The position numbers and the translations under genes are program-made. Shown here one piece after another: positions 1 through 64,000 of a stretch of 64,000 nt of DNA (its first letter is position 1; each line of letters opens with the position of its first letter). The stretch covers positions 80,162-144,161 of the forward strand of contig KV918960.1 of assembly GCA_002049455.2 (NCBI GenBank). Direction: 5' to 3'. The notes below the pieces were generated by a model. That model was not told the origin of the DNA, did no database searches, and saw only the letters and a program-made list of their open reading frames with translations. This stretch comes from Porphyra umbilicalis (taxonomy: Eukaryota > Rhodophyta > Bangiophyceae > Bangiales > Bangiaceae).

Positions 1-336
1 AGCCCCCTTACCCGCAATAAAATCGCCGCCGGCGGATCCATCACCGCCGGCGGCGGCCGCTCCTCCATTGCCGCCGCCGGCGTTGCCGGCGGCGCCGCCG
101 TGCGCACCCACATCGCCCGCCGCCCCTCCGCCGCCGGCCGCCTGACCGCCGGCGGCGCCCGCCGCCGCCGCAACTCCCCTAGCCCCCCCACCCGCAACCA
201 AATCGCCGCCGGCGGATCCATCACCGCCGGCGGCGGCCGCTCCTCCACTGTCGCTTCCGGCGTTGCCGGCGGCGCCGCCGTGCCCACCCGCAGGCCCCGC
301 CGCCCCGCCGCCGCCGGCCGCCTGACCGCCGGCGGC
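1..336. repeat. 180-bp GC-rich tandem repeat (about 1.9 copies) inside the transposase tail
   Basis: Bases 1-180 and 181-336 align closely; both copies carry the same GCCGCCGGCGGATCCATCAC stretch. The period is a multiple of three, so the minus-strand transposase frame stays open and gives Gly/Ala-rich repeats. It continues beyond the left edge. Confidence 0.8.
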
Positions 337-1500
337 CATACGGGTGCGAGACACATACCCGTCGCGTCGCTTCTCAGTGACCATGTTGTGCAGGATGGCC
401 ACCGCCTTAGTGACGGTGACCATCTGCTCAACGGTGGAGTATTTGGCAGGGTGCAAAGCCACATGAAAACGTGCCGTAAGCACGGCATACAGTCGTTCAA
501 CATCTTTCCGCAGGGCTTCTTGAAGTCGGTTAAATGTAACCTCTACTTCTGTCGTGGGGACAGGAAACGGAGAGACGAAAAGTGCAAACCAAGGATAAAT
601 ACCATCCACAAGATAATACAGGAGCGTGCGGGTCGTGCCGTTAGCAGTATAAGAAAATGTACGGGGCGGCCATTCTCCGTTCGTAACGGATAAATATAGG
701 GGGGAAACATGCATAACGTTGAGGTCGTTGTGAGATCCAGGACACCCCACAAATAAATGCCAAATCCAGAGGTCCTCATCACAAACGGTCTCCACCACCA
801 CGGAACGCTTCCCGTGACGATTCTGGTACATGCCGGCGAACGCCTTAGGGCAGTTGCGCCACTCCCAGTGGCTGCAGTCAAGGGAGCCCATGCAACCGGG
901 CATCCCGCGCTCAGCATTGCGCGTCAGAATGCGCTGCAGTTCTTCAGGGGTGGGGGGACGCAAATATGAGGGTCCAAACTCATCCACAATAAAGCGCATC
1001 AACTCTCGCACCGACATAGCAATGGTTGGAGCGGACAGTCGCACATATTCATCAGTCCTGTCCGGCGCCTCCCTATACGCAATGACTCGAAAAGCCGCAA
1101 CCACTTTTTGCAAGGGGTGAGCCTGGAGCCGGCCAGTCGTATTGATGCGCTGCGCAAAAAATGGTCGGTCCTTCACGGCATTATATATACGAAGAAACAC
1201 GCTGCGCGGCACGCGGAACCGACGCTCAAAGTCACCCTCGTTGTAGACAGGCGGCTCCCCATTGAGACCAAAATAATCTCTCAGAATAGCACGCAAACCT
1301 GAGCGGAAGTTACGCCGCTTATTCGGCCGGCGGCCCGGCACAGATCAAACATAACGCGGCCACCGGTGCACCCGAGACCCACGGGCACGCTTCCGCCAAT
1401 GACGTGACGCGTATAGGTGTGCCGCAACCGCCGAAGCAATTTGTAGATCCTCCGTATCCTCCAGCATAGCGTCTGCGGACAAATCAAAAGGGTCGTCCAT
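1..1500 (-). pseudogene. PIF/Harbinger transposase (plant_tran/DDE_4 type), runs off left edge
   Basis: DDE transposase of the PIF/Harbinger superfamily, which cuts and pastes its own element in the nucleus. The minus-strand frame from the ATG at 1500 reads MDDPFDLSADAML, then a helix-turn-helix-like stretch (FERRFRVPRSVFLRIYNAV), then the family signatures GCMGSLDCSHWEWRNCPKAF (first Asp), DLWIWHLFVGCPGSHNDLNV (second Asp), YYLVDGIYP and RKDVERLYAVL (third acidic residue, Glu), ending near VAILHNMVTEKRRDGY. All three catalytic positions are present. One in-frame TGA lies at 1345-1347, between the N-terminal acidic part and RRPNKRRNF; otherwise the frame is open from 1500 to base 1. After about 400 the frame continues as a glycine/alanine-rich tail encoded by a 180-bp tandem repeat. 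The ATG at 1614 is an alternative start. Family identity is sure; whether the TGA kills the gene or is spliced out is unknown. Confidence 0.85.
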
Positions 1501-3093
1501 CGCGCGAAGAAGACGGTCGCCACGACGGTGGCGGCGGACGGCCGTCGACGACGACGGCGCCGCCCTGACGGTGCCACCTGCACTCGGATCTCCCCAGCAC
1601 CCCACAGTGAACACACCGCACGGACAGAGAAATTTTCCTTTCGCCCACCCCCCCGGCAGACCGTTTCAATGCCCCCCACTGGACTCCCGAAACGGTCGCA
1701 TCCCGGGGCGGAGGCACGGTCGCCTGTGGTCGCGTGCTCGATGCAACGGTCCGTAGCAGTCTCGATGCCATTGCAAACAGTGAGCGCTCGAACGCTCTCC
1801 CGCGACACAAAGTGCATCGTTTGTCACTGCAGTTTTTTAATAAGCCGGATGCCACGACACAAGCATTTCGAACGGCGGCCAAAGCAGCGCCAGCCAATGT
1901 GAGAGCTGAACAAGATGGAGAGAAGCGCTCCGACTCCCCAAATCGTGCAGAGAATGGGGGACAAGGGCCTCACCCCCCATTTTCTGCCCGCTGAATCTGC
2001 GTGTACTTATATGATTCCGATCAACTAGATTCGCGTTTTCTCTCTTCGATTTGGGGTGCCCGACGTTGCTGTGGAGCCGTCCCCAACCCCAAGAGCCTAA
2101 ATGGAGCCACGTGGAGCATTTGGGAGACACATTTTTGACACGTAAACACATTCGGACTTGGGGAAGACGTTGTTGGGTGTCCTCTAACAAACACCCGTCA
2201 AAAAGCTGGTCCTGTGTCTCGGTTCGGGCCTGAGAAAATGAATGTCAGAATGACCGTTCTGAAACTCGTGTTATTGCTAACCTCCAAAAAATGGTGGTTG
2301 CAGAGAGAAGGCAGGTAGAGCCGACGACACAGCATAGAAATGTTGTCGGATTGGCTGTTCGACAAGCCACGATCGTACTATTGGCTGAGAGTTGCCGCCA
2401 GTAATCTTGCAAGCCAATCAACGTGTCTTGCGGGGGTCACGCAGAGCCATTGCAACCCACAATGAGATTTCCTGAGATTTTTGGGCCGTTTGCTTGGGCC
2501 TGAAGAGGACTCGGAGAGGGTTCTGAGCCAGACCTGTGATTTGTCATGAGATCAACAAACTTCTCCAGATTTCTTGAGATCCTGATGTGCGTTTCCAGCG
2601 CCCGGAGCTGCATGAGGAGACTGTGTAAGGAACTCACATGATTCCTAGCGTTTTCATTGGTCCACGTACGCTGTTGAATGATTGCAACCAGACTGCAACC
2701 GCCATTTTTTGGAGGTCAGCAATACACTCGGACAACAACGCAATCGGGTGGAGTGGCGTGCTTGAACGGTTCAACCTGGGTCGGGCTGGATCGCCGCTCG
2801 TCGCTGCCAAATGTTCGGACATTAATCCCCCGATTGTCGGCACGCGAAAAGAGAGGTCGACTGCGTTTAACCAGAATTCTCCAGGCGCGGAAAGTCTCAA
2901 AACCGTATGTATCCCTGTATCCTGCCTCTCATATCTGGGATACGGATCCGATACAATCTCGCAATTTCTGTCGGAAAGGAAAGATATATCCTCTCATCCT
3001 TTTCTCGGAATGCATTTTGGATATTAAGTCCCCGGCTCGTATCCAAAGTGGATACGGATATAACTCACGGGGAAAATCCTCGGGGATATATCC
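1501..3093. other. no supported gene; upstream flank of the Harbinger transposase
   Basis: Short overlapping ORFs on both strands show no recognisable motif. A Harbinger element normally has a second, Myb-like ORF and short terminal inverted repeats; neither could be identified here. Around 2930-3090 there are several GGATA/ATATCC words in AT-richer DNA that abut the minisatellite. Confidence 0.4.
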
Positions 3094-3486
3094 ATGACAA
3101 CCCCTGCACCGCACCCGCCGTCACCGCCCACGCCGTCACAGCCCCCGCCGTCACCGTCCCCGTTGATGCCCAACCACGCCGTGCCCGTCTCCGATCCCGT
3201 CACCGCTGTGCCCGTCGTCGCCGTGCCTGTCCCCGACGCCAACGCCCCCACCGTCGCCGCCCCCGGCGTCACCGCCCCCGCCGTCACCGCCGGCGCCGTC
3301 ACCGTCCCCGCTGGTCTCGTCCCTGGCACCCCCACCGTCTATCCCGTCACCGCCGGTCCCGTCGTCCTCGTGCTTGTCCCCACCGTCACCGACCTCGCCG
3401 TCACCCACCCCCACCGTCAGCGCCCCCGCCATCAACGCCCCCGCCGTCACCGTCCACGCTACAGCCCGTCCCCGTCGTGCCCGTCG
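3094..3486. repeat. GC-rich coding-like minisatellite, left part
   Basis: Irregular 12-15 bp units of the type GCCCCCGCCGTCACC, with a higher-order unit of roughly 150 bp that starts CCCCGCTGGTCTCGTCCCTGG (one copy near 3307). All frames stay open, giving P/A/V/T-rich, R/H/P-rich or T/A/G/V-rich products. The array resumes at 7787 after the Copia insertion. Confidence 0.75.
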
Positions 3487-3904
3487 TGTTGGACTGTGAT
3501 GCTAGTCGACGACTCCACTGGCGAATCGCGGATGGATGATGGTCGGTGACCCTTATGGTACCCCACATGGTACATTTGCAAGACGTTGTCAAGTTGCACA
3601 CATTCGTGTTGGGTCATCTTGGGGCGTTACTTTTGGCATGTTTTGGATTTGATCTTCGCTTTGCTCTAGTGGCTTTTGATTTGGTGAGTGATTCGATTTG
3701 GTGCGAGGGCGTGGGCGTCGGTGTGGGCGCGAGAGGGGGGAGCACTTGGGCCGTTGGGGACTATTTGAGAGGTGCTCTCGGTTTGGAGAGGCGGGCGAAC
3801 CTTAGGAAAACCAACGAAGCACGTTCGCACACACGCACACGAGCTCAAGCCACTCAACCACTTCACCGTGGTCCCCTTACTACTATCCCCACTGTGTTTC
3901 AACA
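3487..3904 (+). repeat. Copia left LTR, 418 bp
   Basis: Begins TGTTGGACTGTGAT and ends TTTCAACA. It is the same length as, and very similar to, the solo LTR at 11718-12135, which fixes both boundaries. Confidence 0.9.
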
Positions 3905-3918
3905 GGTTATGCGCCCAG
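3905..3918 (+). other. primer-binding site of the Copia element (half-tRNA type)
   Basis: GGTTATGCGCCCAG directly follows the LTR. It is complementary to the anticodon arm of an initiator tRNA-Met rather than to a tRNA 3' CCA end. Drosophila copia primes from such an internal tRNA-iMet fragment. The tRNA match itself is inferred. Confidence 0.65.
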
Positions 3919-6900
3919 AGCCGGGGCTGTGACAAGAGCAAGGTGTGGCAGCTGGTGTTGCGGCTGTCGCGGCAAGTACGAAGAAGACGAGTTCAAGGTG
4001 GTTCAAGGACGTGACGGTCAAGGTGCACGGCTCGGAAAGGTCGGGCGCTAAGATATGACGACATCATGCACGGAGGCGCTGCCGAAATGGGCGGCATCAA
4101 GATCGACAAGTTGACGGCGACGAACTTGCACGAGTGGCGTCAGCGCATTAAGATGGTCCTCGCGCTGCGCGACCTGGACGATGTGCTTGACGAAGACGGA
4201 AAGCCGACGGACGCGGAAGACCGCGAGTTAGCTTTGTGGAGGCGTCGTGATACGAAGGCGAGCGCCATCATTGGGCTCACCCTTGGGTCTGAGCAGCTCG
4301 AGCACGGGTCGGGCTGCAAGACGACGGCGGATAGGTGGTCGACGCTGCAAGGTGCCTTCTAGCGCAAGAGTTTGATGAACAAGATGAAGGCGCGACGCGA
4401 GTTCTACAACGTCGAAACGACCGTCGGCGAGGGCATGCTGGGCTACACCAACCGCGTGCGCAACCTCGGCGAGAACCTCAAGGCCATGGGCGGCGAGGTG
4501 ACAGAGATGGACGTTGCCATGAGCGTCCTCAACGTGCTTACGTCCAAGTACGAAAAGCTGCTAGTGGCTCTCGACGCCAAGGGCGAGGACGAGCTAAGCC
4601 TCGACTTTGTCAAGAGCCGCTTGCTTCAAGAGGAGCGGCGTCAGGCGGACAAGTCACCAGCAACCAAGCGCATTGGCGACATGGCAATCGTCTGCGCCAA
4701 CTACCGAGGTCAAGGACGCCGTGGTGGCCTCTCCAAGATCGAGTGCTACTACTGCCGTAAGTTTGGGCACATCTCTCACGATTGCCCAGAGCTCAAGGCC
4801 AAGAAGCAGAGACAGGACAAGGTGGCCGCGATTGCGGCTGACGATGGTAGCGACAGCGACGACGCCATCTGTCTGGTGGGCAATGCGTCTGACAGCGATG
4901 ACACCTCCGAGTCGTGGCTTGTCGATTCTGCGGCGTCTGCACACATGTGCTGGATGCGCGCGTGCTTCGACGACTACCAGACGACCACGGGACGCAGCGT
5001 CACAATGGGTGACAAGGGGTCCGTAGCCACGGCCGTCGTCGTAACCGTCGTGCTCAACGTCATCGTTCACGGCAAGACGCGCAAGATCAAGTTAGAGAAG
5101 GTACTCCATGTTCCTACAATGGGCTTCAACCTCATGTCGGTCGGCATGATGGAAAAGCGTTGGGTGGAAGTGTCATTCAAGGGCGGTAAGACGATGATCA
5201 AGATAAACGAGAAGATTGCTGCGTGCGGCACGCGTAAGAACGGGCTATACCACCTGGACGTGGCCCCTATGTCGGGTGTTGCTGCGGTGGCCTCTCTGCA
5301 GCTATGGCATGAGCGCTTTGGGCACGTCAACGTGGCTGGCGTTAAGCGGATGATCAAGACAAAGGACATTGACGGACTCAAGTGCTCTTCCATGGCGGTC
5401 AAGGACGTCTGCGAGCCGTGCGTGTATGGGAAGGCGGCTATGACGCCTTTGCCAAGTGCAGGAGGAGGTCGAGTCAGAAAACGCCTGCAGCTCGTGCACT
5501 CGGACCTGGGCGGGCCAATGTCAAAGCCATCGCGTGGCGGTGCGCTCTACTTTGGCACCTTCACCGACGACTTCTCCCGCTGGACAGACGTGGTCTTCCT
5601 TCAGAAGAAGAGCGATCTGCTCTCTGCGTACAAGAAGTGGCTGACAAAAGCCCAGCTGCACACGGGAACCAAGATCAAGATCCTGCACTCCGACAATGGC
5701 GGCGAGTATGTGTCGAACGCATTCAAGGCTATCCACGATGAAAACGGCACGACGTAGCAGACCACGGTGCCCGACAAGCCGCAGCAGAACGGAGTTGCTG
5801 AGCGGCTCAACCGAGTTCTCGTGGAGATGGCTCGCACCATGATGCAACACAAGGACGTCGATCAGAATCTTTGGGCGGATGCCATCAAGACGGCGGCGTA
5901 CAACAAGAACCGCGTCACGAGCCAGGCGCTTCCCGTCGGCAAGACGCCTTTTGAGCTGTGGACCCGAAAAAAGCCCAACGTAAGCCACATGCGGGTGTTT
6001 CGGTCGACGTGCCGGGTGGTGCTGCACAAGATTCACATCGACGGCACGTTTGGCGACAAGGCGGCGAAGGCCGTTATCTGAGGCTTTCCCGACGGCATCA
6101 AGGCGTAAAATGTCATGGTCGACGACGGCAAGGTTGTCAAGGCACGAAGCGTCGTGTTCGCCGAGACGAACGTAAGCGAGGTTGCAGAAGTTGCAGAGGA
6201 GCTTCCCGGAGACGAAGACGTCGAAGTCGAGACGGTCTTGCGTCCTTCAAACGACGGCGAAGCCGTAGATGCTGACAATGACGACAAGGATAACAAGCAA
6301 GACGATGGATTTGACAAGTCCGCGGACGACAATCAAGGTAGTGGCGGCTCTCAAGACACGCTGCGTCGGAGCGGCAGAGCGCGGCGACCACCGGTCGAGT
6401 ACTGGCGCCCGGTGAGCCTGGTTGCTCACGAGGCGCTCACGACGTACGTGCAAGCCGTTCAAGGGCAATAATAGGTTAAGTGGCAAACTGCCATGGATGA
6501 GGAGATGGAGGCCATCCGCAAGAACAAGACTTGGCGCTTGACGGATCGCCCGGCCAGTCTACGCGTGCTGAAGGGCAAGTGGGTGTACACGGTCAAGAAC
6601 GAGGTTTACAATAACGGGAACAGCACGACGCGGCACAAGGCGCGCCTGTGTTTCATGGGGAACCGGAAGATCCAGGGGATCGACTTCAACGAGACGTTGG
6701 CGCCGGTGGCGAAGTTCACCACCATCCGGTGCATCCTGGCGATGACGGCGGCGGACGGGTGGGAGCTACATCAGATGGACGTCAAGACGGCATTCTTCAA
6801 CGGCGACCTTGACAAGGAGGTCGACATGGAGCCGCGAGACGGTTATGTCGATCCGACGTATCCTGACAAGGTGTGTCGTCTCCTCCAAGCGCTGTATGGG

Positions 6901-7786
6901 CTGAAGAAAGCCCCCAATATGTGGTCCGCCAAGCTCGACGACTTTCTCAAGTCGCAGGAGTTCGATAACATCGATCCGGATGCATGCCTCTACCTCCTTA
7001 TGGATGACGGCGAAATCATCATCGTCCTGGTGTACGTCGATGATCTTCTTTTGGTGGCATCAAGCCTGGCGGCGATCTACAAGATTAAGGTCGCTCTGCA
7101 CAAGCGTTTTGCGATGAAGGACCTGGGCGAGGCGAAGGTCATCCTCGGACTAGAGATAACACGTGACAAGGCTTTGGGCACCCTTAAGCTGTCGCAGGGC
7201 ACGTACGCGGGGCAAGTGCTGGAGAAATTCGGGATGGCGGAGTGCAACCCGATCGGAACGCCGCTGGAGGTGGGCCTGCAGTTGGTCAAGGCCGACGAGA
7301 GCGACGACGCGCTGCCCTACCGCGAAGCCGTCGGCAGTCTTATGTACCTGATGGTCGGGACACGTCCTGACCTCGCCTTCGCCATCGGGAAGCTGAGTCG
7401 GTTTGTCTCATGCTACGGCAAGGAACATTGGGCGGCGATCAAGCGCGTTCTACGGTACGTCAAGGGTTTGATGAACAAGGGGTTGGTCTTCGACAAGAAC
7501 TCTTCCTGTGTTCTACAAGGCTTTAATGATGCCGACTGCGCGGGTGACCACGAGACGCAACGTTCTACGACGGGCTTCACCTTCATCTTTGGCGGAGCAG
7601 CCGTCAGCTGGGGTTCTCAGTTGCAGAAGACGGTGGCGCTGTCGACAATAGAAGCCGAGTACATGGCTCGATGTGAGGCCAGCAAGGGAGCTGTTTGGAT
7701 CAACAAGCTCTTGCAAAGCGTGGCATCTCAAGGGCTGCGGACAGCGACCGTGGTCTTCCAATCCCTATCCCCACTGCGTTTCAACA

Positions 7787-8720
7787 CGTCGCCAATCCTG
7801 TCACCGCCGTCACTGCTCTCGCCGTCACCGCCCCCGCCATCACCGCCCCCGCCTTCATCATCCACGCTGGTCTCGTCGCTGCCGCGCTAACCGCCGACTC
7901 CGTCACCTCCATGCCCGTCGTCTTCGTTCTTGTCTCCGCCGTCAACGCCCCTGCCATCACCGCCCCCGTCATCACCGCCACCGCCGTCACCGTCCCCGCT
8001 GGTCTCGTCCCTGGCACGCACACCGTCGATCCCGTCACCGCCGTGCCCGTCGTCACCGTGCCTGCCCCCGCCATCAATGCCCCCGCCGTCACCGGCCCCG
8101 CCGTCACCGCCGCCGCCGTCTCCGCCCGCGCAGGCACTGTTCCCGCTGGTCTCGCTTCTGGCACGCCCACCGCCGATCGCGTCGCCGCCGTGCTCGTCGT
8201 CGCCTTGCCTGTCCCCGCCGTCACCGCCCCCGCCGTCACCACCCGCACCGTCACCGCCCCCGCCATCACCGCCCCCGCCGTCACCGTCGCCGCTGGAGCC
8301 CGTCCCCGCTGTGCTCGTTGTGGATCCCGTCACCGTCGTCCCCGCCCTTGCCGTCACCACCGCCCCCGCAGTCTCCTCTCCCGCCGGCACAGCTCCCGAT
8401 GGTGCTTGTCCCTGCCGTGCCCGTCGCCGATTCCGTCACTGTCGCGCCCGTCGTTGTCGTGCCTGCCTCTGGCGTCATCGCCCTCGCCGTCACCGCACCC
8501 GACGTCACCGCCCCGGCTGTCACCGTCCCCGCTGTTTTTGTCCCTGCGGCGCCCACCGCCGATCCCGGCATTTCCGTGCCCGTCGTCGCCGTGCCTGTCC
8601 CAGCCGTCATGGCCCCCGCCGTCACCGCCGTCGTCGTCCTCACCTCTGCCGTCATCGCCCTTTCCATCACTGTCCGCGCTGGTCTCGTCCCCGCCGCTCC
8701 CGTCGTCGCCGGTGCTTCTG
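7787..8720. repeat. GC-rich coding-like minisatellite, right part
   Basis: Continuation of the 3094-3486 array. Higher-order copies start near 7996 and 8149, roughly 150 bp apart, each followed by runs of CCCGCCGTCACC units. A plus-strand frame reads as repeats of P-A-V-T type, but opposite frames are open as well, so coding is unproven. Confidence 0.75.
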
Positions 8721-9549
8721 GGGAGAGGAAGACCGCGCACGCCACCAATCAACGTCGGGCAACGAGCGACTGTAGAAACGACGCACGTGCTGCCATCTCG
8801 GCCGTGAAAGAGACCGAAGAGAGCTCCTCGTAATACTGAGTTTGTGTTTCGTTGGGTCGTTGTATGACGTGTTGCTTCAAACAATGTGAGTGCGTCTCTC
8901 GTTGTCGAAACCAGTGCAAAAGGAGCATCCACGATAGCCACTTGAGCGTCATTAGGCATTTAAGGAGACGTGTTGCCGTCTACGCGACCACGGCAGTCTC
9001 CAAACAATGCGCAGTCGTGTCGCCAGTGCTGCGTTCGCGCCGAGCGCGAGCGACGGGAGCACACGGCCCGAGTCCGGCCGCCACCAGCGACCACCGCCGC
9101 CAACGAGTGACGCCAAGTGCCAGCCGCAGACCACCGCGCGCGCCGGCCGGCCGAGGCACCGCACCGCTCCGCCGTTGCCGCATTCACTGCCATCGCGACA
9201 CTGCCGGACGCAACAGCGGGTGGGCGTGGGGGCCAATGAGGGCCAGCGATGCTGACGGTGTAGAAGGTGGTTCGCGATGTGCTCGCTGCACCGACGCAGA
9301 CGGCGGCGCACCGTTGAGTGCCGCGAAGGACCTTGCCTTCGCCATACGCGTATGTCTTTGTTCGGGTGGACTGGGAAAGAAGCAGTCGCGGCCGGGCGGC
9401 AGGAAATACACGACAGGACATATAATGGCTTTGTTTGCAACGGCACAAGAGGCACAGAGAGGCACTAAAGCCGAGCGGGCGAGGGCACGGCATCTCACCC
9501 ACATGTCGGAAACATCAAAGAAGGCGTGGGGCTGATCATTGCGGTTGGA
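8721..9549. other. no supported gene
   Basis: Only short overlapping ORFs of mixed frames; no motif, repeat or RNA recognised. Confidence 0.4.
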
Positions 9550-10430
9550 ACGTCTGGGACGGCATGCCTCGGATATTGACATCGCCGTCTTCGTCCGCGT
9601 CGCTGTCATCGGCCTCTTCCCTCATGATGCCCACGGTCCTGTGGCTGGAAGCCGCACCACCTGCTGTCTGGCACACCAAAGCCATCAACCAGGGCCGCCG
9701 TGCCCGCAGGACGGTGCGTCGCTGCAGCCGTCGGCGCCACCATTTCCCCCGATAAAGGGGAGCGCAAAAGACACCTTCTCTGCTACTGGCACGCCCAGAA
9801 GAGCAAAACCACGCAAGAAACGAGCAAAAGCAATGGGACAGGCACATGATATGGTCCTCGAGAACGCACGATGCTGGTCAGGAGGGAGCGCTCCGTGTGC
9901 GGCTGCAATACTCACATGGACGGGGACACTTGCGCTCCGAATGGGAGTTGAGAGGGGCGGCCAATAGATGAAAAACAAACTTACCAGAGTGAGGCCAGGT
10001 AACAAGCGTGCCATTGCATCGCGCAGTACCGGGAGAGCGGGTTGCAACCACAACGGGGATGCCGATGACAACGACGACATGCGCGAGCGATGGTGAACGA
10101 CGACCATGACGCTCCGCCCCCGCACCAAATCCTCCCAGAACAAACCGTCTGAAGCGCCACCTCTCTCCAGCTTCCGAAAAAGAACCCCTGCAGGGCCGGC
10201 CCTCCAGGACCAAGACAGTTTCGCGAGATCTCTCTGTCCGGCAGAAATACGTGGTCCACTTTATCAGAATTCGTCCCTGATGCGTCGATTGGGCTCTCTG
10301 CTCGATCGGAAACGACTATCTCTGCGCTTTCGCAGAACCTCATATCACTCCAGGGCCATAGATTCGCAGACCCAAGCCTTGGGACGTTCTCGAGTCGCCG
10401 CAAGTGCATAATCTGACTGCGTACGCACAA
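9550..10430 (-). CDS. possible spliced gene of unknown function
   Basis: No family is recognised. On the minus strand a good donor (CTG/GTAAGT near 9985) and acceptor (TATTGCAG near 9908) frame an intron of about 80 bp. Upstream is an open stretch with a Cys-rich segment (CRRCHRHPRCGC). Downstream an acidic end reads MREEADDSDADEDGDVNIRG, which looks like a genuine C-terminus. Frames could not be joined with confidence, and a second intron would be needed. This may be only chance splice-like signals in unique DNA. Confidence 0.2.
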
Positions 10431-10613
10431 TCAGTGAAATTGTTCGTCTTGGTGGTGCACAGTCGACACTGTTCATTCAGAAGCTTCTCAGCTTCACTGG
10501 TAGGCACAGTGTGGCTCAGCGCGCCGACCGATGCAGAGTGCGACTGCATTTCAGCTACGCGTTCGGTCAGCGAGGGGAAATGTGCCTGACCTCGCACGCT
10601 GCCGACTGCAGTG

Positions 10614-11717
10614 TGTGACATCACGCTCAGCCCACCCCACTCAGTTGAAGGGGAAGGCGAGCCAGACCGTGTCGCGGGTAGTCCTGTAGGGGAATACCTG
10701 CCCCGGACGGAAGCCCCGAAGAGCACACACGCACGGTGTCGACCTGAGGGAGTTTACTTGTCCGCGTAGAAGGCCTCTAGGCAACACTCACGCCTCGCCC
10801 TCTTATCCCGTCCGTTCCCGTCGGACCCTCCGAAAATCTCCCGTAGACATCCTCAAAGGACCTTCAAAAAACCGTTCTCAGACATCCTCAAAGGACCCTT
10901 GACAAACCCGCCCCTCAGGGCCCATGGGGCCAGTCTCATCGGAGGACGGCCGAAGCTTCGAGTACCGCCTTGAGTTGAGGCGAAGAAAAGATGCTACGTG
11001 ACACCCTCGCGGCGCCCCGGGGTCAGGGGCGTGCTGTACTGTAAGTCGATAGTCCAAGTCGGGTTTACACAAAATTAGGCCCTTAGCTAGAGGCCCGCTC
11101 GGGGGGGGTTACTAGCGTCAGGGAAGTCTTGAGATCGCGGTTATGCTTGGTGAGCCACGGGGTGATCACGAGTGGGTCGCCAACGAAACGATTTGAAACA
11201 TGTGGCAGTGGGACATATGTCTCGGGGATGTGGTTCCCCGAGTGTGGGGGCCATGTGTCGGGCCGTCACAATTCCCCCTTTTAAAGGGGTCGCCGTCCCG
11301 TTGGCCTAGAGCCACGGGGGCGGGTCCGTTCGAGGGTTACGGGCGCGCCAGGACGGCTAGCCGGCGTCCTCGCCAGTGTGGGGCCCTGGTGCTGCCCCGG
11401 TCACAGCCGGCAAGGGCCGCCTCGGAGTGTGGCGGCGAGCCCGCCGGGGCCAGCGGAATACGCGTCCAGGCCGTGGGATGGAAACGGCGGCGTGTCAGAG
11501 GGGGCCCGCGTGGCAGAGGCGGGTCACGCCAACCGTGCCAGGTGGGCCAAAGAGGGGCGCCGAGTATGGCGCCCCCGCCCCCCCTGTTCGGGCTTTTCCG
11601 CGGGCCCACCTGGAGGAGTCATCCAGGGGGAGTGGCCCGCGGAGCGGCTCCGCAAGAGGCGAGTGGGCGCCCCTGCCAGTACACAGGGGCCTAGAAAAGC
11701 GGGGTAGGCCGGAGACG
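10614..11717 (-). mobile_element. Gypsy-type 3' end: LTR plus internal fragment, minus strand
   Basis: Read on the minus strand, the LTR spans 11270 down to 10614 and has TGTGACGG...TGTCACA ends. It is preceded by a purine-rich tract (AAAAGGGGGAAT at about 11271-11282) as expected for a 3' LTR, then about 430 bp of internal sequence reaching a Copia LTR at 11718. The LTR is homologous to the one at 12781-13473 but clearly diverged, so this is an old copy. No coding domain is left and no target duplication was found. Confidence 0.8.
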
Positions 11718-12135
11718 TGTTGGACTGTGATACTCGTCGCCGACTCCATTGGCGGTTCGCAGATGGATGATGGTCGGTGACCCTTATGGTACCGCAGATG
11801 GTACATTTGCAAGACGTGGTCAAGTTGCACACATTCGTGATGGGGCATCTTAGGGCGTTACTTTTGGCGTGTTTTGGATTTGATCTTCGCTTTGCTCTAG
11901 TGGCTTTTGATTTGGTGAGTGATTCGATTTGGTGCGAGGGCGTGGGCGTCGGTGTGGGCGCGAGAGGGGGGAGCACTTGGGCCGTTGGGGACTATTTGAG
12001 AGGTGCTCTCGGTTGGGAGAGGCGGGCGAACCTTAGGAAAACCAACAAAGCAAGTTCGAACACACACGCACAAGCTCAAGCTACTGAACCACTTCACCGT
12101 GGTCCCCCAGTCCCTATCCCCACTGCGATCCAACA
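11718..12135 (+). repeat. solo Copia LTR, 418 bp
   Basis: Closely matches the 3487-3904 LTR over its whole length (TGTTGGA...TCCAACA). No primer site follows it and no purine tract precedes it, so it stands alone. The flanking 5-mers (AGACG and GGAGC) do not match. It abuts the minus-strand Gypsy fragment. Confidence 0.88.
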
Positions 12136-12780
12136 GGAGCCTGCCGTCAAGACTGGGCGTCAGCGTCGATCCCCGCCGAGTCTCTCCAAGTGGTCTTCTG
12201 TCACTGCCCCGGCGGCGCCTGACATGGCCTGTTCTGACACCCATCTCCTTCTGGGATGGCTGGAGCTTGATGAGCCCCGCGCCTTGTCCCACGTCGAAGA
12301 TGACAACGCCGATGAACCACGACGCCGTGCTCGCACCGTGACCGACGTGCTCGATACAATTGCGCGCTGCACGCTTCGTCGGCAACGCATTGCGGTAAAT
12401 GTCGCCATTCGTCTCAACCGTGCCACCGTTTGTCAGCAGCAGCGTGTTGTCGCTGCTGCTGCTCCCACCGGCGACCTCGCGCCGGGTCCGGCAACCTTAG
12501 ATGAAGCGCGTCTGGCGCTTCGAGACGGCGCCGGCGGCACTGACGCCTTTTGGGTTATGGGGGCATCCGGCGACAGCGACGCCGCCACGGGCGAATGTCC
12601 TGACCGATGGTCGGGGGGTAGAAGGCCTGCTGTGTGTCAATGTCTGAGTGTGGGAGGCACCGACGGTGCTCGCGGTCAACGTGAGAGCTGCGATGACGGG
12701 CTCTCGGCGAGCGACGCAGCATAGCCGTCGCCACGAAGGATGCGCCGGGTGCACTCGGGGTCGGGCGGGCCTGCAACGTG
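12136..12780. other. unassigned DNA with an open plus frame
   Basis: A plus frame is open from the Copia LTR to 12724 and gives a D/E/R/A-rich product (DDNADEPRRRARTVTDVLD). It matches nothing I know. It may be remnant internal sequence of the interrupted Gypsy copy or a host exon piece. Confidence 0.3.
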
Positions 12781-13473
12781 TGTGACGGTCCGGCAAATGG
12801 CCCCCACACCCGAGGAACCAGATTCCCCGGAAATATGTCCCACTACCGCATATTTCAAATTGTTCCGTTGGCGACCCACTTCTGATCACCTCGTGGCTCA
12901 GCAACTGCAACCGCGATCCCAATACTTCCCTGGGATTCGTATCACCCCCGGGCGGGCCCCTACTTAAGGGCCTAATTTTCCGTAAACCCGACTTGGATTA
13001 TCGACTCATGTTACTCCGCGCCCCTGACCCCGGGGCGCCGCGAGGGTGTCACGGAGCACCCTTCCCGCGCCCGCACTCAAGGCGGTATTCGAAGCATCGG
13101 CCGTCCTCCGCTGGGACTGGCCCCGTAAGCCCTGAGGGGAGAGTTTTCCGAGGGTCCTTTAAGGGTGTCTGAGGAGGGTTTCCGAGGGTCCTTTGGGGGC
13201 GTCTGAGGAGGGTTTTCGGAGGGTCCGACGGGAGCGGACGGAATAAGAGGGCGAGGCGTGAGTGTTGCCTCGAGGCCTTGGACGCGGGCAAGTAAACTTC
13301 CGGTCACACAACTCGTGTTTGTCGCTTAAGGCGCCTTCCCCCGTTCGACGCCGTGCGTGTGTGCTCTGTGGGGTTTTTTTCTGGGGCTGTTATTCCCTGA
13401 CAGGACTACCCGGCGACACGGTCTGGCTCGCCTTCCTCCCTTTTGGGTGGGGTGGGCTGAGCGTGTTGTCACA
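12781..13473 (+). repeat. Gypsy left LTR, 693 bp
   Basis: Starts TGTGACGGTCCG and ends GTTGTCACA. Boundaries are set by homology with the inverted copy at 10614-11270. It holds a short internal tandem of GAGGGTCCTTT/GTCTGAGG units near 13140-13220. Confidence 0.85.
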
Positions 13474-16258
13474 TTTGGTGGAGCGGAAGGGGAGGAAGGC
13501 AACTCAACCTTCCTCGGGGTGGTTGCGGTGCGCCAGCCCGCCTCGGGAGCAACCTAGTTGGTCCTTCTCCCCTTGGTGCCTAGCGCTGCGGGCGGCGCCC
13601 CGCAACGTCAGGTTTGGCTGAGTCATGCCGGGTCGATGGCCGATGGGGGGGGGAGTGGAGACCCCTCTGGAGTCGACTTGCCTGTTGCCGGGGGGGATGG
13701 TCCTTCCCGCCCCGGAGGCGGATCGTCGGTTGACGATCGCCACACCAGTGCAGGCACCACGGATGCGGGTGCCCGCGGGCAGCGGAGTTTGTTCCAGCCC
13801 TTGCCCCCGGGCCTCGATCCGACTGGGACTCGCCCCCCGGCAGGTGCTCTCTCGGGTAGTACTCACCCCGCGGCGGTCCTGTGGGATGCTGGCACTCATT
13901 TCAGCGTAAGACAGCTGCCCGACGTTACCATGTGCGGCGGTGGGTCTGCGCCTCCACAGGCACGGGAACCTGCGGGTGGGAGCTCTAGTCGTGCTCCCCC
14001 AGGTCCACGGAGGGCAGAGGGTGCCCCGACGCTTGAGCATAGCGCCAGAACCCACGGTTTCGGTCCCCCGGTCCTCGGGCTCGGTTGTAAATCCCCTCTC
14101 GGTGCTCGGGAGGGCTGGGCGATGACAGAATTGGCACGGAAGCCTGCAGGCGGGAGCTCTAGTCGTGCTCCGCCAGGCTCATGGGGTGCCAGTGATGGCT
14201 AGGGTCTCGAGTGGCGAGACGCCGTGGCCGAGGTCTAGCGGTCTGAAGTTACCCGATCGCTAGGTACGATGTTGAGGGGCTCTACGCCGAGGCCCGCTGA
14301 GCGGCGGGGCCGAGCCCGACGCTCTGCTCGTCGGCGCCGACGCGACAACTTGTCGTCGTCGCCGACCACTGACGTGTCTCGCTCCGAGGACGAGTCAGCC
14401 GTTGCGGCCCTACTTGGTGCGTTTCGCGCTACCCCCACGCCGTCGACGATAAGGAAGGGCACTCGGGGAATTGACCCGAGGGCCCAACCGACTTCTGACT
14501 CGGCGGAGCGTGAGCAAGGCCGGGGGGCAGCGCGAGAGATACCCCGGGGGATTGACCCGAGGTTCCCGACGCAACTCCCCTCCGCAACCGGTCCGGAGGC
14601 GGAGGGGTGGCCGACTCAAACCACCCCGACACCCCCAACTCGGGTGGTGCCGCCCAAGATTGTGGTTAACCACCCATACTACCGGGTGATGTTCTATTTT
14701 GAGACCAAAGCGCTAGACAAAAAGTCTGTTGTTTACACGCGGCGCCAGGCCCGTACTTTGGGCCGGCGCAAAAAGGACGTGGCTCAGTCCTTCGGGGTGC
14801 ACGACGAGTGGGATGGTTCCCCCCCGGCCGAGGTCTTCCATTTCTTGCGCAAGTTCGCCAAGGCCTGTGACGACAACGACATCTCCAAAGGCGAAACCTT
14901 CTACATCCTACAAGACTTCACGAAGGAACCTCTTAAGTCAGAGGTGATAATGGTTATGCCAACTCGCAGGGCAGGTATCCCCGGCGAGGTCGCTTCCTAC
15001 CTTGAGCTCATCAACTGGATGCTCCGGCGTCACGTCGACGAGGCCTCAGTCGCTACTCTTGTCGAGACCCTTAATGTCGCTGTTCAACGGGATGAAGAGG
15101 ACGAGTTGTCCTTCGCCGAGCGCCTCCGCCGCCTCAACACCGAGCGCGGGTTCATGTTCGGGGAGGGCGCTTTCAAGGGGCGCTTTGTGGAAGGTGTCTA
15201 CCGCGCGGCGCGAGCCACTGCGCGCGAGCGAAACACCCCCGGCATGACTATTGCGGAGCTGGCTCGTGTCGCCCAAACTAAGGGCGACAAACACCGCTGG
15301 GTACGACTTGAGCAGCTTAAGGAGCGGACCAAGGAGCAAAAAGCGCTCGCTGAGGAGGCCCGGCTCCCGCGGCAAGCTCTTGCGGCCTGCCTTCCCCGGG
15401 TCACCGGGGGAACGCGGGATTAAAAACCGCGGGACTCCCCCGTCCGGGCCGTCGGGGCCGTGGGTGCCCCAACTCCGGGCCCCCGGTACGATGTGTCCCG
15501 ACCCAAGGCCCCGGGCGGCTCCACTTTTGGGGGCGGTGACAACCCGCGCTACCGTTCCCGGCCGAGGGATGAGCCCTGGCGACCCAAACCCCGGGCCGGA
15601 CAGTACCCTTGCTGGCAGTGCGGCAAGATGGGTCATTGGGCCGAGGTGTGCCCCAACTTAGACGCACGCCGACGTGAGCGATTGGCGATGGCCAGTCGCT
15701 GGTCCCCTCTTCGGACGTCCTTGGGCTCCCGTGATATCCTGCGAACGGGCCCGCGAGTAGCCATGGCCACGCCCGACGAGGAAACCAGCTCAAGCGGCGA
15801 GGAGTCGACGTCGCTTGAGAAGGAGGAACCGCAAAACGAGCCCGAGTGCGGGCCCGCCACCTCCTCTGAGTCCGAGGAGGGAAACGAGTAACCACCGGTG
15901 TTTTGCCCTCCCCGAGGCGAGGGGTAGACCCAGCCCGGGGCGTAGATGCGATGCCAGTACGCATCCGATCCCGACCCAGTAGGGTCCGCCCTTGGAACGC
16001 GTTTCTCCCAAAGGGGGTAGGCGGCCGGAATGTGGTGGCCATCCTGACGGGGTCCAACGATCAGGTGGCCAGTCGCGTCTGGCTGGACGCGGGGCGTGAG
16101 TTAGCCCTCCGCGTCATTGTCGACACGGGAATGCGTGTCCCCCTAGTACGGGAAGCGCTACTCCCCCCGGAGATGACGGTGGCGCCATTCGACGCGGCGA
16201 CCGCCCAGTGGTTTGACATGAAAGGGGGACTCATTCCCATCATGGGCACCGTGACTCA
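12781..16258 (+). mobile_element. Gypsy-type LTR retrotransposon fossil, 5' half
   Basis: Left LTR 12781-13473, then a primer-site candidate TTGGTGGAGCGGAAGG at 13475-13490, and an ~800-bp leader holding a diverged short direct repeat near 13960 and 14130. Gag begins at 14269; a CCHC knuckle (CWQCGKMGHWAEVC) lies near 15610-15655, followed by an acidic Ser/Glu tail. The aspartic protease motif (VIVDTG) lies near 16110-16140. Reverse transcriptase, integrase and the right LTR are absent from the window, so this is an incomplete, broken copy. It stops next to the palindromes at 16278. Confidence 0.85.
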
Positions 16259-16277
16259 CCAAAATCGATTCGGGCCC

Positions 16278-16381
16278 GTCGGAAGCAGTAGGCCTACTGC
16301 TTCCGGCCAAGATCGACCAAAATCGACTTGCACCAAAATCGACTCGTGCTTGTCGGGAGCAGTAGGCCTACTGCTCCCGAC
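16278..16381. repeat. pair of 30-bp palindromes, 74 bp apart
   Basis: 16352-16381 is a perfect 30-bp palindrome centred on AGTAGGCCTACT. 16278-16307 is the same palindrome with one arm mismatch. Both are surrounded by repeats of the word ACCAAAATCGACT. They sit at the junction of the Gypsy (+) and Copia (-) elements. Confidence 0.85.
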
Positions 16382-16654
16382 CAAACGCGACTTGCACAAA
16401 ATATAGACCAGGACGACCACCGCGAACCCGCTGCTGCGCCACTGGACGTCCCCAGTGGCGCCGCAGCGCCCCAGGACGGTCCCAACCGGCCGTTCCCCGA
16501 GTCTTCGCCCCGCGCAACCGCGACTCATTGCCGGCTCCACGCAAGTGGACGGTAGCACAACCGTCCGTGGCCGACACCGTCCCGCAGCAAAGTAGACGGG
16601 GGTCGCTGCCGCGAAACCGGGGCTGCGCCACTGGACGCCACCAGTGGCGCTGTG

Positions 16655-19600
16655 GCGCCTCAGCACTCCCCCAACGGGGGGTCGCCAAGCTCGGCGCCTT
16701 GCGCAACCGCGCCCAGGTCTTCACTAACCCCGACGGCAGCCCGGAAAGCCGTGAACGCCGGCGACAGAAGCGGCTTGGTGAGCCCATCCGCCGGCATTTC
16801 GACGCTCGTGAGGAAGAAGAAGGCCACATCCCCACGCGCCTGGTAGTCGCGAACCATGTGGTAGGCGACGTCGACATGCTTGGTCCGCCCCGTCGCCTCG
16901 CGGTTGTTGATCAGCGCGAGACACGATCGGTTGTCCTCCCCCATCGGCACGGCTCCGCCGTCGCCGCCCAAAGCCGACAGCAGCTTGTGTAGCCACAGCG
17001 CCTCCTTGGTCGCCATCGCGGCGGCCACGTACTCGGCCTCGGCCGTCGAGGTGGCCACGGTCGACTGGCGCTTACTTGCCCACGCAATCGCCCCGCCATT
17101 GCAGGTGAAGACAAAGCCGGTTGTCGACCGACGACTGTCGATGTCGCCGGCCAAGTCGGCGTCGACAAACCCTTACAGCGGCTCGCTGCCGCTGTAGACC
17201 ATACCCAGGCGAGTCGTCCCGCGCAGGTAGCGCAGAACCCCTTTGGCCGCGCGGATGTGGTCCTTCTCAGGGCAGGACATGAGGCGCGACAGCACCCCCA
17301 CGGCAAAGGCGATGTCTGGCCTCGTCGCTGTATACAGGTAGAGGAGAGAGCCGACCAACTCGGCGTAACGGTTGCCCTCTGGCAGCAGGCCCTCCCCTGT
17401 CTTGGTCAGCTTGACCCCCGACGCCATCGGTATCTTGTTTGCCGTCGCCTTGTCCATCCCGAACGCCTTCAGCAGCGTCGCGGTCTGCCCTGGGTTGCTC
17501 AACGTCAGAGTCTTGGCCGCCCGGTTGCACATGACCTTCATGCCGATAAAGTCCTTGACCTCCCCCATGTCGCGCACCTCAAACTTGGCAGACACGGAGC
17601 GCTTGACGGCCTCGACCCCAGCCAGCTTCTCGCCTGCCACGATAAGGTCGTCGACGTACACGAGGATGAAGATGCACCCGTGCACGGGGTGGTGCCATAG
17701 AGACACGGGTCCACCTTGGACCGGACCGCCCCCATCTTTTTGAGCTCTTTGTCGAGCTTGATGCCCCACAGCCGCCCCGCCTGCTTTGTCCCGTTGAGCG
17801 CCAGGTTAAGCCGACACATCTCCTCCAGCCCCTCCGGTTCGACACCGTCGGGGAGTTTAATGTACATCTCCTTGTCCATCTTGGCGTTGAGGAAGGCTGT
17901 CTTGACGTCGACATGGTGAATCTCCCAGCGCATGGCTGCCGCCACAGCAAAGAGAGCACGTGTCGTGGCCGCGTTGGGTACTGGAGCCCACGTCTCGTCA
18001 AAATCTCGTCCGGGCACCTGCTTGGACCCTTGGGCCACGAGTCGAGCCTTGTAGCGCGTCAGCTTGCCCTCCGCGTCGTGCTTGATGTCGAACACAAATC
18101 GTGTCTTGATGGTCTTGTGATTATTGTTGTTCCCCTTGGTCTTCGACCAGGTGCCAAGGTGCTTGTGTGCCGCCACCTCCTCCTTCATGGCCTGCTTCCA
18201 CAGCGGCCAGTCAGGACGAGCGCGCGCCTCCTTCTTGTTTGCAGGCGGCTTGTGCCAGTCCCAGCCCGCCTCAGCCGCGGACGCGTTACCGCTTGCCAGT
18301 AACGCCTTGGGCTCCTTCTTCCGCCATGTTACCTTGGGAGCTGGCTTGCGCTTCGAGCGACGAGGCCCCGGTGCGACGCTGTCACTGACCGAAGGTGCTT
18401 GACCAGATGCGGGTTTCGAGCCACCGACGCCGTCCTCCTCATCCCCCTGGCTATCGCCAGCAAGGGAAGGAGGATCGACTTCGTTGTCGCTGTCAGAGGT
18501 GTCGTCGGGGGAGTACTCGTCCTCTCGCCCGCCTCCTGCGCCGAGCATGTCCATTGCCCCTTCCGTGGCGCCGTCCTTGTCGCCGTCATATTCCGCAGTC
18601 AGCTGGGGACCAGCGCTTGATCCGACTGCTGACGTCTCGACCTTCGCCGGGTTCTCCTCCGTCAGCACGTCGCGACGCTCGAGGACTTGGTTTGTCTCGT
18701 CCTCGAGGATGCGGTAGGCCTTTCCATCGACAGTTTAGCCGGCAAAGCGGGCGACGTCGGTCCTCGGCTCGAGATTGCGCTGCTGCCGCTTCGGCTTGAG
18801 CGCCCACGCCCGACTCCCCCAAACGGGGAATCCTGTGACGTTGGGGCGTCGACCCGTAAGCGCCTCGAGCGGCGTCACATCGAGCCCCGCCTTGGGAGAT
18901 CGGTTGAGAACATGGACGACGGAGGCCAACGCCTCGGCCCACAGCTCTACCTCCGCACCGGCGTCAAGCAGGGCAGCACGCACGCGCTCCATCAGCGTGC
19001 AGTTCACCCGCTCCGCCTTGCCGTTCTGCTGCGACTTGTACTGCGCCGTCATCTCAGACGTGATGCTCTTATGCTCGTACCACGCCTTGAGATCGTTCTT
19101 GACGTACTCTTTTTCACTGTCGTGACGGATACGCTTCACTTTCACGCCCGTCAGCGTCTCAAGCTGCTTGATGCGCGTCTTGAGCACCTCCGGCGCCATC
19201 CCCTTCGTCTTTGTAGGCGTAGCCGTAATGAACCCCGTTGAGTCCTCCAGCGCTGTCATAATGTAGAGGGAGTCACCCAGCGCCTCAGTCAAAGGGCCAC
19301 CAATGTCGGTGTGCACCACATCGCACTTGGTAGTCACTGTCGACGAGCGGAAGCTGCGAGCCTGAACCATCTTTCCGTCCACACACGGCACGCAAACAGT
19401 GCAAATGACGCGCTTGGCGTCTGCAACTGACGACGGCATTCCGTCGACCATTGTGGCCGCCCGCTTGAGGTTCTCCAACCCCAAGTGGTTGAACCGACGA
19501 TGCCACAGCTCCGCCTCCCCAGCGATGCGCGTCGATGCCGCGCACGCCGAAGCCTTGACCGGCGTGACCTTGAGCACGTACTGCTCCAGGTAGTTGACCG

Positions 19601-20161
19601 TGCCGACAACGGACGCCTTGTCGAGCACTCCGCTCGAATGGACAGCATCCCCGTCGCTGAGGATGTAACAGGCGTTTTCGACGATCACTACCGCACCACG
19701 ATTGCGGTCAACAGCTCGAACCGAGAGCAGGTTGCTGGTCAGGTCCGGCATGAGCATAGCCTCCCCGAGCACCATGCGCGTCTTATTTTTGCCCTTTCCA
19801 ACGTCCATGGAGAGGTGGCCGTGCCTCTTGATGGGTACCTTTTCGCCGTTGGCCAAGGTGACCTCGGCCCCGCTTCCCGCCTTCTGGACGGTGAAGCCCT
19901 TATCCCCGGCGGCAATGTGGTTGGTTGTGCCAGAGTCGAGCACCCAAGTTGATGAAAACAGGGAGCTCCCGCGAGCCTTGCTGCTCCCGGTTTTGCCAAT
20001 AGAAACAGTGTAGGCCAGAGCGGCACCCGCGTGGGGCCCGCCGCCATGACAGCCTTCACTGCCACCAACGCCGGGTTTTCGCTTGCCCTTCGCCTCGTCC
20101 GCCTTCTTCTTGTGGCAGTCGCGCTGCATGTGTCCCTTTTTGTTGCAGTAGAAGCACATTC
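16655..20161 (-). mobile_element. second Ty1/Copia retrotransposon fossil, minus strand, no 5' end
   Basis: Minus-strand order is Copia-like: CCHC zinc knuckle (CFYCNKKGHMQRDC near 20120-20157), protease DSG near 19930, GAG-pre-integrase near 19400-19530 (LWHRRFNHLG), integrase core about 18900-19380, a Ser/Asp/Pro-rich linker, reverse transcriptase about 17400-18200 (YVDDLIVAG near 17640), RNase H about 16750-17160. The gag part and left LTR are missing. A right LTR may lie in 16382-16655, where an ~100-bp block is duplicated (CACTGG...GTCCAGTGGCGCAGC), but its ends are not resolved. It is broken at several points and is a different family from the 3487-7786 element. Confidence 0.88.
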
Positions 20162-20368
20162 AGTAGCTGTGACGCTGCGCAGCAGTGCGCATGTTGCACA
20201 TAGATACACTGACTCGAGCGGCGTAGTCGTTGGGACGTGCACCGGGAGCCGGGCGCCCCTGGCGGGGCAGGGCCCTTCGGCGTTTGAATCCTGAATGTCG
20301 ATGCGCCTCCAGAGTGGCGGCGCATCCCGCGCACGGTACATCCCAGGCCCAGCCGCACTGCCGTTTTT

Positions 20369-22325
20369 GTGGGGCCCCGAGGAGGTGTCAGCGCAGCTGG
20401 CGACACCAAGGACCAAGAGGCGAGAAGTACGCGCCGGCTGCCGGTCGTCGGCCCAAAAGCAGTCCCGCATGCAACCCTTAGCGCGTTTCACAAGTTCTCC
20501 CAGCGGTGGGGGCAGCTCTGCTCCCGCAGGCACGGCACCAGACAGGTCGGGACTGAAGATTTTGAGCTGTGCTGCTGCGGCCCAAGAACCCATGAGCGCC
20601 CCCTCCCCCCCCCTCCCCCGCCGACCCCTCGCTTCCGAGTGCCGGAACTGGTGCCTCCTGGACCCAACCACGGGCCGGTGGCCAGAACCGTTTGCGCTCT
20701 TCCGGGCATTTCGGTGACCCCAAGGACATGCGACACGGACCAGGCGACACGCGTGAGGGCTGGTGGACTTGTGCCGTCGGGCTCATCCGCGATCGGTGTT
20801 GCGGCGGTACTATCGGCGGTCACCGACGCGGTTGGTGCGTCAGGCTTAGTGGTGGGCGGCCACGTCGCTGCGCTTCTACCGGGGTCCATCCACGAGCTTG
20901 TCGCCATTCCATCCCTCACGATTGGGGTGTCACCGGGAGTCTCTGGTTGGTCCCCTGAGAAGATGTTGGCAGAGCTGCTAGACAGGTACGACAGCTTAGA
21001 CTTTGCCTCCCTGTCGCGGTTTGAGTCGCTGCTGACGGCGCACCTACGAGCGACGCGCCCCAGCGACATCTCATTTGCATTCAAGAACGGGGTCAACCGA
21101 CGCTACGTGCTTGCAACGGCAGTGGGAACAGGGCCTCTGCGCTCGCGGTAAATGCAGCGCCGATTACGCACGGCAGCGAAGGTCATCCAGGGTGTAACGA
21201 CAGCTGACCTGTCGGCTCACCAAGCCCCATTGCTTAAACTGCTGGAGGCGGCACGTCTCGGCAGAGGCGTGGCTATCGTGCCGGTGGGGGGCTTTCTGCG
21301 GCTGTCTCCTCGAGAGCAAGCCCAGTTTGCTGTCAGACACCACCTTAGCGCGGCAACTGTGTCTCAGCTCCGCCACACCACTTCAATTGACGTTGGGCGC
21401 TACTCAAGTATTGCTGCGCCTGGGCATCAAGGCCACGTACGCAGCTCTCGGGCGGGCATCGTCTGCGGTAGCTTCCACGGCTATTGGACGGGCCCTGCTT
21501 GACGAGGTGCGCGTCCGACCAGTCGCCTAGCACGGTGGTGGCTTTGAAGGGCGGGCTTCCCATCGCATTGCGAAGCGGTCACATGTCGTGTGCGACGCTC
21601 TTGCACCGTACCTGCCAGCAAAACAAATAGAGGCCCTGCGCGGTGCGTGGGTGACGTGGGCGGCACTCGCCAAAACCCTCAACCGGGCCCAGGACGTATC
21701 CGTGGAGGAAGCAGCCGCCTTTGAAGTGGGTGCGTTGGGCCTGTGCCCCCCGCTGCAAGCTGCCTTCCCGTGGCTGAGCATTTCACCAAAGCTGCACGCG
21801 CTGGCGCACCACGCGCCAGCGTTCCTCCGCCGCTTATGTTCCCTCTGTTCCTACGGGGAACAGTCCCTTGAGGCATGGCACGGGTGGTTTAACCACACGC
21901 AAGTCCAATGTACAGCCGACTCATTCCTGGGGACGTGCCTACAATTCGTGCAGCGCGCGGCGCTGGAGCGCCCGCCCTCCGCTGACGTAGCGCTGGACAA
22001 CGTACAGCATCGGCGGCCTGCTGCAGCCGGCGCGCGGAAGGCGACTAAGCCGAGCGACGGACGCCTCCGAAAAAACAAAGCAGGACTCCGGCAAACGACA
22101 GTCGGTCGGGACAAGGAGATTGCTGAGATGGAGGCTTGGGTGCGGGGTCGGGCGGTCGCGGCAGGCGTGACGAATGATGCATACAAGAAGAAGCAACAGC
22201 CACAGGTGGCGCCGCCTCATCCGGCTGCTGAGGGGGAGTTCATATTCGTGGATGGGACGGACGGTAGCGGGCTCGCTGCGCACATGAAAGAAACAAGTGG
22301 TGACGGGGAGGACGAGGACCTCTAA
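20369..22325 (+). pseudogene. decayed ORF of an uncharacterised DNA transposon
   Basis: A reading stretch interrupted by in-frame stops (TAA at 21149-21151, TAG at 21528-21530) and one change of frame between 21340 and 21530. The C-terminal part (21531-22325) holds HGGGFEGRASHRI and, about 85 residues on, SISPKLHALAHHAPAFLRR followed by YGEQSLEAWHGWFN. To my recollection such HGG.F.G and P-K-H-.(n)-E-Q-x(2)-E motifs recur in unnamed animal and protist transposon proteins with an RNase H-like fold; the Glu in EAWH could be catalytic. The tail is basic, then acidic (GEDEDL). The N-terminal part (20369-21148) has a proline run and a segment ending in FAFKNGVNRRYVLA. No terminal repeats were found. 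It directly abuts the truncated Copia element. Confidence 0.5.
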
Positions 22326-23700
22326 GAAGAGGAATTGGATCCTGCTGCAGGTATGATGCTAGGATAAGCCACAAGAGAGAGGGGATTGGAAAAAAAAACA
22401 GACATGACAATCGGGCAAGAAACCACAAGATAAATGGAGCACGCGTCGCCAGAGTGTGGGCGTTCCAGAGTGAAAAGTGACCACACACACAATGAAAGCC
22501 AGCTGCGGGGACAGAGAAGCATGCAAGTAGAGAACAGGGGCGTGCCATGGCACGAGCTGCACACACCCCTGCCGTGTTACGCGTGGACGCCGTGAACAGC
22601 GCATCCTCTGGCGCCCCCGTGACTCGACCCACTCGCCCCCTCTCCACAACACGCTCCTCTCCCCCGCTCCGCACCAGGTGCATCCGGTGACGAGTCCGAC
22701 ACTCCCTACTCCCATTCCCACTCCACCCTGCAGCGCCAACCACGGATGGCCGTCGGAATGCTACAGCCTCGCTATCTCCTCCCTGGCCACCCTTGAGCGT
22801 TGTCTCTGTTGCACCTCAAATGTCGAGCATCATGCGTTGTTGAGTTGATTGCTGTTGCCTCGGTTGAGGAGTCGTCATACATCATGTAAATGGTGGTGCC
22901 CCGAGAGAGAGACAATGCATTGAACAAGACACAATCCAAAAGAGATGATACGGGTGGCGACAGAGAACACCGCAAGAGTATTGCTGAGTGAAACGTCCCG
23001 GCCGGCCGCAGAAAGAATGATAGGTTCATCAACCACTAAGAGAGCGTCTGGTCACAGAGATATTGATGAGCGAAGCGGTAACAGGCTGAAACAGCAGCAA
23101 AAAGCCTCAGAAACACACGTTGTCTCTAGCTCGTAGAGAGCTTACCGTACCTGACCAGGCCCGCTGACCTGCAACAGACCGTGAAATGATCGGTGCTCAC
23201 CACAAAAACGGGTAGGGAGCCGCCGCCCCCAGCCAGCGTGACGTCCCCGGAGGGGAGGAGGCCACGAGAAATAGTGAGCTAGAAGGAATGGTGCACGGTC
23301 GCGGTTGTTTCGCGCAGTCGAAGAGGGGCGGCGAGAGCAGCGCAACAATTCGGAGAACAAGCGGGCAGGTGCGGAGCAAGGAGGTGGTTGTCGATCCGGC
23401 CGTGGTGGGTGGAGGTGAGGACGTCGATCCGGCAGGGGTGGGGGGTGTGCGAATGTCGATCGTTCGTGTCCTCGCAAGGTCGTCGAATGGGGACCTCGGA
23501 GGAAGTGATTTTCGCACTTCCGAACAGTGGATGACAAAAACAGGCCCACAAGAGGCACTGAGGACGGGGGGAAATGAGCTCCAAGGGTCTCCAGCAAGTC
23601 GGGACAGCTTTGCCGATTCTCGGTTGTCAGCCACTTGTTCAGCCAATAGAATGGCTCCTTTTGTAGCCATGACCAATGGATAACTCATACGTACTTGGAA
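22326..23700. other. no supported gene
   Basis: Mixed-composition DNA with short ORFs only. No domain, repeat pair or RNA recognised. Confidence 0.4.
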
Positions 23701-24610
23701 ACCCAGAAGAAGCGTCTCGGGGCATATTAACTGGGAGTGCCCAGATCCTGGAATATCCGGGTTTTATCCTGCATCTGTTTCCATAGGGCGGTAGCGGGGC
23801 GGCAGCGAAAGGGTCGACGGGCACCCACGGCGCCGCAGAGTGCGCGAAGGCGTTTGCTGTCGTCGGACCCGGTCCCGCAGGCGCCATCGTCGGCGGGAGG
23901 CGCAGGGTCAGAGGAGGGAGGGACTGCTGCTCCTCCCCGCTGCTCGCCGGCGGCGGCGGTGGCCGGCTGCCGACTCTGCCCATTCTGCCGCCCGCATCGA
24001 GGGCGGAGCTGCTGGCTCTGATTGCCGCCGCCGACGTGGGGGTGCCGCTGACCGCCAATGCGCTGCGTGGAGCGCGCCTGCCGCCCACATCGGCACTCGT
24101 CGCCTCGGACGATGCGGGCCCGTGGGGACGCCACGGCGAGCGCCGCCTGGCAGACGACGACGCGCCGGCCGTCGTCGCGGCGCCGCTGGGCAGCGTCGCC
24201 GGCGTCGCCGGTGCTGCCAGTGCCGCGTCTGTCCCCACCGGCTGGGTCTTGTGCCGGCGCTGCTCGGGCGCTGGGTCGCTGTTGCCGCCACTGGCAGCGG
24301 GAGCAGCGATGGCGGCGAGTCGGCGCTTGACGCCACGACCCGCCGGCGACACGGCACGCAATGGCGAGGCAGACTGGTCGACCGCGTCGGGCGAGACAAC
24401 AGGGGCCACTGGGGCCACAGGGGCCCCGTTTGGCTCGACGGCCGGCACCCCCCCGCCCCAAGCGCCCCCCCCTCCCGAGCCGTCCCTCCCATACCCTACG
24501 GGAAAACTTTGCTGGATATCCAGCTTTTTTGGCCCCGGGATCCCGGAAACAGCCGGATCCGGTGGCCTTGAAGTCCATTTCGGTCGGAAACAGAGGCCGT
24601 TCGACTGATC
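23701..24610. mobile_element. candidate gene-capturing (Pack-type) element with inverted CCCTAYGG borders
   Basis: A 706-bp copy of the ankyrin gene linker (23789-24494) is bordered on the left by the reverse complement of CCCTATGGAAAC (ending 23788) and on the right by CCCTACGGGAAA (from 24494). GGATAT(T)CCAG words follow outward on both sides. The right border is shared with the modules at 40364-40480 and 53201-53307. Outer ends and target duplication are not resolved, so element limits are approximate. Confidence 0.5.
23789..24494 (-). pseudogene. captured fragment of the ankyrin-repeat gene at 60887-64000
   Basis: Matches 61964-62670 in the same orientation over about 706 bp with scattered substitutions. 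It covers the Pro/Ala/Ser-rich linker of the ankyrin protein (for example VSPAGRGVKRR, GASSSARRRS, PPPPPASSGEEQQS). No ankyrin unit and no C-terminal domain is included. The frame is still open within 23639-24676, which also reads into the flanking borders, so a chimeric 345-aa ORF exists. No promoter evidence. Confidence 0.85.
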
Positions 24611-25339
24611 CAGCGGCTCGCAGGAGCGGGCCAAACAGCAAGCATCATTCCAAGCCACCTGAGCGAGCCCCCACAATTGCAGCTGGTCAGAAAATCCAGG
24701 ATCTCGGGCGGTCTGTCGCTCGACGCGCGCTGCACGTGAGGCGATCTTCCGCGCCGCAGTGTGTGGCCCAGATCGCCGGCGCTTGGGCAGCTTTCCCCCC
24801 CCCAGACGCCCATTCCTGATGTGTGCCGCCCGCGCCCCCGTCGTTTAACCAGATCGGCTGCTTCGGCGGCGTTGCAACGGATCTTGGTCGTCCCCACCCC
24901 CCCTCGCGCACACCTGTTGCCCCCGTCCTTGCCGTTGCCCCAGGCACGTATCCCCCCCCCTAGCTTCCTTGGAGCGTGCCCTATGTGAAGGTATGTGGAC
25001 GCATGTGAGACGACTTGCTGTGATTTTTTTTATGCCAACCTTTGAGCTGGATATGTTCGGGGGGACGGGAGGGGGGGACGGGAGAGAGGCGCGGGAGGAG
25101 TACGAGGGAGGTGGAAGAGGAGAGGGGATGGAGACAGGGGACGGGGGCATCTCTCGCTGCGCCGCGTCCGCACTATCGGCGTACAGCCGGACGCCACCCC
25201 CGCAACCTCTCCCGTCGGATTGGCCCATTTGGACGCCGCCGTCACGACCACCCGCTTCACGACCACCCAGATCTCTCTCCGTCGGAGGGGTGAGTAAGTG
25301 GGGAGTGTCCGACTGCCGGAGATAGGAATTGCGCCGTAT
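24611..25339. other. no supported gene; GA-rich stretch at 25060-25150
   Basis: Low-complexity purine-rich plus strand and its mirrored short ORFs. Nothing recognisable. Confidence 0.4.
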
Positions 25340-25378
25340 AGCTTTCACGCGACATTCGCGTGAACATGCCGCGTGAAT
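25340..25378 (+). repeat. left terminal inverted repeat
   Basis: AGCTTTCACGCGACATTCGC begins the repeat. The reverse complement of 39872-39910 matches it at most positions. It includes an internal hairpin, TTCACGCGA-cat-TCGCGTGAA. Confidence 0.7.
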
Positions 25379-25381
25379 GCC

Positions 25382-25440
25382 GGGGGGGGGGGGGGGGGGG
25401 GGGCGCGCTCCGCGCGCGCTCCGCGCGCGCGCGCGGGGCG
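25382..25440. repeat. G22 homopolymer plus (CG)n/CGCGCTC tract
   Basis: Twenty-two consecutive G followed by alternating CGCGCTCCGCGCGC. Such DNA can form G-quadruplex and Z-DNA, and it sits immediately inside the left inverted repeat. Confidence 0.8.
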
Positions 25441-25984
25441 GCCGGATGCCGATATGGATTGCGTCAATCACTAGCATGATTTCATTCCCTTTGTGCCATG
25501 CATGACAGATTCCACCGCAATCTTCATGGATTAGAACCGGTCTCAGGTGTACCGATTTGAATCAATCGATCTCAGGATCGCAAGGCTCTTGGTTTCTGAC
25601 CGCCCCGATCTGCCGCGTTCCTTGACCGGGCCGGGGTCGGGTCGTCGTCGGTGGACCAGTCCCAATCCGCCACCATGGCGCCATCGTGGTCGTGACCACG
25701 TCTGCGCGTCATCGTCTGCGCGCCGTCGTTGTCGAGGCTGCTGCCATGGTGCTGCCCGCTGTGTCCATCGACGGGGGGTCGTTACCCGGTTCCTGCCTGT
25801 AGTTCTTCTCGCCGCAGTAGCCCGGGTCGCTGTACGCGGTGTACGTTTTTTTTTGTCTCGGTGCTTGCCTTTCATTTCCGCTCTAAGGACGATAGTTCCG
25901 GGCGCGTTGGGTCGCGTTTGTTTGGCGAGACGCGTGGGCTTGCGGTGATCATGGGCGCCAATACTCCGGGTACCTCCATCATGG

Positions 25985-26080
25985 GTAAGCTCTTTTCGCT
26001 GACTTGGCTGGTACGTGATCTGCCTGCACACTTTTTCCATGGGCTTTGCTTTTCTTGTTCTATTCGCCATCCGTTGACAG
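25985..26080 (+). other. probable 5'-UTR intron of the 752-aa gene
   Basis: Donor GTAAGC at 25985 and acceptor CCGTTGACAG ending at 26080 flank 96 bp with a pyrimidine-rich end. The ATG of the long ORF follows 3 bp later, so the intron need not preserve a frame. Confidence 0.4.
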
Positions 26081-26083
26081 ACG

Positions 26084-28342
26084 ATGAAGGCCGGTATCGG
26101 CTCAGGGCCCGCCTTGCCGGCCGTCCCCGCCGTCCCCGCTGTCCCCGTAGTCCCCGTAGTCCCCGCAGTCCCCGCCGTCTCCGCCGGCGTTCCCGATGTA
26201 CCTGCCGCTTCCGCCCGCGCGCCCGACGTGGCCACCGAGCCTTCCGTGCCTGTCGTACCCGCCGTGCCAGATGAGGAGTACATGCAGTTCTTCCGGTCGT
26301 TGGGCATTTCGGACAGCACCAAGGTCGCCTTCCTCGCTCGCCTCCTGGAAGCCTTCCATGAGGTCGCCATGAAGCTGGACGAGCACCTGTCGCCAACAGG
26401 AGCCATCTTGCACGCCGCCATTAGCCGTATGTGTGAGGGTGACAGCGCCATGGGCGCCCCGCAGCACCGATGGATTCGCATCGTCGACCGGATCGGCTTT
26501 TTTTCGGACGAAGACGAGCACGCAAGCCGCGTCATCAACCTGGGGCTTTCGTTCGCTTACCGGCAGAAGGAGCCTGACGCCGCCGCCAAGGCCATTGCGC
26601 TGAGATTGGAGCGCACGCGCGCCGCTGTCGGTCGCAATCGTATGGAGGGCGCGGCACTTGAGCCAGACCACTCGGGGGGAGCAGCGCTCGGGCAAGGCGA
26701 CCTGGCGGGCGCTGATGAGTTTCCTGCAGGGGGGCTCGTCGTCCGTAACGATCGACAAAACGAGCCCAAGGCGTCGGGAGGCGGGGTGATGGCGGCCAAC
26801 CTGTCTGATGAGGATGGCCTCGACATTCCCCTTGGCGGTGCCGTCGTGCGTCGAGATGTCGCCAGGCAGCCAAGCTCCCTTGGCCATGGAGAGCTACCTG
26901 AAGGTGGGGTCCTCGTCGTCGCTCGACGCGACCCCTCTGGTGGCGCTGCTTCCGAACACGCATCAGCCGCCCCTCCGGGAGCAGCGGCTGCCACGGCCGC
27001 TCCAGCCGCCGCCGCCGCCACCGCTGCCGCCGCTGATGAGGCACAAGCCGCGGCGCTTGTGGAAGTAGCAGGTGCCGCCCATGCGACGGACCGTGACACG
27101 CCTCCGCCGATGGTCAAGCCCTCCGACGAGGCCGTCTCCTGCGTCACCCGTGTTTTGGACCTGATCGAGGAGCGCGACGATTGCAAAGACGTGTTGCGCA
27201 AGCTACACGTGGATGGCCTGGTCTGCCTGGCTCGCCTTCATGGTGGTCAGGATGTGGAGGGGGTGATCGTGGCCAACAACGTGGAGACGGACTGGGCGCC
27301 CGTGCGCACCCTACTCAAGAAATGGTGGCCTTCATGGAGCATCCCGTCCGGATCTCCACCCATGACGCCCATCCCCGGGACAGCCGCGGCTGTTCTCAAC
27401 CCTCTGCGCAGAGCGCAATCGTCCAACTGGGTGGTAGAAGTCGACATGACCGCCATGAACGTCGCCATCCGCCAGTGGTCCGGCAAGTCGGAGCGGTACT
27501 TCAAGGTGAAGGAGCTGACGGACACCATCTACGTCGTCCGCATGGCCCCCTCGCTCAAGCCACCGATGGCCGCCACGATTGCCTCCATGCTCCTGGTTGG
27601 AACGTGGGACCCCACCTTTTGCTCACTCGTCACGCAACTGGCGACGGCCGGACGTGCCCGCACCCCCCGTGCAGCGCCACTTGAGGAGGCCTCTTGCCAC
27701 AACTTCGAGACGGCGGGCGTGAGCGAGCCCCCCTCCTTGCTGTCGACGCGAGCGGTTGGTGGTGTCGCCGCGTTGACCACACCGCTGGCACCGGCGCCCG
27801 ACCATCGCTCCCAAGCCGACCTCATGGCTGATCGTCAAACTGAGATCGACCAGCTCCTTGCGGTTGACAAGAGCACCAATGCAGCAGCCAACCGCGCCCG
27901 CCGCATCGATGCTCGTCGTCGGCAGGCGGTAGCGCCTGGATCAAGCGCCCGTGAGTCTGCTGGTCGTGGCCGGGCGCGCCCACTACCAGCCCCAAGTCGG
28001 CGCAAGAAAGGTGCGCCTCCAAGCTCCAGTGGCTCACGGTTGAGGGCTTCGCATGGCGGCACTGCCCCCCCGCGGAAAGATGGCACGTCAAGGGTGGATG
28101 ATTCGTTGACTGTGAGCCAAGTGACGGCAGCCCCCCGGTGTCCGGACGAGCTTCTGAGTGCGACCGAGCCCGGCCGTGACGAGTCCACTTCCGCGGGTGT
28201 CCCTATTTCCTCGTCAGTGCGCCCTTCTGGACCTGGGCTCCGCCCCGATGCTTCTTTGTCTCAAGCTTCTGTTTTACCCGAGTCGGATGTACCACTGCTG
28301 GATAATGAGGAGGATGAGGATGGGTCTGATGGAACCGACTAA
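26084..28342 (+). CDS. 752-aa protein of unknown function, transposon cargo
   Basis: Not recognised. The ATG at 26084 opens a 752-codon frame that ends in TAA. Residues 1-60 are PAVPVVP repeats. Residues about 65-165 look globular (EEYMQFFRSLGISDSTKVAF, then HRWIRIVDRIGFFSDEDE). A low-complexity Gly/Ala/Arg stretch follows to about residue 350. A second globular block, about 355-520 (VTRVLDLIEERDDCKDVLRK, WVVEVDMTAMNVAI, RYFKVKELTDTIYVVRMA), precedes a basic Arg/Ser-rich region (about 590-670) and an acidic tail (DNEEDEDGSDGTD). The charge pattern suggests a nuclear, nucleic-acid-associated protein. It converges on the Pif1 gene (18 bp between stops). It could be a DNA-binding accessory protein of the transposon, but no motif shows this. 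Confidence 0.6.
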   Translation: MKAGIGSGPALPAVPAVPAVPVVPVVPAVPAVSAGVPDVPAASARAPDVATEPSVPVVPAVPDEEYMQFFRSLGISDSTKVAFLARLLEAFHEVAMKLDEHLSPTGAILHAAISRMCEGDSAMGAPQHRWIRIVDRIGFFSDEDEHASRVINLGLSFAYRQKEPDAAAKAIALRLERTRAAVGRNRMEGAALEPDHSGGAALGQGDLAGADEFPAGGLVVRNDRQNEPKASGGGVMAANLSDEDGLDIPLGGAVVRRDVARQPSSLGHGELPEGGVLVVARRDPSGGAASEHASAAPPGAAAATAAPAAAAATAAAADEAQAAALVEVAGAAHATDRDTPPPMVKPSDEAVSCVTRVLDLIEERDDCKDVLRKLHVDGLVCLARLHGGQDVEGVIVANNVETDWAPVRTLLKKWWPSWSIPSGSPPMTPIPGTAAAVLNPLRRAQSSNWVVEVDMTAMNVAIRQWSGKSERYFKVKELTDTIYVVRMAPSLKPPMAATIASMLLVGTWDPTFCSLVTQLATAGRARTPRAAPLEEASCHNFETAGVSEPPSLLSTRAVGGVAALTTPLAPAPDHRSQADLMADRQTEIDQLLAVDKSTNAAANRARRIDARRRQAVAPGSSARESAGRGRARPLPAPSRRKKGAPPSSSGSRLRASHGGTAPPRKDGTSRVDDSLTVSQVTAAPRCPDELLSATEPGRDESTSAGVPISSSVRPSGPGLRPDASLSQASVLPESDVPLLDNEEDEDGSDGTD

Positions 28343-28360
28343 ATAATGAATGTATAGATG

Positions 28361-31138
28361 CTACAAACGTGGACTGTCTTGGTACAGCTGCAGAGCGGCC
28401 GGGTCCGCAATCACACGGCTACCGCAAAAAGAGCGTACGTGCATGCGCATCTTGTCGGGCACTCGGCTCATTGCAGCCAGCACCATGCCCGACCCAAACG
28501 CCTGCCCCACATCCAAAACAGCCTCTGACAAGGTCAAGCTCTGCGACCGGTGAACAGTGATGCCCCAACCGAGAACAAACGGAACTTGAACACGCACAGC
28601 AACAGCCCCCGGTCGCGACAGAATGCGAGACTCAAACTCGACGGGTGGGCAACACACTTCCACCCAATCGGCACCCGCCCCTCGCACTCCCTGCCTACCC
28701 GAACGAGTACCCTCAGTCAACTCGTGCTCCTCAAAGCGCACGACAGGGGTCCCGTCGGCCTCATAGTCCACCACGTGCCCGATGCTACCGTGGTAGAGAC
28801 CAAGCCCGAGGAAGTGGTTAGACGTGAGCATGACACGTGCACCACGGCAATGCTCCACCCGTCGAGGAGCCACACAATCGACCAGAGCGGCATCGCGCGC
28901 GTTCGTCGGCACGCTACCGAGATCAGGCGGGGACACGTCACGGTCCCGGTTCGGGTCCTCTTTCACGTTGTGGATGGCAACGGAGACAGTCGGTGGCGCG
29001 CCTGCACACAGCCGCCTCAAGCACGCCTCGTTGTGGTTGTCGACGTCCTCATGCCGCGGCATGATGTGCAACACCTTGTACTGGAGCGCCTCGTACGCCT
29101 CATCAGTCACCGAACGCTCGTCCATGAGCGACTGCACGGCGTCCGTGCACCGCCCAAACCGAGCGTCGTGGATGGCCGCTATAAAGTCGGGCTGGCCTTG
29201 GCGGTGCACGCGCGTGAGCTCCAAAATACCGTCACCGAACAGTGACTGCCAGCAATGGCCCGCAAATGCCAACCTGCCAAACGGGGGACGCAACTGCAAA
29301 AAGTCACCGAAGGCGTAGACGACGGTTGGCGGCTTGCCCACCCGGGACAGTCGCAGAAGCTCGTGCATGACGTCGAGGTTGTCGGCGGGCACCATGGAGA
29401 TCTCGTCGATTATTAGCACGTCCACCTTGGCGAGCCGCTGGGAGATCGGCCGCCACCGGTCAAGCGACAGAAGGCGAGCGGCTTCTTGCGCCGGGTTGTC
29501 CGACTGCATCTTGTAGTCCTTGACGAAACCGAAAAACGAATGGCACGTGACGCCCTTCGCGGTCTTGGCCGCGCTCCCGGTCGGCGCAACGACCACGACG
29601 GCACCGGTGCCCGGCAGCCGGCTGCGCACGAAGACGGCAAATGCCCGCAAAAAGGACGTCTTGCCCACACCAGGACCACCACTGACAAACGTGCTCAACT
29701 TGCGCCCGAACAGACTCTGAGAGACAGCAGTCCAAGAGCTGTCGGCCGCCATCCGCGTCAGCGGACCTGGCGCCGGCGGCTGGCCGCCCCTTAATGAGCG
29801 GCCACCAATCACGTCGGCGCAGCTCGGTGACGGTGAGGCTCCAAGACCGGGGTCGCCACCTTCGCCTGCAGCGCCACTGGGGCGGTCGTCAACGCGGCCG
29901 CTCCCCACCGAAAGCGAAGAGAAGCCTGCCTTGTCGGCCGACGACGACGCCACCCGCCGATGATCGCCAAGCGCCGCGTCACGGCGCAGGCCCTCCTCCA
30001 GGTCGTTTTGGTCCCATGTGGCAACCGACTCCGCCACCATGCGGTGGATGCTCTCGAAAGTAAACGCTCCCTGGCCCGGGTCGCCGGGGGCCACCCAGGT
30101 GGGGTTCTTGTCGTCCGACGGCCCATTCTTTTTGCCGCACCCACGCGAGCGCTTGCTACCGACGTTAGCCGACTGGAAGCTCGTTCCACAGCCAGAGCGA
30201 CGCGAGTCACGGGCGCCATTGGCAGAGGCTCCGACCGAGCAGACCTCCGCCCCACACGGGCAGGGTGAAATAGCGGGGGCGCCGCGGCTTGGGCCTGCGC
30301 CACGAGATGACAAAGGCGTCGTCGCCGTCGCAGTAGAAACACCTTGGTGCTCCGACCCGTCGAGGAGGCGGTTGTGCCGGGGAGCGACCGCAAGAGCTGC
30401 ACAGGTCACCGATGGCATCCTTGATGGGCAACCGTCACCAGCCCACCCCAGACCACTCGCCGATAGCGCTGAGGATTTGAAGACCGTAGGAGGTGCGGTG
30501 GAGTGGCCGAACCGAGCGCGCTTGTAGACGGGGGACACGTCCGCGGACGGCGGTGACGACGACCCCACGTGCGGGCGTGCCGGAGGGATTGACGCTGGCT
30601 CAATCTCCAGCGGAGAGCTGGCCACGGGCGCCGGCAACGCCACCTTCTCGACAGGTGCGGCACTCGCAAGGGTAGTGGTCAACAAAACCCGCTGCATTGC
30701 CGAACCTGCGTCATTGGCGAGCCACTTGTTGGCGTCTGCAGCGACTGAAAAGCTTGCCGCCACACACAGCGTCGACGCCGTCGTCTGCACCAGCTGCACA
30801 GCACCACCAACGCCAGAGGTGTTGATCTCAAAACAAGCGCGGGCGCCTTGGGCAATGATGGCAAGCCACGAAGATGAGCTGGCCGCTGCCGATAGCGTCC
30901 CAGGAGGTTGACCGACGACACCAGTGGCCACGGCCGCAATCGCGTCGGGATTGGTCAGCCAGCACATGGCCACCTCGGACGACCCAAACGAGTGGCACGC
31001 CAGCACGCTGCCAAGCTCCATGGCCAGCAGCTGATGACCGATGCTGCTGGCGTCAGAGGAGCGGAGGAGGACCGAGGTGAGGGGAGTGATCACCGCGAGC
31101 AGTGAGCGCGAGCCCACCGCCGCACCAGCCGGTGGCAT
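28361..31138 (-). CDS. Pif1-family DNA helicase
   Basis: Superfamily 1B 5'-3' DNA helicase. Counted from the ATG at 31138 it is 925 aa. About 480 N-terminal residues are Ala/Ser/Gly-rich with a Cys-containing patch (SPCPCGAEVC) and a basic patch (GSKRSRGCGKKNG). Helicase motifs follow: Walker A SGGPGVGKTSFLRAF (about residue 483), motif Ia VVVVAPTGSAAKTAKG, Walker B VLIIDEISMVPADNL (about 570), motif III YAFGDFLQLRPPFG, an LTRVHRQ motif, and C-terminal GWGITVHRSQSLTL (about 860), the Pif1/RecD2 signature. All core motifs look intact with no frame break. The frame is open upstream to 31561, but only from GTG; 31138 is the first ATG with a purine at -3. Helitrons carry Pif1-like helicases, but no Rep domain is present here. 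The neighbours suggest a role in transposon replication or repair. Confidence 0.88.
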   Translation of the reverse strand: MPPAGAAVGSRSLLAVITPLTSVLLRSSDASSIGHQLLAMELGSVLACHSFGSSEVAMCWLTNPDAIAAVATGVVGQPPGTLSAAASSSSWLAIIAQGARACFEINTSGVGGAVQLVQTTASTLCVAASFSVAADANKWLANDAGSAMQRVLLTTTLASAAPVEKVALPAPVASSPLEIEPASIPPARPHVGSSSPPSADVSPVYKRARFGHSTAPPTVFKSSALSASGLGWAGDGCPSRMPSVTCAALAVAPRHNRLLDGSEHQGVSTATATTPLSSRGAGPSRGAPAISPCPCGAEVCSVGASANGARDSRRSGCGTSFQSANVGSKRSRGCGKKNGPSDDKNPTWVAPGDPGQGAFTFESIHRMVAESVATWDQNDLEEGLRRDAALGDHRRVASSSADKAGFSSLSVGSGRVDDRPSGAAGEGGDPGLGASPSPSCADVIGGRSLRGGQPPAPGPLTRMAADSSWTAVSQSLFGRKLSTFVSGGPGVGKTSFLRAFAVFVRSRLPGTGAVVVVAPTGSAAKTAKGVTCHSFFGFVKDYKMQSDNPAQEAARLLSLDRWRPISQRLAKVDVLIIDEISMVPADNLDVMHELLRLSRVGKPPTVVYAFGDFLQLRPPFGRLAFAGHCWQSLFGDGILELTRVHRQGQPDFIAAIHDARFGRCTDAVQSLMDERSVTDEAYEALQYKVLHIMPRHEDVDNHNEACLRRLCAGAPPTVSVAIHNVKEDPNRDRDVSPPDLGSVPTNARDAALVDCVAPRRVEHCRGARVMLTSNHFLGLGLYHGSIGHVVDYEADGTPVVRFEEHELTEGTRSGRQGVRGAGADWVEVCCPPVEFESRILSRPGAVAVRVQVPFVLGWGITVHRSQSLTLSEAVLDVGQAFGSGMVLAAMSRVPDKMRMHVRSFCGSRVIADPAALQLYQDSPRL

Positions 31139-31195
31139 CCCAGCGCGGGGGCGCGGAGCAAGGGTGAGGATGGGGGCGGGGGGGGGGGGGGGGGG

Positions 31196-33758
31196 AGGTA
31201 GCGCCGCGACAAACAAGCGCGGAGGGGGGGACAGCCCTAAACTAAAGGATGCCGTGGGAAGGGGGAAGCAACCCGACCACAGCCCCCGCCCGCCAAGCAG
31301 CAATAAGAAGCTGGTGGGTGGGTACCACCGAGAGCAGCAGGATGGTCGGGGCAGACAGTGCACCCGCGCGAGCGAGACGGGCAGTGGGGGGGGGGACGAG
31401 CTCGGCCAGTGGGCGCCTGACCGACACACAGGGAGAGCGCCAGAATGGTGCCAAATGCGAGTCCCAGTGGGGGGGGTCGGGACGGCCAACAGCGGCAGAA
31501 ACGACGCCCAACTGAGGACACTTGAGCCCACTTTCGGGTGGACCACCGAGGCCCAGCCCACATCGGAAGCTTAACTACCAAGCCAACAGCAGGACTTCGA
31601 TTGACCCATTGCCACAAACATTGATCCAGGGTCCTCGTTGACGCCGTTTCCAACAAACTTGTTTTAACCGAATCAGGATCTGCCAGCGCCAAGTGTCGTC
31701 GAAAGCGACAAGCGTCGTCCCCCGACCTCCAGCAAGCGCTTCGCCTGAACAAGAAATCTGGAGCATGGCCGGATCCGTGGCACGAACGGAAAACGGAGTT
31801 TCAAATTCCAAGTCGTTGAGAGAGCAATATGATGTCCACAATCGCCAACTTCGCCGTTTACAGTTGCGACCTGCGAAAGAATGGATTGGACAATCCCTTT
31901 TCTGGAAATTGTGCGCACCCGACCAGATCGCAGTCGGGCCGTTCTTGCCCAAACAAGGCTGTTTCCCAGTTGCAGATGACGGCTCGGGGCCCCGCGATAC
32001 GCACAGCATTTGCTGGATAACTTGAACGGGATATTCAAATACGGCAACATGACCAAGTTCATGGTCACATTGTGATCAGAATCGGTGCCATTTTGGCCAT
32101 TGCCGAGTTCTGATTCAATGTGATAATCGGTGGGGCAGGCTGAGACGCCAAGAGGGCATCGTAGGCCCGACCGAATATTCTTTTTGGAGCTGCAATCAAT
32201 CACGTTTTGATCATCACACATCTTGAGCGAACTTCACCGTCTGGTGGGTCGTCCGTGAAAGGTCTGGCTTTTGCGTGATCCTTTTCGAAGGCCATTGCCT
32301 GTCATGGATCGAGTACGGACGCCGGTTTCTGGCCTTCTGAGGGGGGTGCTGGTTGCTGCTGGGACGCCGGAACAGCTGGTTTCCATCGATTCTGGCCCTC
32401 CTGAGGGGGGGTCCCGGTAGCTCCCAAGTGTAGGGCGCGCTACCTGCTGTGCGCCTTAGGCCGTGGTACCCCTCCACCTGGCGCCCTTGCCCCCCGCCTG
32501 GCACGGCGCACTGACCCCCCCACGACACAATCGCATAGCGGTAGCTCGATCCGCGGCGCCCCCGCATCCGCCGCTCCAACAGCGCCACGCCAGCTTCTAG
32601 TGACTCATGACAGAGCCATCCGCCTCTCGCCCCACCCCGACATCCTATGCTCGTCCTCCAGCTTGTCCGTCCGTATCGCTGTGTTGGTTGACAGTCTTTC
32701 AACTCTCCCCGGCCGTGCTTCTGCCATGCATGCCGCACAGCGTCAGTCTCTGCGCACCGTCACCTGCGCGGCGAGATGGGGCTTTACCGCAATGACCTCC
32801 CCATACATAAGACTCTGCAGCTGGCAGTGACCCACAGCCGCGAGCATACTTGGTCCTAAAGCGGTCCGTGAGGTCAGATAGGCGATGGCTGTTGCGCACA
32901 CTTGCTCCAAACGTGGGCTGTGAAACCTGAGAGCTGATGGCAGTTGGCGGACTTGGGAGAGACATGTGGCAGAGTGGCAACGTTCCACAGCGCTGAGCTG
33001 GGATGTGCAGCCCGAAGCTGACACTCCGCCATTGACATGGGTGGCAGCGCCAATCGTTAGTCCTGGTGCCGTCACATCGGTAGCCATGTGCAAAAGTGTC
33101 GCAGAGGAGGGGACCATCGCCATGCAGGCGGTAATCACTCGCAGTGTGGGGATATGTGTTTGACGAACGGCGGGCAATGAAGCAGCGAGTGAGCAGATGC
33201 CATTTACGGCAGCGTTGGGCAGTCTTGCTGTGACGGCCAGGCTGCAAAAATGGGATGAACAGAGGCTGGCGGGATGGGATCGATGGGTGGGGGGCGGTGG
33301 TGCATGCGTCTACGCGCTCCGACTGCACCTCTGACCGCATTGCACCCGTCGGTGCTGTCCGACGCAGCCGCCCTAACGCACCTTGCGAGCTCATGCGGAG
33401 GTCGGCCGCCGAATGGTACCGCTGCCACACCCCGGGAGGTACTTCCCCGTTTCTGGACATGAACTCTAGCCTGGCATGCTGCTCCATGTGGGATGGGGCA
33501 CAGGTGGCTGATCAATATCGTGCCGGTCCGGCGCTTACGAATGCAGAAGACTGCAGCGGGCTGTAGGGGTTTGGCCTGTGGGAGGCGGCTTGACGTGCCT
33601 GCCACAGTGATCAGACTGCGTTTCGGCATGGCTGCTTGCAGTCTGTTTACTGATCGTTCGAGTCATACGGGGCAGTGCCCACGCGAGGTGACAACGGAGA
33701 CAACGTATATAGTGCTTCACGAAAGGTCCCCCCTCACAACACTACACACAGAGCACGA
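31196..33758. other. gene-poor interior of the large transposon
   Basis: About 2.5 kb without a supportable gene. Short minus-strand ORFs (31575-32009, 32699-33487) lack motifs. A short direct repeat (CTGAGGGGGG) occurs near 32340 and 32402. An 18-G run lies just outside at 31178-31195. Decayed coding sequence cannot be excluded. Confidence 0.4.
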
Positions 33759-36700
33759 CTATTCCTTGACGGCCGTGCTCGATTCGTGCACCGTGGGCAG
33801 AAGGCTACAGGCATCCGCAATCACCAAGCTATCCACATAAAGCACAGCGCTTAGGCGCTGCCGCAATACAGGAATGTCCTCTTGGCCAAAGCAAAGAGGG
33901 GCACCAAGTGAGAAACAATCAGCTGCCGCCAGCACAAACACACCACAGCTACCGCCATCAGACTGACGTGGCAGGCCGAGGTCCATCTCGCCCTCCCAGA
34001 CCTCTATCTCCCATGCCCGAGCCACATCCTTCCCCAGGCGGGCAGCCACTTCATCCGACAGCCAGCGCCGCGCCGTTGCTAAGACGTGCGCCGCCCCAAC
34101 GCCGTGCATCGAATCGTAGTACTGGAACTGCCGCGCCTGCACGTCGATGACCACCAGCACCCAGTGCAAGTTGCCGACGTTGACGGGGATGATCACCCGG
34201 TCGATGGAGCCAATGTCCAGCCCGTTCTTCCAACCCCACGTGCGCACGCCATTGTAGTCATAACAGCCGGCTCGCTCCAGCAAGCGCGAGAAAAAGAACG
34301 TGTTGAACATGTAGGTCCTGGGACATGACGCACGCTCGCCCGGGTTCCCCACCGACGTCGAGCACAGCAGCTTTGCCCGATGGTTGAGCAGCGCCACACA
34401 AGAGTTCATCAACTCATCATTCAGCCACCGTTCACCGACCAACAGCCGGAAGTCGGCGACGGTAAGAGTGATCTTGGCCTTGTTCCCTCTCCGCACGTGC
34501 GCCGACGGCGGGCGGTCTGTAACCAACGCGTTAACCGCCGCCACGTGCTCGCCGCATAACGGCAAAGTACTGATCGACGACCACAGCGGCTTATCCGACG
34601 AACACCTCATCGCCACCGCTGCAACGGCAGCGTCGTCGGGCAGAAGGGTGGAGCCGCCTGCGGCACCGTCGGCGTCATTGGTGACCACGGCGGCTGCGTC
34701 GACGCCAACCGCATCAGCGGAGGGCGTTGGCAGAGCGCCCAACTCGGGCAATATGTCCGCCTCGGCCGAGTGCGTCGGCTGGCCAAGCTTCACGGCCAAG
34801 GTCTGCTCGGTCTCGCGGCGACCGTCGTCAGCAATGGACGCTTGACAGAGGCAGCTTGATCCCCGCTCACAACGGCGGGAGAGTTGGCTGTGGAAGAACG
34901 GCGCAAGAGGAATGTGGTCGTTTTCAGCCTTGGGGTTGGCCGAGGACAACCGCTGCAGCTTGCGGATGTTCATCATGGCGACCTGCACCATCTTGTGCGT
35001 CATGTACGTGGCCGGCTTCATGTAGGCGAGGCTTGTCCTGTTCGCCACTGCGATGGAGTGGGACACCTCCGCCGCCTGGGTGGCCACGCCCGCCGTGGCC
35101 CCCAAGCTTTCGTCCGGCATGTAGATCGGGGAGCAAGTGTGGGTGATTGAGTGGGGTCGGTCCAGGATGCACCGCACATTGTGGTCGCGCAGGATAGGGC
35201 GCACGCTCCGGAGCGCGTTCTTGTCCAGCTTGCAAGCGACATCGTAAAAGATGACCTTGGGAAGTTGGGGAAACCGCTCCAACACGATGGACAGCGCCTC
35301 CCCGACGCTCTCAGCACGAAAGAGACACCGAAAGCCAAGCGTGATTACATGCGGGCACACGACGTTGAAGACGCCTTGGGTGCTGCCACACTTGACGGAG
35401 AAAGCCTTGTTGCACGCGTCGCCGTCTCCCTCCACGTCCGCTGCATGCTTGTCCTTGCCTTTGTACCCGACTCGCCGCTTGAGCGCCTCGCTGTCCTTGA
35501 TGCCCGGGCGCACCCGCTCAAGCCCTGGAAAGGACTCGAAACTCAGCAACGGGTTGTCCAAGTCGCCGGCGGGTTTGGTAGCGCGCCACGCCGCGTAGTC
35601 GGCCGGCGTGGGCCGGCCGCCCCACTTGCGGCAGTAGTCGGCGTTGACCCATCCCCGATCGAGCGCCTCCTTCTTGTTGGCGGCGGCCGCGAAGAGCTTG
35701 TCGACATCCTCCTCCATCTCGACGGCGCGCAGCAGCGTTGCGCCCAAAGCGTAGCGAAAGTGAGCGTCCTCGTCAATCTCCTTGGCGAACCAGCCCACAA
35801 AGTTGGTTAGGAAACCGATTCCGTCAACAGCCTCCGTCAGGTCGCGCCACATTCCGGCACTTTGCAGCCGTAAAGAGTTGGCCAGCAACCGCGCCGCCGC
35901 CTCGTCGTGCCCTTGAAACATTCCCGTGACGGTCTCACCCAACAGGGCTTGGAGGAACGTGCGGACATGGAGCCACGCCCCATCGTCACGCTTGGGGTAG
36001 TTCTCAAAGTCCGGCGAGCAATGGCCTACGCGGTCGCGCCACGAGTCCGACGGGAGTTTGGCGGGGGTGCCTTTGCCGCCCAACGTGATGTTGCCGTCAT
36101 CGTCCTTGCGCAGCTTGGCCTCCAGGCTGGTACTGGCCGCTGGCGCCTCAGGGTCCGCTTCAGTGGCGCCGCCAACAGTCGACGCAGCTGATGAGGCCGA
36201 CTTGCCCGCAGGTGGTGCTTGACCAGTGGGCGTCCCGCTCGCCTCCGCACCCGTGCGGCCGTCCTTTGTGCCGAACGGGAAGAAGCGGAAGAACAAACGA
36301 GCAGCGGCCGTCTCCACGCACGCCCGGTCGTTCACCGCAATGGTCTTATGCCACGAGTCGAGCAGCAGCGTCTGCAGGACCGTGAGGGCCGCAGCTGAGT
36401 GGAGCACCTTGCTGATGGCGGCACGCAGTTGAGCAGACTGCACGACGCATAGCACCGACGCCGCAATGTCGAGCACTGGCACCTCCTCCTCGTACCGGGC
36501 GGGGTTGGCATCGTCTGGGTCGGTGCAGACCAAGGCTTGCCCGTCAATGACGACAAACTCAGGGTTGGGGCCACAAACGGGGCAGCACGCCGCTTCCGCA
36601 GGGATGACGAGCGTCCTCAGCATGGCCGTTCCGAGTTTGACCACGTCTTGTCTCCGCAGCGCGAAGGAGAAGATGTCCGACGTTAAGTGTCGCGTCGCGG

Positions 36701-38535
36701 CCGTGTAGGTGGTTCGCGCAGTGATGATGTAGGAGTAGAGTTTGTCGAGCAGCGCACGCGTAAACACGAGCCACCGACGCTGCTTGTCCCGCCGCCGCAG
36801 GTTGAAGAGGCCGTCCGAACTGCCGTCGTACTCCACATGCCGCTTGCAATCCTCCCCGTCACACACCCAGCGCCCGACGAGCATCTTCAAGTCAAGAGCA
36901 ATGCACAACACGACAAAGCCAATCAGCCACAGACAAGAAGCAAAGGAGCAAACGGTCAGAAGGGAACAAAGAGTCGGCAAGCACCCCTTGTGCACGAACA
37001 TCAACAGCACGAGTGAAACGGTTTACACATGCAAGGGAAGAGTGCAGCGACCAACACACCTCAATAGCAGGCGCGCTGGGATGATGCGTGTGTAGAACCG
37101 CGGGCTCCTTGATGATGGTATGCCGCTCCTCCCGCAAGCGCCCGCAGCTGCCGCAATACCGCTCCACAGGTACAAAGGTGGGAGGGTACATCAACCCGAG
37201 CTCGACGAAGCGGTGCATACTGCTGCTGATCACGTCCACGTCGCACGCCCGTGTGCCGCCGACATTGGAGCACCGCCCCGCGAAAATCCCGCGCCAGTCG
37301 GCCGTTCGTGCCCACATGTCCCCGGACTTGAACTCACCGAGGCAGGGCAACAGGTTGCGGCGGACACGCGCGGCCACGGTTGCCTCAGCCGCGTCGCTGC
37401 CCGCACGATCCGTGTCGCCCGGCTCCGACTCGATGCCAAAGTCCTCATCGGCAGGCCCACGGGGCACCGAGGAGCCATCGACGGGGGCGGGGGGCTTGGT
37501 CTTAATGATCTTGGCAGCGGGATCTTTGGCAGCGTCTGAGGCGTCCATTGCCCGGCGCTCGGCGTTGTAGGGACGCGCCAAAACAACGTGGCCGCACCGC
37601 GCGCGAAACCGGCGGCAGCTCGGGGCAATGCAGGTCGCCACATTACCCGCGGTGAACGACACCAGCGAGAACACGGATCGGTATAAGACCACCCAAAACC
37701 GCATCGGCCCGTACTGCTGCCGGCACACGAAGTTGGCGGGTGCTGCACCCAGGTGCATCCGGTGCCAAAACTTGGAGAGCGGGATGCCATCACGTGTCAA
37801 ACATGCCCTCAATGCGGTCGTGTGCTTGCAGACGCAGCTCCGAGATGAAGCGGAGAGGAACAACGCGTTTTGCGTGCCCGCAAAGCAAGAGCAAAGGATG
37901 CCCCCACGGTGGGAGGTCCAAAGGACGGCGACGTCCGACTTGCCGCTGCCGACGCGCAGCAGGATCGCCCGCGACCGCGACTCGGGGTCCCCGACCATCA
38001 CGGCGCTGACCGTGCTGGCGCGCCTGCCAATGGGCGTCGACGACGGCAGCCCACAAGCTCGCCTCACACAGGCGCTCAAGGCCTCCATCATGCGCGAGTC
38101 CAAAGCGGGTGCAGGAGCACGACGCGACGAGGCACGACGCGGTGCCGCACCAGCTGAAGACAGGACGTCGTCGACACCACCGCCATCGTCCTCGCAGTCC
38201 GCCCCTTATGCAGGTCCATGAGCCAGCGGCCGCCGGCGCTTGTCGCCCCGCGTGCGGCTGTGCGCCGCGCCAGCGCCCACTTGGGCTGTCGCCAGAGGTG
38301 TGGCCCGCACCGCCGGCCGTCGACAGCCGCGGGCGCGCACGCGGGCGTTCCATGTCGGGTCCACAGGCCGAGACTCCGTGCCGGCACCGCTCACGGTTGC
38401 CGGGGAGCCGAGAGTGCCTGATGGCAACAATGCCAGCCGGTCCATAAGACCGGACAGGGCGGCCGGATCCCCCAGGAACGGAGACACCACAGGAGGGTGA
38501 AAGCGCCGCTTCCGCGGCGGCCCCTCGTCAGCCAT
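33759..38535 (-). pseudogene. KDZ-type transposase fused to a C-terminal Ulp1-like SUMO protease
   Basis: About 1532 codons from the ATG at 38535 (G at -3 and +4; PPRKRRFHPP may be a nuclear signal). One in-frame TAA lies at 38206-38208 and one intron at 36885-37059. N-terminal Cys/His clusters (CSC...CVCKH about residues 214-240; CIAPSC...CGHV) resemble the cysteine clusters attached to KDZ transposases. After the intron come WVCDGEDCKRHVEYDGSSDG, CPVCGPNPEFVVIDG (probable first catalytic Asp about 606), GVFNVVCPHVITLGF and KVIFYDVACKL (second Asp about 1040), the HMGXB3/KDZ pattern. The C-terminal 230 residues are a C48 (Ulp1/SENP) peptidase: NLHWVLVVID (His about 1399), YYDSMHG (Asp), LPRQSDGGSCGVF (Gln, Cys about 1471), all catalytic residues present. 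The TAA may be a recent nonsense change; the rest of the frame is clean. The gene ends in TAG. Confidence 0.82.
36885..37059 (-). other. intron in the KDZ transposase gene, 175 bp
   Basis: Donor GAG/GTGTGT at 37060/37059 and acceptor TTGAAG/ATG at 36885/36884 on the minus strand. Splicing joins ...APAIE to MLVGRWVCDG in frame and skips the in-frame stop at the end of the upstream ORF. It matches the expected W-x-C...YDG...DGLFN block. Confidence 0.7.
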
Positions 38536-38852
38536 GTCGGAAAATCGTGAACCACACCATCACCAGCAGAAGCCTCCAAGAGGGTCTCCAAAACGGCGAT
38601 AGCAACAAACGCCAAAATAGGGAAAGGGGGGGGGGTACAAGAACGAAGGGGGCGGTCGCGGACGCGCAAGGGATGGGAGCGACGGCCGTACCGAGGGGGA
38701 ACGGCCCACGACAGAACGATCGGCGCAAAAGGGACGGTGTCGACGACGGTGGTCACCGGAAACGCGGTCCGTCGGGCAGACAGCCCACACACAGACACGA
38801 CAGAGCAGCGTACAGTGTAACCAACAGACAGTCATGCAAACGATCGCTCACA

Positions 38853-39485
38853 GGCCAAAACAAGTGCGTGCTGGGGGTGCCCCAAAGGGGCCACAAACGG
38901 CTGTGAATGTTTCCCGTGATTTCATTGGTCGGGTGGCGGACGCGCGCGGGCGACGCGGACCGCAAGGAATGGCGGCACCATTTGCGGGCCCCCCAGCGCC
39001 GCAGTGAGCCCCCCAGGAGATACGGAACCGCGTACCGGCCAAAACAGGTGCGTGCTGGGGGTGCCCCAAAGGGGCCACAAACGGCTGTGAATGTTTCCCG
39101 TGATTTCATTGGTCGGGTTGCGGACGGGCGCGGGCGACGCGGACCGCAAGGAATGGCGGCACCAATGGCGGGCCCCCCAGCGCCGCAGCGAGCCCCCCAG
39201 GAGAAACGGAACCGCGTACCGGCCAAAACAGGTGCGTGCTGGGGGTGCCCCAAAGGGGCCACAAACGGCTGTGAATGTTTTCCGTGATTTCATTGGTCGG
39301 GTGGCGGACCGAGGCGGGCGGTGACGACCGCAAAAAATGGGGGCGCGGGTGGCGGGCCCCCCAGCACCGCAATCCAGCCCCCGACAGATTCGAATTCTCC
39401 CACCTGCCGAAAAAGGTGCGTGCTGGGGGTGCTCCACAGTGGCCACAATCGCGCGTCGATGTTTGCGGCGTTGTCATTGGTTGTT
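38853..39485. repeat. tandem array, about 3.5 copies of a 183-185 bp unit, upstream of the transposase
   Basis: Units start near 38853, 39036, 39221 and 39406, each with (A)GTGCGTGCTGGGGGTGC and, about 75 bp later, a TTCATTGGTCGG or TCATTGGTTG box (CCAAT reversed). The first three are nearly identical; the fourth is partial and diverged. Lying upstream of the minus-strand start at 38535, the CCAAT boxes could serve its promoter. Confidence 0.85.
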
Positions 39486-39871
39486 CGTCCCAGTTTTTTT
39501 GGCAGCTCACCCTTCGTGGTTTTTTGGGATCTCGGGGACCCGTTCTTGTGGGACCGATACAGTATCGTTCGTGTCTGAACGGTCCCGCCATGGGCCTGTT
39601 TCGCCCAGACATCTGTTCGACAAGAGTAGCCTCGTTCCCCTCTCAGCATGCTCTGGGGCATTGACATGACGAGTGTCGGCCTGATCAGGCGCCTGACGCG
39701 GCCTTCCTTTAGTGTCTGTAGCCCCCCCATCGGATCTGTGTCGGTGCGGGGTGCTGGTGTCTGGCACGTATCCGGTACCAGGCCCCCGCCCAGGCGTGTT
39801 GATAGGGGTCTCGGCAGGTCGGCACCACAGCGCCCGGCCTGTGAATGCTTCGATCTGATTGGCGCATTTTG

Positions 39872-39910
39872 TTTCACGCGGGCCGTTCACGCGAATGTGG
39901 CGTGAAAGCT
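39872..39910 (-). repeat. right terminal inverted repeat
   Basis: Ends ...GGCGTGAAAGCT. On the minus strand it starts AGCTTTCACGCCACATTCGC and aligns with 25340-25378. Confidence 0.7.
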
Positions 39911-40363
39911 GATGCGCCCGTTTCCTTAACGGACTGCCGGGTTGTTTTGTCTGAACTGGCCACTGACCTGTACACGCCGCTCTGCTTTTGGCTCTGTTTC
40001 TGCACCTCATTCTGTGCTATGGTGTTTACCGTACGTTCCTGTACTTTTTCTGTCTACATCTGTCTGCTCTTCTTGTGCCTTGCCTTTTCTTTGCAGGGGG
40101 GGGAAGCGGGCGGGGGCTCGGGGCGTTCGTGCCGCTCGCTTCACCGGCTCATGTTAATTTCCACTTGCTCGATTGCACTTGACTGTAGGTTCACATGGCA
40201 GCACTAATAAATACCATTCAAATCAACTACTATAAGCAACAGTGTCAGAGGACACTGAGAACCAATCAGGTGTGTGCTTACAGTGAAGTCAGGAGCGTTG
40301 TGAGCCAACCAAAGTGCCATCAGATCAAGCTTTTTTCCTGGATCCTTGACGACGGGAGGGCCC
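39911..40363. other. no supported gene; AT-richer spacer
   Basis: Contains a pyrimidine-rich tract ending TTTCTTTGCAG near 40096, which resembles a splice acceptor, followed by a G run. No flanking exon could be recognised. Confidence 0.35.
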
Positions 40364-40480
40364 CCGCGACCGGAATACGGCGGGTCAACTTGGAGCCTAC
40401 AGACGGAAATATTTCTCCTGTGAGTGTCAGATCGGCGCTGTTCAAAGTGGCTGGATATCCAGGAAATATTTCCCGTAGGG
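40364..40480 (-). repeat. 117-bp terminal module, copy A
   Basis: Begins CCGCGACCGGAATACGGCGG and ends at its inner edge with GGATATCCAGGAAATATTTC then CCGTAGGG. It is an inverted match, roughly three quarters identical, of 53201-53307. Confidence 0.8.
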
Positions 40481-41275
40481 CACGCCGACAAGGGAGATGC
40501 GGGGCTTTCCTCTGGCGCGAAGGAAGGGGGTGCGCGTGGAGACGGGGTGGGGGGGGGGTCGAAGCCCCCCGCGGTCGCCCCGCTGGTTCGCCGTCCACTC
40601 GCGTGGTCTGCGTGGCGGAGACTGCGCAAGGGCGATTGTACGGGGCTCCCGTGGTGGCCGCCCTGTGGTGTGGGTGAGAAAGGGGTGGAAAACGGACAAG
40701 GACGCTGGTTTGGTGTGGCAAGATAGTGGCGTAGGCATAGGTGGCATTGTGTACGAGCAGCGTTGCCTCTGGTCAGAGCACCCGCAGAAGATGCACGTGA
40801 CGCTCTTGTCAATCTTTCGTCGTGTGAAAACGGTTTTGTCGTTTCGCAAGTCCAGGGTGTTTTCGTGAACGCGCTTTCAGCATATATTTATCGAAAGACA
40901 GCTCGGATAGATCTTCCTTTTTGTCAGCCACGCGTTCGAGCGTTCCCGTTGGTCCAACAGGGGCAACCAGCAGCGTTGCGGACGCGGCCCGCCGTCCGTC
41001 GACTGGTGTGCCGCGTCAGCGTGGGCCCGCTGGGTACACGGCTGTGCCTGCGCAGCGGTCCCCGCAGTTCCCACTCTACGTCTGGGCCCGTTCGGGAACC
41101 GGCTTCATCACCCTCCACTCGGCGGTCGTGACCGCCGCCGCCCCCTTTCCTCGACGGCCCCCGTCGTCCTCTTGCCTGGGCCACGATGATACCAAGTAGT
41201 GCGCCGCTATTTCCGCAGCAGTGCTGGCGGGTGTAGCCGTCCCCGGGTGGTGCGGGTTGCGACGCGGCGTCGTGA

Positions 41276-41962
41276 GTGCGGGGGATGCAGCAGGGAGGGA
41301 CTTCAACGCCGCCATGTCGGCACCGGCGGCGGTGCGACAGGCGGCTGACGGCTTCCGGCGGTGGAGGCGGGAGACACGACAGCGGTGATGGCGTTCGCCG
41401 CCGCGACCACGTTGGTGTGGTGCGGGCGCGCTTTGGCTGGCCTCCGGGGCTGTCGGCGCCCCCCCTCCCTTGCCGCCACCCCCGGTTGACACGGGGAGTA
41501 CCCCCGTTGCTGCCGCGGGTGCCGCCGCTGCCGCTGCCACTGCCGCTGCCACCTCGCCGTTGGCGGCCGGCTGTGGTCAACCACTCGCACCGCCGACGAG
41601 GCGGCCGCTGCTCGCCACCGCTGCGGATGTGGTTGCTGAGGCCGCAAAACAGCCGACGGCAAGATGGAAGTGTACAGGTGTCCGCGGCAGAGCTGCTGGG
41701 AGAGGATACCGCGGCGTTTTGCGCTCCATGGTTGTGGGCGCCGCGTGGTTGCCGCTTGTGGCCGACACGTGGGGCGTTGGCGTCGTCAGCAGTGGGGATG
41801 CACCCCCCCCACCGGTGGGGGGGGCGGGAGGTGCATACCGTCGCTGCCCCAGAGATTCTGTCTGCGGCTTTGGGCGTCGTCTCCGCCGTCGCTGCGATGT
41901 TTTGCTACTACTTGTGCGCGCGCGGCCTTGCGTGGGTACAGATGTGTGTGTTTGTGTTTTAG
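41276..41962 (+). other. coding-like region, unresolved
   Basis: GC-rich, Ala/Pro/Arg-biased frames. One frame ends with a hydrophobic run (AALGVVSAVAAMFCYYLCARG) that could span a membrane. A TTTGTGTTTTAG acceptor-like site follows near 41962. No family is recognised and the frame is uncertain; it could equally be non-coding GC-rich DNA. Confidence 0.2.
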
Positions 41963-42285
41963 CTCATTAGAAGGGAACGTGTGGATGGGGTTGTGCGTGC
42001 GATGCATGGGATGACCGTGGATGCTTCTTCTTCCACCCTTCCATCATCCATATTACCCGAACCTGCTCCTTGCGCTTCGCGCTTTCATTTATGTGGGCGG
42101 CACCTCCCCGCCCGTCGTACGCGGACATCCAGTTCCCAGTCCTAAACATCAGCGGGTGGTGGAGCAGCTCGAAACCGAGATGCTCGACCCACTCCCTCCG
42201 CCACCACACCTAGGTGTAGAGGCACCTTTACCTCCACAAAAGGCGTGGTCGGCCACGCCCGCCGACAGCGGCACAATGCGGGTGG

Positions 42286-45200
42286 TCACGCGGCCACAAC
42301 GTAGTCGCTAACGCCAAGTCGAGGATAGTTGACGGCGCCTGCGACGGGTGGTTGCTCAACCTCGCGCTCCAGCTGGACCACTAGGGTGACGAGAGAGGCT
42401 TCAGTCTCGTCCTACCACTTCCACTCGCGCCCAAAGGCATGGAGATCACGGGCTCTCTTCAACGCCTCTGCCCAATGCTCGCAACCTTGAAGGGCAACCA
42501 CCATCCTCCACGTGGTATTAGCCCACAACTGCGGGGTCGCCTCCCGCGTCCGCACCTCGAGTGCGCGCCGGTAGCACGCCACCGCCTCCTCCCAGTTGGC
42601 CACCTTGTCGCCGAACACCCGCTCCGCGTACGCCGTGCCCATAGAGAACTGCACCGTGGCCCATTGCTGCGCATCATCCTCTCGCGTCATAATCTCGAGG
42701 GCGTCCCGGTAGCATGCTAACGCCTCCTCCATGGTTGCCGCCGCGTCGCCGCTGGTCCGCCGCCTGAGCGCGAAGGCCAGATTGACCTGCGTCGTTAACC
42801 ACTCCACCGGCGCTGTCTCCCGCGTCCAGACCTCGAGTATGAGCCAATAGCACGCCACCGCCTCTTCCACGTTCGCCGCCTGGTCGCCGTCCGCCCACTG
42901 CATACATGTCCTGGCCATGCTGTACACCGTCTCGGCCCAGGAATTCGGCGTCGACTCCCGCGTCCACACTTCGAGTGCGCGGCGAAAACATGCTTTCGTC
43001 AGCTCCATCTTGCCCGCGTTGTCCTCTTTGCCGCTGCCCACCTGCGACCTGTAAGCATGGGCCAGGCAGACCTGCATCGAGGCCCAGCGCAGCGGCGCCG
43101 TCTCCCGCGTCCACACATCGAGTGCGCGCCGGTGGCAAGCCACCGCCTCCTCCAGGTTTGCCGCCTCGTCGCCGTCCACCACCTGCGCATACGCCATGCC
43201 CATGCGTTTCTGCGTCTCTGCCCAGGCACTCGGCGCCGTCTCCCGCGTCCACACCTCGAGTGCGCAGCGGTAGCACGCCAACATCTCCTCCTTGTTGGCT
43301 TGTTTGACGACCTTGTCGCCGCCCATCCGCAGCTCATAAGTTTCGGCCAGCTCGAGCTGCGTGGTGGCCCACTTGTGTGGCATTGCCTCCATCGTCCACA
43401 CTCTGAGGACGTGCCGGAAGCATGCCGCCGCCTCCTTCAAGTTGGCCGCCTTGTCGCCGTGAACCCGCTCCGAGTACGCCAACCCTAGACAATGCTGGGT
43501 CCGCGCCCACAGATGCGGTACTTCGTCTTGAGTCCGCACCTCAAGGGCGCGGCGGAAACACGCCACCGCCTCTTCCAAGTTGGCTGCCTTGTCGCCGTCC
43601 ATCCGCTCAGCGTACGCCATTCCCATCTTTTGCTGCGTCAATGCCCATTGCAGCGGCATCGTCTCACGCGTCCACACCTCGAGGGCACACCGGTAGCACG
43701 CCATCGCGTCCTCCATGTTTGCAGCCTTGTCGCCATCAACCCGCCCAGCGTAGGCCGCGCCCATGTCCAGGTTTGTGTCGGCCCATTGCAGCGGCGCGCC
43801 GTCCCGCGTGCGCACGTCGAGAGCGCGCCGGAAATGCGCCAATGCCTCCTCCAAGTTTGCCGCCTCGTCGCCGCCTTCCCGAATCGTGTACGCCGCACCC
43901 AAACAGTGCTGGGTCTCTGCCCAGGCGAGCGTCTCCTGCGTCCGCACCTCCAGCGCGTACTTGTAACAGCGAACTGCGTTCTGGAAGTTGGCCTCCTTGT
44001 CGCCATTGACCCGATACGAATACAGGTTGCCTAGGTCGTTCTGCATCTCGGCCCATAGTAACGGCGCCGCGGCTTGCGGCACCTCATCCAAGCCTCGCCG
44101 CAGCAGGATGGAGGCAGCCTCCTGGTTTGCTGCCGTCTTGCACCCCTTGAGATGGAGGAAGGCCATGGCCAGACCCTAATGGGCGGCACCAAGCAGCACC
44201 GGGGAGTCGTGCACCGAGTGATCTGTGTCATCAACGATAGCTTGTAGCGACGTCAGCACGAGCCCCACGTCAGCTTGGTGCCCGGCGAGTGACCCCGTCC
44301 GCACACGAGCAGCGTACCACTCATCAGTGACCAAAGAGGCCAGCGCAAGGACGTCCTCACTTGCCGCCGCATGCCGCGCCACGTTGTTGTACCAGTAGCC
44401 TTCGTCAGCTGTAGCCCAAAAACAGTAGCCTAGCCACCCATGCGTGTCCATGTCGTCTGCGGGACAATCCCTGGCAAACTCATCCACCAACCGCTGATGG
44501 GCGGCAGCGAGGTTCTCATCCAACAAGCTGTGGGCATAGCCACAGACGACCGGATGAATGACGACACCCGCTAGGTACCCGTCAGCGACCTCTTGATGAA
44601 TGAGCCCGGCCCGCACGATAGCATCCACGAGCCGAAGAACGCCAGGGTCCGCCTCGCTGCTGTCACTACGCCATCGCGCGAGTGAAGGGCTACTGCCCTC
44701 AGTCGAACCACCGACGACGCCCAGTTGAGGTCGCCATAGGTGATAGAGCACGTTCACACCAATATGCTCGTTGGCGGGCAAGATGCCAACTGCTGCAAAC
44801 GCCCTGCGGCACTCGTCGTCAGGAAGTAGCGCTCGACTCTTGTCTAGCGTCGCTCGCACGGACCGCATCGGGTTCAGGTCTGTCAAAGGACGTTGAAAGG
44901 AGGAGTCCGTCCATTGCTGCTCCAGCGCCGCCACTACCGGCCGCCACATTCCGCAGCGGGCCGAGAGAAGGGACGCGACGATGCTCACAGACTGAACATG
45001 GCACTGCGTCAGGTCGAGCACCTGCCGTACCCACGTGGCCTCCTCCTCCGCCGAGAAAATGAGCTTGTTCTTGGTTAGCTGCTTGCCGATAGCTCTTGCC
45101 AGCAGTGTTCGAGCATCGTCTTGTGGCCAGGAGCTGATTGCCAATCGCATTGCGCCCGTCACCAAAGCGACGACCGATTCGGACCGCGTGGTGAACAACA

Positions 45201-47355
45201 CCGGCGTGGCCCGCGACACGACCAGCAGAAGCTGTCTCAGCATGCCAACCTGATCATAGCGCACGTCGTCGATGATAACGAGCCATTTCGACGCATCCGC
45301 CATCAAGGACGCCTGCACATCCGAAGCAGCGAGCGCTACAAAGTCCTTGCGCCCCGTCAGCCGCAGACAGCGTTTGGTTGCGGCCTCTCCACAAAAGTGG
45401 TACACCAACGCCAATACAGCAGTGGCGACTGTCTCGGAGGTAGACGTGTCGTTGAGCTGCACCCAAAGCGTGCCCTGCGGGAACAGTGTCCGCACCCGCG
45501 CACACGCTGCCACCTCTGCACAAGCAGTCGACTTGCCACAACCACCAATGCCATGGACGCCGACCCGAGGGGCCTCGGTGGCTTCTCCACGCGCGTAGCC
45601 CTCAAGCATTGACATGATGGCGTGCTCGACACGGCCATGCTTCTGGACGCCTGCCACGTGATCCCCGCCCAGAACGGGGGGCCGCCAGCCCACCTCGTAC
45701 ATAGACAGGTCCGGTTCCACAGGGAGGCTCCCCGCCAGGTTCCGCCCCAGCTCGCACACCCGCTTCATCAATCCGTCCACGCCGTTCTCCACTCGGTCAA
45801 CCGCACGGCCAACCGCACTGTGTACGTTCGAGTTGATCTGCATGTCGCGGACGTCCTTGAGCTGCTGCTCCCACCCTTGCACGAGAGCGTCCGCCATCAT
45901 GTCCTTGACAGGCGTCATGAAGAAGGAAGCTTCCACCTGCTCCAGAACAGTCTCAACTTCAGCCATCAACAAGCACAACTGCTCGATGTAGGCAGAGCCA
46001 AACTCGGTCGGGTCCGTTCGCAGTTGTTCAAAGATGCGACAGAGCACGTCAAAAGCGATGGCCTCGCACCTCTCAACCGCGTCCTTGCGCCGAGCGGCAT
46101 GACCGTCGGCTAACACCGCAAGAGCCCCGACCTGCACGACGAGGAGAGACAGGCGTAGCACAGGTCCGACAACCGGCACGCAAGTCACTTGGTCAGCTGC
46201 GTCGGCCGCTTTGCCGATGGCGCTCGCACCTGTCAGCCCCACAGAGGCCGACGGCGCCAGCCAGTGCTGCGCATTGAGCACAAAATGCCGTCCGCGGCGC
46301 CCTAGTACCCTTGATGCGATGCCCAGCTGGTCGTCCGCGGTCTCCGGGAGCGGTGGTAACACCGACATCAGCAGCTCATGCACCGCCGTCGCGTCATTCC
46401 ATCCGCTCAAGCTGGCGCACACTAGCGCCTCCCACGGGGTCAGAAGAGATCCCCCGCCAGTCACCCAGGATGTGCAGATGGCCGCCGACGGCGCCTCGAG
46501 CAGCAGTTGCACGTCCAACAGGTCTTGACCGCTGGAAATGGAGTTGCGCTCCTTGCCATTCAAAAACAGCAAGCGGTTGGTATGGAGCCCACCAACGGCT
46601 GCGCCTTCCTCCTCGCTCGCCGCCCGCAGGGCACCAGCTCCCCGCTCCAAGACAATGCACGACGGGCCAGCCGCGCGGAAGGCATCAACCGTCGTCGGCA
46701 CCCCGCGCCGGGAACTGCCCCACAGCACGTAGACGTTGCGGCCAAGGCACGCGTACACCTTGGAGCCAGGCACAACCTCGCGATTGGGGTGCACACATGA
46801 CACCACCCGAAACGTAGTCAGCGAGTACCCCCTCCCCGGCACTTGGTCACGCCCGTCGGTGTGTTCCCAACTCGCCACGCACGTGATCTTGTCAGTGGCA
46901 TCATAGCCCCCGTGGGTGTCATCATCCCGGCGACTTAGACCTTGAGGCGATGCGGCCGTAGCATCGCTCGTGCGAAAGGCATTGCCACTCCCAGCGGCAC
47001 GGTAAACGGTCACAGGCGACGGCAAATGCTGCCCGCCAGTACTGCCAGGAGCGCGACCGCCATCAGGAGACGACAGGTGTTCGGTACCGCCGCCAGCCAC
47101 GAGAGGAAGGCCTCCCTCAGTGCTGTCACCACGACTAGCACCCACGGCTGCTGATGACAATGGATTAGCAGGAAGACTGGGTAACGACGAACCCACCGAT
47201 TCATGCACACCATGGTTGCTTCGCATACGGGTACGCGGCTTGCCGTCGTCGGCCGCCGTTGACAACTCAGCCGAAGCCGTCGCCACCGCCGGCGAAGAGA
47301 CCCGAGCACGCTCACCACGGCTCCGGCCGAAGCAGGTCCACCATGAGCCAGCCAT
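42286..47355 (-). CDS. NLR-like receptor: four-helix bundle (inferred), NB-ARC, 12 TPR-like units; frame crossed by two UAG codons
   Basis: Start chosen at the ATG at 47355 (MAGSWWTCFG, G at -3 and +4); the frame upstream opens only with GTG at 47727. Residues 1-385 have no known domain. Residues about 390-525 begin CVPVVGPVLRLSLLVVQVG and run as amphipathic helices, resembling the MLKL/HeLo-like four-helix bundle of death effectors (inferred from pattern). NB-ARC follows: Walker A GIGGCGKST (about 602-610), Walker B KWLVIIDD (about 690-697), sensor TPVLFTTRS (717-725). After a winged-helix-like stretch come 12 units of 49-54 residues (x-W-A-x-T-Q...A-Y...GD.AAN.EEA.ACYRRALEVRTRE), a TPR type common in bacteria and protists. 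TAG codons at 44176-44178 and 42412-42414 interrupt the frame, which then reads 41 more plausible residues to TGA at 42286-42288. STAND ATPases of this design sense ligands through the repeats and oligomerise. Family call is strong; whether the gene is functional is open. Confidence 0.8.
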
Positions 47356-48245
47356 CACGACCGTCGCCAATGGAAAAAAGCCCGCGCAACAACGTTGTGC
47401 TCGACCCCACCGCGCTGGCAACCTACAGAGGTACACTCCCGCAGTGCGCGCCGCCACTACCACTCCCCGCACCGAGCCGATCTTCAAGAGAACCTCGCGC
47501 GCGCCTCCATCCAAGCGCAGGGATGCGGCCTCGCCACACAACGCTCTACCGACGAGGTGCTGTGTGAGTCGAAGATGCGACTCAGCCAACGAGAGAGCAG
47601 TCGTGACAGGCACCAAGCTGTGCCGCACAGCTCGCACAACGGCCTGAGCAAACAAAAAAGTAGGGGGTTTCTCGTAACCTAGGAGGGTCCTGGTACCAGA
47701 GGGGTCCTGGCGGTGGGACAACACCACTACTGTAGGTAAAATTTACCGGGAGGGGAGCCGCGTAGGTTGTCAGGCATCAGGCAGCTCCTGCTGGCTGGAC
47801 TCACGCCGAACTGAAGGCCCACCAGCACACACACGAGGTCGACCTGGGCCAATCCGACAACTGACCGCTGTGAAAGTCACTGTCTTCCGCTCTTCGCTCC
47901 TGGGCATAGCTGTGCCCGCAGGTATGGTCCCCACGTCAAAGAAACGACGTGGTGTTCGCTCGTCGCCAACAACATGTCCTAGTAGCCTTGCCAGGGTGCA
48001 TCACCGAACCCTGCAGGACACGACCGGCAGCATTCATTCGCCAGCTGTCGCACGAATGCTGCCGGAAGCACGACGCTCCTCCTTGCATCGGAGTTGTGTA
48101 GGGCACCCCCGGGGGTGCCGGGAGCCCCCTGGTGGCGACCATCGCCCCACCGGTGTGGCAAGATCCGGGAGCGTCGATGGAGAGACGTCGTCCCCACGAT
48201 GGGAATGACCTCTCTCCCGCGACATCATGACATTGTACATATCAT
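47356..48245. other. upstream flank of the NLR-like gene
   Basis: No other gene supported. A short GC-rich imperfect palindrome (GGGCACCCCCGGGGGTGCC) lies near 48100. TATA-like or initiator elements could not be assigned. Confidence 0.35.
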
Positions 48246-48412
48246 CTATTGCAGTCTTCCCGATTCTGGCCGATCCGGACAAGAACAACCTACAGTCCGC
48301 ACAACTTCTGATTGGTTGAGAGGTCGTATCCGGTCGGATGGATGGCTGTCGTGCATCTGTTCTGCACAGTTGTTCTTGTCGGGATCGGCCAAGATTGGGG
48401 AGACTGCAATAG
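48246..48412. mobile_element. 167-bp miniature inverted-repeat element
   Basis: Ends form an inverted repeat of about 44 bp (CTATTGCAGTCTTCCCGATT ... AGACTGCAATAG) with a 78-bp loop. No coding sequence. A target duplication is not clear. It would fold into one long hairpin. Confidence 0.75.
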
Positions 48413-48420
48413 GATAGTTG

Positions 48421-49252
48421 GGACTATTTCCCATCGACAACCGATTTGCGATGGCTGCTCGATGGCACCTTTGCGATGGACCTCGATGGGAAGCGATGGG
48501 ACCGTCGATGGAAAACTTCAGCGACCGTTGTGGACATCCAGCGCTGACAACCCGCGTATCTGAGCGGTCAAGAGGGAGTTGGTTATGCTCTCAGTACACG
48601 CCAAGAGAGAGTAAAATACACAAATACTTCTGGCATCCGTCGTCGTCGCGTCGTCAGGTTCGGCGCCACCCGAGTCAACTTCAATCGGTCGCGCTCCCGG
48701 CTGCAGGCTGTACGCGTCGGTGCGGGTGTGGCCTTTCCCAAATGTGTGCGCGTACTGGAGTGCGTCTGAAGGCAATCTATCGGGACAAGCACTGTGCTAA
48801 CGATGGATTTTTCATGCACACGGTGTTCAGCGACCCTTGCATGGTCGACTTCTGAGTTCCACTGCATCAATTAACAGAGCTGTTGTGAGGCACCAAGTCA
48901 GATCCTGTCGGCGTGGACCTTTGCGAAGAAGACGGATGCCATATTGGTCGCGACGACGGTGAGATGGACAACTCCGCAGCCAACTTAATATGTAATTACT
49001 ATGAAACTTCTGATGACACGATGATCCAAAAGAACGGTCCACATGTCTTGTCACGGAGATAGCGATTGTCCAATAGCACCCGAGCGTCTGTGTCCGGCTG
49101 ATTACAACTGGCCCATTGAAAGTTGACCACGTCCCATCGCTTTGTCGACTGCGATGGGACCGTCGATGGTGAAAAAGACGCCCATCGCAGGCCATTTTCC
49201 GGTTTGCGATGCGCAATCGCAGGCTCGATGGTGCCTCGATGGGAAATAGTCC
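48421..49252. mobile_element. 832-bp non-autonomous element with 17-bp inverted ends
   Basis: A perfect inverted repeat, GGACTATTTCCCATCGA at 48421-48437 and its complement at 49236-49252. Subterminal regions on both sides are rich in CGATGG words, with CGATGGGACCGTCGATGG repeated at about 48500 and 49150. Interior ORFs are short and unrecognised. It lies 8 bp from the 48246-48412 element. Confidence 0.65.
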
Positions 49253-49820
49253 AAAGGAGACGATTCCAGTGGAATGATTCCACGCCAGGTCCACGCGAGC
49301 CCACTTTGGCCCCAGACCCGTCTTAGCCTGTCGTTCACGGTGTGGGAGCGCCCCTGTCTGAGAGTGTTTCCGAGGGGGTCTTTCTCGTACCCAGGTACGG
49401 CTGCTTGGATGGGAACCTATCGTCGGTGCGCCAAAAAGTAGAGCCAATGGGAAGGAGAAGGGGAGGTGTAGTGTGCGATTTATTGGTTGGGGGCGCGATT
49501 CTGGTCTGAGACGAGCTTCTGCATCCAGTTTTAGGCGCATCGACAATAAACATCGGACACAAAGGTGCACCTCAGGCGAGATGTCAGCAATCGCATGATA
49601 GTGTTTTCAATCATTGTAACCATTTTCTCTGTGGCGCGCCCCATAAGACTGGTGAAAATGAGCTCGCAGCAGAGAATTGGAACCGGATGCAGTTGCTGTT
49701 GCCGCCCGGAGTCATTCGGGAGCCTCGAATGACCCAGTGCCTTTCAGAGCATGGCCGCAACACGCTGGGACATGAGGTGAGGTTGTCTCCGACCCGATCA
49801 ATCTTCTACGGTTTGTGTGT

Positions 49821-49879
49821 GGGCCACACAAAGGCCACACAGGACCACACAAGGCCACACAGGGCCACACAAAGGCCAC
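49821..49879. repeat. short tandem array of GGCCACACAA-like units
   Basis: Five to six imperfect 9-11 bp copies of GGCCACACAAA/GGACCACACAA. Confidence 0.85.
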
Positions 49880-51974
49880 AGCTGGCGCGGTGTCGCGTCG
49901 CCCCCGACATGATCAGGACGCCAGAAAACAACCGGCCAACCGTGTGAGTTGTGAGCAGGCGAGGGTGATCGCCCCTGACCCAGGAAGGGCCTGACAGTGG
50001 CGGGTGACGCCGGCCGGGGTAGGGCACGGGTCGCACTCAGCGCGCGGCGCCCCACTTGCACGGGCCTCTGGAGATTGCCCGGGGCTGGAGGGACGCGCCT
50101 AGCCGCGGCAGGCCCCTGCCGCGGTAAATCTGGATGTCTACCCGGCCGTGCGCGGCGCGCGCCCTCGCCGTCGCTGCAGCCGTCGGGTCACCTAACGGAG
50201 GGGTGGGGGCGCGACGATGTGTGGCGGCGGCTGGTGCCGCCGGCGCTCGCGGGGACCGAGGTGCGCGTCGGGGGGGGGGGGGGGGGGGAGGGCGGGGCTG
50301 CCCCGCCACGTGCGCGACGTGCTGCGGGTGCTGGATGTGGTGGCTGCTGCTGGGGGCGGGGGGGGGGGGGGCGGGATCTGACGGGGGGGTGGGCGCCGGA
50401 GGAGGGTCGCCGAGGCGTGAATGGAGACCCCCGCGTCGGCGCCCACCCCGTCCAAGGTCAGTCAGCGACACAAACGTAAACTGTACACACAGACACACCG
50501 CTGGTCTACGCACCGCCGCTGTAAAAAGAAGAGCGGGCCGAGTTGCGCTTGAAAATGCATGTCGAGAGATGCGAGCCCGCGACTGGGTACGGCCGTGGAC
50601 ATCATGCGTCGACGACCATCATGTCGAATCCGCGCGGCCGACATGAACGGCTCCTTCCACCGAGAGAACGATCGACGGAGGAAATGCCCTACATCTGTTG
50701 CCTTCCACGGCGGGACACAGACCGTGTATGACGCTCCATGTCCTTGTCCTTTTTCTGCCGATGACCAGCTGCAACTCGGTTGTGCAAAGGACATGGGCCT
50801 GATGGCGCCAAGCCGTGAGAACCCAAAGAAGCGGCAACGCGACTGTCTCGATGAAGTTGCTGTCAGAGTGCGCGCCGGTCTTAATCCCTTGAACGTGACC
50901 GGCACCTCGCTGCACACACGTCCTGCAACCTGTGCGCGTTGCTCGTCGAGACCAGTACCCACATGGACGCCACGATCAAAATTAGGAAGCACTTGTCTCT
51001 CCCAAATGAAGTATCGATAGTTCCGATTTCGTCGCGGCGAAACTCATGACAGAGAGGTCAACCTTTGAGGGTCCATTCGAGAGATGTCGTACGATATCCT
51101 CAATCGCGTGGGCATCTCTGTGGGGCACCACCCACCGACGGGCCAAGCTTGCGAGCTTTCGCTGGTCGCACCGATGCTGTTGGTCGTACCAACCACTAGC
51201 AAGAACTCTCTGGATGTCGGTCGCCAGGGGTGTTGCCGAGGGGGCCTTCTCTCCAGTCAATGTAGGTGCAGTCGCAGAGCAGACACGTGTCGTGACCGAT
51301 GCACATCAGCTGACCCGCTGCAGCGGGTCAAGCAAGCGAATCCTTATTGCTCGCAGCGAGTGGTTGGCGTCAGTGCGCATCGCCAGGTGGGCTTTCTGGA
51401 GCCCAAGGTCGGCTCAGAGAGTACAAAAGGACGCAGTGGAGCGGGTGTCTGTCTGATTCGTCCCCTTACCTGCCAACGTTGCCACCCGCTGTGCACCCCA
51501 CCGCTACCAAACTCATTTCGTCACGCCTGCACCACCTTACTGGCTCGCTTGCCAACTCACCAAGTCGTCACCCTCAAGCAGGTGGGGCCGCACCACCTTG
51601 ACCTCGCCTGCCCTGCAAGAACCGCCCTCCAACTGGGCTTGCTCCAGCCCACTGCGCTGGTGGTGTCATCCCCCATTCCTCGTGTACCAAGAGGCGCGAC
51701 GCAAGACCAGACGTTGCCGCGGGAGGCAAGCAGTCACCCGGAGCTGGGGCGGCAAGCATCATGGGAGCCACTCTAGTCGGAACGCCGCTGGTGAGGACGC
51801 CGCAATCGTCGCCAGGCGCGACGAGGCCGGACGGGTCGACAAACGCGCCGCCAGCGCCCAAAGACACCCAAGAGATCAAAGGCGTGGATGGTCAAGAAGA
51901 GAGATAAACAGCGCGCATAGTTCGTCGCCTGGTGCCGTCGGCACCAGTAGGTGCCCTGGGCGGCGAGTGGCCTG
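49880..51974. other. no supported gene; two long G runs
   Basis: G runs at 50270-50288 (19 G) and 50358-50371 (14 G). ORFs at 50559-51020 (+) and 50462-50992 (-) overlap each other. The plus one has a Cys pair (CARCSSRP) and a basic stretch (NPKKRQRD), but no family could be named. Confidence 0.35.
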
Positions 51975-53200
51975 CTATCCGTGGCGGGCGAGGGGGGGCG
52001 GGGTGGCAAGCCACGACGGGACGGGAGCAGGGGGGCGGGGGGGGGGCTGGGGCGTGACGCCGCGCCGCAGAGGGGAGGTGCGCGCCGCGGGTGCTGGTGC
52101 GGGGAGGAGGGCCAGGGGACGAAGCACAGCAAAACTGCGCGATGTTCCAAGTGAAAGCGACGCACTATAAAGGGCGCGAAGCGCAACGAAAAGCCTCGGG
52201 AGTACGCTTGGGGTGAGAAGCGCACGAAAGAACACATGACCCACCGCGCGCCGACGTGCCCGCCCCACCCGCCGGCCACGCACTCCCCCCAACCCCCCGC
52301 CGCTCACGTCAGCCGCAGCGACCGCGGGGTGCGAGAGCGCATCGTCTCCCACCCCTTTCCCGCCGCCCCGTCGGCCGGCGTCGCCGCCGCCGGCGTTGCC
52401 GCCGCCGCCGCCACCACCGGCACGGGCATTGCCGCCGCCCGCCGCAGCGGCGTCGCCGCCGCCCGCGGCGGGCGCGCCCGCTGCCGCACCGCGGGCATCC
52501 CCGCCGCAGCGGGCGCCGCCGCCGCCGCCGCCGCCGCCGCCTCCACCTCTGCCACGCCGGCGTCGGGGTCGGGGTCGGCGTCCGCGTCGGCCGCCTCCAC
52601 CGCGCCCGCCTGTGCAGGCGCGGCCGCCGCCGTGGCGGACGCCGCCGCCGCCAGCGTCCCCCCCCTTCAGCGGCGCACCTACGGCGGCCCGTACACGACC
52701 GGTGCCGAGCCGACAAAGTACCGCATGTGGCACGCGGAACGAGCGGCCAGGTCCTGGCGCCAACAGGGGCGCGGGGGGGCGGCGAGGGGATTGAATGCTC
52801 TCCACATTGGCCAAGCGGCGTCTGGGCGCGTGCGGATGCCAAGCCGAGGTCTGCTCCACGGCGCCCGTGGCGCTGCCACCCCGCTCGTCGAGGGAGCGGC
52901 CGCCCACTCCCCCCCCCCCGCTGCTCTCCCAAGCACCGCCACCGTCTCTGCCCCCCTGGGCGTGGTGGGTGCGTCGGCCGCGGCTTTCCCGCGCCACGAC
53001 GGCGGCGGCGGCGGCGGCCGCCGCCGCCGCCGCCGCCGACGGGGCCCACCGCCACGCCGCCGCCGGCGAGCGAGCACCGCGGTGACCGCCACCCACGGCC
53101 GCCCGCACCCGCGCCCGCGCCCGTGCCCGCCGCAGCCACGAGCTGTGGCTGCGGCGCTCACCACCAGACGCGCCGTTGCCGCCGGGCGTCGGCCGCGGGC
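51975..53200. other. very GC-rich low-complexity block with overlapping ORFs on both strands
   Basis: GCC/CGC triplet-like sequence keeps a 428-codon minus frame and plus frames of 337 and 327 codons open at once, giving Gly/Arg-, Ala- and Arg/Pro-rich products. Open frames on both strands are what composition alone gives, so none is called a gene. It abuts the terminal module at 53201. Confidence 0.5.
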
Positions 53201-53307
53201 CCCTACGGGAAACTTTTCCTGCATACCCAGCCACCTTAAAATGCGTTGATCTGACACCCACAGAATAAATATCACCTCGAAGTCGATCCGCCGTATTCCG
53301 GTCGCGG
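53201..53307 (+). repeat. 107-bp terminal module, copy B
   Basis: Starts CCCTACGGGAAACTTTTCCT and ends CCGTATTCCGGTCGCGG. It is an inverted match of 40364-40480. Confidence 0.8.
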
Positions 53308-53450
53308 GTCTACGAACCCCTACTTCCCATGTAAGTCATTTGTATGTTCGTACCCATGTAAGTTTCCTTAGATGCAGCCATGTGAACATGTAAGTCTTCC
53401 ATCTTGGTTTTCCTATACTCTGCCCCCATGTCCCCACCCCCTCCACGTCC

Positions 53451-53765
53451 CATGTCCCTACTCCCCCCATGTCCCTACTCCCCCCATGTCCCTACTCCCC
53501 CCATGTCCCTACTCCCCCCATGTCCCTACTCCCCCCATGTCCCTACTCCCCCCATGTCCCTACTCCCCCCATGTCCCTACTCCCCCCATGTCCCTACTCC
53601 CCCATGTCCCTACTCCCCCCATGTCCCTACTCCCCCCATGTCCCTACTCCCCCATGTCCCTACTCCCCCCATGTCCCTACTCCCCCCATGTCCCTACTCC
53701 CCCATGTCCCTACTCCCCCCATTTCCCTACTCCCCCCATGTCCCTACTCCCCCCACGTCCCTGCC
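53451..53765. repeat. 16-17 bp minisatellite (CATGTCCCTACTCCCCC)
   Basis: About 19 copies of a 17-bp unit, some 16 bp long. Since 17 is not a multiple of three, each frame cycles through the same amino-acid set (MSLLPPCPYSPHVPTPP) and all three stay open. Confidence 0.92.
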
Positions 53766-54154
53766 CCCCCCATGACCCTCCCCCCCATGTCCCTCCCACC
53801 CCCCATGCCCCTTCCCCACCCATGACCAGCGGGCTCCCGTCTGGCGCTCCCCGCGGGGTCCTTTGCGGAACCTTGCGCGGTCGTCGCGGCCGCGCCGTCT
53901 GCAAGCGACGCGAACGCGCCCATTTGTTCCCACGAGCGTGGCCGCCCGTTGCGGTTTCCGCCTTCTTCTCCTTCCCTGTGTGCGCCACACCGCGCGGCGT
54001 GGCGGCTGGCGGGACAGCAAGAGCCCCGGTGGCGTGCGGGAGGACGGGCGCGGGTCGCGGCGCTCCTTGGAGCGTCGCGCACCGGAAGTGTACTTTTCAT
54101 TTATTTAATTTACAAGAAAAAAACATGAAAACAAGCACCACAAAAGGAACCGTT

Positions 54155-54330
54155 GCTTACCTGGCCCAAGATGGTGGGGCTACTCAACGTTGTCGACTGC
54201 ACAGCTGCAGCAACCGGGCGACGGTGGCAGTGGGCGACCGTGGCTTACCTCGCCCGAGATGGTGGGACTACTCAACGTTGTTGACAGGGCAGCCGTACAT
54301 ACTTACCAGGCGATGGTGGCAGTACCATCG
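54155..54330. repeat. two copies of an 88-bp tandem unit
   Basis: GCTTACCTGGCCCAAGATGG at 54155 and GCTTACCTCGCCCGAGATGG at 54243, both continuing through GGGVCTACTCAACGTTGTYG. Confidence 0.8.
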
Positions 54331-54879
54331 CCCGCTGAGTACGGCTTCCCTGTCAACACCCGGCAGTGGGCGATGCCGATGAGGAGAAGGTTGGTGGGTT
54401 GTGCAGGAAAGACCGGGCGGGAGCAAGATGGGCAGCTGGGTGGGTTGGGGTGGGAGGTCATGAGGGGTGGCGGGTCGGGTGCTTGTTGTCGTTTGTTGAT
54501 GCCATCGGACGGCTGCTTTCTCGTCGGTGGCGTGACATCCTTAAATGCGACATCGTTGCCGACGTACCACCGCATTTCAGCCTCGCCAGACGAGGTGCCG
54601 CCCTCTCAGCTCTTGCCGCCCCTCCCTGGTCACACAGCCCGCAGCCGACGGTCCCCCCAGTCCGCTGGCACCCCGCCTCATCCTGATTCCGACGTGCATA
54701 GGGCGCCCCTTCCCGGTGGCTTTCGGTACCCCTCCACACTTGTGCTGCCCCCCCAGCGCCCCCCCTGCGACCAACAACTTTTGCGGTGGCACACGCCGCC
54801 TTTCTGTGGCTGTCCATTCCCCACCACACCCTGCTGCCCCCTCTCTGCCCCCCCTGCCAGCCCTGGTGACTGGGGTGGC

Positions 54880-55170
54880 GGTGCGCCAATTCTCGGCGGC
54901 AGCCTGTGGTCCCCCCTCCTCCCCCCGCTGCCCGCGTGGGCTGCGATGGCGGCGCACAGCAGCCCTGTGGCTGTCAGGCGTGCGCCCCCCCCCACCCCCC
55001 TGCCACCGATGTGATATGTTGTGGTGGTGCGCCCATTCTCGGCCGCAGCCTGTGGTCCCCCCTCCTCCCCCCGCTGCCCGCGTGGGCTGCGATGGCGGCG
55101 CACAGCAGCCCTGTGGTTGTCAGGCGTGCGCCCCCCCCCCACCCCCCTGCTACCGACGTGGTCTGTGGTG
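54880..55170. repeat. 146-bp tandem repeat, about two full copies plus degenerate flanks
   Basis: GTGCGCCMATTCTCGGCSGC begins units at 54881 and 55027. Each carries the same TGCCCGCGTGGGCTGCGATG block. Weaker relatives extend on both sides (54780, 55157). Open ORFs here are composition-driven. Confidence 0.8.
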
Positions 55171-55502
55171 GTGGCACACCGCGTCCCGCTGAGCGGCTGT
55201 TGTGCCCCTGCCCTGTGCTGCCCGCGCAGTCGGGTTTGGCGGCGGGCCGCTTCCCACTGCGCAGTGCACCTCGTTGCTGGATCCACCACGAGCCCGGTTC
55301 TGGCTCAAATTGCTCGTAAACGCTCGTTGAAAACGGGCTCCTGCTCGCACGCTGGGAGTGTTTGCTCGTATCCCGTCCAAAAAACTCGTTGTGGCGTGCT
55401 GGCGACGAGATTAGGGCGTGATTAAGAGCTCTATGAAGTCCGGTCAAGTTCTTACAAGTGCGACTTGATACACTAAACGGGTGCGGTGCTCAGTACCGGA
55501 TC

Positions 55503-55991
55503 TGTGCCGAGTAGGGCAAGAAATACGTACACCCGACTGAGGCGCCCAACGCGGCGCCCGAGTTGTTTGACTTGGAGGAGCTGCCCCCGGCGTCGGCGAG
55601 GGAGCTGCCGCTACACTCGTCGTCGGCGAGGGAGCTGCCGCTACACTCGTCGTCGGACGCCTCGAGGCCGACATCCATCTTCATGGAGCAGCCGGGCACC
55701 AAGCCGAGCGAGATCACGCCGTTTCTGCCGCCCGTCGCTCTTCGCCGGCGACTCTTTGGGGGTGAGGACGAGACCGCCACCGACGTCGCTGGGGGGTGGG
55801 CGGCGGCCGCGCGGGAGGAGCTGACGATGGTGGAGGTGTGCGTAAAGCGATCGCAAACAGCGCAGTTCCGCGAGTGGTGCAACAGTAACTCGGCGGACGC
55901 GACCGACATCCGCCAAGCCGCAGAGCACCTACAAGTTCAGCTTATGGAACTGCTGGCAGATTCGACTTCGGCGGTTGTCCATGTCGTATAG
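55503..55991 (+). CDS. protein fragment of unknown family inside the inverted-repeat element
   Basis: Plus frame KKYVHPTEAPNAAPELFDLE, then a perfect 30-bp duplication giving SARELPLHSSS twice, then EQPGTKPSEITPFLPPVALR and a helical end (REELTMVEVCVKRSQTAQF, AEHLQVQLMELLAD), with a stop near 55991. No ATG opens it; a TAG just precedes, so it would need an upstream exon. No family recognised. It may be a captured host exon or part of a transposon protein. Confidence 0.35.
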
Positions 55992-56121
55992 CGTAAAGCA
56001 TGCACCCCTTCTTTCTTGCACCCTTTGTCCTTTATCGGCTACCCCAACGTCCAACCCCCACCCCCCCCATCCCCCCCACACCGCGCACATGGATCCCTGA
56101 CTAATCTGGCCGAGCGTCCCA

Positions 56122-56142
56122 CCCCCCCCCCCCCCCCCCCCC
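56122..56142. repeat. C21 homopolymer
   Basis: Twenty-one consecutive C on the plus strand, inside the 55259-56921 element. Confidence 0.9.
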
Positions 56143-56944
56143 AGTGCCAAAGGGTCCGCAGCAAGCGTCGAGCGCCTTGTGCGCTGAGGTGGGAGCAGTC
56201 CAGAAGTACACGATACAGCCGTACGGGCGTGCCGCGTGGGTGAGCACCGGGAGAGGTGGCGGGATGGCCCCCGTGGTGGCAAGGGGGAGGTTGCTGGCTG
56301 TGGCAGCAACTGCCACCGCACCAGTGCCGGCGACGTGGGGGGGGGGCGTCGGAACCCGCTTTTTCCGCACGGGATGCACAGTTCTTTGGCAATTGTCACA
56401 GAACTTGGTGGGAAGTGAGTTCACAATACCGAGACCATTCCCTTTCGCCGTTCACGGAGGGACAGTTGCCGCTCCGGTGGCTGGCAATAAATACCGTCAA
56501 GTCGCAGAGAAGGGGGAGCTAAGTGCGAGAACCCGGTACTCGTGCAGCACCTCGACACCCGTGCTCGACTTAATACACGCCCCTCGACAAGGGTGTCCTA
56601 ATGCAAGCGTGCAGAAATCGCAGAAACACCTCGTTGAGAGAACGGGAGAGCTCGCACGCGCTTGTTGAGCATCTGCGTACGTTTGCATACGGGCATTCAC
56701 ACTATGGCCCTGTACACCATAGGAGGCGCTTCCAGAGACGCTTCTGATGCATCCAAAAAGTCGGTGTAAAATGCTCGACTGCAAAAGTATGCAAGTGAAA
56801 ACATGTTTTGCACGAGAAAAACGCTCCACAGAGGCGTTTACGAGGGGTCGTGCAAGTTTTGAACGAGCAATTTGAGTCAGAATCGGGCTCGTGGTGGATC
56901 CAGCAACGAGGTGCACTGCGCTGGTTGTCCATGCTCCACCCCTC

Positions 56945-57685
56945 CGCTGCGCAGTGGGGCTTAGACCGTGTACCTTACGGATCTGCTGATTCCGTGTTGC
57001 AGGCTGTTGCAGGATCTCCACAGTCTGCCAAATGGCTGCAGGTCGGGCCATTTTGTGCTGGCAGCCTGCTGGCTCAACAGATATCTGGCAGATCGGCACG
57101 CATGTTTTCTGCTCTTTCGCTGCTTGTCTGGATCATCCAAATGCTGAGACGATGCTCAGCTCGTGCTGTTCTTCTGCTGTACGCTAGTATAACTCCTAGG
57201 AGGCGCGGATTTATCTCGCTTCCACCAATAGGAAGCCGTTATCGTCATTCTGCAGCAGACTTGATGCTGAAGACATGCGCTGCAAGTGCAGCCCAGTTGC
57301 AGGTTTCCACAGACCCGGCACAGAAAATGTGCGCTGCAGCAGAGGTCCGGCAGCGACTTGCAACATTTTACCAGCAGATTTCCTGCAGGTCAAAAACAAT
57401 AAAGGCTTATCGTGGGCAGAAAAAAACAGGGGATCACGCTGGAACTTTTTGGCACAAGATCCTCGCACCGTCACGGTGCTTTCCATGAAAGAAAAGCACC
57501 GGTCCTCCGTTTTTTTTGCATAAATGCACGACAATGAGCTGCTCCGCAGATCTCTGCTGCAGGAAATCATGCTGCTCGTGGCTCACGCGGCCACTTTTCC
57601 AGACCTGCAAGCAGTCTGCAACACGCCATTGCAGAGGATTCGCAGATCTGTAAGGTACACGGTCTAAGCCCCACTGCGCTGCCCC
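56945..57685. mobile_element. 741-bp Mutator-like non-autonomous element
   Basis: Long inverted ends: GCAGTGGGGCTTAGACCGTG near 56950 and its complement near 57658-57677, with weaker similarity running over 100 bp inward (TGTTGCAG...GTTGCAGG). A perfect 9-bp direct repeat, CCACCCCTC, lies at 56936-56944 and 57686-57694. Long inverted repeats with 9-bp duplications are the mark of Mutator-like elements. The interior is rich in CTGCAG words and has no gene. Confidence 0.6.
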
Positions 57686-57967
57686 CCACCCCTCATGCCA
57701 CAGGTTTTTGATGTCGAGGAATAGTAGTGTGCAGGAGGGGAGGCTACCGTGAGACATTTGCGCAATCGCAGGCCATGGTGTCTTCGCGAACGCGCCCCCA
57801 GTAAGAGGTGTGCTACTTCGAGCTTATGGGGGTCCAAATATTGAAATGATGGTTTTTCAGGTCCGTTGCGCGCCCAAAGCGGCGCACTGTCGTCCCGATT
57901 TGTGTCGGGCAAGGGCCTGCAGGGTGTCCCTGCCGTGTTTCACAGGGCGGGCGTTCCGTCATTGGCG

Positions 57968-58220
57968 CGCCGCTCGCGGTGGTGCCGTGGTGCCGGTTCC
58001 CTCCCACCCGTCCCTCCCCATCCCTGTCATCATGCTCCTGGGCGCGGCGCGGCGGTGCCCCCCCCCTGCTGCCCAGCGTCGCGCTCCCCGTCGCGCGGTG
58101 GTTCCTCCCGCGGTTCCCTCCCACCCGTTCCTCCCTGTCCCTGGCGTCCTGCTCTTGGGCGTGGAGCGACGGTGCCCCCCCCCTGCTGCTCCCTGGCGTC
58201 GCGCTCCCCATTGCGGGGTG
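57968..58220. repeat. about two copies of a 120-bp tandem unit
   Basis: GTTCCCTCCCACCCGT(C/T)CCT recurs near 57996 and 58113, and GCGCTCCCC(G/A)T(C/T)GCG near 58081 and 58201. GC-rich; no gene. Confidence 0.75.
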
Positions 58221-58594
58221 GTGCCTCTCACGCTGCCCTTCTCTCCCGCCCGTCTTCCTTTCTGACGTGCAAGTCCCCGTGACGCCGCCGGTATCCTTCC
58301 CCGCTGCTGCCTGACGCGCCGCTCCCGCTGATGTGCGCTGCGCCTGGCGCCGCTCTGCCCATCTCGCTGCACTGGTGTCCAGCGGGTACGGAATGTATGC
58401 TCGTTCCTTGGTTTTGGCTATAAGTCATGGGGCCGTGCGTCAGGTACATTATGTGGGTGGTGTTACGCTGGTTGAGATTGCACGTGGCGTGAAGCACTGA
58501 GGGATGGGGGGTGGGGCCGCGGTGGTGCCGTCGCTATCCCAGCCATGAGAATGGACGTGAGCTGTTTGAACCTGTTTCTGACTGTGCTGTTCCT

Positions 58595-59257
58595 CTAGCG
58601 CCTGCTACGGTTTTTTTCTTGATTGGAGCTGTGATTCTGCGTTTGTTGAGTGAAGTGGTGTGAAGGGCCGAGGGGTGGAATGTCGGGTGCGGGGGTGGGG
58701 GGTGGGACAGTAACGGTGTCGTCACGCTCCTGGTCATGAGATGGGGCAGGTGCTGTTGGCAGTTTTTCTGACTGGAAGTTTTCTGACTCTGGAGCGGCAA
58801 CCTTTGTATGGCTCGGTTGTGGCTCTGGCGCCTGTTTTTTTCTTCTTTGTTGGTCGTGGCATGCAGGTGGAGCGTGTGCAGGTACCGTGGAGGGCCGAGG
58901 AGCGGGGACTGTCAGACGGGAGGTCGGGGGTGAGGGCTTGGGAAAGGGAGTTGAGACCACGCTGATGTTGTCACGCTCGTGCTCATGGGGGAGTGTTCGA
59001 ACCTTTTTCTGATTCTGCTGTTGCCTTGGCGCTCGTGACGGTTTTCTTCTCTTTTGGACGGCGTGCCTTTCCGATGCCCTACGAGCCGAGCAGTCTCTGT
59101 GGCTACGGTTTTCCGGTTGAGACATGCTGAGACAACCGCCGCTGATGCGCCAGCGTCCCAAAGTGGTCGTGACGCACTGGGCGGTGCACGTATCTCTTTG
59201 TGCGTATGTTTTGTGCGTATGTGCTTGTGGCGTAAGGAAGAAGAATAAACTATACAT
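58595..59257 (-). CDS. possible repetitive Pro/Ser/Lys-rich protein, unknown function
   Basis: A 220-codon minus frame with two to three diverged ~70-residue units, each with a basic Gln/Lys stretch (QQQNQKKVRT, QQRRKKQAPEP), an acidic-basic HERD/QERD motif and a Pro-rich tail (SVVSTPFPKPSPPTSRL; TVTVPPPTPAPDIPPLG). The underlying DNA is a ~215-bp degenerate tandem repeat, so openness could come from the repeat alone. No family recognised. Confidence 0.25.
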   Translation of the reverse strand: MYSLFFFLTPQAHTHKTYAQRDTCTAQCVTTTLGRWRISGGCLSMSQPENRSHRDCSARRASERHAVQKRRKPSRAPRQQQNQKKVRTLPHEHERDNISVVSTPFPKPSPPTSRLTVPAPRPSTVPAHAPPACHDQQRRKKQAPEPQPSHTKVAAPESENFQSEKLPTAPAPSHDQERDDTVTVPPPTPAPDIPPLGPSHHFTQQTQNHSSNQEKNRSRR

Positions 59258-59672
59258 GCTGTACGCGGGTCCTCACACGTTCGTATGGCATACATTGAGA
59301 GTATAGCGAAAGATACCGACTACATGCCCAGCGGGATGACCTTGGCCGACGTGCTCCGCTGCACATCCTCCATATGCACCGCCGCCAGACTTTTCCCCCT
59401 TAGCGGCAAGACGTGGAACGGACCTCTTTTGGCAGACTCTGGATCAGGCTTTTTCTCAAGGCGTCACTGGAACATCCGCCAGCGCATGCAGCCGCGTAAT
59501 AGTTTCCGGATGAACTGAACATGTGGTGGATCGTATAGATCCACTCATTTGACAGAAGCATCGAGAAGCCTTGATTTGCCTCAAATTTGAGGCCCTGTGG
59601 TGGGGTGCGGGCCGGCATAGCACTGCCCGCCGACGCGCTTGCAAAGTGGCCCGACACGCGCCGTGGTGGCGA
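59258..59672. other. no supported gene
   Basis: A 77-codon plus ORF (59285-59518) begins MAYIESIAKDTDYMPSG but has no recognisable motif. Insufficient to call. Confidence 0.3.
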
Positions 59673-59680
59673 GGCTTGGG

Positions 59681-60556
59681 TAAGGTTGCCCAACTGGTTT
59701 ATCGTAATTGGTTAAAACTGGTTTACATTGGGTAAAAATCGGACATAGCTTGCAAACTAGTTTCGGATGCAAAATATTGGTCAAACTGGTTGTTTTTTAA
59801 ATACGGGACAGTTGCGGTCACGTGACCGGAATTGTCCTAGTTCTTTAGCGTTAAGTGCGTGACGAGTCCCAACTTGATGACGCGTGCACGACCAGATCCG
59901 ACGACTCGTGTCTTCGTCTCTCACACCGGCCCCGTCGCCGGCGCTTCCCGTGCTGCGAGCCCATCATAGCTCCCGCACACAAGTCGGGCAACCACACCCC
60001 ACACGCCCGCACAGGAAAAGGACCGCCACGCACGCATCACGCCGCCGTGCGGGAAGAGTGAAGGTGCATGTACCTAGCAGCCTCGCGTAGATCTGGGAAA
60101 GAAAAGAAACAAGGAGGACCAATGCGCATGCCAAGAATACATCATGCACACAGAAGCAAAACAGAAGACCAACCGACGACAGAGCGTTCGGCGGGGGCGC
60201 GAGGAGGGAGGTAGACTTGCAACGGGCTCGTTAGGCGTGGCACCGAGAGCAACAGAGACAACGAAACAGGATAGGGTGGGGGGGGGACGAGTGTGGCGCT
60301 TGGGTCGGCGTGGCCTGGGAGAGTGGATTGCCCATGCCCGGGATGGGCCAACACGGCTGAGATTGCCGTGCGGGCTGTCCGTGCACCTGTCACCTCTTGG
60401 GTGGCTGCGACCGACTCGCTGCGGAGCCACAGACACCCAGTCTCATTTGTGGCTGGCGCTCGCCCTTGTCCAACTAACTAGTTTAAAAACTGGTTATTGG
60501 CTACCGAACACATCGGATGAACTGGTTCGGCCGCGCGAACCAATTGGGCAACCCTA
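59681..60556. mobile_element. 876-bp hAT-like non-autonomous element with 8-bp target duplication
   Basis: Ends are TAAGGTTGCCCAACTGGTT at left and the complement of TAGGGTTGCCCAATTGGTT at right. A perfect 8-bp direct repeat, GGCTTGGG, flanks it (59673-59680, 60557-60564). Subterminal ACTGGTT words occur on both sides (59687-59800, 60470-60540). An 8-bp duplication with a TAGGG-type end fits hAT. No transposase is encoded. Confidence 0.85.
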
Positions 60557-60886
60557 GGCTTGGGCAGCCGCGATGTGGGGGTGCTAGTCGTTCCCCCTCG
60601 ATGGCAAGGGGGTGCGCACACGCGGCGGGATGCGCGACGGCTCAGCCGGGGGGGGCACTACCAACACCAGGCGTCGTGGATAGGTCAAGCGGAGGGGCGG
60701 GGGGACAATCGTGAGTGTCGTGCCTGCCATGGTCTTGCCTTTTTTTCAGAACGCAACTGCACAGGCCCCACTCACTAGCCCACACATGCGCGCGTGCACG
60801 CGCCGTCGCCCCTTGCCCGAGACGCACACCGCCCGTCACAGCAGCGCGCGCGGTGCCCTGCGTCTCCCGTGGTACCACGAGGGGCT

Positions 60887-63800
60887 CTAGCCCGACGGCC
60901 GGTGCCCCGGCTCCCCCAAACACCGCGTGTTGACCCGCCGCAAGTACGAGCGGACGAGCGTGAGGAGCCCTTTCGGGGTCGTCCCTTCGTCCGTCCGTGG
61001 GAAGCGGCTGAGGATGAGTTCCGCCAAGCCGGCCGGGTCGTCAGTCTGCACCGCCACAGCCCCAGAGATGAACTCCACCTTGACCGACGCGCGCACCGAC
61101 GATGCCAACACCGCCACTGCCGGCTCCTCGAGGCCGGCGCGGGCGACCGCCACGACCGCTGCCGCCAGCGCCGCGTGGGGCAGGGTGGCCACCGCACAGC
61201 CGGGACAGCCGCCGCCCGTTGACGAGCCGGGAGGGGGGACGTCGTCCCGCGGGGACGGTGCTGACGCGCGCAGAGGCGGCCGCCGCGTATGCGCCGTATG
61301 CTGCGTGGTGGGCCGCGCAGGGTGCGCGCCCTCCCCCGGCTGGCGGACAGTGTCGGCAGGGGACATGACCGGCAAAGCCCCAGCCTCGTCGCCCGCCGCC
61401 GCCGCCACCGTTCGGGGCATCCGACACCCGACACCAGACGTTATGGAACCATTCGCCGCGAGCGCCGCCGCTGCCGCCAAAGCCAGTGGTGGACCGGCGC
61501 TGACGGGCGCCACAGGTGCGGTCCGATGGACACTGGCGATCGGCCAGCGCGGGGCTGCAGGATCTGGCGCGCTACCATCCGCTCCGCCGCTCGCGGGGAA
61601 AGGGGGCAGGGAGTTACGACGGCCGCACTCCGTTGCCAACGCCGCTGTCGCCACCGCTCCGACTGGTGCCGGGGCTAACGCCTCAGGGGCAACACCCGGG
61701 GTGGAAGTCTCCGGCACGCCCCCGTGTGCCGCCGCCGCCGCCGCTGCAGTGGACGGAGACATGCCGAGACAACACAGCGGCTGGCACATGGCGCGGGGCC
61801 CGTCCGCATGGTCCCCCGAGGGCTGGGACAGCGCCGGACCGGCGGGCGTCACGGGGGACATTGGAGTTCCCGCTGGCGACGGGCGAACTCCGACCACACG
61901 GAAGGCTGTCCGGGGAGGGCTCACTGGCAACGCCACGCCATGCCCGTCAGCGGGCGGCGGTGGCGGTAGCGGGGCGCCAGCGAAAGGGTCGACGGGCACC
62001 CACGGCGCCGCAGAGTGCGCGAAGGCGTTTGCTGTTGGCGGACCCGGTCTCGCAGGCGCCATGGTCGGCGGGAGACGCAGGGGCGGAGGAGGGAGGGACT
62101 GCTGCTCCTCCCCGCTGCTCGCCGGCGGCGGCGGTGGCCGGCTGCCGACGCTGCCCATTCCGCCGCCCGCATCGGGGGCGGGGCTGCCGGCTCTGGTTGC
62201 CGCCGCCGACCTGGGGGTGCCGCTGGCCGCCAATGCGCTGCGTGGAGCGCGCCTGCCGCCCACGTCGGCACTCGTCGCCTCGGACGATGCGGGCCCGCGG
62301 CGACGCGACCGCGAGCGCCGCCTGGCAGACGACGACGCGCCGGCCGTCGTCGCGGCGCCGCTGGGCAGCGTCGCCGGCGTCGCCGGTGCTGCCAGTGCCG
62401 CGTCTGTCCCCACCGGCTGGGGCTTGTGCCGGCGCTGCTCGGGCGCTGGGTCGCTGTTGCCGCCACTGGCAGCGGGAGCAGCGATGGCGGCGACGCGGCG
62501 CTTGACGCCCCGACCCGCCGGCGACACGGCACGCGATGGCGAGGCAGACTGGCCGACCGCGTCGGGCGAGACAACAGGGGCCACTGGGTGCACAGGGGCC
62601 CCGTTGGGCTCGACGGCCGGCACCCCCCCGCCCCCAGCGCCCCCCCCCTCCCCAGCCGTCCCTCCCATACCAGCCACCATCCACCCCCCTTCCTCCCCCC
62701 CCTCCTCCGCTTCGGCGGCGGCCGGCGCCCCCTGGTAGCCCCCCGCCGCTGCCGCCAGCAGCGCCGCCAGCTCAGTGTGCCCATTGTCCGCCGCCTCGTC
62801 CGCCGGCGTCTTTCTCGCCAAAGTCACCACGCTCGGGTCTGCCTTGGCCTGGAGGAGACGTTTGACAATGTCGGCACCGCCCCAGGACGCGGCCAGGTGT
62901 AGCGCCGTCACGCCATCGTGGCTGGCCGCCCCAACGCTCGCCCCATTCTTCAACAGTATCGCCGTGATGGGTAGCGACAGTTGCTCCGCCGCCAAATGCA
63001 GGGGCGTGTAGCCGCACGTGCTCACCGCATTGACGGGCGCGCGCGCGTTGAGGAGCGCCCCAACGGCGGCCACACACTTGTTCGTCACCGCCATGTGGAG
63101 GGCGGTGTGGTCAAAGTCGGCGGCGCGCACGTCGACGGCCGCGCCGGCATGCAGCAGGGCGGCCACCGCTTGGGCGCTGCCGCAAGCGGCCGCCGCCATG
63201 AGCGCCGTCTCATTCTCCGTCGTGACCGCGTTGACCGTGTCGGGCGCGTCGGCCACCAGCGCGGCCACGGCTGGCGCGTGGCCGCGGCGCGCCGCCCAGT
63301 AGAGGGCGGTCGCGCCGAGCTCCCCCCCAGACACCGTCGGGTCCGCGCGGGCCTTGCGCAAGCCCCGAACCGACGACCACCGCGCCGCGCGCGCCGCCAG
63401 CAGCAGCGCCGTCGTCCCGTCGACCGACCCGGCATTGACGTCCGCGCCGTGCGCGAGGAGCGCCTCCACGCAGCCCCACGGGTGGTCCCGCACCGCGACC
63501 ATGAGGGCGGTCCACCGCCCCCGCAGGCGCTCATCCACCGGCGCGCCCGCCGCGATCAGGGCCGACAGGACGGCGGGGCGATCGCTCTTGAGCGCCGCCA
63601 CCAGCACCGTATCCCGGTCGTCATTGACGGCGCGCACGTCGGGCGCGGGGTTGGCGGCGAGGAGCGCATCAACGACCGCGGGGGAGCCCCCCGCCGCGGC
63701 CAGCAGCAGCGGCGTGTTGCGCTCGTGGCCCCGCGCATTCACGTCGGCGCCCGCCGCCAGCAGCGCCGTCACGATCGCCCCCGCGTCGGGCGAGTGCCCC

Positions 63801-64000
63801 TCGGCGGCGACGCACAGGGGCGTGTGGCCGCCCTTGGTGCGCGCCTCCACCCCCGCGTCCGCGTCGAGGACGAGGCGCACGAGCGGGAGGGAGCCGCACT
63901 TGACGGCCTTGTGCAGGGGCTCCTCCCCGCGCTTGTCCCGCACCCGCACGAGGGCGGGGTGGGCGGCGAGGTCCGCCCACACCGCGTCCGCGTTGCCGAC
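60887..64000 (-). CDS. ankyrin-repeat protein with long Pro/Ala-rich linker, partial (N-terminus beyond right edge)
   Basis: Open from the right edge; the first 1000-odd residues visible end at a stop at 60887. Twelve ankyrin units (about residues 15-415; typical DGVTALHLAASWGGADIVKR and CGYTPLHLAAEQLSLPITAI) are followed by a 500-residue low-complexity linker with a basic patch (SSSARRRSRSRRRG) that may be a nuclear signal. A C-terminal block of about 95 residues (LPHAALAAAVVAVARAGLEE, VKVEFISGAVAVQTDDPAGL, ELILSRFPRTDEGTTPKGLL) looks folded but is unknown. Ankyrin units are protein-binding scaffolds; partner unknown. A 603-codon plus frame over the linker is a composition shadow. The linker segment 61964-62670 is duplicated at 23789-24494. 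Confidence 0.85.
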   Translation of the reverse strand, partial: VGNADAVWADLAAHPALVRVRDKRGEEPLHKAVKCGSLPLVRLVLDADAGVEARTKGGHTPLCVAAEGHSPDAGAIVTALLAAGADVNARGHERNTPLLLAAAGGSPAVVDALLAANPAPDVRAVNDDRDTVLVAALKSDRPAVLSALIAAGAPVDERLRGRWTALMVAVRDHPWGCVEALLAHGADVNAGSVDGTTALLLAARAARWSSVRGLRKARADPTVSGGELGATALYWAARRGHAPAVAALVADAPDTVNAVTTENETALMAAAACGSAQAVAALLHAGAAVDVRAADFDHTALHMAVTNKCVAAVGALLNARAPVNAVSTCGYTPLHLAAEQLSLPITAILLKNGASVGAASHDGVTALHLAASWGGADIVKRLLQAKADPSVVTLARKTPADEAADNGHTELAALLAAAAGGYQGAPAAAEAEEGGEEGGWMVAGMGGTAGEGGGAGGGGVPAVEPNGAPVHPVAPVVSPDAVGQSASPSRAVSPAGRGVKRRVAAIAAPAASGGNSDPAPEQRRHKPQPVGTDAALAAPATPATLPSGAATTAGASSSARRRSRSRRRGPASSEATSADVGGRRAPRSALAASGTPRSAAATRAGSPAPDAGGGMGSVGSRPPPPPASSGEEQQSLPPPPLRLPPTMAPARPGPPTANAFAHSAAPWVPVDPFAGAPLPPPPPADGHGVALPVSPPRTAFRVVGVRPSPAGTPMSPVTPAGPALSQPSGDHADGPRAMCQPLCCLGMSPSTAAAAAAAHGGVPETSTPGVAPEALAPAPVGAVATAALATECGRRNSLPPFPASGGADGSAPDPAAPRWPIASVHRTAPVAPVSAGPPLALAAAAALAANGSITSGVGCRMPRTVAAAAGDEAGALPVMSPADTVRQPGEGAHPARPTTQHTAHTRRPPLRASAPSPRDDVPPPGSSTGGGCPGCAVATLPHAALAAAVVAVARAGLEEPAVAVLASSVRASVKVEFISGAVAVQTDDPAGLAELILSRFPRTDEGTTPKGLLTLVRSYLRRVNTRCLGEPGHRPSG

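Follow-up and report, generated by a model that had tools for sequence, protein, structure and literature searches.

Can a cut-and-paste DNA transposon carry, between a single pair of ends, its own SUMO protease and its own DNA helicase? The question is raised by a locus in the 64,000-bp window analyzed here, by which we mean the whole stretch of DNA under study. The window is eukaryotic, transposon-rich, and 63.0% G+C. It also codes for Copia polyproteins, a Harbinger-type transposase, and ankyrin, TPR, and NB-ARC genes; it contains no tRNA, and no Rfam family reaches its gathering score. Within the window, two facing inverted-repeat arms enclose a gene whose predicted product joins a KDZ-like transposase to an Ulp1-type protease, a gene for a Pif1 helicase, and an orphan open reading frame (ORF) (Table 1). 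The explanation that we favor, and that we hold to be somewhat better than an even bet, is that the locus is a roughly 14.6-kb, probably autonomous, cut-and-paste KDZ (Zisupton-like) transposon that carries the helicase and the orphan and that is inserted in another element, called element X. The first-pass annotation of this DNA had proposed a large DNA transposon whose single pair of ends encloses a Pif1 helicase and an orphan gene, and our analysis supports that proposal from one copy.

The arms are the most direct evidence that the genes form a unit. Inverted repeats of about 39 bp had been claimed to face each other 14.6 kb apart, and they do: each arm is 38 nt long, 34 of the 38 positions pair (89% complementary), and 14,495 nt lie between them. 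Each arm contains three 8-bp sites (TTCACGCG/CGCGTGAA) in 13-bp steps, which, judged from the sequence, is the anatomy of putative transposase binding sites. Counting either strand, the exact 8-mer occurs five times in the window, and all five copies lie inside the arms.

Table 1. Features of the proposed KDZ element and of element X (window coordinates)
Feature	Position	Strand	Remarks
Proposed whole KDZ element	25319..39931	.	14,613 bp, between 8-bp direct repeats; borders inferred from one copy
Candidate target site duplication GACTGCCG, left	25311..25318	+	9 bp counting next G
Candidate target site duplication GACTGCCG, right	39932..39939	+	direct repeat
Left inverted-repeat arm	25340..25377	+	8-bp sites at 25344, 25357, 25370
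Right inverted-repeat arm	39873..39910	-	8-bp sites at 39873, 39886, 39899 (one mismatch)
Orphan ORF, 752 aa	26084..28342	+	single open frame, coding signal
Pif1 helicase ORF, 925 aa	28361..31138	-	helicase core from about residue 470
Transposase exon 2: KDZ core and C-terminal Ulp1 protease	33759..36884	-	in-frame codon score +0.159
Predicted GT-AG intron, 175 nt	36885..37059	-	splice site by eye
Transposase exon 1, 344 aa, SWIM-like CxC...CxH motif	37060..38091	-	open frame; codon score +0.087
Tandem array, 184-bp unit x 3.2	38853..39448	+	near right end
Element X left end, 31-bp terminal repeat	24494..24524	+	pairs with 40450-40480
Element X right end	40363..40480	-	last 31 bp pair with 24494-24524
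Second copy of X right end, opposite orientation	53201..53308	+	76% to 40363-40480, 118 columns

The proposed borders lie outside the arms. No duplication directly abuts the 38-nt arms. The flanks (~115 bp on each side) share two direct repeats of at least 7 bp, one of 9 bp and one of 7 bp. The 9-bp repeat, GACTGCCGG, occupies 25311-25319 and 39932-39940 and, when taken as 8 bp, lies 21 nt outside each arm. By a rough estimate, some 9-bp direct repeat would arise by chance in such flanks with a probability of ~0.09, which makes it only mildly surprising. An 8-mer placed symmetrically within 40 nt is found for 0.16% of random window position pairs (Monte Carlo 0.0016), a symmetry that was noticed afterwards. 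The interval between the two 8-bp repeats is the most likely extent of the element. Because a single copy is observed, we infer its borders, the unity of the unit, and the roles of its genes, the helicase's included. A 6-bp match near the arms, TGCGCC, was considered as a duplication and rejected because the two copies sit at different offsets (4 and 2 nt); 6-mers within 2 nt of symmetry occur for ~4% of random pairs. The outer 21 nt of the two proposed ends have AGGAA at equal distance and scattered bases in common and little else, and so little agreement in the outermost 21 nt is unusual for a terminal repeat.

What do the arms enclose? Three large genes and a tandem array had been placed between them; the ORFs and the array are present, but the third ORF (33759-37001, minus strand, 1080 aa) is best interpreted as exon 2 of a larger gene. 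Specifically, exons 1 and 2 join in frame to give a predicted 1,385-aa transposase, open throughout apart from the predicted intron. Exon 2 matches Peptidase_C48 in Pfam (E = 1.6e-25), and its LHW, YYDS, and SCGVF stretches, which we take to hold the Ulp1 catalytic histidine, aspartate, and cysteine, align with SENP1 (5.6e-23). The Pfam KDZ domain (PF18758) is matched over positions 65-161 of its 217, with E values of 4e-05 and 2e-05; the scores, 23.9 and 24.8 bits, fall short of the 26.6-bit cut-off. Also located in the transposase are the motifs YDVAC and AAEVSHS, candidate equivalents of the catalytic D, D, and E residues that the KDZ family sets in an RNase H fold, and the cysteine pairs CDGEDC and CPVC. 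The earlier suggestion of a KDZ-like transposase joined to an Ulp1-type protease is thus upheld by two domains on one frame, with the KDZ match below the Pfam cut-off. The KDZ-type cysteine clusters ascribed to the same protein are not: neither exon 1 nor the 678 aa of exon 2 that precede the protease match a CxC Pfam family at E up to 10. Exon 1 as a whole has no Pfam match at E up to 10, and its SWIM-like motif was read by eye. An AlphaFold2 model of the KDZ core, built without relatives (pLDDT 41.5), is too low in confidence to use. At 1,385 aa in two exons, the predicted protein falls in the published range of KDZ transposases, which can exceed 1,300 aa (PMC12477816) and are multi-exonic and up to 1,400 aa long (PMC9297572).

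The helicase and the orphan are each one uninterrupted open frame. The helicase matches AAA_30 (9.3e-15) and PIF1 (3.7e-10) in Pfam and no families beyond helicase/AAA. Its best solved relative among PDB sequences is the PIF1 chain 6hph (3.5e-27 over the core), which we take to be human PIF1. The Walker and later Pif1 motifs are found in order. In the phages collection, the helicase matches 27 records, all below 60% identity and 29.4% at the best place; 10 are annotated as helicases among the 20 listed of these 27. The orphan has a codon score of +0.064 per codon in its frame, and the five other frames are negative. The whole 752-aa ORF matches no Pfam family at E up to 10. A Tox-WTIP match on a piece of it was rejected as chance (E 0.082 over 20 residues), and the predicted structure of a 232-aa piece, made without relatives, has a pLDDT of 42.2, too low to use.

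Relatives were also sought in other collections. The transposase, orphan, and helicase proteins have none in viral_contigs, and the transposase has none in genome_contigs or phages; each single-protein scan used six 8-residue words and so reaches close relatives only. The end sequences have no match in viral_contigs, and the inner end has none in genome_contigs.

The 2.6 kb between the helicase and the transposase (31.1-33.7 kb) scores as non-coding, and Pfam gives no match for the three ORFs of at least 150 aa that fall wholly or partly within this stretch. When each of the 17 ORFs of at least 150 aa inside the element was scanned whole against Pfam, no polymerase family, DNA polymerase B included, was found. 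Therefore, the suggestion that this could be a self-synthesizing class of transposon, of the Polinton kind or another, is not supported. Besides the helicase and the transposase, the same scan gave only a sub-cut-off Collagen match on an antisense ORF, which was rejected as chance (E 0.0058, below its cut-off). Nothing at the left end is significantly related to the 184-bp tandem unit.

How might such an element move? The notion is that the 1,385-aa transposase would recognize the three 8-bp sites, with their 13-bp spacing, in each end and pair the ends. It would then cut ~21 nt outside the arms and insert the element with an 8-bp staggered cut. By analogy with their enzyme families, the other activities could have accessory roles. 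The protease part, of the Ulp1 type, probably strips SUMO from proteins of the host or of the transpososome, a form of SUMO control. For the helicase, the likeliest origin is capture of a cellular PIF1, and it could help to fill or repair the donor gap; alternatively, it may assist in replicating a G-rich, repeat-rich element or in synthesis through the G-rich ends.

A possibility that we take seriously, while rating it short of even, is that the helicase and the orphan are passengers, either captured host genes or a nested second element, with no part in transposition. This reading overlaps the favored one except in the role of those two genes. Consistent with it, the giant transposons of Ectocarpus, KDZ elements included, mostly contain nested insertions and often carry extra genes (PMC12477816). 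Likewise, the helicase is closest to cellular PIF1 among solved chains, and the 2.6 kb that part it from the transposase have no coding signal. However, the frames of the helicase and the orphan are both open and lie between the same ends. Moreover, among the 25 listed of 62 inverted pairs, only one (25418/31134) encloses just the helicase and the orphan, and it is low-complexity G+C.

Which ends are the true ends is a separate matter, since a second inverted repeat, overlooked in the first pass, lies outside the arms. Its two 31-bp copies (24494-24524 and 40450-40480) match at 28 of 31 positions and define element X. The second right-end copy, at 53201, makes X a real repeat family. The right end recurs over 118 bp, and the left end shares only its 31 bp with the other end copies, a pattern expected of a transposon family whose 31-bp terminal repeats are followed, toward the interior, by sequences that differ between the two ends. 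The simplest reading of this arrangement is that the KDZ element jumped into X, which would be 1,366 bp (~1.37 kb) long. Alternatively, the true transposon could be the outer unit (24494-40480, 15,987 bp), with ends that begin CCCTACGGGAAA, and the inner arms could be subterminal transposase binding sites. The close match of the 31-bp ends and their membership in a repeat family favor this alternative, as does the left flank of X, which is 95% identical to part of the ankyrin gene at 61962-62671, with the homology ending no more than 2 bp from the outer repeat. Nonetheless, we regard it as unlikely: the outer pair is not immediately flanked by a direct repeat, the ankyrin homology does not continue in the right flank, the direct repeat outside the inner arms would stay unexplained, and the outer pair alone is weaker, its score of 22 being reached in 22 of 300 shuffles.

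A more ambitious proposal, to which we assign a low probability, is that the locus represents a KDZ lineage that brings its own helper for replication and repair, with the Pif1 helicase and the orphan as conserved core parts. In such a lineage, the helicase would complete donor-gap synthesis so that a copy stays at the donor site after cut-and-paste movement, and the Ulp1 protease would steer the SUMO pathway to permit this. Donor-gap synthesis of this kind would resemble break-induced replication, restarted or completed by the helicase.

Finally, the first-pass annotation had itself allowed that the unit could be a coincidence of two short repeats. To gauge such coincidences, the whole window was scanned for ungapped inverted pairs, in which the arm pair scores 26. 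In 300 dinucleotide shuffles of the 64 kb (1-kb blocks), the best pair reached that score once, with a median best of 18, and in 10 local shuffles the best score was at most 20. The arm pair is tied tenth among the inverted repeats of the window, which, transposon-rich as it is, has stronger ones. That the arms are a chance or unrelated pair, with the genes neighbors by accident, is therefore very improbable: inverted repeats of other elements abound in the window and a single copy is observed, but one shuffle in 300 reaches the arm score, and both arms are built alike, with three sites in 13-bp steps.

Returning to the favored reading, a KDZ transposon inserted in X, the observations that count against it are that there is one copy only, that the contig scans turned up no relatives, that the KDZ match is partial and under the Pfam cut-off, that no CxC family matches at E up to 10, that the outermost 21 nt agree so little, that a 9-bp repeat in the flanks is in itself only mildly surprising, and that the outer pair of X competes as the true end. 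Should other copies keep the gene set, the element would be a cut-and-paste DNA transposon with its own helicase and SUMO protease. In that case, donor-site repair and host control in giant DNA transposons would become testable, and the list of KDZ accessory enzymes would widen beyond TET/JBP. Should the helicase prove to be a passenger, the locus would add to the examples of giant transposons that have captured genes.

How does this element compare with known systems? Ulp1 proteases occur in MULE and Ginger DNA transposons, and the Helitron helicase is of the Pif1 type. Unlike the Ulp1-carrying MULE and Ginger elements, the transposase here has no MULE or integrase domain match in Pfam. Helitrons also carry a helicase, together with an HUH nuclease (PMC12730594). 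In contrast to Helitrons, the element described here has no Rep/HUH domain match in its ORFs of at least 150 aa (Pfam), possesses inverted repeats and a KDZ-type transposase, and encodes its helicase as a separate gene.

The closest likeness is to the KDZ (Kyakuja-Dileera-Zisupton) group. Shared features are a KDZ-type core, matched here below the Pfam cut-off, a long and predicted multi-exon transposase, terminal inverted repeats, a candidate 8-bp duplication, and a length of more than 10 kb with extra genes (PMC12730594, PMC12810828, and PMC12477816). Zisupton makes 8-bp target duplications, and Kyakuja makes 7-bp duplications and is without inverted repeats (PMC12730594). Cryptococcus KDZ1 measures ~11 kb, has 241-bp repeats, and makes 8-bp duplications, and KDZ2 and KDZ3 measure 9-10 kb and make duplications of 4-8 bp (PMC12810828). 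The candidate 8-bp duplication at this locus thus fits those of Zisupton and KDZ1. Nematode Zisupton copies are described as having inverted repeats and no target duplications (PMC9297572). Terminal inverted repeats are found in Zisupton as well as in Cryptococcus KDZ1-3, where they span 139-241 bp (PMC12810828); here, they are 38 bp and set back 21 nt. A CxC zinc cluster marks Cryptococcus KDZ1-3 (CxC1) and platyfish Zisupton (CxC7), and no such match is present here. The cluster is recorded for some KDZ members, and we do not regard it as a universal requirement.

Among the open-licence papers searched, none names KDZ and Ulp1 together; the founding KDZ papers, which lie outside that set, may describe such a pairing. 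One paper of the set names both KDZ and Pif1, as separate expanded gene families of a fungus. Size and cargo, by contrast with an earlier suggestion, do not make this an undescribed transposon class on present evidence. Specifically, PMC12477816 describes KDZ elements of up to 30.3 kb in Ectocarpus, extra genes in many giant families, and the movement of a 31.7-kb KDZ element in Chlamydomonas. Because the literature already contains KDZ elements that exceed 10 kb and carry extra genes, one of 14.6 kb with accessory genes is of a known kind. The nearest parallel in cargo comes from fungal KDZ elements that carry TET/JBP genes, which likewise join KDZ to an accessory enzyme gene (PMC12730594): there, the accessory gene encodes a TET/JBP dioxygenase, and here, it encodes a Pif1 helicase.

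Element family X has 31-bp ends starting CCCTACGGGAAA, and one member, in a nested arrangement, surrounds the KDZ element, the proposed DNA transposon; a further right end lies elsewhere in the window. At most 2 bp from the left end of element X, one copy of a duplicated part of an ankyrin-repeat gene terminates (710 bp, 95% identity between copies).

Other repeats include a fold-back-like element, with arms of ~650–700 bp at 78% identity, inside which 422 bp are 92% identical to a second segment. Two adjacent terminal-repeat elements, with 59-bp and 38-bp arms, share the start sequence GCGCAGTG, and a minisatellite comprises 22 units of 17 bp.

Among the coding sequences, a Harbinger-type transposase ORF (Plant_tran match, 6.8e-59) is incomplete, extending past the window edge. 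A TPR-repeat ORF comes after an NB-ARC ORF, and the two may form a single STAND-type receptor gene.

Positions of the features in the window
Feature	Positions	Strand
Harbinger-type transposase ORF	1-1017	minus
Fold-back-like element	10614-13473	
Its internal segment; second segment	11716-12137; 3485-3906	
Copies of the ankyrin-repeat gene part	23787-24495; 61962-62671	
Element X left end	24494-24524	
Element X right end	40363-40480	
NB-ARC, then TPR-repeat ORF	42412-47355	minus
Further family X right end	53201-53308	
Minisatellite	53449-53824	
Terminal-repeat elements	55259-56921; 56949-57679
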